A stretch of DNA of 64,000 nucleotides from Myxococcales bacterium (GTDB lineage Bacteria; Myxococcota_A; Polyangia; Polyangiales; Houyiibacteriaceae): assembly GCA_019637115.1 (NCBI GenBank), contig JAHBWH010000013.1, positions 1 to 64,000 of the forward strand. The letters are read 5' to 3'. Position 1 is the stretch's first letter. Every line of letters begins with the position of its first letter. Shown piece after piece: positions 1 through 64,000 of the stretch. A model generated the notes under the pieces. It was not told the DNA's origin. It made no database searches and worked only from the letters and a program-made list of their open reading frames with translations. The translations under genes were made by a program, and so were the position numbers.

Positions 1-175
1 TGGAGGGGGGAGCGCGGAGTTGGGAGCGCGGATGGGGAGCGCGGATTGGGGAGCTTGGTGAGGGGGATTGGGGACAGCGGATTTGGGATTGGGGAGCGCG
101 GATGGAGCGCGGATTGAGGGGAGCGGGGGGGCGGGGGACCCTTTGGGGGCAGGGGCAGGGGCAGGGGCAGGGGAC
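1..175. repeat. G-rich direct-repeat tract
   Basis: About 175 bases of near-pure purine on this strand, built from degenerate repeats around GGGGAGCGCGGATTGGGGA. It ends in five G-runs spaced by CA (145-173), a strong G-quadruplex candidate. No coding potential is evident. It lies just past the stop of the minus-strand DUF692 gene. The same (GGGGCA)n motif recurs at 37995-38028 inside the rlmD-like gene. Confidence 0.7.
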
Positions 176-178
176 TTT

Positions 179-1009
179 TTACGTCGTTGCTGTGCGGAAG
201 ACGTCCGTGAGGCGTCGAACCTCGGCGAGCAGCTCGTCTAGCGTCGGGATGTCGTTGTCGCGCTCGAGCAAGACGGGTCGGGGGCCGATCCGGCGGAGGG
301 TGTAGTCGAGCAGCTCGTAGACCCCATCGGGCACGGGCTCGCCGTGGGTGTCGATGCGCAGGCCGTCGTGGCGCACGAGGTGGCCGGCGACGTGCATCTG
401 CACGACGCGCTCGGGGGGCACGAGGTCGATCCAGGCGCGGGGGTCGAAGCCGAAGTTGCGGCTGTTCACGTAGACGTTGTTCACGTCGAGCATGAGCCGC
501 GCGTCGGCGCGCTCGAGCACCTCCATGCAGAAGCGGGCCTCGTCGAGCGGGTCCTCCGAGAGCGGGACGTAGTAGCTGAGGTTCTCGAAGGCCACGGGGC
601 GATCGAGGACGTCGCGCATCTCGGTCAGGCGCGCGACGGCGGTCCGGACGGACTCCTCGGTGAAGGGGATGGGCAAGAGGTCGTGGACGTAGGCGCCGCC
701 CGAGCCGCCGAAGCAGAGGTGGTCGCTGTGCCACGGGGCGTCGACCTCGCGCACGAAGTCGCGGAGCGCGCGGAGGTAGTCGGGGTCGAAGCGCTCGGTG
801 CTGCCGAAGCCAAGCGTGAGCCCGTGCGTGAGCGCGGGGTAGCGCTCGAGCGCGCGCGCGAGGTTCGAGCGGTAGAGCCCGCCGCGCCCCACGTAGTTCT
901 CGGGGTGCACCTCGATGAACACGACCTCGTCGGGCCGCCGCTCGAGGAACTCTCGCGCCATCGCGACCCGGAAGCCGAGCCCGACGCCGACCGGGAATTC
1001 GTACGCCAT
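179..1009 (-). CDS. DUF692 multinuclear non-haem iron oxidase (MbnB/TglH/BufB-like)
   Basis: 276 aa, the usual length for the DUF692/MNIO family, TIM-barrel enzymes that bind two or three irons and oxidise cysteine-containing peptides (MbnB in methanobactin, TglH in 3-thiaglutamate, BufB in bufferin biosynthesis). Likely metal ligands are all present: the E-V-H-P-E-N block (H35, E37), H-S-D-H-L-C-F (H94, H97), F-E-N-L (E142), L-D-V-N-N (D175), M-H-V-A-G-H (H206, H210) and a late H222. Start ATG at 1007-1009. Family members usually sit beside a DUF2063-type partner and a small substrate gene. Neither is visible in the 600 bases upstream, and downstream the window ends after G-rich DNA. The family call is firm; the substrate is unknown. 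Confidence 0.93.
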   Translation of the reverse strand: MAYEFPVGVGLGFRVAMAREFLERRPDEVVFIEVHPENYVGRGGLYRSNLARALERYPALTHGLTLGFGSTERFDPDYLRALRDFVREVDAPWHSDHLCFGGSGGAYVHDLLPIPFTEESVRTAVARLTEMRDVLDRPVAFENLSYYVPLSEDPLDEARFCMEVLERADARLMLDVNNVYVNSRNFGFDPRAWIDLVPPERVVQMHVAGHLVRHDGLRIDTHGEPVPDGVYELLDYTLRRIGPRPVLLERDNDIPTLDELLAEVRRLTDVFRTATT

Positions 1010-1620
1010 CGGCCTGGCACCCTAGCAGCTTCGGCCGCGCGGTGCGCGAGCGGTGACCGCTACGACACCGCGACGACGCCGCCGCACGACACCACCGCCA
1101 CGACGGCACCGCCACGACGCTGCGACCCTACCGTCATGACGGCGCCCGAGGGCCGGTGGGCCAGAGCGACATGAGACCGACCGGAGGAACGGGTGCTTCT
1201 CTGCGAGCGCGCCCTCTAAGGCGACCGTGCGGGCGAAGAAGCGAAGGTGCCTCCGCGCAGCCAGAGGGTGACACGGTGCCAATCGCCAGGACCCGCGCCC
1301 CGAAAAAAGCCTGCCGGTCGGCGACGTTCGCGCCAACCACGTCGGCATGAAGGATCATCCAGCGCAGCACCATGCTTACGACCGACACGGTGGTCTCTCG
1401 AGGGCCCACGACGACCTCCCGTGCGAGCTCGGCGGGTACGAGTGGGCCGGCGATCAACGCGAAGACCGACATGAGGCTCCGTGCCACCATTGCGGTAGGC
1501 GCCGTCCCACCTGTCGGCGAGGACCCGAAGCATCCAAGCATCGGTCACGAAGGTGGGAGGACCGCTGAGTCGCTACGGCGGCGGGCCGGGCGGCTTTGCT
1601 GAACTGTCGAAGGTGAATCA
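1010..1620. other. 611-base stretch without a secure gene
   Basis: No reading frame here has recognisable homology. The best candidate is a minus-strand frame starting at ATG 1490 (M-V-A-R-S-L-M-S-V-F) and running to 1134. It has two hydrophobic stretches and could be a small membrane protein, or the remnant of one, since its last third turns into low-complexity Arg-rich sequence. A run of CACGAC/CGCCAC repeats at 1060-1125 looks non-coding. The stretch contains the promoter region of the DUF692 gene. Confidence 0.4.
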
Positions 1621-2169
1621 TCAGGCTCGCTCGTCGTCCCCCGAATGGATCAGGCGGCCATCCGTTGTTTCGTAGGCTGAGCGGAGCAAGAAGTCATCGA
1701 TTCTCCGACTCCAGATCGCCGCAGAGTTCGACGAAACAGTCTGGACTACGACGACCTTTCCGACACGGACCTGCCAGATCCAGGCTGCGCGACGTGTATT
1801 GACATCAGACAATTTGACTGGTCGACCCGAGCCGATCCGCTCCACTCGCATGGTGGAGAAACGACCGAGGCACTGATGGAGGAGCACCGTGCCATCCCGT
1901 GATGCACGAAGCTCAAAGCACACGAACTCCAGCGATTTAATGTATATGAAGAGCGCCATCGGGAGGAGCGGCGCGCACACGAGCCCGACGAGGGCCGCCT
2001 GAGTGATCAGGGTCGGCATCGAGCTGAAATTGACTGCGATCACATAGCTCGCCAGAATACACAAAGTGGCTGAGTATAGTCTCATCATCAGCGCCGACAA
2101 TTCGGTGGCCCGAAAGTCGGTGATGATGATGGATTCGTTCGCAGTGGAAGGGTCAGACAATCTAGTCAT
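1621..2169 (-). CDS. Hypothetical two-helix membrane protein
   Basis: 182 aa, family not recognised. Residues about 25-50 and 55-80 form two hydrophobic helices (A-T-L-C-I-L-A-S-Y-V-I-A-V and L-V-G-L-V-C-A-P-L-L-P), followed by a soluble C-terminal half rich in beta-prone residues, a layout seen in PH-like membrane proteins. Its ATG (2167-2169) overlaps the stop of the upstream gene as ATGA, so the two are translationally coupled. GC content and third-position GC are clearly lower than in neighbouring genes, suggesting recent acquisition. Function unknown. Confidence 0.75.
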   Translation of the reverse strand: MTRLSDPSTANESIIITDFRATELSALMMRLYSATLCILASYVIAVNFSSMPTLITQAALVGLVCAPLLPMALFIYIKSLEFVCFELRASRDGTVLLHQCLGRFSTMRVERIGSGRPVKLSDVNTRRAAWIWQVRVGKVVVVQTVSSNSAAIWSRRIDDFLLRSAYETTDGRLIHSGDDERA

Positions 2170-2444
2170 CTTCCCACAGTTCTATTCCAGACGAGATAGT
2201 CGAAACCCGCAGTAATTCCTGCCCCGGCGCCGCCTCCGGCAACTCCACCGATCATCGCTTCAACGATGTCGGCTCCGAGGTCTCCCTCGGACATAAGCCA
2301 TGTTGAACTCTTCTTTGCGAGTTCCCCGCGGACCATCAAACCCGCACCTAGCCCCGAAATCCAGAGCATACGGCAGATGTTCCGGCGCGTCGAATGGGTC
2401 CGGTGCGGGCGATGAAGCGAAGTGGGTCTCCCGCCAGAGATCAA
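2166..2444 (-). CDS. Small hypothetical Gly-rich protein coupled to the next gene
   Basis: 92 aa or shorter; internal starts such as the Met in M-L-W-I-S-G-L-G are possible. It shows an N-terminal basic stretch, a hydrophobic stretch, and a Gly/Ala-rich segment (G-G-V-A-G-G-G-A-G-A-G-I) of the kind that forms a tight membrane helix. It overlaps the downstream gene by the four bases ATGA. Base composition is atypically low in GC for the window, like its partner. The family is not recognised. Together with the downstream gene it could be a small transferred two-gene unit, but I see no toxin, immunity or phage motif. Confidence 0.55.
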   Translation of the reverse strand: MISGGRPTSLHRPHRTHSTRRNICRMLWISGLGAGLMVRGELAKKSSTWLMSEGDLGADIVEAMIGGVAGGGAGAGITAGFDYLVWNRTVGR

Positions 2445-2462
2445 AGATAGTCCCAGCCGACG

Positions 2463-2498
2463 AAAAAGCCCCTCTCGAGTGCTCGAGAGGGGCCTTCT
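2463..2498 (-). terminator. Rho-independent terminator of the lipoprotein gene
   Basis: A perfect 12-bp inverted repeat (GCCCCTCTCGAG at 2468-2479 and its complement at 2482-2493). Read on the minus strand it is followed by five T residues (2467-2463). It lies 22 bases past the stop codon of the large lipoprotein gene and is the clearest intrinsic terminator in the window. Confidence 0.85.
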
Positions 2499-2519
2499 CC
2501 GGGCGGGGGGGGGCCGCGT

Positions 2520-5276
2520 TCAGTTGGGCGTGAAGGTCAGGCGGTTGCCAGCGCCCGGGATGGCGGTGGCCTGGCTGACCCGAGAGCCATCAACGTTGCG
2601 GAGGCCGATGAAGGACGCGCTCGTTGCGGCGTGGCCCGGGCCGTAGACGAAGTCGATGCGGCCTGAGGTGTGGAGGACGACCTGCATCTCCACGCCGAGC
2701 GAGCCGCTGTACGATTGCCCGCGGTATTCCACCGTGAAGCGCTCACCGTCACGATGGACGCACGCTTCCGTGAGCACCAGATCTGCTGCGAGGGGTGCGA
2801 TCGCGTTGGGTTGGGCGCCGATGAACGAGCTGGTGGTCGCCCCGAAGGTGAGCCATCCGTTGGTTGCGACCACGAAGTCCGACACGCCATCGCCGAAGAA
2901 GGTGAACGGGAAGGCGCCACCTTCGTTCAGGTCGACTCGGGTCGAGAGGCCGTCGTCGAGCGCCGGGAAGAAGGAGTCGGGCGTGAACGAGAGGTTGGTA
3001 CCCGGCCCGCCTTGGCTGGCACATACGGACGTGAGCGCCTGCGCCGCGGTCGATTGCGTGTAGGGTGGGGGCGCGACCGAGACCGTCAGATCGAGCTCGC
3101 CGCCAACCTCGTTCCAGTCCCAGACGGCGAAGGCCACCCAGCCCGCGGCTGGGACGTCGTACACGAGGACCTCACCCTCGCCATCCAGACCCTCGTCCGC
3201 TTGCGCGAGGCTCGCGCCGAGGCGGCTGAGGACGTCGATCACGGGGTCGACGTCGTCATCGACGTTCGAGACGTCGATCGTCAGGATCGTGCTGGGCTCG
3301 GCCTCGACGAGGTAGCGGGCGAAATCGTCCGCAGGGACCGTCTCGCCGGGGCGGACGATGTCAGTGCCGGGGACCCCCATGCCGAGATCCGTGAACGGGA
3401 CGTTCGCGACGAGGACGTCGAAGGTCTCGCCGCCGGTCACGGCCGCCGTGTTGGTGAAGCTGACGAGGTATCGCGCCGCCGTACCGAGGCCGCGGACGAT
3501 TCGCTCACGCGGAAGCGTCGCGCTCAGGGTCGTGTTGTCGCTCGCCGCGAGCGTCCCGTCGATGACGCCAAACCCGCCGAGCGCGTAGAGCTGCATACGG
3601 GCCGTGGTGATGCCGGTGAGGTTCGAGACGCTCCAGGCGATCCATTCGGCCGTGGAGAGGTCGACCGTGAAGAAGGCCCGGGTCGCGGTGGCGAGCTCGG
3701 CCGGCGCGGCGGTGCCGCGCGTGAGCGAGGTCGGCGTGAGGTGGGTCAGGGTGGCCTGGACCGGGTAGGTCTCGCCATCGACGCCGTCCTCATTGTAGAA
3801 GCGGACGTAGTGGATGCCGCTCGTGCCCACCTGGAAGTAGCGGTCCGCGGTCGTGCAGCCGGCGCACAAGAGGGCTCCCATACCGGTCGGGTCGAAGACC
3901 GCGATCTGCGCGAACGTATCGCTGTCGGGGTTGCTGAGCTGGATCCGAACGACGTCACCCGCTGCCGCTGTGAAGTACGCGAAGCGGAAGAGGTCGTCAT
4001 CGTGGAGTACGTCGACGGTCGAGCCGTCCTCGGGCAGCGCGACCGCGCTGGCGTCGGTGAGCTCGAGCGAGAAGCGGGTGGACGTCGGCGAGAGGTCGTA
4101 GACGTAGTCGACGACGACGAGGACCCGCTCGTCGTTGCGCAGACCGAAGAGGGCGTCGTTGACGAAGCCCTCTTCGCCCTCGTTGGCGCTCGACCGGTAC
4201 ACGCCCGCGACCGTCGAGACGGAGGCCGCGACGAGGCTGTCGCGCGTGATGGGGTCGCCCGCGGTGTCGACCTTGCCGACCTCCGAGAAGAGTAGCTGGC
4301 CCTCGCTGGCGGTGAAGCTGTAGAAGGCAGGCGCACCGAACGTGCCGGTCACCGGCGTTCCAGGCGTGATCGCGCTCGGGGTCGGCAGCTCGCGGACGTC
4401 TAGCTGCACGAAGTAGCATTGGTTCGGCCCGCCAGCAGGAAGCCCAGTGAGGAGCGAGCGGGCGTCCGCCATCGCGAGGTAGTACTGGCCTCCCTTCGGC
4501 AGGAAGACCTGACGCGTCGCGCCGCTGCCGCTCAGGTCGAGCACGAAGCGCTGCCAGCCATCGTCCAGCAGGTCCTCGTCCTGCGCGAAGACGACCGCCG
4601 CGGCGTTCAGACCGCGGATGCCCTGGGTTCGGATCTCGAGGAGCGTCGGACCGGCGACCTCGAGGCCGAAGTAGTCGAGGTCGGAGTCGATTTCGCCATC
4701 GCCGTCGAAGTCGAAGGGTTCGATGCAGCCATAGACGCTCGACGACCCGCTCGCGAGGTCGATGATCTGCGCCATCGCGGCGTCGTTGTACGCCGGGTCG
4801 TTCGGCTCCGCGAGCTCGCGGACGTCAGCCATCGCCTCCAGCAGCTCGTCGGGGTCCACGCAGCTCGCGCTCTCGGCGACATAGACGAGGTCTCCTTCAC
4901 AGATAGCCTCGGGATCGGGGACGCACTCGCCGAGTTCGGTGTCGAAGATCGTGTTGCCGCCGCAGTACACCGAGCCGTCGGCGACGCACTCGTTGCCCAT
5001 CTGCATCGTTCCGGGCCCGCACTCGATCGCGGGGATGCACATCGCGCCCCGGCGAATGGTGCCCTCCATGCACTGCGCGGCGCAGCTACGTGTCTCGGGT
5101 TGGTACACCGTGCCGTCCGCACAGGCTGCGTCGGCCGGCAAGCACGCGCCCTCGACCTCGATCGTGCCAGTGCCGCACTCGAGGGAGGGATCGTCACCGC
5201 CGCAGCCAAGGGCCACGGCGAAGGTACCCGCGAGAGCGAGGCTCGCGAGCGAATGGGGGTGAACATGGATCCTCAT
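2520..5276 (-). CDS. Large Cys-rich surface lipoprotein with PPC-like beta domains
   Basis: 918 aa from ATG 5274-5276, the only start placing a signal peptide directly before the lipobox V-A-L-G-C (C25). Residues 25-140 are a Cys-rich block with repeated E-C-G-x-G-T-M/I motifs. At about 185-200 is a calcium-binding-like D-F-D-G-D-G-E-I-D-S-D stretch. The rest is a series of beta-rich modules resembling pre-peptidase C-terminal (PPC) domains, for example F-R-F-A-Y-F and Y-Y-L-A-M-A. The final 130 residues resemble the N-G-W-L-T-F-G type of module found in myxobacterial exoproteins. The mature protein should be a lipid-anchored outer-membrane or surface protein. It is monocistronic, with its own terminator just downstream. 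No catalytic motif is visible; an adhesive or binding role is inference. Confidence 0.85.
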   Translation of the reverse strand: MRIHVHPHSLASLALAGTFAVALGCGGDDPSLECGTGTIEVEGACLPADAACADGTVYQPETRSCAAQCMEGTIRRGAMCIPAIECGPGTMQMGNECVADGSVYCGGNTIFDTELGECVPDPEAICEGDLVYVAESASCVDPDELLEAMADVRELAEPNDPAYNDAAMAQIIDLASGSSSVYGCIEPFDFDGDGEIDSDLDYFGLEVAGPTLLEIRTQGIRGLNAAAVVFAQDEDLLDDGWQRFVLDLSGSGATRQVFLPKGGQYYLAMADARSLLTGLPAGGPNQCYFVQLDVRELPTPSAITPGTPVTGTFGAPAFYSFTASEGQLLFSEVGKVDTAGDPITRDSLVAASVSTVAGVYRSSANEGEEGFVNDALFGLRNDERVLVVVDYVYDLSPTSTRFSLELTDASAVALPEDGSTVDVLHDDDLFRFAYFTAAAGDVVRIQLSNPDSDTFAQIAVFDPTGMGALLCAGCTTADRYFQVGTSGIHYVRFYNEDGVDGETYPVQATLTHLTPTSLTRGTAAPAELATATRAFFTVDLSTAEWIAWSVSNLTGITTARMQLYALGGFGVIDGTLAASDNTTLSATLPRERIVRGLGTAARYLVSFTNTAAVTGGETFDVLVANVPFTDLGMGVPGTDIVRPGETVPADDFARYLVEAEPSTILTIDVSNVDDDVDPVIDVLSRLGASLAQADEGLDGEGEVLVYDVPAAGWVAFAVWDWNEVGGELDLTVSVAPPPYTQSTAAQALTSVCASQGGPGTNLSFTPDSFFPALDDGLSTRVDLNEGGAFPFTFFGDGVSDFVVATNGWLTFGATTSSFIGAQPNAIAPLAADLVLTEACVHRDGERFTVEYRGQSYSGSLGVEMQVVLHTSGRIDFVYGPGHAATSASFIGLRNVDGSRVSQATAIPGAGNRLTFTPN

Positions 5277-5435
5277 TCGCCGATGTGAACTCTCTTTCGA
5301 GCCCGTCGTCAACGCGCGTTGTGAGCGCTTCAGTGTACGCATGTTGCGCATCCGAGCTCCGGTCCTGTGGGAGCCGCCATCGCGTGGCGGACGTACACGG
5401 CGACGCGCGGCGACTTCTGGTACCCTCCCGCGCCG

Positions 5436-7193
5436 ATGCGGGTGCTCGTCGCGGCTGCCACCCAGAGCTCGAGCGAGGCGCTCGCGGCGCCGCTTCGTGC
5501 GGCGGGGCACGACGTGCGCTTCGCCTCGCATGGGGGTGAGGTGCGGCGGATGCTCGCGGCGGCAGAGGTGGACGCGGGGTTCGTGGCGCGCCGGCTGCCC
5601 GGGGGGGACGCGCTGACCTATGGGCCCGCGTCAGTGCCGCTCGTGCTCGTGGGGACGGATCCGACGGATCGCGAGGTGGCGCGGGCTGCGCGGCTCGCGG
5701 GTTTCCTCGCGGCGCCTTTCCAGCCGGCGGAGGTGCTGGCCGCGCTCGGGGTGTCGACGCGCGAGACGCGCGTCGTGCTGCTCGCCGACGACAGCGACCT
5801 CGTGCACCGGCACGTGGGGGCGATCTTGGAGGAGGCCGGGTACGAGGTCGCTCGCGCCTTCGACGGGCAGCAGGCGCTCGCGCTGGTGCCGGAGGTGCGG
5901 CCGGATCTGGTGATCACCGACGTCGAGATGCCGGGGCTCGACGGCTACGAGGTCTGCCTCGCGCTCAAGCGCGAGCCGGCGACAGCGCACCTGCCCGTGG
6001 TCATCTGCTCGACGCTCGGCGAGGCGACGGATCTCGAGCGAGGCTTCGACGCCGGCGCGGACGACTACATCGTCAAGCCGGTGATCGCCGAAGACCTGCT
6101 CATGCGGGTGCGCGACCTCTTGGCGGAGAGCGCGCTCGGCGGGCGGGAGCGCGTGCTGGTGGCGGATGACTCGCCGGCGGTGCGGCACCTGGTCGCCGAC
6201 GCCCTGACGCGGCAGGGGTTCGAGGTGGTGACGGCGTGCGATGGGCGCGAGGCGCTCGAGAAGGTGAAGCGCGCCGCCGAGCCCTTCGAGCTCGTCGTGA
6301 CGGACTACGACATGCCGGAGATGACCGGCTTCGAGCTGGTGCACGCGCTCAAGCACGACGAGCAGGTGAAGGACACGCCCATCTTGATGCTGACGGCGCG
6401 CGATACGCGGCGAGACCGGGCGCAGATGCGGGCGGCGGGGCTGACGGCCTATCTGGTGAAGCCCTTCAGCGCCGACAAGCTCGTCGCGCTCGTGGAGCGG
6501 ATGCTCGCGGAGCGTCGGCTGCGCGCCTACAAGGACGCCTCGAAGCTCTACATCTCGCGGGGCGCGATGCGGGCGGCTGAGAAGCAGGCGTCGAGCGGGC
6601 TCTTCGGCTATCGCGCCGAGGAGGCGGAGCGGACGATCCTCTTCAGCGACCTCGCCGGGTTCACCGCGATGAGCGCGGCGATGAGCGCGAGCGACGTGGT
6701 CGAGAAGCTGAATGGCTATTTCGACGCGATGTGCCCGGTCGTGCAGGCGTGGGGGGGCGACATCGACAAGCTCATCGGGGACGCGATCATGGCGATCTTC
6801 GAGGACGACCCGGAGCAAGCCGAGGGGCACCCGCTGAGGGCCGTGCGCGCGGCGTGGGAGATGCAACGCGCGCTCGAGGTCTACAACGCGGCGATCGAGG
6901 GGGATCCGCTCGTGATGCGCATCGGGCTGAACACGGGGCCCTGCGTGCGCGGCGATCTCGGCAGCCGCTTCTTCCGGCGCGACTACACCGTCATCGGCGA
7001 CACCGTGAACCGCGCGCAGCGCCACGAGTCGAACGCCCCGAAGGGGCGTGTCTTGCTGAGCGCGGAGACCTACGCGCTCGTGCGCGAGCACGTGCGCGTC
7101 GAGGAGATGACGGGCATCCGTCTCAAGGGCATCGACGCGCCGGTGTCGGCGTACGTGCTGACCGGAATCGTGGGCGAGGACGAGGACTATTGA
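5436..7193 (+). CDS. Triple-receiver response regulator with class III adenylate cyclase domain
   Basis: 585 aa from ATG 5436. Three receiver domains (about 1-105, 112-230, 238-355) precede a class III nucleotide cyclase domain (about 395-560). Receivers 2 and 3 keep the acidic pair, phospho-acceptor Asp (D162, D290) and the K-P motif. Receiver 1 has lost the acidic pocket and acceptor Asp, so it is probably a pseudo-receiver. The cyclase keeps both metal Asps (D405 in F-S-D-L-A-G-F; D449 in I-G-D-A), the purine-selecting Lys (K445 in D-K-L-I-G-D) and the N/R transition-state residues (G-D-T-V-N-R). It should make cAMP under phosphorelay control. The stop overlaps the cheB start (TGATG), so the two are one transcription and translation unit linked to chemosensory signalling. 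Confidence 0.95.
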   Translation: MRVLVAAATQSSSEALAAPLRAAGHDVRFASHGGEVRRMLAAAEVDAGFVARRLPGGDALTYGPASVPLVLVGTDPTDREVARAARLAGFLAAPFQPAEVLAALGVSTRETRVVLLADDSDLVHRHVGAILEEAGYEVARAFDGQQALALVPEVRPDLVITDVEMPGLDGYEVCLALKREPATAHLPVVICSTLGEATDLERGFDAGADDYIVKPVIAEDLLMRVRDLLAESALGGRERVLVADDSPAVRHLVADALTRQGFEVVTACDGREALEKVKRAAEPFELVVTDYDMPEMTGFELVHALKHDEQVKDTPILMLTARDTRRDRAQMRAAGLTAYLVKPFSADKLVALVERMLAERRLRAYKDASKLYISRGAMRAAEKQASSGLFGYRAEEAERTILFSDLAGFTAMSAAMSASDVVEKLNGYFDAMCPVVQAWGGDIDKLIGDAIMAIFEDDPEQAEGHPLRAVRAAWEMQRALEVYNAAIEGDPLVMRIGLNTGPCVRGDLGSRFFRRDYTVIGDTVNRAQRHESNAPKGRVLLSAETYALVREHVRVEEMTGIRLKGIDAPVSAYVLTGIVGEDEDY

Positions 7194-8266
7194 TGTCGGG
7201 GCAGAAGCCGGGCGGGAAGATCCGCGTGCTCGTGGTCGACGACAGCGCGTTCATGCGCATCGCGGTCAAGCGCACGCTCGAGGGCGATCCGGGCATCGAG
7301 GTCATCGGTCAAGGCAAGGACGGGGCCGAGGCGGTGCAGCTCGTCGAGGCGCTGAAGCCCGACGTCGTCACGATGGACTTCAACATGCCGCGGATGAACG
7401 GCGTGGAGGCGCTCCGGGCGATCTTCGCGAAGCGCCCGGTGCCCGTGATCATGCTCTCGGCGCACACGCAGGAGGGCGCGCAGGAGACGCTCGACGCGCT
7501 CGCGGCGGGCGCGGTGGACTTCGTGCCGAAGCCCGACGGGGAGGTCTCGACGGATCTGAGCGGCGTGCGCGAGGAGCTGCTCCGCAAGGTGAAGGCCGCG
7601 GCGCGGAGCAAGCCGACCGCCGCGCCGGCGCCGACGGGCGCCGTGCGCGTGCGCGCGGTCGCGCCGAAGTCGATCGCGCCGCGGGCCCGACCGACGGGGC
7701 GAGGGAGCCCGCCGGTCGTCGTGATCGCGATCTCCACGGGCGGCCCCTCGGCGCTCGAGCGGGTGATCCCCCGGCTGCCCGCGAGCTTCGGCGCGGGGGT
7801 GATCGTCGTGCAGCACATGCCCAAGGCGTTCACCGGCGCGCTCGCCGCGCGCCTCGACGGGGTCAGCGCGCTGGAGGTGCGGGAGGCCGTCGACGGCGAC
7901 GTCGCGGAGCCGGGGCTGGTGCTCGTCGCGCCCGGCGACCGGCACCTCACGCTCGACGCGATGGGCCGCGTGCGCTTGACGGACTCGGCGCCGGTGAATG
8001 GCTGTCGCCCCGCGGCGGACGTGACGCTGCAGTCGGCGGCGCGGGTGCTCGGGCCGCGGGTCGCGGTCATGGTGATGACCGGCATGGGCCGCGATGGCGC
8101 CCTCGGCTCGCAGGCGGTGAAGGCGGCGGGCGGTCGTGTCTTCGCGCAGGACGAGGCGACCAGCGTGGTCTACGGGATGCCGAAGGCGGTGGTGGAGCGT
8201 GGGCTCACGGAGGCGATCTTCCCGCTCGAGGGCATCGCGCCCGCGCTCGTCGAGCGCTTCGGGTGA
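7193..8266 (+). CDS. cheB: CheB protein-glutamate methylesterase / deamidase
   Basis: 357 aa. A receiver domain (1-120, phospho-acceptor D62 in T-M-D-F-N-M-P) is joined by an Ala/Pro linker to the CheB catalytic domain. The catalytic triad is visible: S181 in I-S-T-G-G, H208 in V-V-Q-H-M-P and D301 in G-M-G-R-D-G. It removes methyl groups from, and deamidates, chemoreceptor glutamates. The start overlaps the stop of the cyclase gene, implying coupled translation. No cheR, cheA or receptor genes follow, so this is an orphan chemosensory pair or the tail of a dispersed cluster. Its 3' end, including the stop codon, is duplicated immediately downstream. Confidence 0.97.
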   Translation: MSGQKPGGKIRVLVVDDSAFMRIAVKRTLEGDPGIEVIGQGKDGAEAVQLVEALKPDVVTMDFNMPRMNGVEALRAIFAKRPVPVIMLSAHTQEGAQETLDALAAGAVDFVPKPDGEVSTDLSGVREELLRKVKAAARSKPTAAPAPTGAVRVRAVAPKSIAPRARPTGRGSPPVVVIAISTGGPSALERVIPRLPASFGAGVIVVQHMPKAFTGALAARLDGVSALEVREAVDGDVAEPGLVLVAPGDRHLTLDAMGRVRLTDSAPVNGCRPAADVTLQSAARVLGPRVAVMVMTGMGRDGALGSQAVKAAGGRVFAQDEATSVVYGMPKAVVERGLTEAIFPLEGIAPALVERFG

Positions 8267-8393
8267 GGGGTTGGGGATCGGCCGCGCCCGCTTCGCACCC
8301 CGGGGGGGCGGTCGTCCCGCTAGAGGGCGTCGCGCCCGTGGCTCGTCGGGCGCTTCGGGTGATGGGGTGGGGCTCGACCTCGCGCGCTTCCGC
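8217..8393 (+). repeat. Direct duplication of the cheB 3' end including its stop
   Basis: The last 50 bases of cheB plus about 32 bases of trailer (8217-8298) recur at 8312-8393 with a 95-base period, at roughly 80-85% identity. Both copies contain the in-frame TCGGGTGA terminus. The second copy is not translated as part of cheB and occupies the gap before the next gene. Confidence 0.8.
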
Positions 8394-8410
8394 GATAGCC
8401 TCCGCCGACC

Positions 8411-11359
8411 GTGACGGCCTCGGCCTCGCGCGCCCCGAGCGGTGGGGCGCTCGCCTTCTTCGTGCTCGTGCTGCTCCTGACGGCGCTCGAGCTCGTCGCG
8501 CGCTATCTGCCGAACACCTGGATCAACCGAGACGGGCGCTTCTACACCAACGTGAACGTCACGCTCACGGAGTCGCTCTCGTTCGACCAGGGGGAGTTCT
8601 GCGCGAGCTGGTACGACGGGCAGCAGGGGTGGAATCGTCAGCTCGACGCGGGGTGGAGCAACGTCGCCGTCGGGCGCGACGACCGCCGCTTGCCGAAGCA
8701 CCCGGTGCTGCTGCCGTTGCTCTCGACGCCGCTCTTCTGGGCGTTCGGGCTCCACGGGAACTTGCTCTTCAACCTGCTCGCCGTCGGGTTCGCGGGGCTC
8801 TTCGCGTTCTGCTTCGCGCGGCGTTACGCGAGCGCGCCCGCCGCGGGCGCGGCGGCGCTGGCCTTCCTGCTCGGCACGGGCATCCGCGACTACGCCTACG
8901 ACTACCACGTCGACATCCTGCTCCTGGCGCTCTTCCTCGGCGGCGTGGTCGCGCTGCAGGCGCGGCGGGGCTGGGTGGCCGGCGTGCTGATCGGCGCGTG
9001 CGTGACGTTGAAGCCGACGGTGTTGGTCTGGGCGCCTTCGCTCCTCTTGATTGCGCCTTGGCGGCGGGCGATCGAGGCGGCGGTGTCGCGAGCGGTCGTG
9101 GACGCGACCGTGTCGCCGCCGCTCGTGGCGCCGCCAGCGAGCGCGTCGCCATCGCCAGGGGCGCCGTCGCTCGTGACGCCGCCAGCGAGCGCGACGTCAT
9201 CGCCGGGGGCGCCATCGCTCGTGGCGTCGCCAGCGAGCGCGACGTCATCGCCGGGGGCGCCGTCCGCGAGCACCTCTTCGTCAGGGGCGGTGGCGAGCGC
9301 CTCTGCGTCGCCCGCGCGCTCAGGCGTCGCCGTCCTCTTGCGGGCCGTGGGCGGCGGCGCGCTCGTGCTCACGGTGTACGCGCTCGCGAACTGGTACTTC
9401 TTCGGCAAGCCCTGGTGGGCGGGCTACAACCGGGTGCTCGTCGTCGTCGACGGCACGCCGCAGGTCCTCGACGTCGCGAGCACCTTCGACGTGCCCTGGG
9501 ACGCGGGCCTGCAGGCGGTGTGGAAGGGGCCCTACGGCGTCCGCGATCGGCTGACCTTCGCCCTCTTCGCGCTCCCCGGCCTGCTCGTGCTCTGGCGGCG
9601 CCCGGCCTACGTGCTCGCGACCTTGCTGGCGCTCGCCGCGGGCGTGCTCGTCTTCGCGCGATACCAATGGTACTCGGACCGCTTCCTCTGGCCGGCCTTC
9701 GCGCTGCTCCTCCCCGCCGCGGCGGCGCTCCTCGACGCGGGCGCGCGGATGGCGCGGCGGCTCGGCGCGACGCTCCGAGCGCGGGTCGCGCGGCCCTCCG
9801 CCGCGGTCGGGGCGGGGCTCGCGTGCGCGCTCGTCGTCGCCGCCACGCTGCCCGGCGGTCCACCGATCGAGCACCGGCTCCCGGACGACGCCTGGTCGCT
9901 CGGGGGCGCGGCGCTCGCGCGTGGGAGCTTCGATCTGCGCGCCGTGGCGTCGGAGGCGCGACTACACGCGCCCGACCACCCGGTGCGTCTCGGGCGCGGC
10001 GAGCTCTGGGCCGCTCGGCAGTCGCCGCTCGCCACCGTGGTGGCCGCGCCCTTCGCGGCGGGGGGGACCACCGGCCTCATCGCGCTGCACCTCGCCCTCG
10101 TCTTCATCCTCGGCTGGGCGCTCACCCGGGCGAGCGGCGTGTCGGGCCCGCTCGCGAGCGCGGCGGCGCTCGGCTTCGTGCTCTTGCCGGGGGTCGCCCA
10201 TCGCCTCGTCGCCGGGGGCCCGGCGCTGCTCGCCGCGGCCCTCGGCGTGCTCGCGTTGGCGCTCGTGCGGCCTCGGCGCTTCTTCCTCGCGGGCTTGCTC
10301 GGCGCGCTCGCGGCGGGCGTCGCGTCGGCGCCGTGGCCCTTCGCGCTCGGCGTGATCGCGCTGGCGATCCCGCGCGGCGGTCCCGCGCTGCTGCGGGCGA
10401 GCGGCGGCGTGGTGCTCGGCCTCGTCCTCGTGGCGGGCACGAACCTCGCGGTGCTCGGGGATCTCGGCGGCGATCTCTTCGTGAACGTGCCCAGTGCCAA
10501 CGGGGGGCAGCTCCCTTCGATCTCGCTCGAGGCGCTGCTCGAGCGCGCGACGCACGGGGAGGGGCGCGCCATGCTGGGGCTCGCGCTCTTCGGAGTGCTC
10601 GCGCTCTTCGCGCGACCACCCGGCACCGCCGCGGTCGGCGTCGCGATGGCGTCCGCCGCGCTGCTGCCCTCGGTCGCGCGGACGAGCGAGGGGGCGCTGC
10701 CGCTCGTCGCGCTCGCGCTCTTGGCGCTCGGGCTCCCCGCGGTCGCTGGGGCCGTCGGGCGCGCGCTCGCGCCGGTCGCGACGCTGCGGCCACGCGCCCA
10801 TGCGCTGCTCGCCCTCGCCCTCTTTGGGGCGCTCGGGGTGACGGGCGTGGTCACGCGCGTCGTCGCCGAGCAGGCGCCGCTGCGCTTCGCGACGTATCGG
10901 GGGCTGCGCGCCGCGAAGGTCTCGCTCGGCCGCACGCCCTGCGACTTCCTCAACTGGCAGAACCTCGCGTGGGAGTGCTCGACGAAGGATCGGAGCGTGC
11001 TCGGCATGGTGGGCCTCGGCGTGACGGAGCCGATCTTCGTGGGCGGCGAGCGGCGCACGCTGCTGCTCGTGCCGAACGAGGGCGCCTGGAATCGCAAGGT
11101 CCGCTGGGAGGGCGTGGAGGCGGGCCCGCGCTTCTTCCTGCGCTGGGCCGTCCCCGACCACGCGCGGGGTGGGGCGACGTTGGTCGTCACGATCGACGGA
11201 GAGGAGCGCGCGCGCGTGCCGCTGCCGCTGGAGCCCGACGGACGCCTGCGGACCGAGCGGATCGACACGGCGGCGCTCGTCGGGCGCGCGGTCGACGTGG
11301 AGCTCGAGCTGCTCGGCGTCGGCGCCGGCGTCGCGGTCGACGGCGGCTTCTACGAGTGA
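8411..11359 (+). CDS. Giant polytopic membrane protein, GT-C glycosyltransferase-like
   Basis: 982 aa from GTG 8411. Two sets of membrane helices (about residues 12-30, 100-230, 305-480, then 540-850) surround an aqueous C-terminal beta domain (about 880-982). The early acidic/aromatic loop (N-R-D-G-R-F-Y-T-N) after helix 1 and many luminal loops resemble GT-C-fold polyprenyl-sugar transferases of the mannosyltransferase type, but I see no diagnostic D-D or D-E motif I would swear to. Residues about 238-295 are a Pro/Ala/Ser linker made of three 48-bp repeats. The protein ends G-G-F-Y-E, and that coding end with its stop is repeated three more times downstream. A cell-envelope glycan role is inference. 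Confidence 0.8.
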   Translation: MTASASRAPSGGALAFFVLVLLLTALELVARYLPNTWINRDGRFYTNVNVTLTESLSFDQGEFCASWYDGQQGWNRQLDAGWSNVAVGRDDRRLPKHPVLLPLLSTPLFWAFGLHGNLLFNLLAVGFAGLFAFCFARRYASAPAAGAAALAFLLGTGIRDYAYDYHVDILLLALFLGGVVALQARRGWVAGVLIGACVTLKPTVLVWAPSLLLIAPWRRAIEAAVSRAVVDATVSPPLVAPPASASPSPGAPSLVTPPASATSSPGAPSLVASPASATSSPGAPSASTSSSGAVASASASPARSGVAVLLRAVGGGALVLTVYALANWYFFGKPWWAGYNRVLVVVDGTPQVLDVASTFDVPWDAGLQAVWKGPYGVRDRLTFALFALPGLLVLWRRPAYVLATLLALAAGVLVFARYQWYSDRFLWPAFALLLPAAAALLDAGARMARRLGATLRARVARPSAAVGAGLACALVVAATLPGGPPIEHRLPDDAWSLGGAALARGSFDLRAVASEARLHAPDHPVRLGRGELWAARQSPLATVVAAPFAAGGTTGLIALHLALVFILGWALTRASGVSGPLASAAALGFVLLPGVAHRLVAGGPALLAAALGVLALALVRPRRFFLAGLLGALAAGVASAPWPFALGVIALAIPRGGPALLRASGGVVLGLVLVAGTNLAVLGDLGGDLFVNVPSANGGQLPSISLEALLERATHGEGRAMLGLALFGVLALFARPPGTAAVGVAMASAALLPSVARTSEGALPLVALALLALGLPAVAGAVGRALAPVATLRPRAHALLALALFGALGVTGVVTRVVAEQAPLRFATYRGLRAAKVSLGRTPCDFLNWQNLAWECSTKDRSVLGMVGLGVTEPIFVGGERRTLLLVPNEGAWNRKVRWEGVEAGPRFFLRWAVPDHARGGATLVVTIDGEERARVPLPLEPDGRLRTERIDTAALVGRAVDVELELLGVGAGVAVDGGFYE
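9122..9265 (+). repeat. Three in-frame 48-bp minisatellite units
   Basis: Units start at 9122, 9170 and 9218, each encoding a 16-residue Pro/Ala/Ser segment of the type P-P-A-S-A-x-x-S-P-G-A-P-S-L-V. They are spaced in exact multiples of three, so the reading frame of the giant membrane protein is preserved. They lie in a predicted loop between membrane helices. Confidence 0.9.
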
Positions 11360-11605
11360 GAGGGGCGACGAGCGCGCGCTACCGACCCTCGGGACGCCGG
11401 CGTGGCCGTCGACGGGGCTTCTACGAGTGAGAGGGTCGACGAGCGCGCGCTACCGACCCGCGGGACGCCGGCGTCGCGGTCGACGGGGGCTTCTACGAGT
11501 GAGAGGGTCGACGAGCGCGCGCTACGGACCCGCGGGACGCCGGCGTCGCGGTCGACGGGGGCGTCTACGAGTGAGAGGAGCGACGCGCGCTACCGACCAG
11601 CCGGG
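11322..11605 (+). repeat. Four tandem 71-72 bp copies of a gene terminus with stop codon
   Basis: Unit boundaries fall near 11322, 11393, 11464 and 11536. Unit 1 is the true 3' end of the giant membrane protein (encoding V-D-G-G-F-Y-E-stop). Units 2-4 repeat the TTCTACGAGTGA or GTCTACGAGTGA terminus. The fourth runs into the ggt gene, whose own TAG stop (11590-11592, minus strand) is supplied by the CTACCGACC part of the unit. Confidence 0.92.
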
Positions 11606-13347
11606 CGTCCGCCCTTCCTCGGATCGCAGGCGGCCTGAAGACGCGCGCCCTCGGGACCGTGGACGATCGCGATCGCCTGCGCGGTGGCGAGGTGGTCGAC
11701 GGTCTCGAGCGCGTGACCGCGTTGGCGGAGCGCCTCGAGGATCTCGGGGGCGAGGGGGGCGTCGCGCTCGCTGCGCAGCTCGTTGGGGCGCGCTTGGTGG
11801 TGGATGCGTGGCGCGGCCATCGCGTCGCCGCCGCTCATGCCGAAGAGGATGACGTTCATCGCGACCTGCTGCGTCGCGGTGACGATGCGGCTGCCGCCGG
11901 CCGCGCCGACGACGAGCACCGGGCGCCCCTCGCCGTCGAGCACGATGGTGGGCGTCATGGTCGAGACGGGGCGTTTGCCCGGGCCGGGCAGGTTCGGCGC
12001 GCCGCCGATGAGGCCGAAGGCGTTGGCGACGCCGACCTCGCGCGCGAAGTCGTCCATCTCGTCGTTCATCACCATGCCCGCGGCCGTGTAGCGGGCGCCG
12101 AAGGGGAGGTTCACGGTGGTCGTGACGGCGGCGACGTTGCCCTCGGCGTCGACGACGCAGAAGTGGCTCGTGCCGTTCTCTTCGCCCGGGCCGGGGTTCG
12201 CGGGGGCCGCGAGGGGGAGGTCGAAGTCCTCCGGGGGCATCGCGAGCGCGGGGTGGAAGGACGCGGCGCGGGCGCGGGCGCGGGTCGGATCGAGCATCGC
12301 GTCGAGCGGGAGCGCGACGTGGCTCGGGTCGCCGAAGTAGCGCTCGCGATCGAGGTAGGGGCCCTTCCAGCTCTCGGTCAGGGCGTGGAGGAACGCCGCG
12401 CTCGGGGCCTCGCCGCGCGTCACGGGGCGCCACGGGGCCGGGATCGCCTCGAGCACGGCGAGGCTCTGCAAGAGCGTGTAGCCGCCGGCCGAGGGGGGCG
12501 GCGCCGTCAGCCAGCGGTGGCCGAAGTGCTCCGCGCTGAGCGCGGGGCGCTCGACGACGCGGTAGGACGCCAGATCCTCGAGCGTGAAGATCCCCCCCGC
12601 GGCGCGGTTGGCGCGGACGATCTCGCGGGCGATGGGGCCGGTGTAGATGGCGCGGGCGCCGCGCGCCGCGAAGGCGCGCAGGGTCCGCGCGAGCGCTGGC
12701 TGGCGGAGGAGCTGCCCTTCGCGGAGCGGCCCTTCACCCTCGAACCAGGTCCGCATCACGGGGTCGCGCCGCATCTGGTCGCCGAAGTAGGTGGACATGC
12801 GCGCGACGGCGGCCGAGACGGGCGAGCCCTCCTCGGCGAGGCGGATGGCGGGCGCGGCGATGCGGCCGAGGGGCATGCCGCTGCCGAAGCGCTCGACCAT
12901 CGCCTCGATGCCGGCCGGTTCGCCGGGCACCCCGGAGGCGAGGCCGCCGACCTGCGACGCGGCGTTCGCGCGGCCGGGGAAGGGCGGCGGCCGGTCGACG
13001 AACATCTCGGGCGTGGCGGCGGCCGGGGCCGCCTCGCGGAAGTCGAGGAAGGTCACGCTGCGGTCGGAGGCGCGGTAGTAGAGGAGAAAGCCGCCGCCGC
13101 CGAGCCCGCTCGAGGCCGGGCTCGCGACGCCGAGGGCGAGCAGCGTGGCCGCGGCCGCGTCGGCGGCGTTTCCGCCGGCGGCGAGGATCTCGGCGCCGGC
13201 CTCCGAGGCGGCCGGGTGGTCCGCGGCGACGGCGAAGCGTTCGTAGACGTGCGCGAAGCTCTCCGCGGCGCGCGGGGCGGCGGGGGCCACCGGCTGGGCG
13301 CGCGCGGTGGTGAGGAGGAGCAGGGGGACGAGGAACCAGCGACGCAT
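11590..13347 (-). CDS. ggt: Gamma-glutamyltransferase
   Basis: 585 aa, typical for a GGT proenzyme. A cleavable signal peptide (first 17 or so residues, ending T-A-R-A-Q) sends it to the periplasm. The autocatalytic cleavage site and nucleophile are seen as N-G-T-S-H-F, with T393 becoming the N-terminus of the small subunit. The substrate-binding G-A-A-G-G-S motif and the S-T-M-T-P stretch follow in the small subunit. It hydrolyses or transfers the gamma-glutamyl group of glutathione and related peptides. It stands alone on this strand. The C-terminus ends within a repeat array that has spread from the convergent gene, so its last few codons may have been altered. Confidence 0.95.
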   Translation of the reverse strand: MRRWFLVPLLLLTTARAQPVAPAAPRAAESFAHVYERFAVAADHPAASEAGAEILAAGGNAADAAAATLLALGVASPASSGLGGGGFLLYYRASDRSVTFLDFREAAPAAATPEMFVDRPPPFPGRANAASQVGGLASGVPGEPAGIEAMVERFGSGMPLGRIAAPAIRLAEEGSPVSAAVARMSTYFGDQMRRDPVMRTWFEGEGPLREGQLLRQPALARTLRAFAARGARAIYTGPIAREIVRANRAAGGIFTLEDLASYRVVERPALSAEHFGHRWLTAPPPSAGGYTLLQSLAVLEAIPAPWRPVTRGEAPSAAFLHALTESWKGPYLDRERYFGDPSHVALPLDAMLDPTRARARAASFHPALAMPPEDFDLPLAAPANPGPGEENGTSHFCVVDAEGNVAAVTTTVNLPFGARYTAAGMVMNDEMDDFAREVGVANAFGLIGGAPNLPGPGKRPVSTMTPTIVLDGEGRPVLVVGAAGGSRIVTATQQVAMNVILFGMSGGDAMAAPRIHHQARPNELRSERDAPLAPEILEALRQRGHALETVDHLATAQAIAIVHGPEGARLQAACDPRKGGRPAGR

Positions 13348-13589
13348 CGGGGATTCCTACCTTCGATCGGGGCCGCGCGCGAACCCGCGACGCCGACGAG
13401 CGTCGTTCGCGAACGATGGGCGAGAACGCGGTTCGTTATTTGTGGGGTGGTTTTGTCGCGATCGTGAGCGACGTTCTCTGTTTGTGTTGTGCAAGAAACG
13501 TTCGGAAAGTGACGTTGGAGTCTCGAAATATCCGCTCCGACGCGCTACGAATCCGTCGTCTCGAGCGTCACGTGGGTCGTGGAGGTGTC

Positions 13590-15386
13590 ATGCGGTACGT
13601 CGTTCTCTTGTCTGCTTCGTTGTTTGCTTCGCTGCTCTGGGTTCCGGCCGTAGAGGCGCAGGTCAGTATGTTCAATGGGTTTGGAGGCGCCGCGGGCTAT
13701 GGCACTTCATGCCTCGGGCGTAACGACGATGGTTCGTCGAGAGCGATCGACCTCCGCTCGATCTTCCCGAGCGGGCTTCGTTTCTTCGACCGCACCCACA
13801 CCCAGATGTTCGTGAACACGAACGGCAACATCTCCTTCAGCGGGCAGGTGCCCACGTTCACGCCGCGCGCCTTCCCGGTCGCGGACCAGCCGATGATCGC
13901 GCCCTTCTGGGCCGACGTGGACATCCGCGGGACGGCGTGCGCGGAGCGAGATGGAGGCACGGGCTACGCCGGTGACTGCCAGAACCCATCCGAGAACGGG
14001 GTGTGGTGGCACCTCGACGCCGCCACCCGCAGGGTCATCGTGACCTGGGACCGCGTCGGGTATTACCAATGCCGCGTCAACCGGAGGATGAGCTTTCAGC
14101 TCATCCTCACCGCAGTGGACGGCGCTGGCTCGTGCGGCGGCGAGGGCGACTTCGACGTCGAGTTTCGCTTCAACCGGTGCGAGTGGAACACGGGGGACGC
14201 GAGCGGTGGTACGGACGGGCTGCTCGGATCGGGCGGCGGCGGCGACGTCGCGTGCGTCCTCGGCATCTGCCCCGTGAACCCGCTCGCGCCGTGCGTGGGC
14301 GGACGCTGCTCGGGCGCGGGGAGCGGCGGGGCGGCCGCGCAGGCGGGCTTCGACGCTGGCAACTCGATGGACTACGTCGAGATCCGTAGCTCGCGGACGA
14401 ACGAGATCCACACGACCCTCTGCACCATGTCGAACGTCGCGATGCCCGGTATCTGGCGCTTCCAGATCCGCAGCGGCGTCATCGAGTGCCCTGGCGCGGG
14501 CGAGGTCTGTGACACCGGCATGCCGGGCGTCTGCGCGACTGGGCGGACGCAGTGTGTCGCCGACGGGTTCGCGTGTGTGCCGGAGCTCACGCCCGGGCCG
14601 GAGCGCTGCGACGCGCTCGACAACGACTGCGACGGAAACGTGGACGAGGGCGACGGGCTCTGCGCGCCCGGCGAGATCTGCGACCGCGGCGTGTGCACGG
14701 GCGTCTGCTTCGAGGGCGGCTGCTTCGACGGGCAGGTCTGCAACGCGGCGGGCCAGTGTGTCGACGCGGGCTGCGAGGATCGCGTCTGCCCCGAGGGCCA
14801 GCGCTGCGTCGCGGGGAGCTGCGTCGGCGCGTGCGACGGCGTCGTCTGTCCGGCGGGCCGCTCGTGCCGCGGCGGGCGCTGTGTCGATCCGTGCGCGGGT
14901 CTCGAGTGTGACGACTGCACGGTCTGCGAGGACGGCGACTGCGTCGTGAGCTGCGAGCACGCGGAGTGCCCGTCCGGGCAGACGTGCCGCGCCGATGGAC
15001 ACTGCGTCGCGAGCGCGTGCGCGTCGGTGACCTGCCCCGCGGGTCAGACCTGCGTCGGCGGGACCTGCCGGGACGCTTGCGAGGGCGCGGTCTGCCCGAT
15101 GGGTGAGGCGTGCATGGCCGGTGAGTGTGTGCCCGCCACGTCGCGCCCCGACGCCGACGGAGGCATGACGACGCCGGTGGATGGCGGCGGGCCCGTCGGA
15201 CCCGACGGATCCGTGGTGCCGGGCGTCGATGGCGGCGGCGCGGAGGAGATCGACGCGGGTCGGACGCCGGGGCGCGGCGGAGAGCCGGGCTGCGGGTGCC
15301 GGATGACCTCGGCGCGCGAAGGCGCGGGGAGCGCGTTGCTCGCCGTGTTGGTGCTGGGGCTCGTCTCGCGCCGACGCAGGCGTTGA
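13590..15386 (+). CDS. NIDO-domain, MopE-motif, Cys-rich MYXO-CTERM surface protein
   Basis: 598 aa from ATG 13590, chosen for its signal peptide and the GGAGG ribosome-binding site at 13581-13585. Order: signal peptide (1-24), a nidogen-like (NIDO) beta region (about 30-280) with F-V-N-T-N-G-N-I-S-F, a MopE-type metal-binding motif (C-D-A-L-D-N-D-C-D-G near 345), then a ladder of Cys-rich repeats (C-P-x-G-Q-x-C) to about residue 520. An Asp/Gly/Pro linker and a MYXO-CTERM tail follow (C-G-C-R-M-T, one helix, R-R-R-R-R). The tail marks it for the myxobacterial sorting machinery and surface attachment. The 240 bases upstream are less GC-rich than average and should hold its promoter. Confidence 0.9.
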   Translation: MRYVVLLSASLFASLLWVPAVEAQVSMFNGFGGAAGYGTSCLGRNDDGSSRAIDLRSIFPSGLRFFDRTHTQMFVNTNGNISFSGQVPTFTPRAFPVADQPMIAPFWADVDIRGTACAERDGGTGYAGDCQNPSENGVWWHLDAATRRVIVTWDRVGYYQCRVNRRMSFQLILTAVDGAGSCGGEGDFDVEFRFNRCEWNTGDASGGTDGLLGSGGGGDVACVLGICPVNPLAPCVGGRCSGAGSGGAAAQAGFDAGNSMDYVEIRSSRTNEIHTTLCTMSNVAMPGIWRFQIRSGVIECPGAGEVCDTGMPGVCATGRTQCVADGFACVPELTPGPERCDALDNDCDGNVDEGDGLCAPGEICDRGVCTGVCFEGGCFDGQVCNAAGQCVDAGCEDRVCPEGQRCVAGSCVGACDGVVCPAGRSCRGGRCVDPCAGLECDDCTVCEDGDCVVSCEHAECPSGQTCRADGHCVASACASVTCPAGQTCVGGTCRDACEGAVCPMGEACMAGECVPATSRPDADGGMTTPVDGGGPVGPDGSVVPGVDGGGAEEIDAGRTPGRGGEPGCGCRMTSAREGAGSALLAVLVLGLVSRRRRR

Positions 15387-15393
15387 GTCGGCG

Positions 15394-15421
15394 CGCGGCG
15401 GAGGTGAGCGCCTCCGCCGCG
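15394..15421. terminator. GC hairpin between convergent genes
   Basis: A perfect 11-bp stem (CGCGGCGGAGG at 15394-15404 and its complement at 15411-15421) with a 6-base loop. It lies 8 bases past the MYXO-CTERM gene and touches the recX stop. There is no T-run, so it may act as a bidirectional transcript end or processing hairpin rather than a classical intrinsic terminator. Confidence 0.5.
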
Positions 15422-15991
15422 TCAGCCGTCGAGCAGCGCTTCGGCCTCTGCGCGGGGCAGCGCCCAGGCGCGCGCCGCGAGCTCGTACGAGAAGCCCGCG
15501 CGCCCGAGGGAGGCGAGCTCCTTGGCGCGGTCGGGCTCGCGGTCCTCGCGCGCGAAGGGGCCGTGGCGGCGACGTCGGAGGTGCCGGAGCGCGGCGACGA
15601 GCTCGACGTCGCCCCGGGTCTCGATGGCGTCGTCGACGAGCTCGGCTGCGACGCCGCGCTCGGCGAGCTTCGCGCGGATGGCGCGCGTCGACGCGCCGCG
15701 CCGGCGGAGGCTCCGCGCCTGGACCTCGGCGTAGCGCGCGTCGTCCAGGTAGCCGAGGCGGGCGAAGTCGGCGAGCAGCGCGTCGATGGCCTCGATCAGC
15801 GGCTCGCGCGGCTGGCCGTGCACGGCGACCGCGCGATCGACGCGCCGCACGAGCACGCGCCGGAGCTGAGCGCGGCTCGCGTCTCGTTGGCCGAGGTAGT
15901 GGAGCGCGGCCTCCCGGAGGCGCTCGGGCGAGAGCGGACGGATGCGGCGGCCGCGGCGCGCCCCGCCCGAGCGATCGTCGCTCGGCGGCAC
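15422..15991 (-). CDS. recX: RecX regulatory protein
   Basis: 189 aa from a GTG start (15989-15991). RecX proteins bind RecA filaments and inhibit or modulate recombination and SOS activity. The three tandem three-helix repeats are visible, with the typical G-Y-L-D-D-A-R-Y-A and R-G-A-S-T-R-A-I-R-A-K-L-A-E-R-G-V motifs and the H-L-x-R-R-R box. The start lies one base beyond the stop of the upstream TerB-like gene, so the two are probably cotranscribed. recA is not in the window. There is no ATG upstream in frame, which supports the GTG start. Confidence 0.93.
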   Translation of the reverse strand: MPPSDDRSGGARRGRRIRPLSPERLREAALHYLGQRDASRAQLRRVLVRRVDRAVAVHGQPREPLIEAIDALLADFARLGYLDDARYAEVQARSLRRRGASTRAIRAKLAERGVAAELVDDAIETRGDVELVAALRHLRRRRHGPFAREDREPDRAKELASLGRAGFSYELAARAWALPRAEAEALLDG

Positions 15992-15992
15992 T

Positions 15993-16304
15993 TCAGCTCA
16001 CGAGCCGGCGGATCGTCTCGAGGAGCTGCGTCTCGCTCTTCGCCGTCTCGCCGTCGATCTTCACGGCGGCCTCGACGGCGCTGAGCAAGCGGGCGCGGGC
16101 CTCCTCCGAGAGCGCGGCGACCCGCTCCTCGACGTTGCTGTCCATGTCGATGCCGCTGAGCGCGGCCTTGCGCTCGGTGTCCGGCATCTGGAGCTCGTCC
16201 ATGACGCGGTCGAGGTGCTCTCGCTCGGCGTCGCCGAGCACGCCGTCCGAGATGAGGACCTGTCCCACGATCTGCACGAACCGCTTACGGTCTTCGGGCG
16301 TCAT
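15993..16304 (-). CDS. TerB-like small helical protein
   Basis: 103 aa, all alpha-helical and acidic. The pattern D-R-K-R-F-V-Q-I-V-G-Q-V-L-I-S-D-G followed by E-R-E-H-L-D-R-V matches the TerB / tellurite-resistance-like fold (A-x-A-D-G-x-x-x-x-x-E with helices on both sides), although the first acidic motif reads I-S-D-G-V. TerB-like domains are metal-binding or scaffold modules; a direct role in tellurite resistance cannot be claimed. It probably shares a transcript with recX. Confidence 0.75.
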   Translation of the reverse strand: MTPEDRKRFVQIVGQVLISDGVLGDAEREHLDRVMDELQMPDTERKAALSGIDMDSNVEERVAALSEEARARLLSAVEAAVKIDGETAKSETQLLETIRRLVS

Positions 16305-16631
16305 GCGCGCATGCTGTGCTCAGGCGGCGGCTCCTGGCAAGCCGATGCGTGCTCGCCGTGCACGACTGACCACGGGACGTGCCTACCAAGGCTGTGTGGG
16401 TCGAGAAGGCTTCCGAGCTCCTCCGCGGGGACCAGGGCGAGACCCTGGGGACCGCCAACCTTGCCGAGAGTCTTTTGACGGACGGCCAGCGAAGTGATCG
16501 CGGTGCGTCAACGCGCTCACGCTGCGCCAGCGGAGCACACCCACGCATCACGACTTCTCCCGTCCATCACGAGGTGCGGGTGGCCCTCCCCTCTGGTCCG
16601 CATCTTGAATCATCTCGAGGTCCGGAGGGCC
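16305..16631. other. 327-base intergenic stretch, no gene seen
   Basis: The region upstream of the TerB-like gene (minus) and of the first lipoprotein gene (plus). Frames here are Arg/Ser-rich with no homology. A stretch near 16500-16540 read on the minus strand resembles a tRNA D-arm but has no anticodon or T-arm match. The region should hold divergent promoters. Confidence 0.5.
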
Positions 16632-17744
16632 GTGGGCACGAATGACTCGAGAGGCTGGTCTACGCCGTCGTCGGTGTGGGCCTTGGGGATGGTTCTGCTT
16701 TCGCTCGCGCTCGGCTGTGCGCGCTCGCGAACCCTCGACGATGGGCGCGATGGCGCGGTCGTGGGAGCGGACGCATCGACGACCGAGCCGTCGACCGATG
16801 GGGGGCGTGACGCTCCGGACGGCATGGTCGGTCCGACCGATCCGACACGCGACGGGGGTCGTGGCGGCGACGCGGGTCGAGCCCCGAGCCCCGAAGCCGT
16901 AGCGCTGGCCCGAGCGGAGTGCGCATGGATGGCGAGGTGTCTGGCGTGGGAGGTCGACGCGATCTTCTTCACTGGCGAGGCGGGCTGCGTCGAGGCGCTC
17001 GCACGGGCGTACGATCGGATCATCGCTCGTGGCCACGCCGCGCCGCCCTCGGATTGGTGCAGCACGTCGTACCCGCTCGACGCCGACTGCGATGACCTGC
17101 GCGACGACGATGGCAGCTCGATCCACGTATGCGTCGAGCCAGCGGGGCGCCTCCGCTCGGGCGAGGCGTGCCTCCACGACGTCGAGTGTGGTCGGTCGGC
17201 GGCCGGAGGCGAGATGCGCTGCTTCGACTGCCAGTGCAGGCCGCTTCTTCGCGAGGGCGACGAAGGCTGCTCGGACGTTCGGCCCTGCGAGACCGGCGCG
17301 TTCTGCGCCTTCCGCGAAGGGAGGAGGGTGTGCGCGCGCTACCGAGCGCTCCCGGACGGTGCGGCGTGCACGACCGATTCCGACCCGTTCGAAGGGTGTG
17401 CCCACGGCAGCCGCTGCTTCGAAGGAAGGTGCGCGCGCGAGCCACGTCGTGGCGAAGCCTGCGACCCGCGCGGGGTACCTTGCTTCGAGACGTTTGACCG
17501 CGTCGAGTGCGTCGCGGACGATCGTGGCGCGTACCGATGCGAAGAGACTGCGGTGCGACCTCCCGCCGTTCGCGCCGGCGAGCGTTGTGACCGAGGCGAC
17601 ATGTGTGTCGGTGGCGAGCGGTGCCCGTCCTCGGGCGTCTGCCCCAGCGACTGCAGAGGCAACGCCGCCGCCGTATGCTTCACGGGCGCATGCGACGAAG
17701 CGACGGGCGAGTGCGCGATCCGACAGGAGTGCGTCCGTGGCTGA
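16632..17744 (+). CDS. Cys-rich lipoprotein, first of a paralogous pair
   Basis: 370 aa from GTG 16632, preceded by GGAGGG at 16624-16629. An ATG at 16689 also exists but would leave no basic N-region before the lipobox L-A-L-G-C (C at about residue 29). An Asp/Gly/Thr linker is followed by a domain with C-A-W-M-A-R-C, G-E-A-G-C and G-H-A-A-P-P-S-D-W-C, then D-A-D-C-D-D-L. After that come Cys-x5-Cys knots of the myxobacterial cell-surface type (C-L-H-D-V-E-C, C-F-D-C-Q-C, G-S-R-C-F-E-G-R-C). Its 3' end overlaps the next gene by 8 bases. Function unknown; probably a surface structural or binding protein. Confidence 0.8.
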   Translation: MGTNDSRGWSTPSSVWALGMVLLSLALGCARSRTLDDGRDGAVVGADASTTEPSTDGGRDAPDGMVGPTDPTRDGGRGGDAGRAPSPEAVALARAECAWMARCLAWEVDAIFFTGEAGCVEALARAYDRIIARGHAAPPSDWCSTSYPLDADCDDLRDDDGSSIHVCVEPAGRLRSGEACLHDVECGRSAAGGEMRCFDCQCRPLLREGDEGCSDVRPCETGAFCAFREGRRVCARYRALPDGAACTTDSDPFEGCAHGSRCFEGRCAREPRRGEACDPRGVPCFETFDRVECVADDRGAYRCEETAVRPPAVRAGERCDRGDMCVGGERCPSSGVCPSDCRGNAAAVCFTGACDEATGECAIRQECVRG

Positions 17745-18756
17745 GTACGTGCGCGTCGCGTGTTGCGCGATCCTGCTCGTTGGGTGCGCGCGCTCCCACG
17801 AGCTCGATCTCGCCTCGGACGCGACGGGCGCCGGGCGCGTCAGCGGGGACGGCGGCCCATCGCGCTTCTCCGATGCCGGGAGCGACGGTCCCTCCCGAGA
17901 CGCCTCGCCCGGCGACGCGGGAGCCGACGCGTTCGTGCCGGTCGACGAGAGCCTGCGCTACGCCGAGCGGCGCTGCGCCTGGCTCGCGCGCTGCTCGTCG
18001 TGGACGATCGACGCGGCGTGGCTTCGCGGCGAGGCCTCGTGCGTGCACGCGGAGCGACGACGGGTGGACGAGATCGTCGGTCGTGGCCACGCGCCCCCGG
18101 TGGCGACCTGGTGCGACGCGCCCGAGGTCGACGCCGACTGTGACGGCGTGGACGACGTCACGTCCTGTGACCCGAGACCCGGGCGTCTCCCCGAAGACGG
18201 CGCCTGCGTGACGGATCGCGAGTGCGGCCTCTCGCCTTCTGCGCGGCCGATGGGATGCGTCGGTTGTCGATGTCGGGCGTGGGGCCGCGCGGGCGAGGCG
18301 TGCGACGACGCCCGACCTTGCGGTCCCTCGTTGCGTTGCGACCCGCGCGAAGGCATCTGCCGAGCCCAGACGATCTTGGCGGACGGCGCGCGCTGTGCCC
18401 GCGACTCGTCGGTGGTCTGTCGCGCTGGCTCGACGTGTCACGAGGGCGTCTGCACGCGCAGCCCACGAGTCGGTGAGCGCTGCGAGCCGACGGGGCCGGC
18501 GTGCTTCTCCGGCGGCGGCACGAGCCGGTGCGCGGCGGGAGCGGATGGCGTCCCTCGTTGCCAGAGCGCGTTCGTCTTCGTCGCGGCGGGCGAGCCGTGC
18601 GAGCGCGGCGAGGTCTGCGCGGGCGGGTCGTTCTGTACCAGCGACGGGGTCTGCCCCGCGACGTGCGCCGACGATCCGCGGACGTGTGGGCTCTCCGCCT
18701 GCGACGAGACCTTCGACGACTGCCTGCTGCCGCCGCTGCGTTGCCCTGGGTCGTGA
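17737..18756 (+). CDS. Cys-rich lipoprotein, second paralogue
   Basis: 339 aa from GTG 17737, which starts inside the upstream gene; AGGAG at 17725-17729 gives 7-base spacing. Signal and lipobox L-L-V-G-C (C about residue 17). The body matches the upstream protein module by module: C-A-W-L-A-R-C, G-E-A-S-C, G-H-A-P-P-V-A-T-W-C, D-A-D-C-D-G-V-D-D, then the same Cys ladder. The pair therefore arose by tandem duplication followed by divergence, and both are made from one transcript by translational coupling. Function unknown. Confidence 0.85.
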   Translation: MAEYVRVACCAILLVGCARSHELDLASDATGAGRVSGDGGPSRFSDAGSDGPSRDASPGDAGADAFVPVDESLRYAERRCAWLARCSSWTIDAAWLRGEASCVHAERRRVDEIVGRGHAPPVATWCDAPEVDADCDGVDDVTSCDPRPGRLPEDGACVTDRECGLSPSARPMGCVGCRCRAWGRAGEACDDARPCGPSLRCDPREGICRAQTILADGARCARDSSVVCRAGSTCHEGVCTRSPRVGERCEPTGPACFSGGGTSRCAAGADGVPRCQSAFVFVAAGEPCERGEVCAGGSFCTSDGVCPATCADDPRTCGLSACDETFDDCLLPPLRCPGS

Positions 18757-18874
18757 GCGACGCGAGCCGCTTCCCCTCCACGGGCTCGGTGGCGCGTTGG
18801 CCGTCGAGTCAGTCCGCGGTCGGGTGGGCGAGCGAGCGCCGAACGGCGCGGCGGTTCCGGCGCGTGTCGGACGC

Positions 18875-18950
18875 GTGCGTCAAGGCGCGTGGACGCGGAG
18901 GTCCGCTCCGACGTGCGTCAGGGCGCGCGGACGCGGACCTCGGCCCCGAC
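18875..18950 (-). repeat. Tandem duplication of the patatin gene 3' end with stop
   Basis: Bases 18913-18950 contain the last codons and stop of the patatin gene. The 38 bases immediately beyond (18875-18912) are a diverged copy with the same GTGCGTCA core, so a second TGA stands in the same context downstream of the true stop. Confidence 0.75.
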
Positions 18951-19685
18951 GGGACGGTCGAGCGCGTCGCGCGTCGCGCGCCGCGCGGCCTCGAAGGCGA
19001 GCCGGCCTGCGTCCAGCCGGAAGGGGGAGACGCGGGGGAGGCCCTCGATCACGAGCGCGACCTGGCCGCCCCGGCGCGGCGCGGGCATGGGTCCCTTGCC
19101 GCGGCGCCACGGTGAGCGCGACGCGAGGTGGTGGTAGAGGACGCGGGTCCCCTCGGGCAGCCCGAGGGTGCCCGGGCGGTCGGCGATGCCGCCGTCGAGG
19201 CACGAGCGCGCGCCGACGCGGACGGGCTGGAACATGCCCGGGAAGGCGCAGCTCGCGTGGATGGCGGGCGCGAGGGGGCCCGCCTCGACGACCTGCGTGC
19301 GGCGGCCTCGGAGCTCGAAGACGCTGACGGCGAGGGGCACGCGGCACTCCTCGAAGGTCGCGCACGGGAGGGTCTCGTCGAGGCGCGCGCGGAAGCGCTC
19401 GCCGCGGAGCAGCCCGAGGCCGGGGGCGGGATCCCAGAAGTCCTCGCGGCGCAGCTCGAGGAAGGTGTCGGCGATGGCCGGGGCGTCGAGCCCGGCGGAC
19501 CAACAACCGGCGACGAGCGCGCCCGCGGACGAGCCGCTCGCGCGCGTGGGCAAGAGGCCCTCGTCCTCGAGGACCGTGAGCACGCCCGCGTGCGCGAAGA
19601 AGCCGAAGAAGCCGCTCGAGAGCGCGAGCGCGAAGGGCTCGGCGGCGAGGTGCTCGCGTAGGGTCGGGGAGGGCGAGGCGGTCAT
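18918..19685 (-). CDS. Patatin-like phospholipase
   Basis: 255 aa, compact for the family. The Ser-Asp dyad is present: nucleophile S53 in G-S-S-A-G and D164 in L-D-G-G. The oxyanion-hole region is S-G-F-F-G-F-F-A-H-A-G near residues 23-33, a variant of the usual G-G-G-x-R/K-G. It should be an acyl hydrolase acting on phospholipids or lipid esters, probably cytosolic as there is no signal peptide. Its ATG overlaps the stop of the upstream alpha/beta hydrolase gene (ATGA), so they form an operon of two lipid-type hydrolases. The 3' end is tandemly duplicated. Confidence 0.9.
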   Translation of the reverse strand: MTASPSPTLREHLAAEPFALALSSGFFGFFAHAGVLTVLEDEGLLPTRASGSSAGALVAGCWSAGLDAPAIADTFLELRREDFWDPAPGLGLLRGERFRARLDETLPCATFEECRVPLAVSVFELRGRRTQVVEAGPLAPAIHASCAFPGMFQPVRVGARSCLDGGIADRPGTLGLPEGTRVLYHHLASRSPWRRGKGPMPAPRRGGQVALVIEGLPRVSPFRLDAGRLAFEAARRATRDALDRPVGAEVRVRAP

Positions 19686-20593
19686 GCGTGCACGTCGGAG
19701 CCGCCGCTCGCGAGCGCGACCATCTCGGCGTCTTGGACGTGGCGCCGCAGCGCGTCGTTGACCTCGCGGGCGCGTTGGAAGATGGCGCCGTGGCCGGCGT
19801 CCGGCAGCGTCAGGAGGCGGGCGTGGGGGATGCGACGGCGCAGCCGGTCGGCGCTCTCTGGGCGGATGAGCACGTCGAGCGCGGGCTTGACGATCAGCGT
19901 CGGGACCCGGAGCTGCCCCAGGCGTGGCCCCGTGTGGTGGCGGGCGACGGCGTGGAGCTGTCCGAGGAAGGTCTCTCGACCCGCGGGCCGCCCCATCTGC
20001 GCGTTCATGCGCTCGCCCAGCGCGCGCGGGTCCACCTCGCGGAGGAAGTGCTCGGGGTAGAGCAGCCGCTGCAGCGCCTCGACGCGCGCGGGGCCTCGCG
20101 AGGTGTTCGCGCGCACGAACTCGCGCAGCCCCTCGACGGTGGGGAGCTTGTGCCGGAGCGGGCCGCCCTCGTGCGTGGCGATGAGGCTCAGGCTGCGCAG
20201 GCGCCGCTCGGCTCGGAGCGCGAGCTCTTGGGCGATCATCCCGCCCATCGAGACGCCGACGACGTGCGCGTCGTCCCAGCCGAGCGTGTCCATCACCCCG
20301 AGCGCGTCGGCGGCCATGTCGGCCATCGTCCAGCGCCGCTTCGGCCCCCGCTCGCTCTCGCCGATGCCGCGGTTGTCGAAGTAGGCGACGCGATGGTCGT
20401 CCGAGAGCCCTTCGATCTGTGGGCGCCAGACGTCACCGCGCATCCCGAAGCCCATGATCAGGAGGACGCGGGGCCCCCGATCACCGACGCGCCACCAGCG
20501 AATGGCGGGTGCGCCGGTCGTGCGTCCAGAGTCGTCGTGCCGCATCGCACGAAGCATTCGGCGCTCGGGCGGAGGGCGCAAGGTCTGACCCAT
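19682..20593 (-). CDS. Alpha/beta-fold hydrolase
   Basis: 303 aa from ATG 20591-20593; ATG 20557 and 20545 are alternatives and none has a strong ribosome-binding site. Classical fold: L-L-I-M-G-F-G-M-R-G oxyanion region (about 44-53), D-N-R-G-I-G-E-S after strand 4, nucleophile S115 in G-V-S-M-G-G, an Asp in P-A-L-D-V-L-I and the His in D-A-G-H-G. It resembles the broad haloperoxidase / 3-oxoadipate enol-lactonase-like group; the substrate cannot be told. It is the first gene of a two-gene operon with the patatin. Confidence 0.9.
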   Translation of the reverse strand: MGQTLRPPPERRMLRAMRHDDSGRTTGAPAIRWWRVGDRGPRVLLIMGFGMRGDVWRPQIEGLSDDHRVAYFDNRGIGESERGPKRRWTMADMAADALGVMDTLGWDDAHVVGVSMGGMIAQELALRAERRLRSLSLIATHEGGPLRHKLPTVEGLREFVRANTSRGPARVEALQRLLYPEHFLREVDPRALGERMNAQMGRPAGRETFLGQLHAVARHHTGPRLGQLRVPTLIVKPALDVLIRPESADRLRRRIPHARLLTLPDAGHGAIFQRAREVNDALRRHVQDAEMVALASGGSDVHA

Positions 20594-20756
20594 GAGCGGC
20601 CTTGCGCCAGGGCGCTCAGCCTTCTCGTCGCTCCGCGTCGAACGATTCGGCTCGTGACGCCCGCTTCGCTCGGGGTCGCTTGCGGGATCGGTGTGGCTTG
20701 CGGGATCGGCGGAGCCTCTCACTCGCCGCGCGGGCTCGAGGGGTCGGCTGAGCCTC

Positions 20757-22670
20757 TCAGTGCAGCCCGACTCGGCGGACGACGGCTTGACCGGCGGGGA
20801 TTCGGACGACGTAGCGGCGCTCGACCCCGGCCTCGGGGTTGCGGAGCGTGAGCTCGTGCTCGCCGGAGGGGAGCTGTACGCGCACGAGCGGGGTGTTGCC
20901 GAGGACACGTCCGTCGAGCACGACCTCGGACCACGGCGTCGTGTCGAGCGTCAGCCAACCCGTCGGGAGCGGGGCGGCGACCTCCTCCTCGTTCGCCGGG
21001 CTCGGCGTGGGAGGCGCCGCCGCGACGGGCGTGGGGGCGACATGACGGCGCCCGTCCTGGGGAGCGACCGGCGCGCGCGTCGCTTCGTGTGGCGAACCGC
21101 CCACCCGCTGGGCGGGCGCTTCGAGGGCCACGACGGGCTGCGAGCCGGCCGTGTCGACGGCCGCGGCACGCCGTGGGTCGTACGCGCCCATCACCCGCTC
21201 TACATCGCCCGCCCGCTCGGAGCCGGGCGCGTCGTCGCCTGCCCGCTCCGAGTCGTGCGTGCCCATCACCTGCTCCGCGTCGTCGCCTGCCCGCTCGGAG
21301 CCGAGCGCGTCGTCGCCTGCCCGCTCGGAGCCGAGCGCGTCATCGCCTGCCCGCTCGGAGCCGAGCGCGTCATCGCCCGTCGTCAGGGTGGTGGGGTCCG
21401 CGGAGAGCTCCTCGTCCGCCTTCTCGTCCGCCTCGTCCGGAGGCGCGGGGGCCCCCGCGGTCCCAGGGCGCGCGGGCAGGTTCCCGACGCCGAAGAGGAC
21501 GCCCACGAGCGCGAGCAGGGCGAGCGCCGCGAGCACGAGCGGTCCGCGCGCGGTCCGGGCGCGTGGAGGCGGCGGAGGGTCGGAGGGGAGATCGATCGGG
21601 ATCGAGCGCGACTCGGAGCGCGGGCTGACGTGGAAGCTCCCGGTGTGCGTCGTCCGAAGCCGGGCGCCGCCGACCCAATGGCGGACGAGGGCTTGCTGTT
21701 GCTCGCGCTCGCCCACGAGCAGATCGCCGAGCCAAGCCGCGACCTCCTCTCGGCACATCGGCGGGTCGAGCTCGGCGAGCCAGGACTCGAGCGGGGCGCG
21801 CATCGCGGCGGCGTCGGGGAAGCGGTCGTCGGGGTCCCGCTGGAGCGCGCGCTCGACGACGGCGACGAGAGGCGCGGGCGCGTCGGGGGCGTGCGCGCGA
21901 AGCTCGGGGAGCTCGCCCGCGACGAGCGCGTGCAGGGTCGTCACGTCGTTGCGCGCGGGGAAGAGGTGGCGCCCGCTGAGCATCTCCCAGAGCAGCACCC
22001 CGGCGCTCCAGAGGTCCGCGCGGTGGTCGACCCCTTCGCCCGACGCCTGCTCCGGCGCGATGTACCCGAACTTGCCCTTGATGAGGCCCGAGTCGGTGTT
22101 GGCGCGTCGCGAGGTCGCGCGCGCGATGCCGAAGTCGAGCAGCTTCACGCTCCCGTCCCAGCAGAGGAAGACGTTCTGCGGCGAGATGTCGCGGTGGACG
22201 ATCTTCAACGGGCGTCCGTCGTAGTCGGCGAGGGAGTGCGCGTAGGCGAGGGCGTCGAGGAGATCGGCGACCAGGCGCGCGGCGACGGGCACCGGCACGC
22301 GCTCGTCGCGCTCGTTGGCGCGGGCGAGCACGTGCTGGAGCGTCTGTCCTTCGAGGTACGCCATCGCGAGGTAGTGGCGCTGCTCGTGCAGGCCGACCTC
22401 GAGCGTGTGCACGATGTTCGGGTGATTGAGCCGGGCCGAGAGCCTGGCCTCGTCGAGGAACTCTTCGACGGCGCTGAGCTCGTCTTCGAGCTCCGGGTGC
22501 AGCATCTTGAGGACGACGAGCTTGCGGAAGCCGCCCGGGCCCTCGGCGAGCGAGAGGAACGCCTCCCCGGCGCCCCCTCGTCCGAGCGACGCGACGATCT
22601 CGTAGGGGCCCACCCGTCGTGGCTCGACGAGGTGGGGCCCCGACTCCCGATCGCGTGTCGTTCCGCCCAC
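20757..22670 (-). CDS. Membrane Ser/Thr protein kinase with PEGA domain
   Basis: 637 aa from GTG 22668-22670, preceded by AAAGGA with 7-base spacing; there is no ATG in frame nearby. Kinase domain about 22-300: G-R-G-G-A-G glycine loop, catalytic K55, H-R-D-I-S-P-Q-N (D161), D-F-G (179-181) and A-P-E-Q. One transmembrane helix (about 377-395) separates it from an exported part. The exported part begins with a GDDALGSERA-type decapeptide array (about 425-465), then a Pro/Ala linker and a C-terminal PEGA beta-sandwich (about 555-637, W-L-T-L-D-T-T-P-W-S). PEGA domains usually bind envelope ligands, so this is a probable envelope-sensing Hanks kinase. Confidence 0.95.
   Translation of the reverse strand: MGGTTRDRESGPHLVEPRRVGPYEIVASLGRGGAGEAFLSLAEGPGGFRKLVVLKMLHPELEDELSAVEEFLDEARLSARLNHPNIVHTLEVGLHEQRHYLAMAYLEGQTLQHVLARANERDERVPVPVAARLVADLLDALAYAHSLADYDGRPLKIVHRDISPQNVFLCWDGSVKLLDFGIARATSRRANTDSGLIKGKFGYIAPEQASGEGVDHRADLWSAGVLLWEMLSGRHLFPARNDVTTLHALVAGELPELRAHAPDAPAPLVAVVERALQRDPDDRFPDAAAMRAPLESWLAELDPPMCREEVAAWLGDLLVGEREQQQALVRHWVGGARLRTTHTGSFHVSPRSESRSIPIDLPSDPPPPPRARTARGPLVLAALALLALVGVLFGVGNLPARPGTAGAPAPPDEADEKADEELSADPTTLTTGDDALGSERAGDDALGSERAGDDALGSERAGDDAEQVMGTHDSERAGDDAPGSERAGDVERVMGAYDPRRAAAVDTAGSQPVVALEAPAQRVGGSPHEATRAPVAPQDGRRHVAPTPVAAAPPTPSPANEEEVAAPLPTGWLTLDTTPWSEVVLDGRVLGNTPLVRVQLPSGEHELTLRNPEAGVERRYVVRIPAGQAVVRRVGLH
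21207..21378 (-). repeat. In-frame 30-bp repeats in the kinase linker
   Basis: Four to six copies of a 30-base unit (core GCCCGCTCGGAGCCGAGCGC on the plus strand), the last three nearly identical, encoding a ten-residue Asp/Glu/Ser-rich unit between the transmembrane helix and the PEGA domain. The period is a multiple of three, so copy number can change without breaking the frame. Confidence 0.9.
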
Positions 22671-22800
22671 GCCTGCATCCTTTGGACGGGGTATGCGCCA
22701 TGTCAATCGGCGGCGGCTCTCGGCGCGTCCGGGGCGCTCCGTCTCGACGCGGCTCGACCGCGAACCTTCGTCGTCCGAAGGGGGCTCGCGGATCGGTCGT

Positions 22801-23961
22801 TCAGAGGAAGCGGCGGAGCGGGGTCCGGCGGAGCAGCAGGACCGCGAGGAGCGTGAGCGGGAAGGCGACGAGGACCCGGAGCCAGCGCTCGTCGTAGAGC
22901 CCGAGGGCCTGCAGCGCAGGCTTGCCGAGGTGCCGGTGGACCTCGATGTGCAGCACGTAGACGCCGAGCATCGCGGGGACGAGGCGACTCGTGAACGCCT
23001 GGAACTGGCGGGGCCCCGCTGGCAGCCACGTTCCGGCGACCAAGAGCCCGAGCCCACCGGCGTAGCGGACGAGGTAGGCGGAGGCCTCGGGGCGCAGCAT
23101 GACCGCGAGCAGGCCGGCGCCGACGAAGACCGCGAGCCCCGCCGTCGCGGCCCGCCGCACCCGCGCGTGCTCGCGCAGCGCGAGGCAGCGGCCGAGCCCC
23201 AGGCCGAGCGCGAGGGTGGGCAAGCTGAAGAGCCATTGATCGAAGGGCCAGCCGCGCGCGGCGGAGGACGCGGGGATCAAGAGGAGCCCGCCGAGCGCGA
23301 AGGCGCCGAGGATCCAGCCGACCCGCGGAGCGTCGGCGCGCCACCCGGGTACGAGGCCGACGAGCTGGTGCACGAGCAGGCCCGCGGCGACGACGAAAGG
23401 GAAGAACCAGAGGTGGATCTCGGGCCCGTAGAGCAGCATCTCGGGGCGGAGCCAGTCGAAGAGCGGGCGCCCGTAGTGGGCGCGCTCGGCGAGCCGAGCG
23501 CCGAAGAGCACGATCGACCAGAAGAGCCAGGGGGCGATCACGCGCTCGAAGCGCCGCGAGACGAAGGTGCGGGTGGGGGCGGGCTCGGGCTTGGAGACGC
23601 CCAGGGCAACGGCGAGGATCAAGAAGAGCGGCAGGCCGAAGCCGTAGAGCGCGTGCCGGCCCGTGAGGTGGATCGCGACGGTGTCCACCGCGGCGATCAC
23701 ACGGAGCTGGTCCCAGGCGCCGAGGTGGATCCGCGCGGCCCTGCCTGCGTCAGCGTCGGTCCTGCCCACGTCGGTCCCGGCTGCGTCGGACCTGCCCGCG
23801 TCGGTCCTGCCCACGTCGGCCCTGCCCGCGTCGGCCCTGCCTACGTCGGTCTTGGCCGCGTCGGTCCTGGCCGCGTCGGCGCGCGCCTCGCCGTCGGCCG
23901 CGGTCGCGCCGAGGTCGTGGGGCTCGCGTCGCGGCCAGGGCAGACCGGTCGAGAGGGACAT
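22801..23961 (-). CDS. Acyltransferase family 3 membrane protein
   Basis: 386 aa from ATG 23959-23961. After a hydrophilic N-terminus comes the acyltransferase-3 signature: L-R-V-I-A-A-V-D-T-V-A-I-H in helix 1 and R-H-A-L-Y-G-F-G-L-P-L-F in helix 2. About ten helices follow, with R-R-F-E-R-V-I-A-P-W-L-F-W between them and L-H-I-E-V-H near the end. These enzymes O-acylate envelope sugars or glycolipids. Residues about 25-70 are an unusual Arg/Thr/Asp/Ala/Gly repeat (R-T-D-A-G-R-A-D-V-G) encoded by 15-base units, with no equivalent in the family. It stands alone on the minus strand. Confidence 0.88.
   Translation of the reverse strand: MSLSTGLPWPRREPHDLGATAADGEARADAARTDAAKTDVGRADAGRADVGRTDAGRSDAAGTDVGRTDADAGRAARIHLGAWDQLRVIAAVDTVAIHLTGRHALYGFGLPLFLILAVALGVSKPEPAPTRTFVSRRFERVIAPWLFWSIVLFGARLAERAHYGRPLFDWLRPEMLLYGPEIHLWFFPFVVAAGLLVHQLVGLVPGWRADAPRVGWILGAFALGGLLLIPASSAARGWPFDQWLFSLPTLALGLGLGRCLALREHARVRRAATAGLAVFVGAGLLAVMLRPEASAYLVRYAGGLGLLVAGTWLPAGPRQFQAFTSRLVPAMLGVYVLHIEVHRHLGKPALQALGLYDERWLRVLVAFPLTLLAVLLLRRTPLRRFL
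23746..23880 (-). repeat. 15-bp minisatellite in the acyltransferase N-terminus
   Basis: About nine copies of a degenerate 15-base unit (consensus GCGTCGGTCCTGCCC on the plus strand), encoding a five-residue basic/acidic repeat in the cytoplasmic N-terminal tail. All units keep the reading frame. Confidence 0.85.
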
Positions 23962-24118
23962 CCGCGGGAGCGTGATGCACGGCCGGGCGGGTGCAAGCGC
24001 ACCGGGCGGCCGAGCGGAGCGTGCCGCCCATGGATCCTGGCCGAGCGAGCCTGGCCTCGGCGACGCGGCTCGCACTTGCGGCCGGGTGTACTACGTTCGC
24101 CGAGACACGGAGGTGCGT

Positions 24119-24949
24119 GTGGAGCGTTCGTTGGCAGGCAAGGTGCTCGCGATCACGGGAGCGGGCTCGGGGATTGGTCGCGGACTGGCGGTCGAGGCGG
24201 CGCGTCGCGGCGCGATCGTCGCGATCTCCGACGTGAACGAGGCGGGGCTCGCCGAGACCGCCGCGCTGCTCGCGTCGGCCGGCGCGCGCGCCTCGCACCA
24301 GCGGGTCGACGTCGCGCAGCGGGACGACGTCTACGCCTGGCGCGACGCGGTCCACGCGGATCACGGCCGCGTGGACGCGATCATCAACAACGCGGGCGTC
24401 TCGCTCACCGACACGATCGCCGAGATGGACTGGCAGGATCTCGAGTGGATCGTCGGCGTGAACTTCTGGGGCGTGGTCCACGGCACCAAGGCCTTCTTGC
24501 CGGACCTGCTCGCCCAGCGCAGCGGCTGGGTGGTGAACGTCTCGAGCATCTTCGGGATGATCAGCCTGCCCACCCAGGGGGCCTACAACGCGACGAAGTT
24601 CGCGGTCCGTGGCTTCACCGAGGCGCTGGTCGCCGAGACCGAGGGATCGGGCGTGACGGTCTGCTCGGTCCACCCTGGCGGCATCAAGACGAACATCGTC
24701 CGCTCGTCGCGCTTCCGCCGAGGTCGCCGGCCCGGCGACGATCGTGAGCGGCTCGTGCGGCAGTTCGACGAGAAGATGGCGCGCACGACGCCGGAGCGGT
24801 GCGCCGAGATCATCCTGGACGGGATGCAGCGCGGAGAGCCGCGGATCCTCGTAGGCCAGGACGCCAAGCTCATCGACGCGCTCCAGCGCGTGACGCCGCG
24901 TCGCTACCGCGACGTGCTCGCGCGGCTCGAGCGGCTCACGGGGGGCTGA
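24119..24949 (+). CDS. Short-chain dehydrogenase/reductase
   Basis: 276 aa from GTG 24119, 5 bases after GGAGG (24109-24113); no ATG fits. Classical SDR: T-G-A-G-S-G-I-G (13-20) for NAD(P) binding, N-N-A-G (90-93), the catalytic Ser in V-N-V-S-S (142-143) and Y156-x3-K160 (Y-N-A-T-K). The C-terminal basic segment (R-F-R-R-G-R-R-P-G-D-D) and R-I-L-V-G-Q-D are typical of the subgroup often annotated as acetoin or glucose dehydrogenase-like. The substrate is unknown. It transcribes away from the acyltransferase; the 157-base gap is a shared promoter region. Confidence 0.93.
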   Translation: MERSLAGKVLAITGAGSGIGRGLAVEAARRGAIVAISDVNEAGLAETAALLASAGARASHQRVDVAQRDDVYAWRDAVHADHGRVDAIINNAGVSLTDTIAEMDWQDLEWIVGVNFWGVVHGTKAFLPDLLAQRSGWVVNVSSIFGMISLPTQGAYNATKFAVRGFTEALVAETEGSGVTVCSVHPGGIKTNIVRSSRFRRGRRPGDDRERLVRQFDEKMARTTPERCAEIILDGMQRGEPRILVGQDAKLIDALQRVTPRRYRDVLARLERLTGG

Positions 24950-25046
24950 GCGTTCGACGGCGCGTCGAGCCGTCACGCGCCTCCCCTCCGCGGCGTCTCG
25001 AAGCGAAGCGGGAGCGCGAGGGTTCGACGGACGAACCGGAGGCGGC

Positions 25047-26315
25047 ATGATGCGGCCCATGTCGAAGTCCTCCGCCGAGATCGCCGACCTCCTCTTCGCC
25101 GACGCTTGCGTGGCGACCTGCGCGGGCGAAGGAGATCCGCTCGCGCGCCTCGACGTCCGGGCGCGATGCAGCGTCGCGACCGCCGGGGACCGCGTCGTCT
25201 ACGTCGGCCCGCGCGAAGGCGCGCCGACCGCGCGGCGCACCTTCGAGCTCGCGGGCGCGTCCATCCTGCCGGGGCTCGTCGACCCGCACACGCACCTGGT
25301 CTTCGCCGGGAACCGCGTCGACGAGCTCTCGCGTCGGATGCGCGGCGAGGACTACCGCGCCATCGCGGCCGAGGGCGGGGGCATCGCGAGCACGGTGCGC
25401 GCCACGCGCGAGGCGAGCGACGACGCGCTCTTCGAGCTCACGGCGGCGCGCGCGCGCGCGCTGCGGGCGTTCGGGGTGACGGCGTGCGAGGCCAAGAGCG
25501 GGTACGGGCTCTCGCTCGAGCACGAGCTGCGCTCGCTGCGCGTGCTGCGTCGCGTGGACGAGGCCGGGCTGCTGCGGGTGAGCGCGACCTTCCTCGGCGC
25601 GCACGCGATCCCGCCCGAGCGCCGCGACGATCGGGCGCGCTACGTCGACGAGGTGGTCGAGGAGGTGCTCCCCGCGGTGGCGGAGGAGGGCCTCGCCGAC
25701 GCGGTCGACGTCTACTGCGACGACGGGGCGTTCACGCTCGCCGAGGCGCGGCGGGTGTTGACGGCGGGCAAGGCGCACGGGCTCGCGGTGCGCGCGCACG
25801 CCGGGCAGTTCGCCGACCTCGGCGCGGTGGAGCTGGTCGCCGAGCTCGCGGGGCTCTCCGCCGATCACCTCGAGGTCGTCTCGGACGCGGGCGTCGCGGC
25901 GATGGCGGCGGCGGGGGTCGTCGCCGTGCTCCTCCCCGGCGCGTGGCGGACCCTTCGACAAGAGGCGCCGCGCGCCGAGCGCTTCCGGGAGGCTGGCGTC
26001 GCGATGGCGATCGGTACGGATCTCAACCCGGGCACCAGCCCGACCGCCGACCTGCCGCTGATGGCGGCCCTGGCGGTGCGGGACGCGGGGATGACGATCG
26101 AAGAGAGCCTGCTCGGGATCACCACCGCCGCGGCGCGCGCGGCGGGCTTCGGCGGCGGCGCGGGTACGCTGCGGGTCGGCGGGCCGGCAGACCTCGCGGT
26201 CTTCGCGACCCCCGATCCTCGGTCGCTCGCCTACGGGCTCGGGGGGGCGAGGGCGTCGCTCGTCTTGCTCGGCGGGAGGATCGTCGTCGAGGCCGCCGAG
26301 CCGCTGATCTGGTGA
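25047..26315 (+). CDS. hutI: Imidazolonepropionase
   Basis: 422 aa. An amidohydrolase that opens 4-imidazolone-5-propionate to formiminoglutamate in histidine breakdown. Metal and substrate residues are visible: H81-x-H83 in D-P-H-T-H, the K-S-G-Y-G loop (K150), H251 in A-H-A-G-Q-F, A-D-H-L-E, and D325 in G-T-D-L-N-P-G-T. GGAGG at 25038-25042 supports the ATG at 25047 or 25050. hutH, hutU and hutG are not nearby, so the pathway genes are dispersed in this genome or this enzyme works with others encoded elsewhere. Confidence 0.95.
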   Translation: MMRPMSKSSAEIADLLFADACVATCAGEGDPLARLDVRARCSVATAGDRVVYVGPREGAPTARRTFELAGASILPGLVDPHTHLVFAGNRVDELSRRMRGEDYRAIAAEGGGIASTVRATREASDDALFELTAARARALRAFGVTACEAKSGYGLSLEHELRSLRVLRRVDEAGLLRVSATFLGAHAIPPERRDDRARYVDEVVEEVLPAVAEEGLADAVDVYCDDGAFTLAEARRVLTAGKAHGLAVRAHAGQFADLGAVELVAELAGLSADHLEVVSDAGVAAMAAAGVVAVLLPGAWRTLRQEAPRAERFREAGVAMAIGTDLNPGTSPTADLPLMAALAVRDAGMTIEESLLGITTAAARAAGFGGGAGTLRVGGPADLAVFATPDPRSLAYGLGGARASLVLLGGRIVVEAAEPLIW

Positions 26316-26446
26316 GCGGGGCCGGACTCTCGGCCGCCCGAGCGGCACGCGCCGGACCGCGGGCGGCGTCGTCGCGTCGGTGGGAGCCGGACGTGGATCG
26401 TCGGCCGGCTCAACAAGCGCTCACGTTCTGATATGCTGCGCGCTAG

Positions 26447-26794
26447 ATGGCCATCGACGTCGACGCCGCCTTCCAGAGCTACGAGACCCGGTTTCGAGAG
26501 AAATTCGGGGAAAAGCCAGTCGGCGCGTTCGCGAAGTTCGCCAACACCATGATCCAGAAGCTCGACCGCGCGGGCTTCGAGGCGCGGCTCGAGGCGTATT
26601 TGCGGTGGCACCGCGAGAGCAAACGCCTGCTCGGATCGGGCGCGACGATCAGCGACGTGCTCGTCATGGAGTTCGAGGAGGCCTCTTCGTGGATCTGCCT
26701 CGAGGCGCCGAACGTGCTGGAGATGTTCTCGGGCGAGGTCGGTGATCCAGCGGAGATGGTGACCAGCACGGGGCAGCGCGCGGCCGTGAAGTAG
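26447..26794 (+). CDS. Hypothetical small helical protein
   Basis: 115 aa, family not recognised. Predicted mostly alpha-helical with a basic N-terminal half (Y-E-T-R-F-R-E-K-F-G-E-K) and a conserved-looking centre (W-H-R-E-S-K-R-L-L and V-M-E-F-E-E-A-S-S-W-I-C-L-E). No signal peptide or membrane helix. Its GC content is somewhat lower than that of its neighbours. It stands alone between hutI and the convergent outer-membrane gene, so context gives no function. Confidence 0.7.
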   Translation: MAIDVDAAFQSYETRFREKFGEKPVGAFAKFANTMIQKLDRAGFEARLEAYLRWHRESKRLLGSGATISDVLVMEFEEASSWICLEAPNVLEMFSGEVGDPAEMVTSTGQRAAVK

Positions 26795-27053
26795 CGCGCT
26801 CGCTGCGGCCACGACGCAGCGACCCGTCGTGCCCGAGGGGAGGATCGCGCCCGCCGCGGGGTCGCGCGAGCTTCGAGGTGGCGCCGTCGCCGCTCAGGTC
26901 GCGAGAGGTCGTGGAGGCGCTCACCTCGGTGATCGCCACGATCGGGTCGTCGGCGATCACCGCAGACCGAAGCATCGGCGTCAGCCCGCGTCCGCGCGTC
27001 CGCGCGTCCGCGCGTGCGCGCGTGCCTCAGGGCCAGCCGAGCCGGGGTGGGGA

Positions 27054-27923
27054 TCAGAACGTGTAGCCGATGCTCGACGTCAGGCTGGTGTCCGTCGTCA
27101 AGACGGTCTCGGCGGGGTTCGAGTCGTACATCACGACGAAGGTGAGGCTCAGGGCGACCTGCTCGCTCGCGCGCACGACGAGATCGGTCTGGCTGAAGAC
27201 TCGGAAGTCGTCGGTCCAGGCGTCGAAGCGCGGCTGGTAGTAGACGGTCTGCACCATGCGGAAGAGGCCGCCCGTGTCGAAGGCGGCGGTGAGGTAGGTC
27301 GAGAGGCGGTGGTTGTTCTCGACGCGGCCGCTGTCGCCGACGTCTTCCTGTCGGCTCAGGCGCTGGTGCTCGTACATATACGAGGCGGCGACGGCGAGCT
27401 GGACCGCGTCTCGTCGGAGCACGTCCCAGCGCGGGCCGCCCCCGATGAGCATGCGGAGCTTGAGCCGCCAGATCCGGTCGAAGGTCGCCTGAGCGTACGT
27501 CTCCCACGTGATGGGCGTCGTCCACAGCCGCACCTGGTGGCGCAGGTGGGTGATGTGCCGGTTCAGGAAGGGGTCTCCGGCGCCGCGGGCGAACTGGTTG
27601 GTGTTGCGGAGGATGAAGGTCCGTCGGCCGACCCGCTGGCGGATGAGCGTCGAAGCGTTCGCCGAGAGGAACTTCACGTTGCCGGTCTGCCAGCTGAGCG
27701 CGCCGCGGAGCTCGACGTCGAGCTTCGCGTCGGGGCACTCGTCCGAGCGGGCCCCGTCCTCGCCACCTCCCTCGCAGGCGGCGTTGGTGCCGATGAGGGG
27801 GACGACGTTGACGACCTGCGCGAGCGACTGCGTCGTCGGGAAGGTCGAGAGGAGGAGGGCACCGAGGATCCACGGCCGGGAAGAGCGGAAGGCGGTGCGT
27901 CGACGGATCGCCGCAGGCTTCAT
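27054..27923 (-). CDS. DUF481-type outer-membrane beta-barrel protein
   Basis: 289 aa with a signal peptide (basic N-terminus, then a hydrophobic core ending S-L-A-Q). The mature part is a string of amphipathic beta strands with the family pattern V-E-L-R-G-A-L-S-W-Q-T-G-N, L-R-H-Q-V-R-L-W and a C-terminal strand ending in Phe (I-G-Y-T-F), as expected for a barrel inserted by the BAM complex. It resembles the DUF481 or putative salt-induced outer-membrane family. Transport function is not established. Monocistronic. Confidence 0.8.
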   Translation of the reverse strand: MKPAAIRRRTAFRSSRPWILGALLLSTFPTTQSLAQVVNVVPLIGTNAACEGGGEDGARSDECPDAKLDVELRGALSWQTGNVKFLSANASTLIRQRVGRRTFILRNTNQFARGAGDPFLNRHITHLRHQVRLWTTPITWETYAQATFDRIWRLKLRMLIGGGPRWDVLRRDAVQLAVAASYMYEHQRLSRQEDVGDSGRVENNHRLSTYLTAAFDTGGLFRMVQTVYYQPRFDAWTDDFRVFSQTDLVVRASEQVALSLTFVVMYDSNPAETVLTTDTSLTSSIGYTF

Positions 27924-28252
27924 GGGGCCGTGGGGTCCCGCATTCCACGGACGAGGTCAAGCGATCACATGGAGCGCGTCGATCACGTGGAGCGCATCGA
28001 TCACGCGCGGGTCGAGAGCGCGAGATCGTGATCGAGGAAGTCGGGGTCCGCTCGCCGACGATGCCGCCCAGCGCGCACGGACGAGCTCTCGCTTTGGCTC
28101 GTCGCAAGCCCTCGAAGCTTCCCGCCGCCTCCCGTGTCGTCTCGAAGCCTCCGGCAGCCTGGCCGGTCCCCAGCGTGTCGCGTGAACGTCGCTCGACGTG
28201 GCGCCCGTGGGCCTGTTAGCGTCCCCGCATGGGAAGGGGTTCCGAGGCCGCG
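27924..28252. other. Divergent promoter region with short repeats
   Basis: About 330 bases between the beta-barrel gene (minus) and the radical SAM gene (plus). Near 27960-28010 a 21-base unit built on GATCACATGGAGCGC is repeated twice with a partial third. A 63-codon plus-strand frame (28028-28219) ends just before the radical SAM gene but lacks a convincing start or composition. No promoter can be assigned with confidence. Confidence 0.45.
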
Positions 28253-29239
28253 ATGCGCTGGCTGCCGCTCGACGGCGCACTGCTCGGCTTCGACCGCCGC
28301 ACCGGCCGGAACGTGCTGATGCGGGGGGAAGAGACCGCGCACCTCGTGCAGAGCGCGCCGCGCGTGGTGCAGATGGCGCTGACGAACGCCTGCAACAAGA
28401 CGTGTGGCTTCTGCTACCGGCCGCTCGAGGCGCGGAGCGGCTGGAGCTTCGACGAGGTGCTCACGTTCGGGCGCTTCCTCTCCGAGTGGGGGGTGCTCGA
28501 GCTCGCGCTCGGTGGCGGTGAGCCGACGGTGTTCCCGCGCTTCACGGAGCTCGTGCGGCGGCTGCACGACGAGACCGCGCTCGCGATCAACTTCACCACC
28601 AACGGCACGCGGCTCACCGACGCGTTGCTCGACGAGCTCGCGGGATGCGTCGGGCAGATCCAGGTGTCCGTGTACGACGACGAGGATCTCGACGGCACGA
28701 TCCGTCGGCTCGTCGCGCACCGCGTGCGCTTCGGGCTCAACTACCTCGTGACGCCGACGCGGCTCCGCACGCTCGACGCGGATCTGCTGCGCTGGAGCGC
28801 GATGGGCGTGCGCGACGTGCTGCTGCTCTCGTACAAGGGGGAGGAGCCGCTCCACCTCTCGGCCGAAGAGCTGCGCGATCTCGACGCGCGCATCGTGCGG
28901 CTACACGAGCACTTCGCGGAGCGACTGCAGCTCAAGCTCGACGTGTGTTGGTCCACGCGGTTGCCGAGCGCACCACAGCTCTTCTTCGACCCGGACTGCC
29001 GCGCGGGGAGCCTCTTCTTGAGCGTCACGTCGGACCGGAAGGTGCTGTCGTGCTCCTTCGCGAAGGACGGGATCCCGTTCGGTCGCTTCGACGAGCTGCC
29101 CGCGATCTACGGCGCGCTCAAGACCGGCAAGCAGGTCGCTCCTTTGCCAGGTTGCGCGCGACTCCCTGCGTTCGGGGGGGCGCTCGTGCCCTCGGTGGCG
29201 CGGGCTCGGCATCATCCCGAGCTCCGAATCGTCGAGTGA
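28253..29239 (+). CDS. Radical SAM protein with possible auxiliary cluster
   Basis: 328 aa from ATG 28253 (GAGG at 28244-28247); an ATG at 28229 would add eight residues. The 4Fe-4S site is C47-x3-C51-x2-C54 (C-N-K-T-C-G-F-C), followed by G-G-G-E-P-T, the SAM-binding motif, and T-T-N-G-T. Late cysteines (D-V-C-W, D-P-D-C-R, L-S-C-S-F, P-G-C-A-R) could ligate a second cluster, as in SPASM or twitch domains of peptide- and protein-modifying enzymes. It is followed in the same direction by a BRCT protein (50 bases on) and a TPR protein. No substrate peptide gene is evident. The modification carried out is unknown. Confidence 0.9.
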   Translation: MRWLPLDGALLGFDRRTGRNVLMRGEETAHLVQSAPRVVQMALTNACNKTCGFCYRPLEARSGWSFDEVLTFGRFLSEWGVLELALGGGEPTVFPRFTELVRRLHDETALAINFTTNGTRLTDALLDELAGCVGQIQVSVYDDEDLDGTIRRLVAHRVRFGLNYLVTPTRLRTLDADLLRWSAMGVRDVLLLSYKGEEPLHLSAEELRDLDARIVRLHEHFAERLQLKLDVCWSTRLPSAPQLFFDPDCRAGSLFLSVTSDRKVLSCSFAKDGIPFGRFDELPAIYGALKTGKQVAPLPGCARLPAFGGALVPSVARARHHPELRIVE

Positions 29240-29289
29240 GCCGGAGCGAGCATTTGCGAAGAGACGCTCAAGTCAGAGAGGAGTCGTCG

Positions 29290-30378
29290 ATGGCGCTCGA
29301 GATCTACGTGTGGAATTCGTTCTCTTGCAACAACAGCTCGGACTACCGACTGGTCGCAAAATTCGACGACCCGAAGGCCGCCGCGGCGATGAAGAAGGAT
29401 CTGGACAAGTTCTTCGCCAAACACGCGGAGCAGATCGACGAGCTCAACGAAGACCCCGACTTCGACTACGACGATCTGTTCGATACGATCTCGGACGCCG
29501 CACAGAAGATCGGCAAGAAATACGGACACGCCTGGAAGGAAGGTCTCGTCTGGGGGGACGACTGTCTCTCGGACGACGAGCCGGGTACCTGGGTCGTCGG
29601 CGACACGCTGATCGTCTACCACACGTACATGGGCGGCTTCGGAGAGCTCTCCAAGCTGCTCGCGAAGGCGGGCGGGACGCTCGTGGAGAGGGGCGACGAG
29701 CGCGGGGCGCCGATCGTGCGGGTGGAGCTCGACCTGCCCGCCAAGAACGGGGAGGCGTTCGCGCAGGAGCTCGTCGATTTCTTCGATCAGCGCCACTCGG
29801 TGCAGTGGCTCCACGAGTGGAACCTTCGTACGAAGGAGACCGACTACGCGTGGGGCGAGGGCAACGGCTCCGCGAAAGACGTGACCTTCGCGCTCGAGGG
29901 GGAGCACGTGACGTTCACGTACACGATTCGTCCCGATTACATCGAGAACCTCCAGTCGTACCTGAAGAAGAACAAAGCGCGAAACGTGGTGATCCGTGTC
30001 GCCACGAAGAAGGACGTCTCCGAGAACCGCAAGCGCGACCGGAAGCTCGCGAAGGCGGCGACCAAGGCGAAGGCGAAGAGCGTCGCGAAGGCGACGAAGG
30101 CCGATGCTTTCGATCCGGCGGGGAAGAGCTACCTGTTCACGGGCAAGCTCGCTGCGATGACGCGCGCAGAGGCGGAGGCGCGGGCGAAGGCGCTCGGAGG
30201 CACGGTCGCGGGCTCGGTGACGCCGGCGCTCGACGTGCTCGTGGTGGGCGACGAGGGCTCGCCGCTCTACGGGGACGGCGCGAAGGGCGCGAAGCTCACG
30301 AAGGCGGAGGCGCTGAACGCGAAGGGCGCGAGCATCCGGGTGATCTCGGAGACCGCGTTCCTCGGGCTGAAGAAGTGA
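29290..30378 (+). CDS. Two-part protein with C-terminal BRCT domain
   Basis: 362 aa from ATG 29290. Residues 1-230 form an acidic alpha/beta region of unrecognised family, with an unusual Lys/Asp-rich content. A Lys/Ala-rich linker follows (about 240-270, K-A-A-T-K-A-K-A-K), then a BRCT domain (about 275-358). The BRCT starts Y-L-F-T-G-K-L and has the G-G-T-V turn and the D-V-L-V-V-G-D strand, closest in pattern to the BRCT of bacterial DNA ligase. BRCT domains bind DNA ends or phosphoproteins. Seven bases separate it from the next gene, so the two are cotranscribed. The role is unknown. Confidence 0.82.
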   Translation: MALEIYVWNSFSCNNSSDYRLVAKFDDPKAAAAMKKDLDKFFAKHAEQIDELNEDPDFDYDDLFDTISDAAQKIGKKYGHAWKEGLVWGDDCLSDDEPGTWVVGDTLIVYHTYMGGFGELSKLLAKAGGTLVERGDERGAPIVRVELDLPAKNGEAFAQELVDFFDQRHSVQWLHEWNLRTKETDYAWGEGNGSAKDVTFALEGEHVTFTYTIRPDYIENLQSYLKKNKARNVVIRVATKKDVSENRKRDRKLAKAATKAKAKSVAKATKADAFDPAGKSYLFTGKLAAMTRAEAEARAKALGGTVAGSVTPALDVLVVGDEGSPLYGDGAKGAKLTKAEALNAKGASIRVISETAFLGLKK

Positions 30379-30385
30379 GCGCCGG

Positions 30386-33061
30386 ATGTCGAAGAAGCGT
30401 GGCGCGAGCGCCTCGGCCGAACGCGGGCTGATCGGGCGGCTCGCGCAGGTCCGCGCGCGCGGGTTCGCAGACGAAGCCGAGCGCGATCGGCCGCTCTTCG
30501 AGCTCGTCCGTGGAGACCACGCGGCCGCGGTCGCCGCGCTCGCGAAGGTGAGGAAGGACTACTACGGGCACGCGACCTGGCAGGGGACACGGCCGTTTGC
30601 GGTCCGCGCGATCGCGCATTGCCTCACGCGACCGGAGGAAGGGCGCGCGTACGTCGAGGCGATGGGCGGATGGTTCGTGGGGGGCAGCGTGCAGGGGCAC
30701 GCGCTCGCGCTGCACGCGCTGCTCGGAGGCTACGATCGGTTGGAGGAGCATCCACCGACGGTGTCGTCGTGGGAGCGGTGGGAGCGACCTCCGCGCGAGC
30801 CGTCCGATCCCGAGCGCCCGGCGGCCTCGCTCGCACGCGACGCGCGCGATCGACGCCGACGTCGGAACGCGCTCTTGCGTCGCGAAGCGCGCACGAGCGC
30901 GGAGGTCCAGCTCGCGCTCGGCGAGGGCCGCGCGCCTTCGCCCGCAGGGCTCCGTGACGAACGCCTCGACGCGACGCTCGGGCTCGAGGCCGCGCTGCGC
31001 CTCGGAGACCTGGTCGCCGCCGAACGTTTCGCGAAGCGCCTGCTCTCGCATCGGCCATCGTGGTCGGACGCGATGTACGGCAAGTCCGACACGCGGGCCG
31101 ACGGCGCGCTCGGGCTCGCGCGGGTCCATCGGCGTCGCGGTCAGCATGCGCTCGTGATCCGACACGTGAACGACTGCCTCGCGCTCGCGAGCGGGCCGAC
31201 GAAGTCGAAGGCGCTGCTGCTGGGCGCCTCGGTCGCGCGCGAGCTCGGGCTCGACGGGAAGGCGAAGACGTACCTCGCCGCGCTCTCGAAGATCGCGCCG
31301 CGGGTCGGCGAGGTGAGGGTCGACGAGCTCGAACTCTCGACGCTCGACGACGCGCTCGGCACGAAGGGAAAGGCACGACGCGCGGTGCGAGAGGGCGGTC
31401 GCGCCGGTGCCGCCGGCGAGCACGACGTCGCCGCGCGGGCGTACGAGCGGGCGCTCGGATCGATGAAGCGCTTCGACGCGGAGGGCCGCACGATCGCGGC
31501 GCGCTGGCTCGTTTCGCTCGCATTGGCCGGGCGATTCGACGCGCTCGGCGCGGCGTCCGAGCGCCTGCTCGCGATCGATCCCGGCTTCGTCTCCGCGCGG
31601 GAGTCGCTCGCTTACGCGAGCGCACGGCTCGGTCGCTCGGGCGCCGCGAGGGACACGTTTCGTGCGACGGGGCTCGCGCGGCTCTTCGAGGACGCGTGGT
31701 CGTTCGAGGCGTGGTCGGCGTCGCGGCCGGAGCGCGCGCTCTCCCCGATCGCCTATACCGCGGAGGACCGCGCGGAGACACTCCTTCGCAAAGGCGTGCT
31801 CACCGAAGCGCTCGACGTGCTCTCCGTCGCACCTCCGCTCGCGCCGACCTCGCCGCTGCGCTTCTTGATCGCGGGAACGATCTGGAACGGGAGCATCCTC
31901 GGCTCACCCGAGGCACGCCGGGCGTCCGCAGAGGCGGCGTGGGGGTGGCTCGCGCCGCTCGCGAAGAATCCTTCGGAGGAGAACCCGTTCGCGGTGGAGA
32001 CTCCAGTGCTGGCGGCGGAGATCCTCGCGTGCGCCGGGCGCTTCACGGAGCTCGCGGCGCTTCCGATCTCCGACGACGTGCGCTCGTATCCCGCGCTGAC
32101 GAAGCGCGCGTACGCGCGGCTCTTGCCTCACCTACTCGACGCGCACCTCGCGCTCGGCGCGCCGCAGCGCGTGATCGACGAGGTGGAGGGGCTCTTCGCG
32201 GACCGCGAGCACGAGCGAAAGAACCGCACGATCCTCGAGCGCCTCGTGCGGGCCGAGCGAGCGCTGGGGCGCGAGCCGACGTCCCTCGAAGGCAGCGAGC
32301 CGGACGCGGAGGCGAAGGCGCGGGAGCTGTCGAACCGCGCGTGGGCGTACGACTCGACCGGTGATTCGCCGGACGCGATCGACGCGGCGATCGAGAGCTA
32401 CGTACAGGTCGCGGAGCACGATCCCTCGATTGCGGCGATCGGGCTCGCCAACGCCGGCAACCTCGCGCGTCGGGCGGGGCGGCTCGAGCTCGCGCGCGCG
32501 CTCTTCGACGCCGCGCTCGTGCTCTGCTCGTTCTTCCCGTTCGAGTCGCGCGCTGCGGTGCTCGTGAAGGTCGGTTGTCTGCACCTCGACGACGATCCCG
32601 CGACCGCGCTCCCGCTCTTCGCGCTTGCGTTCGAGGCAGCCCCGAGCGCGGAGCTCGCCGGTTGGCTCGCGCAGGCCTACGACGGAGTCGGCGACGCCGG
32701 GCGCGCGAAGGAGGCGCGTGCGCTCGCGGCGAGCCTCGACCCGCGGCGTTCGTGGTCGGCGCAGCGAGGCCGAGAGCTCACGACACCGAAGAAGACGACA
32801 TCGAAGAAGACGACGACGAAGAAGACGACGACGAAGGAGACGACGGCGAAGAAAGCGACGGCGAAGAAGACGACGGCGAAGAAGACGACGGCGAAGATGA
32901 CGACGGCGGAGAAGGCGACGGCGAAGATGACGACGGCGGAGAAGACGACGGCGAAGAAGACGACGGCGAAGATGACGACGGCGAAGATGACGACGGCGAA
33001 GATGACGACGGCGAAGAAGACGACGGCGGAGAAGGCGACGCCGAAAATGCCTCCGCGGTAG
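30386..33061 (+). CDS. Large TPR-like protein with Lys/Thr-repeat tail
   Basis: 891 aa from ATG 30386. Most of it (about 30-790) is a helical-repeat solenoid with TPR-like periodicity, for example A-L-G-L-A-R-V-H-R-R-R-G-Q-H-A and A-N-A-G-N-L-A-R-R-A-G-R-L-E-L-A. The last 90 residues are a repetitive basic tail of K-K-T-T-A / K-M-T-T-A pentapeptides, encoded by 15-base repeats and resembling histone-H1-like or Lys-rich DNA-binding tails. With the BRCT protein upstream, this suggests a nucleic-acid- or chromatin-associated scaffold, which is inference. No catalytic motif seen. Confidence 0.82.
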   Translation: MSKKRGASASAERGLIGRLAQVRARGFADEAERDRPLFELVRGDHAAAVAALAKVRKDYYGHATWQGTRPFAVRAIAHCLTRPEEGRAYVEAMGGWFVGGSVQGHALALHALLGGYDRLEEHPPTVSSWERWERPPREPSDPERPAASLARDARDRRRRRNALLRREARTSAEVQLALGEGRAPSPAGLRDERLDATLGLEAALRLGDLVAAERFAKRLLSHRPSWSDAMYGKSDTRADGALGLARVHRRRGQHALVIRHVNDCLALASGPTKSKALLLGASVARELGLDGKAKTYLAALSKIAPRVGEVRVDELELSTLDDALGTKGKARRAVREGGRAGAAGEHDVAARAYERALGSMKRFDAEGRTIAARWLVSLALAGRFDALGAASERLLAIDPGFVSARESLAYASARLGRSGAARDTFRATGLARLFEDAWSFEAWSASRPERALSPIAYTAEDRAETLLRKGVLTEALDVLSVAPPLAPTSPLRFLIAGTIWNGSILGSPEARRASAEAAWGWLAPLAKNPSEENPFAVETPVLAAEILACAGRFTELAALPISDDVRSYPALTKRAYARLLPHLLDAHLALGAPQRVIDEVEGLFADREHERKNRTILERLVRAERALGREPTSLEGSEPDAEAKARELSNRAWAYDSTGDSPDAIDAAIESYVQVAEHDPSIAAIGLANAGNLARRAGRLELARALFDAALVLCSFFPFESRAAVLVKVGCLHLDDDPATALPLFALAFEAAPSAELAGWLAQAYDGVGDAGRAKEARALAASLDPRRSWSAQRGRELTTPKKTTSKKTTTKKTTTKETTAKKATAKKTTAKKTTAKMTTAEKATAKMTTAEKTTAKKTTAKMTTAKMTTAKMTTAKKTTAEKATPKMPPR
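32784..33050 (+). repeat. 15-bp in-frame minisatellite encoding K-K-T-T-A units
   Basis: About 17 copies of AAGAAGACGACGGCG with AAGATG, GAGAAG and GCGACG variants. All keep frame and produce the Lys/Thr/Ala tail of the TPR protein. The complementary strand and other frames are open too, which gives spurious reading frames here. Confidence 0.95.
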
Positions 33062-33090
33062 CTCGCTGGTCCGCCGACCACACGCGCGAG

Positions 33091-33138
33091 CGCTCGAAGC
33101 GCCAGCGCGCGCTCGATCGCTCGAAGCGCCAGCGCGCG
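33091..33138. repeat. Duplicated 27-bp unit between convergent genes
   Basis: GCTCGAAGCGCCAGCGCGCG occurs at about 33092 and again at about 33119. It lies in the 120-base gap between the ends of the TPR gene and the LysM gene and has no coding role. Partial self-complementarity (GCGCGC) could form weak hairpins. Confidence 0.6.
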
Positions 33139-33181
33139 TTCGAGCGCCGGATCCGCGTACGAGCGCGCGGAGCCAGGTTCT

Positions 33182-34168
33182 TCAGGGCGCGCCGGCGTCG
33201 GCGGGCGCCTCGCCCTCGTCATTCGTGCCGGGGCGCGCCGCCCGCTGCGCGGCGTCGCGCGCGCGCTCGAAGGCCTGCATCACGCGCGGCGAGGTGCGGA
33301 TCGTGTCGAGCTGAAGATCGGGCTGTCGCTGGAGCGCGGCGAGGAAGGCCTGCGTCGCGAGGTCGTCGCGGCCGAGCGCGACGTAGGCGGTGCCGAGGTG
33401 GCGCTGGATGGTCACGATCTGGTTGCCCGTGAGCTGCTGCGTCCCGAGCAGGCGATTGCCGAGCGCGACCGCCTCGGTGTAGCGGCCGCGCCGCACGTGC
33501 TCGCCGAGCGGCGGCAGCTCGCTCTCGATCTGCGCCTGGAGCTGCCGGACCTCGCCGGCAGGGGGCGGCGCCCCGACGCGGTCGGCGATGATGTTGCGCC
33601 CCTCTTCGCTCAGCACGAGGTCGTCGAGCGGGATGAGGACGATCTGGCCGCGGTTGAGTCGGTTGGTGCGGAGGTCGTTGAAGCGGCGGAGGCGGCGCGG
33701 GGCCTCGGGGTTGTTGCCATAGTAGGCCTTCGCGACGGTGGTGACCGTGTCGCGTTGACCCGAGACGTGGCGGAGCGGGTAGGGAACGAGCAGCTCGGTG
33801 CCCTCGGCGGGCTGCTCGGACTGGCTCGCGTGGTTGGCCTCGATGAGGACGAAGGCGCGGCGCGGGTCGCCGTAGAAGCGGGTGGCGAGCTCGGGCCACG
33901 TCTCGCCCGGGCGCACGCGGTGGTAGGCGACGTGGGGGATCTGCAGCCGCAGGCCGACGACGATCGGCGAGCCGCCCTGCGCGGTCAGGCCGTTCTCCGT
34001 GACGAGCACGACCTCACGGCGGGGGTCGCCGTAGTAGCGCTCCGCGATCGACGCGAGGGTCTCGCCGTCGCGGACGACGTGCTGAAAGCCGCGGTTCGCT
34101 TGGGCGAGCCCCCCGAGCGAGAGGGACGCGCTGGCGGCGACGAGGAGCGCGAGGGTCCTCCGCCTCAC
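33182..34168 (-). CDS. Secreted LysM-repeat protein with TPR-like C-terminus
   Basis: 328 aa from GTG 34166-34168, whose bases overlap the kinase stop (GTGA). Signal peptide 1-24 (ending A-Q-A-N). Two clear LysM domains (about 28-75 and 82-130; V-V-R-D-G-E-T-L-A-S-I-A and V-R-P-G-E-T-W-P-E-L-A) and a weaker third (about 135-180). LysM modules bind the glycan chains of peptidoglycan. The C-terminal part (about 205-310) is helical with one TPR-like unit. It is translationally coupled to a PEGA kinase, which suggests that the pair senses or manages the cell wall. Confidence 0.9.
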   Translation of the reverse strand: MRRRTLALLVAASASLSLGGLAQANRGFQHVVRDGETLASIAERYYGDPRREVVLVTENGLTAQGGSPIVVGLRLQIPHVAYHRVRPGETWPELATRFYGDPRRAFVLIEANHASQSEQPAEGTELLVPYPLRHVSGQRDTVTTVAKAYYGNNPEAPRRLRRFNDLRTNRLNRGQIVLIPLDDLVLSEEGRNIIADRVGAPPPAGEVRQLQAQIESELPPLGEHVRRGRYTEAVALGNRLLGTQQLTGNQIVTIQRHLGTAYVALGRDDLATQAFLAALQRQPDLQLDTIRTSPRVMQAFERARDAAQRAARPGTNDEGEAPADAGAP

Positions 34169-35490
34169 GGCGCCTGGCCCTCCTCGAGCACGTGGAGGGG
34201 CTCGAGCTCGGCCTCGAGGAGCTCGGTCTCACCCATGCGGATGCGGACCTCGCGCTGGGTCTCTTGGAAGTACGGGTTGACGAGGCGCACGTAGTGGCGG
34301 CCGGGGCTGAGCGGGATCGGCCGCGCGAGCGGGGTCGTCTCGACCCGCTGGCCGTCGATCCAGACTTCGGCCCAGGGATCGGCGACGACCCGGAGGTAGC
34401 CGAGGCGCGTCGGGGAGAGCGCCGCGGCGCCCTGAGGCGTCGGGGCCTCCTCCGAGAAGACCCCCGCCGAGGCCTGGAGGGCGACGCCGCCGCCGATGAG
34501 GCCGGCGCAGAGCAGCCCGCTGACGAGGCCGACGTGGCGCAGGAGCGTGCGGTCCTTCGTGGCGCGCCGCACGTTGCGGGGCGCACCCGCCGCCAGGAGC
34601 TGGTCGGCCTCTCGGTCGGTGAGCACGCCGACGTCGCGGAGGAACATCACGAGGCGCGCGGAGTAGTTCATGGGCACGCGCGTCGCGAGCAGCTCCATGA
34701 GGTCGTCGATGAGCGCCTGCGTGGTCGGGTACCGGTTGGCCGGCATCTTCTCCATGCAGCGACCGAGGATGCGCTCGAGCTGCCGCGGGATGCTCGGGTC
34801 GAGCTTGCGCGGCGTCACGTAGCGATCGAGCCGGATCTTCTGCATCACCGTGCGGGCCTCGTCCTCGACGAAGGGCTTCTGGCCGGTGCACATCTGGTAG
34901 AGGACGATGCCCACGCTGAAGAGGTCGCTGCGGAAATCGAGCTTGTCGCCGAGGATCTGCTCGGGGCTCATGTAGCTCGGGGTGCCGAGGCCCGTGCCCG
35001 TCTCGGTGAGGTCGCTGAGGCTCTCGTCGCGGGCGATCCCGAAGTCCATGAGCTTCACCTCGCCCTGCTTCGAGATCATGATGTTCGCGGGCTTGATGTC
35101 GCGGTGGATGATCCCGCGGAAGTGCGCGTAGTCGAGCGCGCGGGCGACCTGGAGCGCGATGATGGCGGCGACCTCCGAGGGGAGCCGCTCGCTGTGCTCG
35201 AGGAGGTCGTAGAGGTCGATGCCCTCGACGTACTCCATGATGATGTACATCGAGCGGCCATCCTTCACGAAGTCGATGACGTGGAGGATGTTCTCGTGCT
35301 GGAGCGACGCCATGAAGTGCGCCTCGCGCTCGAAGCGCTGGGCGAACTGGCTGTCCATCGCAATGGACGGCTTGAGGGCCTTGATGGCCACGATTCGGCC
35401 GAGCGGTTCTTGGACGGCCTTGTAGACGACCGCCATTCCACCGCTTCCGATTTCGCCGACCACGCGGCAATTGCCGATGCGCTCGACCAT
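34165..35490 (-). CDS. Membrane Ser/Thr protein kinase with PEGA domain
   Basis: 441 aa. Full Hanks-type kinase domain: G-S-G-G-M-A glycine loop, K37 in V-A-I-K, H-R-D-I-K-P-A-N with D131, D-F-G (149-151), S-P-E-Q. A linker segment follows, then one transmembrane helix (about 313-335) and a C-terminal PEGA domain (about 350-425, L-R-V-V-A-D-P-W-A-E-V-W-I-D-G). Kinase inside, PEGA outside. The first gene of an operon whose second gene encodes a LysM protein. A 7-bp GC hairpin (35543-35564) lies upstream of the start, in the leader or promoter region. Confidence 0.95.
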   Translation of the reverse strand: MVERIGNCRVVGEIGSGGMAVVYKAVQEPLGRIVAIKALKPSIAMDSQFAQRFEREAHFMASLQHENILHVIDFVKDGRSMYIIMEYVEGIDLYDLLEHSERLPSEVAAIIALQVARALDYAHFRGIIHRDIKPANIMISKQGEVKLMDFGIARDESLSDLTETGTGLGTPSYMSPEQILGDKLDFRSDLFSVGIVLYQMCTGQKPFVEDEARTVMQKIRLDRYVTPRKLDPSIPRQLERILGRCMEKMPANRYPTTQALIDDLMELLATRVPMNYSARLVMFLRDVGVLTDREADQLLAAGAPRNVRRATKDRTLLRHVGLVSGLLCAGLIGGGVALQASAGVFSEEAPTPQGAAALSPTRLGYLRVVADPWAEVWIDGQRVETTPLARPIPLSPGRHYVRLVNPYFQETQREVRIRMGETELLEAELEPLHVLEEGQAP

Positions 35491-35778
35491 CGCGAAGGCC
35501 CCGAAGGTACGGAGCGGACCGGTATGGTGTCAACGTGAAGCTCCCGGGGTCTGGTACCCCCGGGGCGGCTTGCCACGGTCGACGTGCCACGCGACCGCCT
35601 GGGCCCGCGGGTTCGAGAACGTGGAACCCCACTGCGGTCCCGGTCCGGCCCGCAAGGTGCGGCTGCCTACGAACCCCCCACCGCGATGAGCCACGCGAAC
35701 TCCCCGGCCACGGGTGCGGCGGCGTCCGAACCCGAACGACGACACATCACCGGGTACGACAGCGTGGGACCCACCCCG

Positions 35779-36876
35779 TCAATCCGCGACGAAGCCCTTC
35801 CACCGCCGCATGTAGTCGACGAACGCCGCTCCGAGAGAGGCGGCGCGGAGCTCGTCGGGGGTGCGTGGCGGCCGCAGCGGCTCGAGCCCTTCCTGCGCGT
35901 GGAGTGGCCAGCGGGGATCCACGATCGCCGCCCGCCCGAGGGCTACCGCATCCGCGCCGAGGGCGAGCTGGGCCTCGGCCTCCTCTCGCGTCCAGATCGC
36001 GCCCGCGCTCACGATGCGCGCGCGGTCGCCGATGGCGTCGCGGAAGAGCGGGAGCGTGTGCGCCTCGGGGCGCTTGGTGGTCTTCAGCGCCGAGCGCCAG
36101 AGCGAGAGGTGCAGCACGTCGAGGCCGTCCTCGGCAAGCCATCGCGCGACCTGGAGGCTCTCGTCGAGGTCGAGCCCCTTGGCTTGCCCGAAGTCCTCGG
36201 GCGAGAGGCGTACGAAGACGACGAGCGAAGGCGCCGCGCGCTTCACCGCCGCGAGCACCTCGCGGAGCAGCCGGGCCCGGTTCTCGAGCGAGCCTCCCCA
36301 GCGATCGTCGCGGCGGTTGTAGTGCGTCGAGAGGAATTGCGAGAGCAGGTAGCCGTGCGCGCCGTGCAGCTCGACCGCGTCGAAGCCCGCGGCCTCGCAG
36401 CGCGCCGCTGCGCGGGCGAAGTCGCCGATCACGCGCGCGAGGTCGTCCTCGCTCGCGGCGCGGGGGAGGGTCAGGTCGGCCTCCTCGACCGCGCTCGCGG
36501 AGATCGTCGGAAGCCCGCTCACGGACGGGGTCGCGCGCAGGCCCCCGTGGAAGAGCTGAACGCACGAGCGCGCGCCACCCTCGCGCAGCCGCGCCGCGAG
36601 GCGTCGCAACCCGGGGAGCATCGCGTCGTCGTGCACGCCGAGCTCCCCCGGCCACGCCTTTCCGTCGCTCGAGACGTAGGCGGCGCAGGTCTCGACGAGG
36701 CCGAAGCCCCCGTCGGCGCGCGCGGCCAAGAAGCCGAGCTCGTCGTCCGAGAGCGTGCCGTCGGGGTGGCTCTGCAGGTTGGTGAGCGGCGCCAGCCAGA
36801 TGCGGTTTCGCGCGACGACGCCGGCGTGTTGGCCCGACGAGGGGCGGAGCTCGAGGGGATCGAAGAGGGTGGTCAC
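35779..36876 (-). CDS. Old yellow enzyme family flavin oxidoreductase
   Basis: 365 aa from GTG 36874-36876. The upstream ATG at 36960 would add 28 residues that do not match the family. FMN-dependent NAD(P)H:alkene reductase fold: I-W-L-A-P-L-T-N at the first strand, H-G-A-H-G-Y-L-L-S-Q-F-L-S with the two His for substrate binding, then N-R-R-D-D-R-W-G-G-S-L-E-N-R. The V-R-L-S-P strand and G-A-D-A-V-A-L-G-R phosphate-binding loop complete it. Natural substrate unknown. Monocistronic; the 178 bases upstream separate it from the divergent rlmD-like gene. Confidence 0.93.
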   Translation of the reverse strand: MTTLFDPLELRPSSGQHAGVVARNRIWLAPLTNLQSHPDGTLSDDELGFLAARADGGFGLVETCAAYVSSDGKAWPGELGVHDDAMLPGLRRLAARLREGGARSCVQLFHGGLRATPSVSGLPTISASAVEEADLTLPRAASEDDLARVIGDFARAAARCEAAGFDAVELHGAHGYLLSQFLSTHYNRRDDRWGGSLENRARLLREVLAAVKRAAPSLVVFVRLSPEDFGQAKGLDLDESLQVARWLAEDGLDVLHLSLWRSALKTTKRPEAHTLPLFRDAIGDRARIVSAGAIWTREEAEAQLALGADAVALGRAAIVDPRWPLHAQEGLEPLRPPRTPDELRAASLGAAFVDYMRRWKGFVAD

Positions 36877-37054
36877 GCGCGGGAGGGTAGCCCGGCCGGG
36901 TGGTTGCGGCTGCGCTCCTCTCGCGGCCGGGCGAAGCTCGACGGCTCGTCGGGCCAGCATGGCGGCGCTCGTCGGGGTCTAGTGGGCGCGGCGCTCGTCG
37001 GGGGTCCGGTGGCCGCGGTGCTCGACTCTCGCGGCGCGTGCGATAGGGTCGGCC

Positions 37055-38575
37055 ATGCGCGTCGAGTGCCCCCACGCCGACCGGTGCGCCGGCTGCCCGG
37101 CGATTGGACTTCCGTACGCGGCGCAGCTCGAGGGCAAGGCCGCCCGCGTCGCCGAGGCCTTCGCGAGCTTCCCGGCGCTCGCCGCGCTCGAGCGCCGCCC
37201 CGTGGTCCCCGCGGAGCCCCTGGTGGGTTACCGCACGCGCGCGAAGCTGGTCGTACAGCGCGGGGCCGTGGGGCTCTACGCGCGCGGGAGCCACGAGGTC
37301 GTCGACATCCCCGAGTGCCGGGTCCTCCCGCCCTCGCTGCGAGCGGCCGCGGGGGTGGCGCGGGAGATGGCCGTGGACCCGGCGTTGCGGGGGCCGCTGA
37401 TGGCGGTCGACCTCCGCGAGGCGCTCGGGGCCGAAGGGGCGAAGGTGTTGCTGACGTTGGTGCTCGACGAGGCGCGGCGCGTCCCGAACGAGGCCATCGA
37501 GGCGTGGTGGCCGCGACTGCGAGAGGCGGCCGTCGTCACGCTCGCGATCAGCCGGCGAGCGCGGAGGTCGCCGCAGCTGCTCGGGCATGGGCTCGAGATC
37601 GTGCGGGGGCCGTCGGTCGTGGATGATTGGGTGGAGGTGCCTGGGTTCTTGGCGGGGTCTGGGTCGGGGGCGGGGTCTGGGTACGGGTCCGAGTCTGGGT
37701 CTGAGTCCGCGTCCGCGTCCGTGTTCGGGTCCGAGTCCGGGTCCGAGTCCGAGTCCGAGTCCGGGTCCGAGTCCGCGTCCGGGTCCGCCGCTTCCGGGGC
37801 TGGGTCCGCTTCGGGGTCTGAGACTGGGTTCGCTTCCGGGTCTGAGACTGGGTTCGCTTCCGGGGCCGCTTCCGGGGCCGCTTCCGGGTCTGGGACCGGG
37901 TCCGGGTCTGAGGTCGGGTCTGAGGTCGGGTCTGAGGTCGGGTCTGAGGTCGGGTTGGAGGTCGGGTTGGAGGTTGGGGGCGGATTTGCGTTTCGGGCAG
38001 GGGCAGGGGCAGGGGCAAGGGCACGGGGCGGCGTGGCGATACCCGCCGTCCCCGGCGGGTTCGTGCAGGCGCATCGCGGGCAGGCCGCGGCGATCCGGGC
38101 GCGGGTCGCGGCGGCCCTCGCTGCGGGGCGGGGGAGGCGGGGAGTGCGTGGGCTCCGCGTGGTCGACGCCTATGCGGGCTCGGGGGCGCTCGGGCTCGGG
38201 CTCGCCGCGGCGGGGGCGGACGTCGTGCTCGTCGAGAGCCACGCGCCCTCGATCACGTTGGCGCGGCAGTCTGCTTCTCGGGCGAAGCTGCGCGTCGACG
38301 CGATCGTCGGGGACGCCGCCGAGGTCCTCGGGCACCGACGTCGCACCGACGCCGTCGTCCTGAACCCGCCGCGCCGCGGCGTCGCGCCCGCCGTCCGCCA
38401 CGCGATCGCGCGGCTCGCGCCCACGCAGCTCGTCTACGTGAGCTGCGGCCGACGACGCTGGCCCGCGATCTCGTCATCTCCGGCGCCTCGGCTGCGCGGC
38501 GCGCGCCATCAGCCCTACGGCCAGATCCCGCTGAGCGAGAGGTCCGAGAGTGTCTGGTCGTGCTTTCGAGCGCGC
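37055..38575 (+). pseudogene. rlmD: RlmD/TrmA-type tRNA/rRNA (uracil-5-)-methyltransferase, frameshifted
   Basis: Starts ATG 37055. The 4Fe-4S cysteines are present (C-P-H-A-D-R-C-A-G-C-P, later I-P-E-C-R), then the methyltransferase core V-V-D-A-Y-A-G-S-G and V-L-N-P-P-R-R-G and the catalytic Y-V-S-C. Just after that motif a base is missing near 38447: T-L-A-R-D-L-V-I continues in another frame. P-Y-G-Q-I-P-L-S-E-R then reappears in the first frame, and C-L-V-V-L-S in the second again. At least three indels therefore hit the last 40 codons. Between the N-terminal part and the Rossmann domain is an insert of about 120 residues of Ser/Gly/Glu/Ala repeats. Either a young pseudogene or an active enzyme with a damaged tail. 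Confidence 0.85.
37640..37990 (+). repeat. Hexanucleotide-type repeat insert in the rlmD-like gene
   Basis: Some 350 bases of GGGTCC/GAGTCC/GCGTCC and GAGGTCGGGTCT units, in frame, encoding (G/S/E)n then (S-E-V-G)n. It ends at a G-quadruplex-prone (GGGGCA)n run (37995-38028) like that at 145-173. The equivalent position in the enzyme family has only a short linker. Confidence 0.9.
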
Positions 38576-38579
38576 CACG

Positions 38580-39180
38580 CCGCCAGTCGCGCCGCGCCGG
38601 CTTCGCCGTGCTCGACAAGCCGCCGCCTGAGACCACCACGCCACACCGGAGTCTCCGATCTGCGCTGCTCGACCGCGCCGCGCACGCTTCGAGGGGGCTT
38701 CGCGGAGGCGACCGCGGTGCATCATTTCGACGTCGGCACGAGCAGGCTCGTGCTCGTCGCGCCTGGAGCCCCCGCGCACGTGGGCGCGCTGGCCCAGGCG
38801 CTTCGCGGCGGGCACGAAGACGTACCTCGCGCTCGTGCGCGGCGTGACGCGGACCAAGGGATCATCCGCCGGCCGCTGACCATCGACGGCCAACCCGTCG
38901 ACGCGATCCTCGCTACCAGCGCGTCGACGTCGTCGCGGGCCACTCCTTTGCTGCGTGCGGCCCGAGACCGGCCGGACCCGCAGATCCGTCGCCACCTCCC
39001 ATGGGCCTCAGGCACCCATCGTCGGCGACGCGCGCCACGGGCACCGCAGCCAACCGGCACTTAGGGCGCTACGGCCTCGACCGCACGTTCCTTCACTGCA
39101 GGCGGCTCGAGCACCGAGAGCGCTGGGCAGGCAGACGCCAGCACGCCAGACCTCGGCGAGGCGCCGCTCAGGCGGCTCGA
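38580..39180 (+). pseudogene. Decayed RluA-family pseudouridine synthase
   Basis: Recognisable fragments lie in order but in alternating frames: F-A-V-L-D-K-P-P (about 38600), then H-H-F-D-V-G-T-S-R-L-V-L (38718-38755; the family catalytic motif is H-R-L-D-x-x-T-S-G). Next come K-T-Y-L-A-L-V-R-G-V (38820), R-P-L-T-I-D-G-Q-P-V-D (38872), R-Y-Q-R-V-D-V-V-A-G-H-S, E-T-G-R-T-R-Q/R-S (38960), Q-I-R-R-H-L, P-I-V-G-D-A-R-H-G-H and N-R-H-L-x-R-Y-G-L-D-R-T-F-L-H (39050-39095). At least seven frame changes occur, so it cannot make a protein. The pattern is decay by many small indels. Confidence 0.8.
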
Positions 39181-39265
39181 CCTCTCCACGCCCCTCCCGG
39201 GGATCTCCACGACCGTGCTTCGTCGGGCGACGGGCAAGGGGGAGAGAACGCGGTAGGATGCGCGC

Positions 39266-39436
39266 GTGACCGAGCCGGTCGACGATCCCGACGTGCACCA
39301 GGACGAGGAGGACCCGTGGGCGCCCGAGCCCACCGAGGTGGTCGACCCCTTCAGCCCTGGTTTCTTCTTTGCGGACCGCTTCCGCATCGAGGCGCCGCTC
39401 GGCGTGGGCGCGATGGGGGCGGTGTATCGCGCGACG
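39266..39436 (+). pseudogene. Ser/Thr kinase N-terminal stub
   Basis: Starts GTG 39266 with AGGA upstream. About 57 residues read as an acidic N-terminus followed by the first kinase strand and glycine loop (D-R-F-R-I-E-A-P-L-G-V-G-A-M-G-A-V-Y-R-A-T-D). At a GGATCC (39436-39441) the kinase sequence ends. The frame then continues into the antisense of a different gene (holB) and stops at 39526. The remaining 250 or so residues of a kinase domain are absent from the window. A rearrangement breakpoint or an assembly join lies here. Confidence 0.75.
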
Positions 39437-39615
39437 GATCCGCCCGCGGCTTCGCCGATGACGGCGGTCGCGAGCGCGAGCGCGCAGCGCTCCTTGCCGA
39501 CGCCGCCGGGGCCCTCGAAGAGGTAGGCCGAGGGCAGCCGCGACTCGCGGACGGCGCGTCGCAGGACCTCGAGGGCGAGGGGGTGGGCCCGCACGTGGTC
39601 GAAGGGATCGCCCAT
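39437..39615 (-). pseudogene. holB: DNA polymerase III delta' subunit N-terminal stub
   Basis: ATG 39613-39615, reading F-D-H-V-R-A-H-P-L-A-L-E-V-L-R-R-A-V and S-A-Y-L-F-E-G-P-G-G-V-G-K-E, the AAA+ P-loop start typical of delta' clamp-loader subunits. After about 60 residues (A-L-A-T-A-V-I-G-E-A) it runs into the antisense of the kinase stub at the same junction, so the Zn-finger and the rest of the AAA+ domain are missing. The start lies four bases past the stop of the tetR remnant, so the original order was tetR then holB in one operon. An intact essential copy must exist elsewhere if the sequence is right. Confidence 0.72.
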
Positions 39616-39619
39616 CGGC

Positions 39620-39790
39620 TCAGGCCTTCGGGCCGGGCGTGAGCATCGCGATCGCCAAGGTCTGGATCGCGTCGACGACCTGCTCGGGGCGCAGGGCCTC
39701 GGGATCGACGAAGACCTGCATCACGAGGCCGTCGAGCAAGCCCACGACGATGCGCGGGAGGACGTCGAGGGGGATGCGAGGCTCTTCGAT
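39620..39790 (-). pseudogene. TetR-family regulator C-terminal remnant
   Basis: 57 codons ending P-G-P-K-A-stop. The sequence (I-P-L-D-V-L-P-R-I-V-V-G-L-L-D-G-L-V-M-Q and D-A-I-Q-T-L-A-I-A-M-L) matches the last two helices of TetR ligand domains. Homology stops at 39790, where a TAG and unrelated DNA begin; that is the left edge of the IS91-like element. The DNA-binding half is gone. The gene would have been read leftward, towards holB. Confidence 0.65.
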
Positions 39791-41574
39791 CTAGATAACC
39801 AAACGATTCAGACCAAGTGCCAGCCCTGGGCCGACCGAGGACCGAGGACCGAGGACCGAGGAGCTCGATGCGCGCAACCCGTGGTGAGGCATGTCCGATG
39901 AAGCGGCGTGGGCGCCGGCATCCTCGAGAGCGCGTGTCCGGCGCCCGGCCGTGCGGATGGGTACGCGCGGCGCCGCCCGGAGGAGACGCTGCTGCACGCG
40001 CTGGTGCGCGAGCACTGGCCACGGTTTCTCGAGCGGGCCGAGGAGGAGGGCGGCCTGCCGCGTTTCGTGGTGCGGCTCGCGTGCCGCCAGTGCGGCCACG
40101 AGATGCTGGTGGCGTTCTCGTGCAAGCGGCGGGGCTTTTGCCCCTCGTGCGTGGGTCGGCGAATGTCGGACGTCGCAGCGCACCTGGTCGACGAGGTGCT
40201 TCCGGAGGAGCCGATACGGCAGTGGGTGTGCTCGCTGCCGTGGTCGTTGCGCTACGCGATGGCCTACGACCGCCGGCTGTGCGCGGACGTGCTCGGGGCG
40301 TTCATCCGCGCGCTGACGCGCTCGCTGCGTCGGCGCGCGAAGCGGCACCTGGGCCTACGCAGCGTGGACGAGGCGCAGGTGGGCGCGGTGACCTTCATCC
40401 AGCGGAGCGACAGCGCGCTGCGCTTGAACGTCCACTTCCACACGCTGGCGCTCGATGGCGTGTACGTGCGCGATGCGCAGGGCGCGCTTGTCTTCCACGC
40501 GCTGCCTCCGCCGAGCGGCGACGAGGTCGCAGAGTCGCCGCGTGGACCCCGCCGGGCTGCTCGTCGTGCTTTCGAGAGCGGCACGGCCGCTCATCGAAGG
40601 CCCGAGCGACCAGGGCGACACGCGCTCGTCCACGAGCAGCCGTCCTGCGTCCTGCTACGCCGCGTCGGCCGGAGACGTGCAGCTCCTCGGCGCGGCGCCC
40701 GGCGAAGACCGCCAAGCTCGTCCGCCCCGTGCGCCTCGTCCCCTCGCCGACCGAAGCGCTCGCTGAGGTCGGTGGGGTGAATGTCCACGCCAAGGTCGTG
40801 GTGGACGGCCGCGACCGAAAGCGCCTCGAGCGGCTCTGCCGCTACGTCGCCCGACCGCCGCTCAACCAAGAGCGCCTCGAGCTTCGGCGGCACGGCGATG
40901 CCACTCGCCTTCAAGGCCGCGTGGAAAGACGGCACCCACGCCGTCTTGCTCGACCCCCTCGACTTCATCGCGAGGCTCTGCGCCCTCGTCCCGCCGCCAC
41001 GGTTTCACATGCTCCGCTACCACGGCGTCTTCGCCGCGCACTCCTCCGCGCGTGCCGAAGTCGTCCTCGGCCGCGAGCCCGAGCCTCCTCCGCAGCTCCC
41101 GCTCTTCGCCCCCGCCGACCTCGCCCCGCTCGCGCCTCCCGCGCCCCAAGCATCCCGCCACCCGTGGGCCTGGCTCCTGCGCCGCGTCTTCGCCGTCGAT
41201 GTCACCACCTGCCCCGTCCCGGGATGCGGCGGACGCATGCGCCTCGTCGAGATCGCCAAAGGCCCCGACGACATCGCCCGCGTCCTCGCCAGCGAAGGAC
41301 TTCTTCGCGCCCGCGACCCCCCACGACGCTCCGCTCCTGCACCTCGTCCAGGGCAGTTGTGCCTTCTCTTCGGCTGAGCTCCCTCTGCCGCGACGCACAG
41401 CTCCGTCTTCTGGGGGCCTGATGGCGCGTCTCACGACGACTACGCGGGGGTTCCGCGGGGGCGTGCGGCTTCGCCGTGCCCTTGCGGTCGTCGCGAACCA
41501 GGCTCACGGCGCCTCGCGAGCAGCTTCTTGAGCCGAGCCCGGTTGTTTTCGGCAGTTTGGATGTCTTACGCTCC
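39791..41574 (+). mobile_element. IS91-like (HUH/Y2) insertion sequence, copy 1
   Basis: Left edge inferred from the end of tetR homology (CTAGATAACCAAACGATT follows). Right edge inferred from the point where identity with the second copy ends (TCTTACGCTCCG at 41563-41574). It contains a frameshifted transposase (39908-41377) and about 197 bases of 3' non-coding end shared with copy 2, where the rolling-circle origin (oriIS) is expected for IS91 elements. Near the left end an 8-base unit GACCGAGG is repeated four times (39834-39865). There are no inverted terminal repeats, as usual for this family. Confidence 0.8.
39908..41377 (+). pseudogene. IS91-family transposase, broken by frameshifts
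   Basis: N-terminal part (39908 to about 40530) in one frame: zinc-binding C-R-Q-C-G-H, C-K-R-R-G-F-C-P-S-C, then the HUH motif in L-N-V-H-F-H-T-L-A-L-D-G. The frame then changes near 40530 (D-P-A-G-L-L-V-V-L), 40740 (V-N-V-H-A-K-V-V-V and R-L-C-R-Y-V-A-R-P-P-L) and 40910 (K-D-G-T-H-A-V-L-L-D-P-L-D-F-I-A-R-L). The C-terminal frame runs to 41377 through P-P-P-R-F-H-M-L-R-Y-H-G-V and a Cys pair region (T-C-P-V-P-G-C-G-G-R-M-R). At least three indels make it inactive. Rolling-circle transposase family; the type call is firm. Confidence 0.88.
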
Positions 41575-41593
41575 GATCGTCTCCGCTCCTCCG

Positions 41594-42457
41594 ATGCTCC
41601 ACGTCACCCTCGTCGCGCTCGCGCTCGGTTTCGTCGCACCGTTCCTCCGCGCGTGGATCTGGGGCGCTCCGCTCGCGCTCTTCAGCACCGCGATGATCCT
41701 CCGCGCGTTCCTCGGCGAGGCGCTCGTCGCGTGCTTCGCGGGCGGGATGCTCTTGCTCGCGTTGCCCTCCCCGCTCGCGGCCGCGGTCGGTGGTGGCGTC
41801 ACGCTCGTGCTCGCCGCCCTGTCGGCGCGTCGTCACCGCCACCTGCGCGGGCTCACGCTGATCGCGTACCGCCTCGGGCAGACCGACGCGCGCGACGAAG
41901 CGCGGACCGCGCTGCTGGCGAAGCTCACGAAGCTGCGTCGTTCGGTGCCGCCGAAGGAGCACGCGGAGTACGCGCTCTTCGCCGCGCTGCCGCTGTCCGC
42001 GGTCGAGCTCTGGGCCGACGCGCGCGCGGTGCTGGAGACGGTGAAGCTCGACGCGCTCGCGCCGGACGCGCGTGCGCGCGCCCTTCAAGCGATCGCGACC
42101 CTGCGTCTGCAAGCGGGCGATCTCGAAGGCGCGACGGAGGCATTCGCGGCGATCCCGCGGCCCGCCGAGCCCGCGGTGGAGCGCTGGGTCGCGGTGGGCG
42201 AAGCGCTTCTTCTCGCGGTGCAGGGCGCGGCGGACGAAGCGCTCGCCCGATGTCCGGAAGAGAACGATGCCGATGGCGCGCTCGCGGCGACCTACGACGT
42301 CGTGCGCGCGCACGCGCACGCGAGCCGGGGCGAGGACGACGAAGCCCGTCGGGCGCTGCTGCGCGTGAAGCACGTCGCCGGCGATCCGGGGCTTCGTCGC
42401 GCGATCGGTCCCATCGGTCCCGCGAGTGACCTCGCGCGCGAGCTGCTCGGTGGGTGA
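41594..42457 (+). CDS. Membrane protein with helical-repeat C-terminus (cargo gene 1)
   Basis: 287 aa from ATG 41594; the frame stays open upstream into the IS right end, so the native N-terminus may have been cut off. Two to three membrane helices (about 5-80), then R-R-H-R-H-L-R and a TPR-like helical region (about 90-287; A-L-Q-A-I-A-T-L-R-L-Q-A-G-D-L-E-G-A). Family not recognised. An inverted repeat (CGAAAAC/GTTTTCG at 42486-42505) lies 29 bases past the stop and could end the transcript. Confidence 0.72.
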   Translation: MLHVTLVALALGFVAPFLRAWIWGAPLALFSTAMILRAFLGEALVACFAGGMLLLALPSPLAAAVGGGVTLVLAALSARRHRHLRGLTLIAYRLGQTDARDEARTALLAKLTKLRRSVPPKEHAEYALFAALPLSAVELWADARAVLETVKLDALAPDARARALQAIATLRLQAGDLEGATEAFAAIPRPAEPAVERWVAVGEALLLAVQGAADEALARCPEENDADGALAATYDVVRAHAHASRGEDDEARRALLRVKHVAGDPGLRRAIGPIGPASDLARELLGG

Positions 42458-42739
42458 CGCGGCCGACCGGCGCCAACGACATCAACGAAAACCGTATCGT
42501 TTTCGGCCACTTACGGAGTCGACAATCGCACGACGTCGACGTGATGCGCGGAACTTCGCGAACACGAGGCGAGTCGTCGAGCGCGCTGGCCCGACGCGCG
42601 GCGATGAAAAAAGATCGCCCGCCTCGTCACGCTTCGTCCGGTTCGCGCCTAGACCGGCGTGCTCGTTCCCTCGGTCGGCGTCACGTTGCCCGACCCGGTC
42701 GGTCTCCCGAGACCTGCCGGGACGTTCGAGCGCGAAGTC

Positions 42740-43321
42740 ATGACCGAGGGTCCCCTCCCGCGAGCCGAGATCGACGTGTGGATGGCTCGGCTCGCTGCGG
42801 GCGAGCGCGAGGTGTTCACGCTCGTCTTCGAGGCGCTCTGGCCGCGAGTCTTCGGGCTCTGCCGGGCCACCCTCGGGAACGACGCGGACGCCGCCGACGC
42901 CGCGCAGCAGGCGATGATGAAGCTGATGGAGCGCGCAGCGGACTACGATCCGAGCCGAGCCGCGCTGCCGTGGGCGCTCGCGATCGCGGCGTGGGAGTGC
43001 CGGAGCGCGCTGCGTCGACGCACGCGATCGCGCGAGGTCGCGTCGAGCGAGCCCGAAGAGAGCGCTTCGCACTCGCCGACCTCGGTCGACGGTGCACGCA
43101 CGCTCGAGGCGAACGATCCGGAGTCCGAGCTCGTGCGGCGCGACCTCGTACAGCGCGCGCTCGACGCGATGAACGAGCTCTCCGACGTCGACCGCGCCAC
43201 CCTCGCGGCGACCTTCTTCGACGAGCCCACCGAGGTCGTGGGCGCGACGCTGCGCAAGCGTCGCGAGCGCGCGATCGATCGCCTGCGCGCGGCGGTGCGG
43301 AGGTTGTATGGCCTCGACTGA
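42740..43321 (+). CDS. ECF-type RNA polymerase sigma factor (cargo gene 2)
   Basis: 193 aa from ATG 42740 (an in-frame ATG at 42659 gives a longer, unlikely N-terminus). Region 2 is visible as V-F-T-L-V-F-E-A-L-W-P-R-V-F-G-L-C-R then D-A-A-D-A-A-Q-Q-A-M-M-K. A linker follows, then region 4 with L-S-D-V-D-R-A-T-L-A-A-T-F-F and a recognition helix K-R-R-E-R-A-I-D-R-L-R-A-A. It overlaps the next gene by 14 bases, the usual arrangement of an ECF sigma factor with its anti-sigma. Probably controls this cargo and itself. Confidence 0.92.
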   Translation: MTEGPLPRAEIDVWMARLAAGEREVFTLVFEALWPRVFGLCRATLGNDADAADAAQQAMMKLMERAADYDPSRAALPWALAIAAWECRSALRRRTRSREVASSEPEESASHSPTSVDGARTLEANDPESELVRRDLVQRALDAMNELSDVDRATLAATFFDEPTEVVGATLRKRRERAIDRLRAAVRRLYGLD

Positions 43322-43946
43322 TCCGCGCTCGCCGTTCGGCGCCCCGAACCCGATCGAACCGCCTCGGGTCGATCCGGATCCGGCCGACCCGCGCTCGCCG
43401 GTCGCCCACGCGACGGAGCGCCGAGCGCGCCGTGCGTACGAGCTCTCGCGGATCCGTCGTGCGCTCCTCGCCGCGTCGCCCGTCCTCGCGCTCGCCGCGC
43501 TCGCCGCGCTCGTCTCGCCTTCGCCGACCCGTGTGGTGCCGTTCGCGATCCTGAGCTTCGGCGCCGCGACGTTGATGGTGTGGCAGAGCCGCTCGATGTC
43601 GCGTGCGGCGCTCGTCGGCATGCTCGCGGGCGTGGTGCCCCTCGCGCTCTCGCTCGCCGCGAACCAGTGGCACGCGTGTGGGCCGCACGGCTGCGCGTCG
43701 CATGGGTTCTCGTCGTTCTGCGCGCCCGCGTGCGCGCTCGGCGGGCTCGTGGCGGGCCTCGGCGTCGGCGTGTCCGCGCATCGGACGCGCGCGTCGGCGC
43801 CGTTCTGGATCGGCGCGAGCACCCTCGCGTGGGGCGTCGGCGCGCTCGGCTGCGCGTGTGTCGGCGCGGTCGGCGTGGCCGGGCTGGCGGTCGGTTTGTT
43901 GGTGGGCGTGATGCCCGCGTGGAGCGTGCGCGCGGCGCGCGCGTGA
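43308..43946 (+). CDS. Polytopic Cys/His-rich membrane protein, likely anti-sigma
   Basis: 212 aa. A hydrophilic N-terminus (1-50) followed by about six membrane helices (52-70, 75-92, 99-118, 143-160, 166-181, 186-206). The exposed loop at residues 121-142 has the pattern W-H-A-C-G-P-H-G-C-A-S-H then C-A-P-A-C, four Cys and three His, fit for soft-metal binding, and another C-A-C lies in a late helix. Translational overlap with the ECF gene and the six-helix layout recall membrane anti-sigma factors of the NrsF/DUF1109 kind. I cannot show direct homology. Role as a metal-sensing anti-sigma is inference. Confidence 0.75.
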   Translation: MASTDPRSPFGAPNPIEPPRVDPDPADPRSPVAHATERRARRAYELSRIRRALLAASPVLALAALAALVSPSPTRVVPFAILSFGAATLMVWQSRSMSRAALVGMLAGVVPLALSLAANQWHACGPHGCASHGFSSFCAPACALGGLVAGLGVGVSAHRTRASAPFWIGASTLAWGVGALGCACVGAVGVAGLAVGLLVGVMPAWSVRAARA

Positions 43947-43975
43947 GGGTCGAGGTCGCCTCGGGCGATCCCAAC

Positions 43976-44043
43976 GAAGACGCGAAGACGCGAAGACGCG
44001 AAGACGCGAAGACGCGAAGACGCGAAGACGCGAAGACGCGAAG
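43976..44043 (+). repeat. Eight copies of GAAGACGC
   Basis: An uninterrupted 8-base tandem array filling the gap between the membrane protein gene and the TRASH-like lipoprotein gene. It ends in the ribosome-binding GGAG (44043-44046) of the latter. The repeats lie in the leader, so copy number changes could alter translation or transcript spacing. Confidence 0.95.
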
Positions 44044-44054
44044 GAGACGAGACG

Positions 44055-44486
44055 ATGCGAATCGATCGAAGCAAGTGGATGGGCGCGCTGCTCGTGCTCG
44101 GGCTCGGATGTGCTTCGGGCGAGGCGCCGCGCGGGAACGCGACGCCGGTGGTGGAGAACACGAACGAAGCGGCCCCCGAAGCTGCCGAGGCTCCCGAAGC
44201 TCCCGAAGGGACGCTCACGCGCGTCGAGCCGAGCCTCGTCTGCATGATCAACGACCAGTTCATGGGTTCGCCGCAGATCCCCGTCGCCGTCGAGGGCCGC
44301 ACCTACTTCGGATGCTGCGCGATGTGCGAGCGCCGTCTGCGCGACGACGCGACGTCGCGCCTCGCCACCGATCCGGTGACCGGACGCCAAGTCGACAAGG
44401 CGAGCGCCGTGATCGGCCGCGCGAGCGACGGACGCGTGCACTACTTCGAGAGCGAAGACTCGATGCGTCGCTTCCCCGGCGCGTGA
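44055..44486 (+). CDS. TRASH/YHS-like metal-binding lipoprotein (cargo gene 4)
   Basis: 143 aa from ATG 44055 with GGAG 8 bases upstream. Signal and lipobox L-G-L-G-C (C19); an Ala/Glu/Pro linker (about 25-55). The folded part has L-V-C-M-I-N-D-Q then Y-F-G-C-C-A-M-C-E-R-R-L and D-P-V-T-G-R-Q-V-D-K-A, ending Y-F-E-S-E-D-S-M-R-R-F. That order (Cys, then F/Y-x-C-C-x-x-C, then D-P-V-T-G) is typical of TRASH/YHS-type domains that bind copper or other soft metals. Periplasmic, lipid-anchored. The 3' end with its stop is duplicated. Confidence 0.85.
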   Translation: MRIDRSKWMGALLVLGLGCASGEAPRGNATPVVENTNEAAPEAAEAPEAPEGTLTRVEPSLVCMINDQFMGSPQIPVAVEGRTYFGCCAMCERRLRDDATSRLATDPVTGRQVDKASAVIGRASDGRVHYFESEDSMRRFPGA

Positions 44487-44523
44487 AGCAGGGTCCGAAG
44501 CGCGCGTGAAGCAGGGTCTGAAG
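44479..44523 (+). repeat. Tandem 23-bp duplication of the lipoprotein 3' end with stop
   Basis: GCGCGTGAAGCAGGGTCCGA (44479 on) recurs at 44502 with a single C-to-T difference in the part shown. Both copies carry the TGA stop of the TRASH-like gene, and a third partial (AGCAGGGCGTGA) follows. Confidence 0.9.
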
Positions 44524-44616
44524 CAGGGCGTGACGATCGCGCGTAAGACGGCGGCTCACGGCGCGTCGACGCTCCGTACGACGGGCACGAGGCACGTCGG
44601 CAGGAGTGGAAGCCCG

Positions 44617-45016
44617 ATGAACGTTCGATGGATCGCGATGGTTTCGATGGTGCTCACGTGGGTGGGCACCGCGTGGGTCGGCACGAACGCGCACGCGGAC
44701 AACGCGTCGTTTCATGCGCGCTACGAGGCGGTACGGGTGGCGCTCGCGCGCGACGACGACGCGGCAGCGCAGCGAGCCGCGCAGGCGATGATCGCCGCCA
44801 CCTCGGGCGCGGTGCGCGCGTCCAGCGAGCGCCTCGCGAGCGCACGGGGTCTCGAGGCGCGTCGCGCGGCGTTCGCGCAGCTCACCGAACGCGCGATCGA
44901 AGCCGGCCTCGCGCGAGGCCGCACGATCTGGCGTTGCCCGATGGCGGCCGGGCGGCCGCGCTGGCTCCAGGCCTCCGGCGAGCGCGCCGGCAACCCTTAC
45001 CTCGGGCGCGCGATGC
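44617..45016 (+). pseudogene. DUF3347 periplasmic protein, C-terminus replaced by IS sequence
   Basis: ATG 44617 after AGGAG. A signal peptide (ending A-H-A) precedes a helical region, F-H-A-R-Y-E-A-V-R-V-A-L-A-R-D-D. The family's closing motif is I-W-R-C-P-M-A then W-L-Q and N-P-Y-L-G-R-A-M. DUF3347 proteins are often found with copper/silver efflux systems and carry this C-P-M-A motif. The expected last 8-10 residues (a Cys-containing L-x-C-G-E) are missing: at 45017 the frame passes straight into the C-terminal part of the IS91 transposase and ends at 45441. A fusion of about 275 aa could be made. Probably still folds, minus one conserved Cys. Confidence 0.8.
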
Positions 45017-45637
45017 ACCCCCTCGACTTCATCGCGCGGCTCTGCGCCCTCGTCCCGCCGCCACGGTTTCACATGCTCCGCTACCACGGCGTCTTCGCCG
45101 CGCACTCTTCCGCGCGCGCCGAGGTCGTCCTCGGCCGCGAGCCCGACCCTCCTCCGCAGCTCCCGCTCTTCGCCCCCGCCGACCTCGCCCCGCTCGCTCC
45201 TCCCGCGACGTCGCCCTCCCGGCATCCGTGGGCCTGGCTCTTGCGCCGCGTCTTCGCCGTCGACGTCACCACCTGTCCCGTCACGGCCTGTGGCGGACGC
45301 ATGCGCCTCGTCGAGATCGCCAAAGGTCAAGACGACATCACCCGCGTCCTCGCCAGCGAAGCGCCTCTTCGCGCCCGCGACCCCCCACGACGCTCCACTT
45401 CTGCGCCTCGTCCCGGGCAGTTGTGCCTTCTCTTCGGCTGAGCTCCCTCTGCCGCGACGCACCGCTCCGTCTTCTGGGGCCCCGATGGCGCGTCTCACGA
45501 GGACTACGCGGGGGTTCCGCGGGCGTGCGGCTTCGCCGTGCCCTTGTGGTCGTCGTGAACCAAGCTCACGGCGCCTCGCGAGCAGCTTCTCGAGCCGAGC
45601 TCGGTTGTTTTCGGCAGTTTGGATGTCTTACGCTCCG
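45017..45637 (+). mobile_element. IS91-like 3' fragment, copy 2
   Basis: 621 bases closely matching 40953-41574 of copy 1 and in the same orientation. It contains the transposase C-terminus (from D-F-I-A-R-L to G-Q-L-C-L-L-F-G-stop) and the 3' end with the putative oriIS. The 5' two thirds are absent. A copy with a constant 3' end and a variable 5' end is what one-ended IS91 transposition or recombination would leave. The two direct copies flank 41575-45016. Confidence 0.88.
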
Positions 45638-46290
45638 CCCGTCACCCCAAGCTCCACGTCCTCGTCAACAACGCGGGCCTCGTGCTCGATGCGCGTACGA
45701 CGACGGTCGAAGGCTTCGAGACGACCTTCGGCGTCAACCACCTCGGGCACTTCCTCCTCACGCAGCTGCTCCTCGACGCGCTGAAGGCGGCAGCGGACGA
45801 AGACGGTGAGGCGCGCGTCGTGAACGTCTCCTCGGACGCCCACCGTTGGGCGCGGCGGGGGATCGACTGGGACGACCCGCAAGCTGAGAAGAAGTATGCG
45901 TCGTTCGACGTGTACGCGAAGTCGAAGCTCGCCAACATCTACTTCACGCGCGCGCTCGCGCGCCGTCTCGAGGGGACGCGGGTGACGACCAACGCGCTCC
46001 ACCCTGGCGTCGTGGCCACGGAGTTCGCGAGCTCCGAGGACATGGGCTTGCTCACCTCGTTCGGCTTCAAGCTCGTCCGGCCCTTCTTGAAGACCCCGGC
46101 GCAGGGCGCCGCGACCACGATCCACCTCGCGAGCGCGCCCGAGCTGCGTGGCGTGACTGGCGACTATTTCGCCGACTCGAAGCCGAAGCACCCGATGCGA
46201 CTCGCCCAGGACGACACGCTCGCGGAGCGTCTGTGGGCGATTAGTGAGCAGCTCGTGGCCAGCGCGCAGCCCGCCGCGTCGGCCGCCTGA
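45638..46290 (+). pseudogene. SDR-family dehydrogenase, N-terminus removed
   Basis: Sequence begins L-H-V-L-V-N-N-A-G-L-V (the strand-4 motif) right after the IS end, so the T-G-x-x-x-G-I-G cofactor loop and about 80 residues are gone. The rest is intact: F-G-V-N-H-L-G-H-F, catalytic V-N-V-S-S-D-A-H, Y-A-K-S-K and L-H-P-G-V-V-A-T-E-F, as in retinol-dehydrogenase/WW-oxidoreductase-like SDRs. A start inside the IS end (45619) could still give a 223-aa protein, but without NAD(P) binding. Its missing 5' end faces the missing 5' end of the tetR remnant 5.8 kb away. Confidence 0.85.
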
Positions 46291-46338
46291 GGCGTCGGCC
46301 GCTCGAGGTCGTCGGCCGTCTGAGGTCGTCGGGGCGAG
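46276..46338 (+). repeat. 16-17 bp repeats of the SDR 3' end with stop
   Basis: Units GCGTCGGCCGCCTGAG, GCGTCGGCCGCTCGAG, GTCGTCGGCCGTCTGAG and a partial fourth. The first contains the SDR stop codon; the third repeats it in the same context. Confidence 0.75.
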
Positions 46339-46379
46339 GCGCCCCAACCGGCGTACCCGACGACCTCACGACGAGGTAC

Positions 46380-46486
46380 GCAGGAAGGTCCGGTGGCGGC
46401 GTCTCACGACGGGTGGTGGCACGAAGGTTCCGTGGCGGCGTCTCACGGTGGGGCGGCGGCACGACGGCTCCGTAGCGCCGACGACC
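46380..46486. repeat. Two and a half 40-bp intergenic repeats
   Basis: Units start at 46380, 46419 and 46459 with core GGTGGCGGCGTCTCAC preceded by GCACGAAGG. They lie in the 220-base gap between the ends of the truncated SDR (plus) and the next minus-strand gene. No coding role seen. Confidence 0.75.
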
Positions 46487-46511
46487 GCGGCGCGAAGCCG
46501 AACCGACACGG

Positions 46512-46859
46512 TCACACGTAGCCCATCGCGGCGGCATCGAACGCCGCGCGCCGTCGCTCCGCGTCCACGCGAACCGCGACCGAACGTCGGGGCTGCACCG
46601 CCGGCAGGACGTGCGATGGCAAGAACCATCGCGTCTCGATCACGTGCGCCTCCACGCGCAACGTGATGGAGAACAGGTCGTCCTCGCCGAGCACGGGCGA
46701 CATCCGCTCGATCGTCGCGTTCGCGCGCTCGCCGTTCACGAGCAGGTCATCGTTCGCGGTTCGCACGCGGTGGTGACGCCACACGATGAACCCGGCGAAC
46801 GCGACGACCGCGGCGACGATGAGCACGATGACCACGGGTTCGGACATGGTGTGGACCAT
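46512..46859 (-). CDS. Small membrane-anchored protein, DUF3592-like
   Basis: 115 aa from ATG 46857-46859 (an internal ATG at 46847 is also possible). One N-terminal helix (V-I-V-L-I-V-A-A-V-V-A-F-A-G-F-I), basic R-H-H-R-V-R, then a beta-rich soluble domain with G-E-R-A-N-A-T-I-E-R-M and R-S-V-A-V-R-V-D. The layout resembles DUF3592-type proteins, of unknown function. Two minus-strand genes follow one another here, but the 101-base gap suggests separate promoters. Confidence 0.65.
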   Translation of the reverse strand: MVHTMSEPVVIVLIVAAVVAFAGFIVWRHHRVRTANDDLLVNGERANATIERMSPVLGEDDLFSITLRVEAHVIETRWFLPSHVLPAVQPRRSVAVRVDAERRRAAFDAAAMGYV

Positions 46860-46960
46860 GACGGTCACCCGTCGCCATGGACGGCGACAACACAAATCGG
46901 CTCGTGACCGCCTCCCCACCCACCCGAGGCTGGCTTCGACGCGAACCGCGCCGAGCACAT

Positions 46961-47668
46961 CTAGTGCCTGCCCGTCCCGCGCACCCCCACGGACACCGAC
47001 TGCGAGGGGCGCGCGAACGGGCGCACCCGCGCCGCGCGCGCGGCCTCACGCAGGCAACGCCCCTCGGTGGTCCGCTCGATCGCGGAGGGCAGCCGCACTC
47101 GACGGACGACGCCGCTCTTTGCGAACGTGATCGAGACGGCGACGTTGGTGCCAGCGGGCAAGCACGCCCGCATACGCGGCTCGACCTCGGCGAGGCCGGC
47201 GCGGAGCGCGCTCGGGCTCAGCGTGTCGGGCAGCGGGGCGGGGCGGCTGGCGTGCTGTCCGAGCCAGGCACGCCAGCGCGCGATCGAGGCGAGGCGCGCC
47301 GAGCGGTCGGCGCGAAACTCGTAGGCGCCGTTCTCGTGCCAGAGCGCGCGCGCCCTCGCGTCACCCCCGGGGTTGTCGGCGAACCCACGACCCGGGACGA
47401 AGCCGAAATGACGGCTGACCGCGCAGTCCAGGACCCGCTGCGCCCTCAAGCGCGTCATCTCGTCCGCCGCATCGAGCGAAGCGAGGATCGCGGTCGCGCC
47501 CCGTAGCCCGAGCGCGCAGAGCGCGTGGACGGCGGGCGTGTAGTCGGCGTGCAGAGGGTCGGGCGCTTCGTCCAGGCGCGCGACCCACGACGCGATCTCG
47601 GCGTCGTCCGACGGCTGGGCGGCCGCGTGCGCACACAGAAGGACGCCGAGGAGGCTCACGAGGCGCAT
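46961..47668 (-). CDS. Secreted protein with AgmX/PglI-type C-terminal domain
   Basis: 235 aa from ATG 47666-47668, which gives a signal peptide (L-L-G-V-L-L-C-A-H-A-A-A-Q). Residues 20-150 are helical with no family match. The C-terminal 80 residues (L-A-E-V-E-P-R-M-R-A-C-L-P, V-A-V-S-I-T-F-A-K-S-G, C-L-R-E-A-A-R-A-A-R-V-R-P-F) match the TonB-like domain found at the end of AgmX/PglI gliding-motility proteins and many myxobacterial exoproteins, with its conserved Cys pair. Periplasmic; function unknown. Confidence 0.82.
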   Translation of the reverse strand: MRLVSLLGVLLCAHAAAQPSDDAEIASWVARLDEAPDPLHADYTPAVHALCALGLRGATAILASLDAADEMTRLRAQRVLDCAVSRHFGFVPGRGFADNPGGDARARALWHENGAYEFRADRSARLASIARWRAWLGQHASRPAPLPDTLSPSALRAGLAEVEPRMRACLPAGTNVAVSITFAKSGVVRRVRLPSAIERTTEGRCLREAARAARVRPFARPSQSVSVGVRGTGRH

Positions 47669-48282
47669 GCCCCAGTCTACGTCGAAGCTCGGCGAGGCTT
47701 CCCGTCTCGGTTCGGAACATCGTTTCGCAGTCCGCGAAGCCTGAACGCATCGGGCGATTCGTGCGGCATCTCCCCACGTGCGACGCTCGTCACTCGGAGG
47801 TCCGCGCCGCAGTCGGGCGCGTCGCAGTGGCTCTCCCACGAAGCGGAGCGCGCCGAGCACGAGACACTCCTTGGGTGCTGCTGCGACCAACTCGGGAGGA
47901 GCGAGGCGCAACCGACCACCACGCTACGTGCCGAGCTCGATGCCATTTCCTCACCTCACGGCGCTCGACGACGTCACACATCTCGCCCAGGTGAAGCTCT
48001 ACTTCGCGGAGTAACTCAACGCGTTCGGCAAGTCGCTCACTTGCAACGCCATCACGCTGACGCGGTCGCGCTGTATGAGCGTGCGCCCGAGCGCGCGCCC
48101 GACGACTGGTACGTGCACTTCGCCTACAACCTCGACGCCCGAGGTGCGGACGCACCGCTCGTCGAGGGAGTACCGCGAGGCGTTGTGGCGCCGTCCCGAG
48201 AACGTGTGGCGCCGCCGCCGCCTCGTGGGAGGAGGAACAGATCGCGGCGAATGCCCCGCGAGTGTGCGAGGCTTCGCACGAA
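47669..48282. other. 614-base stretch without a secure gene
   Basis: Nothing recognisable. A plus-strand frame near 48060-48150 reads L-Y-E-R-A-P-E-R-A-P-D-D-W-Y-V-H-F-A-Y-N-L, which resembles a TPR-type fragment, but it is interrupted on both sides and may be the remnant of a gene. Other frames are Arg-rich. The region also has to carry the promoters of the divergent genes on either side. Confidence 0.4.
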
Positions 48283-49296
48283 ATGTTCCATGGTTTGCCC
48301 TGGTACGTCTGGATCTTGCTTGCGCCGCTGCTCGCGGTCGTCGGCCTCGGCGCCGTCGCTGCGTGCTTCGTGGTGCTGCTCGCGGTGCTCGGCGTGGGCG
48401 GCGACCTCGTGCTCGGGCCGCTCGAACGAAGTGAGCGTTGGAGAGCGTGGGGGCGGCGGCGAGCCATGCGCGCCGATCGAGAGGCCCTGCGCCGCGGCGC
48501 GTGGCCGTTCGCTCGGCTCGCGCACGAGGATTCGCCGTCGATCGCGAGCGTGCTCAGCCCGGTGGTCTCGCTACGGCGGCCCGAGGCCGTCGCCGTCGAG
48601 AGAGAACACTTCGGTATCGCCGACACCGCCGACGGAGAGATCGTGTGGCTCGTCTACGAAGCGGACGAGCGAACCGTCGTCGTCGGAGAGCAGCGCTGGG
48701 CTTCGCTCGGGGCTTGGGTCGCGGAAGTCCACGCCCAGGCGACCGATCACTGGCTCGGGACGACGAAGGAGCGCGGATACCGCGAGCGCGCCACCGTCGA
48801 AGGGGCGACGCTGGCCGAGCTGCTCGGGATCACGTTGCCCGACGCGCGCACTGACATCGACGCGTTCCTGGCCGTCTTCGACCAGCGGGCCCCCCTGCCC
48901 TACCGAGTCCTCGACGCGGACGAGCTCGGCAGAACCTACGGAGAGGTCTTCGCGGACTGGGTGGAGGCGCTCGCTCACGATCCACCGCTCGGCGAAGACG
49001 AGCTGTGCGCTTCGTTTCCGGAGCACGCCCTCGCGCGCTCGTGGCGAGTGATCGCGGAGCCCTTCGAGCGCGACCACGACGAGGGCGACCCCAGCGAAGA
49101 CCTCTGGCTGCTGCTCGACGAAGAAGCGTTCCGTCTCGTGGAGCTTCGCTTCGCAGAGGATGGTCCGTCGTGCCTCGCCCGCTTCTCCGATCTCGATGCC
49201 TTCGCATACGCACGGCTCGTGCGGCCCATCGGCGAGGCACTGTTCGGCAGGCTCGAGTTGCGCTGGCGCACCGCCCTCCAGCCACTCGAGCCCTGA
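48283..49296 (+). CDS. Hypothetical membrane-anchored protein
   Basis: 337 aa from ATG 48283; a GTG seven codons upstream is possible. One or two N-terminal helices (W-I-L-L-A-P-L-L-A-V-V-G-L-G and C-F-V-V-L-L-A-V-L-G-V) followed by a large acidic soluble domain. That domain includes V-W-L-V-Y-E-A-D-E-R, W-A-S-L-G-A-W-V-A-E-V-H and a central D-E-L-G-R-T-Y-G-E-V-F. No family recognised. It is followed by a 151-base inverted-repeat element. Confidence 0.75.
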   Translation: MFHGLPWYVWILLAPLLAVVGLGAVAACFVVLLAVLGVGGDLVLGPLERSERWRAWGRRRAMRADREALRRGAWPFARLAHEDSPSIASVLSPVVSLRRPEAVAVEREHFGIADTADGEIVWLVYEADERTVVVGEQRWASLGAWVAEVHAQATDHWLGTTKERGYRERATVEGATLAELLGITLPDARTDIDAFLAVFDQRAPLPYRVLDADELGRTYGEVFADWVEALAHDPPLGEDELCASFPEHALARSWRVIAEPFERDHDEGDPSEDLWLLLDEEAFRLVELRFAEDGPSCLARFSDLDAFAYARLVRPIGEALFGRLELRWRTALQPLEP

Positions 49297-49321
49297 GGGC
49301 GCGCCGTGCCTTAGCGTAGTA

Positions 49322-49472
49322 CCCCAACCGAAAGTTCGTTCCGGGTTGCCGAGGATGATCGGCGTGGAGGTCGTTTGCCGCGCAGGCGTTGGACAGGCCG
49401 AAGCCTCTTCGAGGAGGTCGGCAAGCAAGATCCGCGCCCTTGGCGGATACCCGGAACGAACTCGGGTTGGGG
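49322..49472. repeat. 151-bp element with 24-25 bp terminal inverted repeats
   Basis: CCCCAACC..AGTTCGTTCCGGGT at 49322-49346 and its complement at 49449-49472 match over 22 positions with a 2-3 base bulge. The interior (about 102 bases) has a small CCTC-TTC-GAGG hairpin and no reading frame. It fills the gap between two convergent genes. It could be a MITE-like non-autonomous element, or a large structured transcript end. Confidence 0.75.
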
Positions 49473-49486
49473 GCACCTCTCGTGCC

Positions 49487-50887
49487 TCAAGGAGGGAGGA
49501 CTGGCTCGTACTGAAGGGGCCCGAACGCGGCGGGGATGGGCGCGCGCCCCTCGGTGAGCGCCCGCAGGTGTTCCACGCGCGCGTCGAGCTCACGCCGGTA
49601 GAAGGGGCTGAAGCTCCGGTCGGGAAGCGTCTGTACGAAGGGGGCGTCCGTCACGTGACACGCCGGGCACCCCACCATCTCGAGCTGCTGGCGCAGCCTC
49701 GGGTAGCGCGCGATCGCGGGCACCCCCTCGAGGTCGAGCGGGATCCACGGCACGCCGTCGTTCACGCGCGCGCTCGGCGCGCGGAAACGCTCGGGGACGA
49801 GGAGCGCCCGCGCGTCGATCGCCGCGGCGTTCTCTTCGACCCACGCGAGGAAGGCGTCGCGGTCCGGCCCGCGTCGGTTCAGGCGCTCGGCGTCGACGGT
49901 CTGAAAGAGCGGCGGGTTCTCGAGCGCGCCGTCCACGAGCGCCCATTGCCGCCACTCCCAGGGCGAGATGATGAACTCGAGCGTCTCGAGCAGGACGAAG
50001 CGCTCTGCCGTGAGCGCCTCGTCGAGGATCGCGCGCGCGGCAGCGTGGACCTCACCGTCGCCGAGCGCGCTCAGCCGCGCCCACCTCGACGCCGTCGACG
50101 CGCAATGCGCGCTGCCGTCCGGGCGCCGGTCTTCGTCGCGCGCGGGCTGCGCGAAGAGGAAGATCAGATGGAAGGGCTGGTGAAGGGGGTGCGTCGACGC
50201 GAAGGAGACGCGCAGCTCCCCGCAGCTCTCACCGTCGGCCAGATCGATGCGGTTGTGCACGCCGGTCGCGCGGAAGGGGAAGGCGTCGAGATCCCACGTC
50301 GTGGGGTCGGCCCCCTGGGCGTCGATCTGCGTCTCCAAGAGGCGCTGAGGCCCGAGCCGCTCGGAGTGGGCGGTCGTCCCGAAGCGACGGAACATCGCGT
50401 CGATCATCGGACCCGGCGGCCCACCACCGGTCAACGTCTGGGCCACGCGATGCAGCCCGACGACCGCCGCGTCGTCGAGGAGCGCGTCGTCGCTCCAGGT
50501 GAGGCTTCGCTCGATGCGCAGCGTCTCCGGGGCTGGCGGCCCGAGGTCACGCACCACGAGCCCCGCGTCCTCGCTCACCTCGACGGGCCAGGTCCCCGCC
50601 TCGAGGCGCACGGGCCCGACGTATGGCCCCTCGTGCCCCGCCAACGACAGAGCGCCGCGCGCCACCCAAGCGTCCACCAGCCGCGGCTCCGCGAGCGTGA
50701 GCCTCGCCCCGCAACCCGCGCGCACGGCGGCCTCGTCTCCGGGCGTCAGCTCCACGAGCGCGCAGGCGACGGGCACGTCGAGCGTGGCGTCGCTCGACGC
50801 GTCGACGTCGGGCTTCGACGCCCCGCCACACGCGACGAGCGCGAGCCCGACGAGCGCGAGCCTGACGATCACGAAGCCGCGCCGCAT
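49487..50887 (-). CDS. Lipoprotein with C-terminal CxxCH haem-binding motif
   Basis: 466 aa from ATG 50885-50887, giving a signal peptide and lipobox A-L-V-A-C. The mature part is mostly of unknown fold, with repeated W/F-rich segments (I-I-S-P-W-E-W-R-Q-W and G-V-H-N-R-I-D-L-A-D). Near the C-terminus (about 407-411) is C-P-A-C-H, the covalent haem c motif, with a Met shortly before (E-M-V-G-C). This arrangement is seen in large myxobacterial exported proteins of unknown function. Whether haem is attached cannot be told. It ends 11 bases from the MYXO-CTERM gene terminus on the same strand, so it is probably its operon partner. Confidence 0.8.
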   Translation of the reverse strand: MRRGFVIVRLALVGLALVACGGASKPDVDASSDATLDVPVACALVELTPGDEAAVRAGCGARLTLAEPRLVDAWVARGALSLAGHEGPYVGPVRLEAGTWPVEVSEDAGLVVRDLGPPAPETLRIERSLTWSDDALLDDAAVVGLHRVAQTLTGGGPPGPMIDAMFRRFGTTAHSERLGPQRLLETQIDAQGADPTTWDLDAFPFRATGVHNRIDLADGESCGELRVSFASTHPLHQPFHLIFLFAQPARDEDRRPDGSAHCASTASRWARLSALGDGEVHAAARAILDEALTAERFVLLETLEFIISPWEWRQWALVDGALENPPLFQTVDAERLNRRGPDRDAFLAWVEENAAAIDARALLVPERFRAPSARVNDGVPWIPLDLEGVPAIARYPRLRQQLEMVGCPACHVTDAPFVQTLPDRSFSPFYRRELDARVEHLRALTEGRAPIPAAFGPLQYEPVLPP

Positions 50888-50898
50888 ACGCGGAGCCC

Positions 50899-53352
50899 TC
50901 AACGCGCGCGCCGCCGGCGCCACAGGGCGAGCCCCACGAGCCCGAGGACGGCGAGCGGCCAAAACTCTGCGCGCGCGTCGCTCACCGCGCAGCCACCCGA
51001 GTGCTCCTCGCCTCCGACCTCTCCCCCGGCGTCCATCTCCGGCGGCGTCGCGCCCGCGTCCATCGGCGTCGACGTCCCGCTGTCGCGCGCCGGGGCGACG
51101 CCTCCGTCCACGCGCGGCGCGGGCCCCGCGTCGGCGGCCGTCCCCGCGTCGAGCGAGGGCGGAGGGCCCGCGTCCGGCACCGTGCCCGGCGCCCCGACCC
51201 GCAAGGAGACGAGCGGGGTCTCCGGCCCGAACCACTCGGCGCCCTCGTGCACCATGCGCCACTGCATCGGGTGATCGCCGAGCTCGCTGGGCGCCGTCAG
51301 CGTCGCGACGATCGTGACCACCTCACCGGGCTGCACCTTCCGCGGCAGCGACACGCGCCCCGTACCCCACCGCGTGTTGTCCATCGGCGCCTGCGCGCCG
51401 AGCCGGTGCATCGTCTCGTTCGACCAGGCCGTGGTGCCCAGGTTGCGCAGCGTCACGTGCGTCACGAAGGTCGACCCCGCCTCGACCGCCGCGGGCACCC
51501 ACTGGTCGACGAAAGCCGCCGCGTTCCCGGGCCGCGGCGCGAAGGTCAGATCACGCACCGCGCGCGAGATGCGCACCTCGTCGATCGCGCCGTGGAACGC
51601 CCCGTCGCCGTTCGGGCAGGTGGGTCGCGCCCCGCCCGGCCCGCCGAAGCGCAGCGGCGCGGCCTGCGCGTCGAGCGTCATCGCCGGATGCGACGCGCGC
51701 CCGACCTGCGCGCCGTCGGTGAAGATCCGCATGTCGCCGGTCGCGGCGTCGTACGTGAAGCCGACGTGCGCCCACTCGCCGACCACGAGCGGCCGAGTGC
51801 TCCGCACCGCCCGCTGCACCCCGCCCGTTCGCACGCGCGCCTGCAGCGTCATGTCGTTCTCGAGGATGAGCGAGTAGGTGCCCGAGGTGCCCCCCTTCGC
51901 GAGCAGCACGCGGGCGTTGTCGCTCGCGTTGCAGCTCGCCGGCGAGGCTGGCCGCAGCCGCATCTCGACCGAGATCGCGTTGACCGGGTCGAGCGAGGCG
52001 TCGTGGCGGACCTCGACGTGCGCGCCGTCCCCGCCGAAGACGAGCGCCTTGCCGAAGAGGCCGTTGTTGGTGTCGGGGAAGGTCGCCCCGTGCACGACGC
52101 CGGTGTTGAAGTAGCCGCTCGTGTCGGGGGTGCGGCCACGATCGAGGTTGCCCGACCGGTCGATCGACTCGTTCATGTGCCAGACCCCGGCGTAACGACC
52201 GTCGAGCGCGTCATCGAAGACGACCTCCGCGTAGTTGCTCGTGTTGCTCCCGAAGAAGGGCCAGACGTCGACGCCGCCGGAGACGGGCAGCTGCGGGAAG
52301 GTGGTCGCCCCGGGGGACGAGAAGAAGAGGCGGACGGTGTCCGTCGTCGACGGGTTCACGTCGCCGTCGATGTGGGCGATCCCCCAGTTGGTCGGGTAAC
52401 CGATGACGCTCAGCGCGTTGCGGCGGGGGCCGCAGCCGGGCGGGTTCTCCGTGCCGCGGCAGGGCATGTTCGCCGCGGTGAAGTTGATCGCGTCGCCGTC
52501 CGGGAAGACCCACGGGTAAGCGCCGCGGAAGAGCGCCCCGTCGGCGAAGGGCGTGCCGTCGGCGGCGCGGAGCTGGCGCTCGGCGAGCGGGTAGCGCCCG
52601 CGAGCGCGTGGATCGACGTGCAGGTGCGTGATGACGTGGGGCCCATCCCACCCGCCCGCGGCGCAGGGCGCGTCGTTCGTCGCGTACATCAGGATGTCGA
52701 TCTTCCCGTCGTTGTCCGGGTGCCCCTGCCAGACGAGCAGGCGACCGTCGCGGGTCACCGTGGGCTCGATGCCGCGCAGATCCCGAGCGCCCGCGCGGAG
52801 CGGCTCGTAGCCGCTCTGCCACTCGTGGCGGTGGAGCGCCGCGTCCCGCGTCCCGGCGTTGGCGATCCAGAGCTTCAATCGGCGTCGGCGCAGCCCGTTG
52901 TGCTGGTCGGGGTAGGCGTTCGAGTCGAGGATCACGAGGTCGTAGCAGGCGTACGCCCCGCCCGCGCTCGCGGCCCCGCCCGCGTCGCAGCGGTAGGGCG
53001 TCGAGGCGGCGTTCTCCTCGCAGATGGCGAGCGCGTTCTCGCCGTTTGCGAAGGGCTGAATCAGCACGGGAGGGCTGAAGGCGTCCGCGAGGACGGGCAC
53101 GCCGCCCGCCCGATAGGTCACGCGCTCGGGCCGCAGCACCCGCAAGAACCAGCCGCCGCTCGGCGCGTCGGGCCCGCTGCGCACGATGAAGAGGCGGCCG
53201 TCGAAGCTCACGTTGTGGCCGTTGCCGCTCATCGGGCTGGTCGTCTCGACCGGGCCGCTCGCCGCTCGCGCGGCGTCGGGCCCTCCTGGGGCGATCGCGA
53301 GGACGGCGAGCATGAGCACGACGGGGAGGCTGAAGACGAGTCGACGGCGCAT
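50899..53352 (-). CDS. Secreted LamG / NBR1-Ig-like / MYXO-CTERM protein
   Basis: 817 aa from ATG 53350-53352 (MLGP... four codons upstream is an alternative). Signal peptide ending A-R-A-A-S. A beta-propeller-like region (about 30-330). A LamG/concanavalin-type domain (about 395-600; V-W-H-M-N-E-S-I-D, G-A-I-D-E-V-R-I-S). Next an NBR1-type Ig domain (about 615-715; G-T-T-A-W-S-N-E-T, M-Q-W-R-M-V-H-E-G). A Pro/Asp linker, then the MYXO-CTERM tail (G-G-C-A-V-S, helix, W-R-R-R-R). Surface-attached, probably carbohydrate-binding. Divergent from the STAND regulator with a 105-base shared promoter region. Confidence 0.9.
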   Translation of the reverse strand: MRRRLVFSLPVVLMLAVLAIAPGGPDAARAASGPVETTSPMSGNGHNVSFDGRLFIVRSGPDAPSGGWFLRVLRPERVTYRAGGVPVLADAFSPPVLIQPFANGENALAICEENAASTPYRCDAGGAASAGGAYACYDLVILDSNAYPDQHNGLRRRRLKLWIANAGTRDAALHRHEWQSGYEPLRAGARDLRGIEPTVTRDGRLLVWQGHPDNDGKIDILMYATNDAPCAAGGWDGPHVITHLHVDPRARGRYPLAERQLRAADGTPFADGALFRGAYPWVFPDGDAINFTAANMPCRGTENPPGCGPRRNALSVIGYPTNWGIAHIDGDVNPSTTDTVRLFFSSPGATTFPQLPVSGGVDVWPFFGSNTSNYAEVVFDDALDGRYAGVWHMNESIDRSGNLDRGRTPDTSGYFNTGVVHGATFPDTNNGLFGKALVFGGDGAHVEVRHDASLDPVNAISVEMRLRPASPASCNASDNARVLLAKGGTSGTYSLILENDMTLQARVRTGGVQRAVRSTRPLVVGEWAHVGFTYDAATGDMRIFTDGAQVGRASHPAMTLDAQAAPLRFGGPGGARPTCPNGDGAFHGAIDEVRISRAVRDLTFAPRPGNAAAFVDQWVPAAVEAGSTFVTHVTLRNLGTTAWSNETMHRLGAQAPMDNTRWGTGRVSLPRKVQPGEVVTIVATLTAPSELGDHPMQWRMVHEGAEWFGPETPLVSLRVGAPGTVPDAGPPPSLDAGTAADAGPAPRVDGGVAPARDSGTSTPMDAGATPPEMDAGGEVGGEEHSGGCAVSDARAEFWPLAVLGLVGLALWRRRRAR

Positions 53353-53457
53353 GGGCCCGAGCATCGCCGAACTCCCGCCCGGCCGCGACCCCCCGGTCCC
53401 AGGGTGGTGCGCTCGGGCCGCGTTGACTCGGGGAGGTCGCGAAAGTACCTCAAGCGC

Positions 53458-56094
53458 ATGAGCACCTTCGTCGGGCGTCGCGCGGAGCTCGCAGAGGTGC
53501 GCGACTTCCTGACGCGCGGGAGCCGCTGGGTGACGCTCACCGGCCCCGCTGGCATCGGCAAGACCCGCCTCGCGCGCGAGGTGCTCCAGCTCGACCTCGG
53601 GCTCGAGGGACCGCGTTGGTTCTGCGACCTCACGGACGCCCGTGACCCCGACGCGGTGGCCGCGGCGATCCGCGAGACGCTCGAGCTGCCGATGGCGGGC
53701 ACCTTCGGCCCCGCGGGCAAGCTCGAGCTGGCGCTCGCCGCGGCCGGACCCGCGCTCCTCGTACTCGACAACTTCGAGCACGTCCTCCCCGCCGCCGCGA
53801 CGGTCGCGGAGCTCAGCCGGGCCGCGCCCGAGCTGCGCGTCCTCGTGACCTCGCGCGAGCGGCTGCGACTGCCCGACGAGCACGTCGTCGAGCTCGGTCC
53901 GCTCGGCCTCCCGAGCGCGCTCGCGCCCGACGAGGCGCTCCAGTCGGAGAGCGTGCGGCTGCTCCTCGGGCGGGCGCGCCAGGTGCGCCACGGCTTCCAA
54001 CTTCGGCCCGGCGACCACGAGGCCGTCGTGCGCGTCACCGAGCAGCTCGAGGGCATCCCCCTCGCGCTCGAGCTCGCCGCCCCGCGGCTCGTCTTCCTCG
54101 GCGCGCGCACCTTGCTCGAGCGCCTCGACGAGCGCTTCTCCTTGCTCGCGAGCGAGCAGGGCACGCTCGACGAGGCGATCGCGTGGTCGTGGGACCTGCT
54201 CGACGACACGGAGCGACGCGCGCTGGCTCAATGCGCCGTCTTCCGTAGCGGCTTCGATCTCGACGCGGCCGAGGCGGTCCTCACGCTCGACGATCCACGT
54301 CCGGTGGTCGACGTGCTCCAATCGCTCTTCGAGAAGTCGCTGCTGCGAGCCGAAGGAGACGGACGCTTCGGCCTCTTCCTGAGCATCCGCAGCTTCGCGG
54401 CGCGACGACTCGACGACCTCGACGCGACGCAGCTGCGGCACACGCGCCACTACGTCGACGCGGCCGAGGCGCGCGTCGCCGAGCTGCACGGCCCGCTCGC
54501 GCCGGAGGCCTGGGCGTGGCTCCGGCGCGAACGGGAGAACCTCAAGGCAGCCGCGGCCGCGTCGGAGGTCGCGCTCGCTGCACGCGCCGCGCTCGCGCTC
54601 GCCCCGCTCATGCTCGCCGAAGGTCCGCTCGAGGAGTACGACGCCCTCGTCTCTCGCGTGCTGGCGCACGAGCTCGCCGCGGCCGAAGAGGCCTCCCTGC
54701 GCACCCAGCGTGCGGACGCGCTCAGGCTCCTCGGGCGACCCGTCGAGGCGCGTGAGGACCTCGAGCGCGCGCTCGCGCTCACGCTCGACGTGCCGACCCT
54801 CCGCGGCCGGGCGCTGCGCGCCCGCGGCAACGTGGCGCTCGTCGCGGGCGAGCTCGCCGAGGCGGTGCAGTGGTACGAACGAGCGCGCACCTGCTTCCGC
54901 GACGACGACGAGCGCGTCGAGGAGGCCCTCACCTCGAGCGTCCAAGGCGCCGCCCTCGCCGCGCTCGGCGACATGGACGCCTCGCAGGCCGCCGTCGAGC
55001 ACGCGCGCGAGCTCCTCCACGCCGCGGGCGCCCTCCGCGAAGAGGGCCTCGCCACCGCCTACCTCGGCAACCTCTTCATCGATCGGGGGCTCCTCGACGA
55101 CGCGCTCGTGTGCTTCGCGCAGGCCGAGGCCATCCACGACCAGGTCCACGACCGCTTCGGGAGCGCCTTCACTACCGCGAACCGCGCCATCCTCCTGCAC
55201 ATCCGCGGCGAGACCGACGACGCGCTCCGCGCGTACGACGCCGCGATCGACGCCTTCCGCCGCGTCGGCGCGCGACGCTACGAGGGCGCCTTCCGCGGCT
55301 ACGGCGCGCTCGCGCGCTACGCCGCCACGGGCGACACGGACGCTGCGCGGCGGGCGCTCGGAGAGGCGACGCAGCAGCTCCACGACGCGCGCGACGAGCG
55401 CTTCGAGGCGCTCTTCCTCGGCTACCTCGGCGGGTTCGAGGCGCGCGCGGGCGCCGTCGCCCGCGCGCGCGCCACGCTCGACCGCGCCGACGCGCAGATC
55501 GCGAGCTCGGGCGACCCCTTCCTGGCGCTCGCCGTCGACCTACAGCGCACCTTGCTCGACGCCGCGGAGGCGCGCGAGGCCCGCGCGCAGGGCGACGAGG
55601 AGGGCGCCGCCGAGCTCGACGCGCGCCGCGACGCGCGCATCGCGCGCGCCCACGCGAGAGATCCCGAGAGCGGCCGAGCCCCCGCCGAGCGCAGCGCCGA
55701 CGTCCGGCTCGCGCTCCTCGCGATCGGCGCGCCCGTGCCGACGCGCCCGACCTCGGCCGCGGGCGCGTCTCGACCCGACGCGCTCGTCGTCGCCCGCGAC
55801 GCGAGCTTCTTCGTGCCGCCGGGCGGCGCGCAGATCGCCCTCGACCGTCGGCACGCCCTCCGCAACGTGCTGCGTGCGCTGGTGGAGGCACACGGCCGCG
55901 GTGAGGGCGTCAGCCGCGATGACCTGATCGCCGCGGGCTGGCCCGGCGAGCGCGTCTTGCCCCACGCCGCCGCCAACCGCCTCCGCGTCGCCATCGCGAC
56001 CCTCCGCAAGCTCGGCCTCCACGAGGTGCTCGTCACCCGCGGCAGCGCCTACCTCCTCCACCCCGCCGTCCCCGTCCACGAGGTCGACCCCTGA
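53458..56094 (+). CDS. STAND-type ATPase with TPRs and C-terminal winged helix
   Basis: 878 aa from ATG 53458. NB-ARC-like ATPase: P-loop G-P-A-G-I-G-K-T (29-36), Walker B L-L-V-L-D-N-F-E-H (D104), and the T-S-R-E-R sensor. A winged-helix region follows, then about ten TPR-like repeats (about 370-740). The last 80 residues (H-A-L-R-N-V-L-R-A-L-V-E and A-A-N-R-L-R-V-A-I-A-T-L-R-K-L-G) look like an OmpR/SARP-type winged-helix DNA-binding domain ending Y-L-L-H. Such proteins are large signal-gated transcription regulators. It is divergent from the LamG surface protein, which it may control. Confidence 0.9.
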   Translation: MSTFVGRRAELAEVRDFLTRGSRWVTLTGPAGIGKTRLAREVLQLDLGLEGPRWFCDLTDARDPDAVAAAIRETLELPMAGTFGPAGKLELALAAAGPALLVLDNFEHVLPAAATVAELSRAAPELRVLVTSRERLRLPDEHVVELGPLGLPSALAPDEALQSESVRLLLGRARQVRHGFQLRPGDHEAVVRVTEQLEGIPLALELAAPRLVFLGARTLLERLDERFSLLASEQGTLDEAIAWSWDLLDDTERRALAQCAVFRSGFDLDAAEAVLTLDDPRPVVDVLQSLFEKSLLRAEGDGRFGLFLSIRSFAARRLDDLDATQLRHTRHYVDAAEARVAELHGPLAPEAWAWLRRERENLKAAAAASEVALAARAALALAPLMLAEGPLEEYDALVSRVLAHELAAAEEASLRTQRADALRLLGRPVEAREDLERALALTLDVPTLRGRALRARGNVALVAGELAEAVQWYERARTCFRDDDERVEEALTSSVQGAALAALGDMDASQAAVEHARELLHAAGALREEGLATAYLGNLFIDRGLLDDALVCFAQAEAIHDQVHDRFGSAFTTANRAILLHIRGETDDALRAYDAAIDAFRRVGARRYEGAFRGYGALARYAATGDTDAARRALGEATQQLHDARDERFEALFLGYLGGFEARAGAVARARATLDRADAQIASSGDPFLALAVDLQRTLLDAAEAREARAQGDEEGAAELDARRDARIARAHARDPESGRAPAERSADVRLALLAIGAPVPTRPTSAAGASRPDALVVARDASFFVPPGGAQIALDRRHALRNVLRALVEAHGRGEGVSRDDLIAAGWPGERVLPHAAANRLRVAIATLRKLGLHEVLVTRGSAYLLHPAVPVHEVDP

Positions 56095-56118
56095 GCGTCC
56101 GTCGAAGCGCGCGGTGAC

Positions 56119-56649
56119 TCAGCCGCCCTGCGCGTGCTCCTCACGCAGCATCGCGACGAGGTCGGTCACGCCCGGATCGCAGCCGCGCTGCATCAGCAGC
56201 GTGGTGATCTGGCCGCGGTGATGCGTCTGGTGGTTGAACACGTGGGCGACCGACCACCAGAGCGGGCTCTCGTGCGATTGCCCTCGCCGCTCGATCACGA
56301 GCGGCGCAGCGAGCCGCTCGTCGGTGAGGTCGGCGACCCAGGCCGTGAGCTCGTCGTCGGTGAGCGTTCGCTCCCTGCCGAGCTCCTCGAAGTCGGCGTA
56401 GGGTTCCTGGTCGAGCGACCGAATCCCCGGCGCCATCAACCCGGGCTCGACCTTCACGCCCGTGAATCGCGCGAGCCACACCCTGTCAGCCAGCAAGATG
56501 TGGTTGAAGGTCCCATGGATCGATCCGAAGAACGCGCCGACGTCGCGCTTGCGCTCTTCGTCGCTCAGCGTCGCCGCGAGCCCATAGAGCTTGTCGTTCA
56601 TGAAGCGGTTGTAGCGCGCGAGGGCGCGCACCCAGTCGAGGCTGACCAT
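56119..56649 (-). CDS. DinB-family metal-dependent protein
   Basis: 176 aa four-helix bundle. The three metal-binding His are visible: H in T-F-N-H-I-L-L-A-D (about 49) and the H-x3-H pattern in F-N-H-Q-T-H-H-R-G-Q (about 140-146). The family includes DinB and YfiT-like thiol-dependent transferases (mycothiol- or bacillithiol-type S-transferases). The exact activity is unknown. Monocistronic. Confidence 0.92.
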   Translation of the reverse strand: MVSLDWVRALARYNRFMNDKLYGLAATLSDEERKRDVGAFFGSIHGTFNHILLADRVWLARFTGVKVEPGLMAPGIRSLDQEPYADFEELGRERTLTDDELTAWVADLTDERLAAPLVIERRGQSHESPLWWSVAHVFNHQTHHRGQITTLLMQRGCDPGVTDLVAMLREEHAQGG

Positions 56650-56949
56650 CGGGAGGTATCGTAGAGCCCGCCCTCGCGCTCACAAGCTCACAGACGCTCA
56701 CGGCGCTCACAGCGCTCACGGCGCTTACGAGCGCTCCGCTCTCGACGGGCGCATTCGAGAGACCTCGTCACCCGACAGTCGGCCCGTCTGCGAGCCTCTG
56801 GTGACGACGGTCCGACGCGGCCGAGCGCTCCCCTCGACCGAGCAGATGCGCCGGCCGTGGAGGCCGGGCGGCTCGGGTGAACGCGATCCATCGACGCCGC
56901 GACGGTCGGGCGCGGACAAACGACGCCGGGGGCGGTACCTTGCGCGGAC
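56650..56949. other. 300-base divergent region with CGCTCAC(A/G)G repeats
   Basis: Between DinB (minus) and the esterase-like lipoprotein (plus). At 56676-56736 a 9-12 base unit around GCGCTCACGG occurs about six times. No gene is seen. The last 50 bases before ATG 56950 should hold the lipoprotein's promoter. Confidence 0.5.
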
Positions 56950-58857
56950 ATGCGCGCTTCGCTGCTCCTCCTCTTGGCGCTCGCTCTCTTCACGCTGCCC
57001 GCGTGCGAAGGAGGCGACCTTCCGATCGTCGAAGGCTCCGCGACCGCGGTCTTCGTCCTTCCGCGCGGGCTCGAAGGCGAGGCCTTCTTCGATCTGCCCT
57101 GGCCAAACGACATCCGACGCACCGAGGCGGGCACGATCGACGTGCGCAGCTTCCCCGGCGTCCAGCGCGTCCGCCTGCTTCGCAGCTACGCGGAGGTGAT
57201 GAGCGGCGAGCTCACGGGGTACTCGATCAGCGCCCCCGTCTACTTCCGCTTCGCGACCGAGCTCGACGCGGCCTCGCTCCCCGGCGACGCCGAGGCGTCG
57301 ATGATGGACGACGCGAGCGTCTTCGTGATCGCGATCGACCCCGCGAGCCCCCACTTCGCGCAGCGCCACCCCATCGAGATCCACGCTTACGCCCCCGCGA
57401 CCTCCTTCTGGCCCGGCAACGCCATCGCCGTGCGCCCCATGTTCGGCCTCCCCTTCGCCGAGGCCACGACCTACGCCGCCGTCGTCACCCGCCGCGTGCG
57501 GGCCGCGTCCGGCGTCGCAATGGGCCGCAGCCCCGACTTCTCCGCTCTCCTCGGCACCGGCGGCGACGCCTTCGTACAGGCCGCGCGCAGCCGCTACGAG
57601 CCCGCGTGGGCCGCGCTCGAGGAGGCGGGTGTCTCGCGCGACGACGTCGTCTCGATGGCCGTCTTCACCACGCAGGACGTCACGAGCGAGCTGCTCGCCG
57701 CGCGTGATTGGCTCGCCGCGCAGCCGCTGCCGACGAGCAGCCGCTGGCGCCACCTCCGCACGGGCGACCACCACGCGCTCGTCGAGGGCGTCTACCCCTC
57801 GCCGAGCTTCCAGACCGGGCCTATCCCCTTCACGGAAGGTGGCGGGCAGATCCTCTTCGACGACGCGGGCGATCCCATCGTGCAAGAGGAGCTCGAGGTG
57901 CGCTTCGCGCTCAGCGTCCCGCGCACCGAGCCGCCCGCCCAGGGGTTCCCGCTCATCCTCTACGCGCACGGCACCGGCGGGGACTACCAGAGCTTCGCAC
58001 GCGAGCGCCTGGCCGACGACTTCGGCCGCGTGGGGATCGCCGTGATGGGCGTCGACCAGATCCACCACGGCACCCGAAACCCCGGCGGCACCGCGCCCGA
58101 GCCGCTCGTCTTCAACTTCGCGAACCCGCACGCCTTCCGCGACAACGCGCGCCAGTCCGCGCTCGACATCGTCCAGCAGGCGCGCGCCGCGCGCGCGATC
58201 GAGGTGCCCCTCGGCACCCTCCCGGGCGGCGTGCGCATCGACCCCGACCACATCTACTTCTACGGGCACTCGCAGGGCGGCCTGAACGGACCGATCTTCC
58301 TCGCCATCGACGACGGCGCCCGCGGCGGCGTGCTGAGCGGGGCCGGCGGGCAGCTCTCGATCGCGCTCGTCGAGAAGGTCGAGCCGCTCTCGATCCCGGA
58401 GCTCGTCCGCGTCGTCCTCGGCGTCCGCGGCGACGAGCACCTCGTCTACGAGCACCCCGTCCACGCGCTCTTGCAGACCTGGACCGACGTCGCAGACCCG
58501 ACCCACTACGTCTCGATGCTCTTCCACGAGCCGCGCGCCGGCTTCGCGCCCAAGAGCATCCTGCAGACCGAAGGCATCGCGGACCCCTACACCCCCGCCG
58601 CCTCGATGGAGGCGCTCGCGACCGCGGCGCGCATCCCGCTGCTCGGCCCCGAGCTCCGCGCCGTCCCCGCGCTCACCATCGCAGGCGTGTCGCGCGGCAC
58701 CCTCCCTGCGCGCGCAAACGTCGCGGGCGGCCAGGCGACCGCCGGGCTCTTGCAGTTCCCGGGGGGTCATTTCGTCGCCTTCGACGCCGCCGTTCGCCCG
58801 CGCATCGTCTCGTTCTTCGAGACCATGATCCGCGACGGCGTGCCGACCATCGAGTGA
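56950..58857 (+). CDS. Secreted esterase-like lipoprotein, alpha/beta-hydrolase fold
   Basis: 635 aa. Signal peptide and lipobox T-L-P-A-C (C19). The N-terminal half (20-310) is a beta-rich region resembling the Ig-like front of bacterial virginiamycin- or lipase-type exoproteins. The C-terminal half is an alpha/beta hydrolase: L-I-L-Y-A-H-G-T-G-G (oxyanion region, about 335-345), the nucleophile elbow G-H-S-Q-G-G (about 440), a late Asp (I-A-D-P-Y) and F-P-G-G-H-F (His). It is probably a lipid-anchored esterase or lipase acting outside the cell; the substrate is unknown. Confidence 0.87.
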   Translation: MRASLLLLLALALFTLPACEGGDLPIVEGSATAVFVLPRGLEGEAFFDLPWPNDIRRTEAGTIDVRSFPGVQRVRLLRSYAEVMSGELTGYSISAPVYFRFATELDAASLPGDAEASMMDDASVFVIAIDPASPHFAQRHPIEIHAYAPATSFWPGNAIAVRPMFGLPFAEATTYAAVVTRRVRAASGVAMGRSPDFSALLGTGGDAFVQAARSRYEPAWAALEEAGVSRDDVVSMAVFTTQDVTSELLAARDWLAAQPLPTSSRWRHLRTGDHHALVEGVYPSPSFQTGPIPFTEGGGQILFDDAGDPIVQEELEVRFALSVPRTEPPAQGFPLILYAHGTGGDYQSFARERLADDFGRVGIAVMGVDQIHHGTRNPGGTAPEPLVFNFANPHAFRDNARQSALDIVQQARAARAIEVPLGTLPGGVRIDPDHIYFYGHSQGGLNGPIFLAIDDGARGGVLSGAGGQLSIALVEKVEPLSIPELVRVVLGVRGDEHLVYEHPVHALLQTWTDVADPTHYVSMLFHEPRAGFAPKSILQTEGIADPYTPAASMEALATAARIPLLGPELRAVPALTIAGVSRGTLPARANVAGGQATAGLLQFPGGHFVAFDAAVRPRIVSFFETMIRDGVPTIE

Positions 58858-58864
58858 CGCCGCT

Positions 58865-59791
58865 TCAGCCCGCGGGCGCGGGGACGCGACCTAGGCGCGC
58901 CGCGAGGTCGAAGAGCTCACGCATCGCGACCGTGAAGTGCTGCTCGGGGCAGACCGCGGGCCCATCGAAGAGGCGCGTCATCGGGTCCGTCACCACGGTC
59001 CGCGTCGAGCGCGCGATCAGGCCCGCCTCGTGGACCTCGACCTCGAAGCCGAGCGTCGCGTAGCGGGCCCGCTCGTAGGGCTCGAGGGGCCGCTCGCCCC
59101 CGCGACGCGGCGCCGCGAGGAGCGTCGTGCCCGTGACGTACCAGAGCATCTCGCCCTCCGTCGACGCGAGGTGAAGCACCGGGAGCCCACCGTACGCGCC
59201 CGCGACCGACGCGGAGCGATGGTCGAGCGCGTGACCGAACCACCCGCGCCCGGCCCAATGCTGGTTGAGCCACCACGTCACGGGGCCGAGGCCGGTGGCG
59301 GCGACGCCCAGGCGCGCGAGCGCGCGACGGCCCCGCCACCAGCTGCTCCACTCGGCGCCTGCGCCGAGCAGCACGAGGAAGGTCGCGTGGGAGACCGAGA
59401 TCGCGTGCGTGTAGAGGAAGATCGCGAGCAGCCCGTAGCCGACGAAGCGTGCGCAGGTCACCGTCCGCGCGCGGGCCGTGAGCAGCTCCCGCTCCTCGAC
59501 CGCGAGCGGCTTGGGCTCGCCGATGCCATGGCGGAACCGCAGCAAGCGGGGGCCTACACCGACGGCCGCGACGAGCGCGAGCAGCGTCGCCTCCCACACG
59601 AAGCTGAGCAGGGCGTGGCGAACGGCGAGCTCGTGTACCGCGCTGACGGCGAGGAGGAGGCCGAGGATGGCGGCGGCACCCTCGTGGATCTGCTCGTAGG
59701 TCCGGATGCTCTCCCAGGCCCGGTCGACATTTCGCGCCTCGAGGGGCTGATGGGGGCTCACAGCCGGGTGGAAGGCGTAGGGTGCGTGCAT
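58865..59791 (-). CDS. Hypothetical polytopic membrane protein
   Basis: 308 aa from ATG 59789-59791. Four to five membrane helices between about residues 35 and 160 (A-A-A-I-L-G-L-L-L-A-V, T-L-L-A-L-V-A-A-V-G-V, F-V-G-Y-G-L-L-A-I-F-L), then a soluble C-terminal part with H-L-A-S-T-E-G-E-M-L-W-Y. No family recognised. It ends 8 bases from the stop of the convergent lipoprotein gene. Confidence 0.78.
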   Translation of the reverse strand: MHAPYAFHPAVSPHQPLEARNVDRAWESIRTYEQIHEGAAAILGLLLAVSAVHELAVRHALLSFVWEATLLALVAAVGVGPRLLRFRHGIGEPKPLAVEERELLTARARTVTCARFVGYGLLAIFLYTHAISVSHATFLVLLGAGAEWSSWWRGRRALARLGVAATGLGPVTWWLNQHWAGRGWFGHALDHRSASVAGAYGGLPVLHLASTEGEMLWYVTGTTLLAAPRRGGERPLEPYERARYATLGFEVEVHEAGLIARSTRTVVTDPMTRLFDGPAVCPEQHFTVAMRELFDLAARLGRVPAPAG

Positions 59792-59951
59792 GACGGCTCC
59801 GATGCCGACGTCTCGGCCCCTCCCGGCGCGAGTTGCGTGAAATCGTTCGTGGGTATCCGCTTCTCGGATCGGGGTTGAAGGTCGGCGTCGCGACCGCGCG
59901 AAACCACCCCGAGCCCTTGCCAACCGTGAGCGAGGACGGCATTCCGTCTAC

Positions 59952-60338
59952 ATGACGGCCTTCCTCGGAGCCTTCGCCGCCTCGTTCGTCGTCTCGGCGC
60001 TCGCGCTCGGCATCGCGACGCGCTTCACCGACGGGATCCGCGCGAAGGGCAAGCTCGGCTACGTCGTCCCCCCGCTCGTCTTCGCGGCGCTCGAGACGCT
60101 CTTCGGCGGCCTGCTGACGTGGATCCTGACGATCGCGCTCGGCCTCCTCACGGCCGGCCTCGGCTTCCTGCTCGGCTTCGTGGTGCGAATCTTCGTCCGC
60201 GCGTGGCTGATCCGCCGGACGGCCGCGCTCACCCAGCGGCTCGAGGTCGACCGCTTCGGCGTCGCGCTCAAGCTGAGCCTGCTCATCGGCATCTTGGCGT
60301 TCGTAGCCGAGCACGCCGTCCGCCTCGCGCTTTCCTGA
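59952..60338 (+). CDS. Small four-helix membrane protein, holin-4/YvlD-like
   Basis: 128 aa, four hydrophobic helices (about 3-22, 37-57, 60-82, 100-122) with a basic R-A-K-G-K-L loop and R-A-W-L-I-R-R after helix 3. The G-L-G-F-L-L-G-F-V-V pattern resembles the YvlD / phage-holin-4 superfamily of small membrane proteins. Function unknown; a holin role cannot be claimed. Its 3' side is occupied by a long inverted-repeat element. Confidence 0.65.
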   Translation: MTAFLGAFAASFVVSALALGIATRFTDGIRAKGKLGYVVPPLVFAALETLFGGLLTWILTIALGLLTAGLGFLLGFVVRIFVRAWLIRRTAALTQRLEVDRFGVALKLSLLIGILAFVAEHAVRLALS

Positions 60339-60348
60339 GCACAGCGAA

Positions 60349-60482
60349 CCGGAAGTTCGCGACCAGGTGCAAAGAGGCGCCCGTCCAGCAAGGCACGACG
60401 AGGGAGCGGGCTGTCGGCCCGTGACTGAGGAGCAACGGAGCTGGACGGGATGGATCTGCCGCGCCTGGTCACGAACTTCCGG
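60349..60482. repeat. 134-bp long imperfect palindrome
   Basis: Outer arms CCGGAAGTTCGCGACCAGG.. (60349-60370) and complement (60461-60482) match at 20 of 22 positions. An inner arm pair CCCGTCCAGC (60380-60389) and GCTGGACGGG (60440-60449) matches perfectly, with a further GGGC/GCCC hairpin in the centre. It starts 11 bases after a stop codon and has no reading frame. The outer arm shares CCG(G/A)AAGTTCG with the element at 49322. A non-autonomous mobile element or a structured RNA are both possible. Confidence 0.8.
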
Positions 60483-60563
60483 GGAGCTGTACTGAGGCCG
60501 GCTGCCACGAAATCTCCTCCGCCTCGCCCGAAGGCCGCCTCGCCGGCGCGAGACCCTGGGCCC

Positions 60564-61214
60564 ATGCGCACGCTCGCTCCCCCCGTCGGCTTCGCGGTCG
60601 CGTTGCTCACGTTCCGCATGGCCACGACCCAGACCACCGACTTCGCGTTCCTCGCGTGGAACCTGGCGCTCGCGCTCGTCCCGGTGGCGCTCTCCGCCCC
60701 GGCGCGGGGCGGCCTCCCACGCCTCCTCGCGTGGTGGCTCTTCTTCCCCAACGCCGCCTACCTCGTGACCGATCTCGTGCACCTGCGGCCTCGTCAGATG
60801 CCCTATTGGTTCGACATCGGCATGATGGCCGCCTTCGCGTGGGCCGGGCTCGTGGCAGCCAGCTGGTCGCTCGAGCGGATGGCGAGCCGGGTGGAGCGCG
60901 CCCGGCCACGAGCGCTCTTCGTCTTCGCGGTCGGCGCGAGCGGCGGCTTCGCCATCTGGGTCGGCCGCTTCCTCCGCCTGAACAGCTGGGACGCGCTGGT
61001 CCAGCCGCAGACCACGCTCGAGGTCATCGCTCGCGCGGTGACCGCGCGACCCACGCAGGCCGTCGGCGTGACGGTCCTCTTCGGAGGCATGATGCTCGTG
61101 GTCCACGCCACGATGACGCGCCAGCGATCCGGTGACGAGGTCGACGGCGCGCAGCGCCGACGGGGCGGAGACGGCCGGGTTCCGTCATGGAGACTTACAC
61201 GAGCGCGACGATGA
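60564..61214 (+). CDS. DUF1361 integral membrane protein
   Basis: 216 aa from ATG 60564. About five to six helices with the DUF1361 signature: A-W-N-L-A-L-A-L-V-P-V-A-L, L-L-A-W-W-L-F-F-P-N-A-A-Y-L-V-T-D-L-V-H-L and W-F-D-I-G-M-M-A-A-F-A-W-A-G. The function of the family is unknown. The last 20 bases overlap the end of the convergent DUF4303 gene. Confidence 0.87.
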   Translation: MRTLAPPVGFAVALLTFRMATTQTTDFAFLAWNLALALVPVALSAPARGGLPRLLAWWLFFPNAAYLVTDLVHLRPRQMPYWFDIGMMAAFAWAGLVAASWSLERMASRVERARPRALFVFAVGASGGFAIWVGRFLRLNSWDALVQPQTTLEVIARAVTARPTQAVGVTVLFGGMMLVVHATMTRQRSGDEVDGAQRRRGGDGRVPSWRLTRARR

Positions 61215-61761
61215 TCGCGTCGCTCGAGTCGGGGTAGGCATAGCCGACGCGCAGCGGGCTGACCTTGGGGATCGACGCGAACGCCCCGTCGGCGACGAGT
61301 CGCGCGAGCGCCTTGGCGAGCACGAACCGCACGTGGCCCTCGAGCCAGCCGTCCTCGCCACCGACATTGAGCTGTTCGTACTCGGGTGAGCGCAGGAGCT
61401 CGTCGTAGCTGACGTCGAAGGTGTGGATGGGGTCATCGGCGAAGGTGTATTCGCCGTAGCGAGGATCGAAGTCGAGTGCCTGGGTCCGGCGAGCGGTGGT
61501 CATCGCCGCCTTCCAGCCGTCGGGCCTGGCGGCGAGCTCCGGCAGCAGCCGTAGCATCTCCTCGTTGCGCGCCCGAGCGCCCTCGCGGTTGCGCGAGGCC
61601 GTATCGGCGAGGACCTCATACCAGCCCTTGTAAGGGTCGGCCCACAGCACGATGGCCGCGAGCGGCTCGTCCTCGCCGGCCTCGTGCAGGCTCGCGAGAG
61701 CGACCTGCATCTCGGACACGATCAGCTGCTCGAGCTCGGACCACGACGGACTGCTAGACAT
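61195..61761 (-). CDS. DUF4303 family protein
   Basis: 188 aa from ATG 61759-61761; an ATG 30 bases upstream would add a non-conserved stretch. Mixed alpha/beta protein with the DUF4303-like pattern: L-A-A-I-V-L-W-A-D-P-Y-K-G-W-Y, R-R-T-Q-A-L-D-F-D-P-R-Y-G-E-Y-T-F and the C-terminal V-G-Y-A-Y-P-D-S-S-D. Proteins of this family are often immunity-like or SUKH-associated small proteins, but no toxin gene is next to it here. Confidence 0.7.
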   Translation of the reverse strand: MSSSPSWSELEQLIVSEMQVALASLHEAGEDEPLAAIVLWADPYKGWYEVLADTASRNREGARARNEEMLRLLPELAARPDGWKAAMTTARRTQALDFDPRYGEYTFADDPIHTFDVSYDELLRSPEYEQLNVGGEDGWLEGHVRFVLAKALARLVADGAFASIPKVSPLRVGYAYPDSSDAIIVALV

Positions 61762-61857
61762 CGCGCGGAGCGTAGCAGGGCCTCGCCGCACCGATGATTT
61801 GATTCAGATCAGTTCAGGCAAACCCCGTCTGCGCTCGCAACCTCGACTGCCTCGACG

Positions 61858-62116
61858 CGAGCCCGCCGAGCCGAGGAGCCGAGGATCCGACCCCCCGAGG
61901 CGAGGATCCGTGCCCCCCGAGCCGAGGATCCACCGAGCCGAGGATCCGCGAGCCGAGGATCCACCACTCTTTCCTCTCCCGACGAGCAACCGCGGGCGCG
62001 AGGCGCGAGCCGAGGATCCACCACTCTTTCCTCTCCCGACGAGCAACCGCGGGCGAGCCGAGGCGCGAGCCGAGGATCCACCACTCTTTCCTCTCCCGAC
62101 GAGCAACCGCGGGCGC
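61858..62116 (+). repeat. Repeat cluster A upstream of the REP-type transposase
   Basis: Core AGCCGAGGATCCACCACTCT followed by TTCCTCTCCCGACGAGCAAC. Three long units start at 61950, 62007 and 62067 (57- and 60-base periods). Shorter GCCGAGGATCC units lie at 61870-61950. The cluster ends 20 bases before the transposase start. The same core occurs downstream of the gene in the same orientation. Confidence 0.92.
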
Positions 62117-62135
62117 GACCGCGCGAAGAGGGGGA

Positions 62136-63194
62136 ATGGACACGACGCGCCCTACCCGACGCTCGCGACCCCTGCGATGCGAAGACCCGGACCAGTTCTT
62201 CTTCGTGACGACGCGCACAATGGAGGAGCGCTTCTGGCTCCATCCGCTACTCTGCTCGCGGCTGACGCCGCCGAACCGCGAGGCGCGGCGTGTGATCGAG
62301 GCGAGGCGGCCGGGGCTCCGCAAGAAGCTCGGGCGGCTGGTGGAGCGCGCCAACGCGCGACGTCCCGCGGACCAACTGAAGCTCACGGTCGACGAGGCTG
62401 AGAAGCTGGCGGAGGACCTCATGAGCTCGGCGCTCGCCCGGGCGCAGGCGCACTGCGCGGCGCTGGGGCTTCCGGCAGTGGAGATCTTCGCGGTCGTCGT
62501 GATGAGCAATCACATCCACCTCGTCGTTCGCGCGCGCGGCAAGAACCTCGCCGCGTTCATGAGCTACTTCCTCGCGCGGGTCGCGCAGTCGGTGAACCTG
62601 CTGCTCGGGCGGACGGGTCCGGTGTTCCCGCGGCGCTACGACGCGCAGCCGATCCTCGATGAGGCCGCGGTGGCGGCGCGCGTGCGGTACGTGCTCGAGA
62701 ACCCGAAGAAGGCGGGGCTCGTCCGGTCCTTCGACGAGTGGCCTGGCTTCCTCGCGGTCGCGGGGCTGCACGACGACGACGAGCTGACGACGACCTTCTT
62801 CGACCGCACCGCGTGGCAGCGAGCGAAGCGCCCGGTCGATCGCGCTCCTTTCTGGCGAACGCGCACGCTGACGCTCAGCCGACTTCCCGGGATGGAGTCG
62901 GTCGCCACCCGCGCCTACCTGGCGACATTGAAGGCCTGGTGCGATTCGCCGCCGGCGCCGCAATGCCTCGGCGTCGGTGGGGTCCTCGACACCGACGTGC
63001 ACCAGCGCCCGAAGCAACCGAAGCGGAGCTACCGGCCGTACGCTTTTGGCACGCGCGAGCAGATCGACGCGCACCGCCGCGAGACCCTGCTGCGCTACAC
63101 AGCGTACGACGAGGCGCGCGACCGTCTCGCTCGCGGGGAACCGCCGCTTTGGCCTGAGGGGATGTACGCCCCCGGGGGAGCGGTCGCCGCCTAG
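62136..63194 (+). CDS. REP-associated tyrosine transposase (Y1/HUH, RAYT-like)
   Basis: 352 aa, longer than the 150-200 of a minimal RAYT. Motifs: F-F-V-T-T-R-T-M near the N-terminus (strand 1), the HUH motif H126-I-H128 in V-V-M-S-N-H-I-H-L-V, the catalytic Tyr Y144 in F-M-S-Y-F-L-A-R with N154, and G-P-V-F-P-R-R-Y-D-A. A C-terminal extension of about 150 residues is of unknown role. RAYTs cut and rejoin single-stranded REP hairpins and are normally single-copy housekeeping-like genes linked to REP repeats. Clusters A and B of one repeat family bracket the gene, as expected for a RAYT and its REPs. Confidence 0.93.
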   Translation: MDTTRPTRRSRPLRCEDPDQFFFVTTRTMEERFWLHPLLCSRLTPPNREARRVIEARRPGLRKKLGRLVERANARRPADQLKLTVDEAEKLAEDLMSSALARAQAHCAALGLPAVEIFAVVVMSNHIHLVVRARGKNLAAFMSYFLARVAQSVNLLLGRTGPVFPRRYDAQPILDEAAVAARVRYVLENPKKAGLVRSFDEWPGFLAVAGLHDDDELTTTFFDRTAWQRAKRPVDRAPFWRTRTLTLSRLPGMESVATRAYLATLKAWCDSPPAPQCLGVGGVLDTDVHQRPKQPKRSYRPYAFGTREQIDAHRRETLLRYTAYDEARDRLARGEPPLWPEGMYAPGGAVAA

Positions 63195-63590
63195 ACGTCG
63201 GCGCGCGCACGCGATCACGGAGCACGGTCGAGCACCGCCGGTTCCCCTCGGCGCAGCGTGACCCGTACGCGTCGCGTCGCCGAGCAAGGGTAGCGGTCAG
63301 CCGAGTGTCCGGTGCGGGGCGCCGCTGCGCGGCTCGGGCGGCCTCCGCGGGCATCGTCAGGTGCGTTCGCGCGAGCCTCGCGCACGCTCGAGCGGTGAAA
63401 GAGATCGGACCGCGCGCCTCGAGCATGTGGCGGCTCGCCGATCGGGGCCTGCCCCTTCCAAGAATGGTTGAGTGTGAACGCAGTTGAACGTGAACGTGGT
63501 TGTCGGTCGTCCGTCCGGAGTCTCGGCGTAGCCGGAGAACTGCGGGTATGTCGGTTACCACGAGCCGCCGGGCCGAGGCTCCGAGCTGCG
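63195..63590. other. 396-base stretch, no gene seen
   Basis: No frame with recognisable homology or a good start. A short direct repeat GTTGAACGTGAACG lies near 63480. The stretch separates the transposase from repeat cluster B. Confidence 0.45.
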
Positions 63591-63872
63591 CGCCAAGCCA
63601 AGGATCTGCGCACCAAGCCGAGGGTCTGCGCGCCAAGCCGAGGATCCGCGCCAAGCCGAGGATCCACCAATCTTTCCGCCGCTCTTTCCGGATCTGCGCG
63701 CCAAGCCGAGGATCCACCAATCTTTCCGCCGCTCTTTCCGGCTGCACCCTCGCCCGAGGCGGTCTCCAGCAGCGAGCGCCAAGCTTCCGCCGCCGCAAGC
63801 CGAGGATCCACCACTCTTTCCGCCCTCTTTCCGCCGCTCTTTCCGCCGGCGTGCGAAGCCGCCGACGGCGGC
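63591..63872 (+). repeat. Repeat cluster B downstream of the REP-type transposase
   Basis: Short units CGCGCCAAGCCGAGGATC at 63595-63652 are followed by three long units at 63653, 63703 and 63797 with core AAGCCGAGGATCCACCA and CTTTCCGCCGCTCTTTCCG, sharing the core of cluster A. The cluster ends with the palindrome GCCGCCGACGGCGGC (63858-63872), which could be a hairpin recognised by the transposase. Confidence 0.9.
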
Positions 63873-63965
63873 CTGCGCGACCAGTAGATACTCTGTTCCC
63901 GCTCCCGAGGTTGACACTCTCGGGCTCCTGAAATCCCCCTGGGAAGCGGGTAGAACAGCGGACGC

Positions 63966-64000
63966 ATGACGAAGGACAAGAACCAGAAGGCTGCCCCACA
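63966..64000 (+). CDS. Start of a gene cut by the window edge
   Basis: ATG 63966 opens M-T-K-D-K-N-Q-K-A-A-P and runs off the end. The N-terminus is Lys-rich and polar. No family can be told from 11 residues. Confidence 0.35.
   Translation, partial: MTKDKNQKAAP

Follow-up and report, generated by a model that had tools for sequence, protein, structure and literature searches.

IS91 inserts beside GTTC or CTTG at oriIS, and the ISCR elements are widely blamed for the spread of resistance genes. A 2018 paper stated that no ISCR element had been experimentally shown to transpose (PMC6218425), while a 2016 paper regarded the evidence that IS91-like elements transduce DNA as circumstantial (PMC4778049). 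According to a review, rolling-circle transposases in many cases fail to recognise where the element ends and take adjacent DNA along with them (PMC5714925), and in Helitrons the deletion of the terminal signal leads to more read-through and truncation (PMC4778049). We analyzed a 64,000-nucleotide stretch of DNA (the window), which belongs to contig C35 of the 8.88-Mb draft genome G000 of an uncultured Myxococcales bacterium, and compared it with G001, the sole same-genus genome in the set that was searched.

Two direct copies of an ISCR/IS91-like element

The left copy (39850-41574, plus strand) has a complete 3' (oriIS) end and carries the IS91-type zinc-binding domain Zn_Tnp_IS91 (PF14319) and Y2_Tnp (PF04986), which are frameshifted and spread over two frames, so that the element is dead. 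The right fragment (45017-45637, plus strand) is a 621-bp 3' part of the same element family, and it aligns in direct orientation with 40953-41575 at 93% identity (E about 1e-268). These data agree with the original prediction, in which a 621-bp 3' fragment and a dead, full-length element starting at 39791 flank metal-response genes as direct IS91-like ends, except that the left element is not full-length: the element proper begins near 39850 and lacks the 5' end CTGAGGCTGTYGGA that is seen in three other copies. Where the family's usual 5' terminus would stand, the window has extra DNA that leads from a tetR fragment to the element (39785-39850, plus strand), contains a 7-bp tandem array, and is shared only with C31:1-133. 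We also considered whether the right fragment was copied recently from the left element and rejected this, since the two are 7% different.

A search for the 3' end elsewhere in G000 returned about a dozen copies or pieces of the family, the first search being biased toward copies with 3' ends by its 3' query sequence. No copy was detectable anywhere in the G001 genome, and a pattern scan of public genomes gave two records only. When 12 3' ends were aligned, two of them from other public records, they had the common core GGTTGNTTTCGGCAGTTYGGAWGTCYTA with few changes, as expected for the invariant 3' end (oriIS) of the IS91/ISCR group. The distinct 5' end (terIS) of that group was found as well, CTGAGGCTGTYGGA being common to the C31a, C379, and C218 copies, while the other copies start raggedly at about 39909, 39950, 40445, 40953, 41183, and 41245 (window coordinates). 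A shared 3' end with a variable 5' end, as had been proposed, is therefore what the family displays.

The C31a copy scored 84.0 bits against PF04986 (cut-off 20.9) and 62.3 bits against PF14319 (cut-off 26.3), which gives the family the HUH-type transposase with Zn_Tnp_IS91 and Y2_Tnp domains of the IS91/ISCR group. Its best NCBIfam match was ISCR clade Ia (NF052416) with 307.5 bits, below the cut-off of 925, and the IS91 equivalog (NF033538) gave 85 bits against a cut-off of 125. Judged by these scores, the family is related to both curated models and inside neither; the Pfam domains and NCBIfam matches support the assignment to the IS91/ISCR group that had been made from the letters of the sequence. 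The nearest plasmid relative is ISVsa3/ISCR2, with 44% protein identity over 75% of the query. The two are alike in the zinc-binding and Y2_Tnp transposase and in the fixed 3' end, but the present family is far under the NCBIfam cut-off, is dead, and has an uncultured host, and the ISVsa3 3' end gave no significant alignment with that of the family. The IS91 family shares the Pfam transposase domains and the one-ended pattern but differs, besides the NF033538 score, in the bases that follow the 3' end, which here are GATC, GCCC, TACA, GGCG, GCGA, GCTT, and others rather than GTTC or CTTG.

A putative copper-resistance operon between the two copies

The segment between the two copies had been described as a four-gene cargo. 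The ECF sigma factor (42659-43321, plus strand; PF04542, 44.9 bits; TIGR02937, 53.4 bits; dS 0.153 to G001) and the Cys/His-rich membrane protein whose gene overlaps it (43308-43946, plus strand) stood up, while a fifth gene had been overlooked and the two remaining assignments scored below their Pfam cut-offs. The overlooked gene, intact and first in the metal operon (41594-42457, plus strand), encodes a membrane protein with weak TPR similarity and has 95.5% amino acid identity to its counterpart on G001:C636 (dS 0.286). The TRASH-like lipoprotein (44055-44486, plus strand) reached 18.0 of 27 bits for PF08394 and has 92% amino acid identity to G001, and the DUF3347-like gene (44617-45016, plus strand), which the right element truncates close to the C-terminus, reached 18.0 of 25.5 bits for PF11827. 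A Pfam search with the Cys/His-rich protein gave no match; its gene adjoins the ECF gene in G001, L037, L038, L039, L040, and L041, and it is possibly a regulator of the sigma factor.

Positions 41574-44584 of the window match G001:C636 collinearly; no IS copy was found on this 6.2-kb contig, and the similarity to this IS-free sequence starts exactly at the 3' end of the left element. At 44584 the similarity stops, and G001 has at this point an OEP efflux gene and a CopA-like multicopper oxidase instead of the DUF3347-like gene. The arrangement in G001 is that of a chromosomal copper-resistance operon (ECF sigma factor, TRASH protein, efflux, multicopper oxidase), whereas in the window the operon breaks off behind the TRASH gene and a DUF3347-like gene follows. 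Because collinear, IS-free genes are present in G001 and the sigma/membrane gene pair is kept in more distant relatives, the segment is the front half of a copper-resistance operon, one that also occurs independently of this IS. An IS-flanked unit would have its cargo only together with IS ends, but G001 has the operon without any detectable IS. The possibility that relatives carry the cargo at the same site without IS ends was thus half realized: the G001 operon is IS-free, but the site cannot be equated with that of the window. A separate candidate for the operon's vacated site, C168, was rejected, as just one G001 flanking gene matches there and the rest are absent.

The dS of the cargo to G001 was directly measured at 0.15-0.29, compared with 0.48-0.75 for ten orthologue pairs, and the bootstrap intervals did not overlap. 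Values so far below those of vertical orthologues mean that the operon was exchanged horizontally between the two related species, in either direction. The low dS supports the arrival of the segment, not its carriage by the IS, and the element may simply have landed beside the operon. Of the proposal that the segment arrived as a unit at one tetR/SDR locus, the arrival therefore survives as horizontal exchange, but the unit and the single locus do not.

The flanks of the two copies derive from different loci

The left flank is a mosaic of 1.28 kb from the C19 locus, then 0.34 kb from C106, then the element. Ahead of it lies an RNA methyltransferase gene of which only the N-terminal part, together with a repeat-rich linker, is present as ORFs (37055-38160, plus strand), and the C-terminal part follows as decayed DNA only; in G001:C289 the N- and C-terminal parts are together. 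The decayed DNA (38160-39443, plus strand) is a duplicate of C19:24241-25536 at 92-93% identity and comprises the methyltransferase C-terminus, a pseudouridine synthase, and the start of a Ser/Thr kinase, the latter two ORFs being intact on C19. It is followed by a duplicate of C106:14780-15123 (39441-39784, minus strand; 97.7% identity) that contains the 3' end of tetR and the 5' end of holB. The intact order on C106 is metG-tetR-holB, which is kept in G001. The tetR remnant was said to lack its 5' half, but only about the last 53 of 201 codons remain.

On the right, the element is followed by an SDR gene whose first 82 or so codons are absent (45638-46290, plus strand), with 96.4% nucleotide identity to an intact SDR on C312 that adjoins a different gene. 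This gene too had been described as lacking its 5' half, whereas the loss amounts to about 82 of 297 codons. The rest of the C312-like flank (46505-47712) is rearranged, 46505-46911 (94.6% identity to L047:5909-6315, minus strand) being inverted relative to 46932-47712 (92.9% identity to L047:8601-9382, plus strand). The foreign parentage of both flanks is thus a direct observation. Between the window SDR and the C312 SDR we obtained a dN/dS of 0.11 and a dS of 0.11, from which we conclude that the window copy probably stayed functional during most of the period after the split and was cut late.

Junctions of the element and recurring gene pieces

Two 3' junctions could be directly compared with element-free sequence (the left with G001, the right with C312), and in both the IS stops at the matching point and the free site reads TTCCTCG. 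The occurrence of this motif at both comparable junctions, two cases in all, suggests target choice but does not prove it. The targets lack their 5' halves, as the SDR N-terminus and the G001 operon neighbours are absent from the far side.

In the 5' direction, the left copy is preceded by about 65 bp of other DNA; the tetR/holB piece lies beyond this stretch, and the kinase/C19 piece beyond that. The tetR::element junction recurs on C31; its 5' flanks measure 344 bp on C35 and 95 bp on C31, and the left breakpoints differ. C31 starts with the same extra DNA and tetR piece, and beyond the 95 bp of tetR come 16 bp identical to the kinase start (window 39267-39282), followed by a 5'-truncated EGF-like gene. 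The shared extra DNA, tetR piece, and 16-bp kinase match indicate that the two loci derive from one mosaic.

A second shared junction between a flank and a truncated element links C31 to JAHBXK010000064.1 (99.5% identity over 204 bp). This 3.7-kb contig begins with the family 3' end, 98% identical to the right fragment of the window, encodes MerR, MerC, a heavy-metal-associated domain, and a thioredoxin-like protein in its interior, and ends within a truncated copy that has the same orientation. Although it is labelled Phycisphaeraceae, the 99.5% identity of its end to C31 makes mis-binning probable, with this organism or a near one as the true source.

The background level of duplication in G000 was sampled rather than counted over the whole genome. 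Among 14 other 300-bp IS flanks, a small sample, four had short matches elsewhere (53-181 bp at 85% identity or more), and a single match, 97 bp long and 90% identical, was seen in a 12-kb control region, inside a repeat family. The idea that every IS end adjoins duplicated gene pieces was not upheld by these counts.

Discussion

We lean slightly toward the explanation that copies of a dispersed, now dead ISCR/IS91-like family became joined to DNA at two places in this region, each time by the fixed 3' (oriIS) end, and that the gene pieces of the left copy came from read-through. The left copy would have inserted about 20 bp upstream of the horizontally exchanged copper-resistance operon, and the right copy, 5'-truncated beforehand, would have inserted into a second SDR locus resembling C312. 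As the left copy is without the family 5' terminus, rolling-circle copying past the normal stop probably picked up the kinase, holB, and tetR pieces, and the same gene-piece fusion would then have reached the second contig. We infer the read-through with early termination, the order of these events, and any movement of the operon by the element rather than mere adjacency to it. The pattern fits oriIS-led transposition with failed termination, and recombination between repeats can give shared junctions too. Counted against an oriIS-led process are that no complete insertion with both target halves was seen, that the C35 copy at 65.5 kb and C31:6143-6655 are also without a 3' end, and that nearly all family copies seen are dead.

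It is possible, although we consider it unlikely, that the IS copies were passive repeats and that the shuffled flanks and ragged 5' ends arose by homologous recombination between dispersed copies, together with segmental duplication and deletion. The number of copies or pieces in one genome, about a dozen with several cut at both ends, is in keeping with such shuffling, as is the inverted C312-like block on the right, and one segmental duplication could explain the shared mosaic. However, the 3' ends of most copies lie at about one base while the 5' ends vary, and TTCCTCG at both element-free sites would be unexpected under recombination.

An artefact of assembly or binning, in which IS repeats led to the joining or binning of an operon, or of contigs like C31, that belong to a third species closer to G001, seems improbable to us. 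Such an origin would account for the low dS to G001 of the cargo and of a C31 gene fragment (0.185), which the backbone genes do not share, and several contigs do break within IS copies, in addition to the apparent mis-binning of JAHBXK010000064.1. Yet C35 runs through both IS copies despite their being 7% apart, backbone-like genes stand on either side of the cargo (OYE, dS 0.58; SDR, dS 0.52, to G001), and the contamination estimate is 1.18%.

The original prediction, in which the middle of a divergent tetR/SDR locus gave way to a single IS-cargo-IS unit, agrees with the orientations of both remnants and both IS copies but is scarcely credible, as the flanks do not rejoin into one intact locus, the remnants match genes that were never neighbours (tetR within the conserved metG-tetR-holB order on C106, SDR on C312, each with other neighbours), and the tetR fragment on C31 is again beside the element without any SDR.

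Building on two oriIS-led joinings with read-through, we tentatively suggest, with rather low confidence, that an ISCR-like element without its 5' terminus spread with pieces of at least two host genes (the kinase start and tetR/holB), as a counterpart of Helitron capture, and brought in DNA of a third lineage (the copper operon, possibly the mercury module). In the gene-fragment capture of eukaryotic Helitrons, signal loss goes with read-through and truncated ends (PMC4778049), and here the gene-fused copy is one without the usual 5' terminus. Unlike Helitrons, this family is bacterial, has very few copies, and is known here from sequence alone, and the 5'/3' polarity of Helitrons is defined oppositely. 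The family forms a natural series, from copies with both ends through 5'-truncated ones to one that has no 5' terminus and is fused to traceable host gene fragments, and provides comparative evidence on ISCR/IS91-like transposition and transduction, with defined ends to test.

As a separate observation, other intervals on C31 (124-3720 and 5462-9260) are not obviously metal-related, and it is notable that two segments lying between direct IS ends, those of the window and of JAHBXK010000064.1, are.

Other copies and ends of the IS family

Beyond the window, direct ends of the same ISCR/IS91-like family bracket a mercury-resistance-like module at positions 1-3731 of JAHBXK010000064.1, a record that is labelled Phycisphaeraceae and is probably mis-binned. 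A solitary 3' core of the family was found at 2574-2609 of the Myxococcales record SLEO01000220.1, with the remainder of the element absent. Within the genome that holds the window, a copy at 4817-6575 of contig C379 retains both ends, while its middle has been swapped for other DNA; the replacement includes an apparent IS3-type transposase piece, which recurs at 64.5 kb on the window's own contig (C35).

Another copy of the family, on contig C31, adjoins an EGF-like gene fragment (246-1345). When compared with G001, the only same-genus genome in the set searched, this fragment had a dS of 0.185, whereas the genome's own orthologue on contig C15 had a dS of 0.65. The fragment is thereby a second segment, after the copper-operon one, with low divergence from G001 next to this IS.

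Repeats in the window

A dispersed repeat of ~155 bp was observed at 49322-49476. It is present in >25 copies (83-93%) in the window's genome, and further copies occur in G001. Its predicted structure, with an energy of -93.8 kcal/mol (z -5.6), is a single long hairpin. An Rfam search with the repeat returned no match.

Two short tandem arrays were also observed. An array of 8-bp CGAAGACG repeats (43975-44050) separates the membrane gene of the copper-operon segment from the TRASH gene, and the alignment of the window with G001 is interrupted there. The other, a 12-bp array at 37625-37990, lies within the RNA methyltransferase gene and encodes a Gly/Ser/Glu-rich linker.
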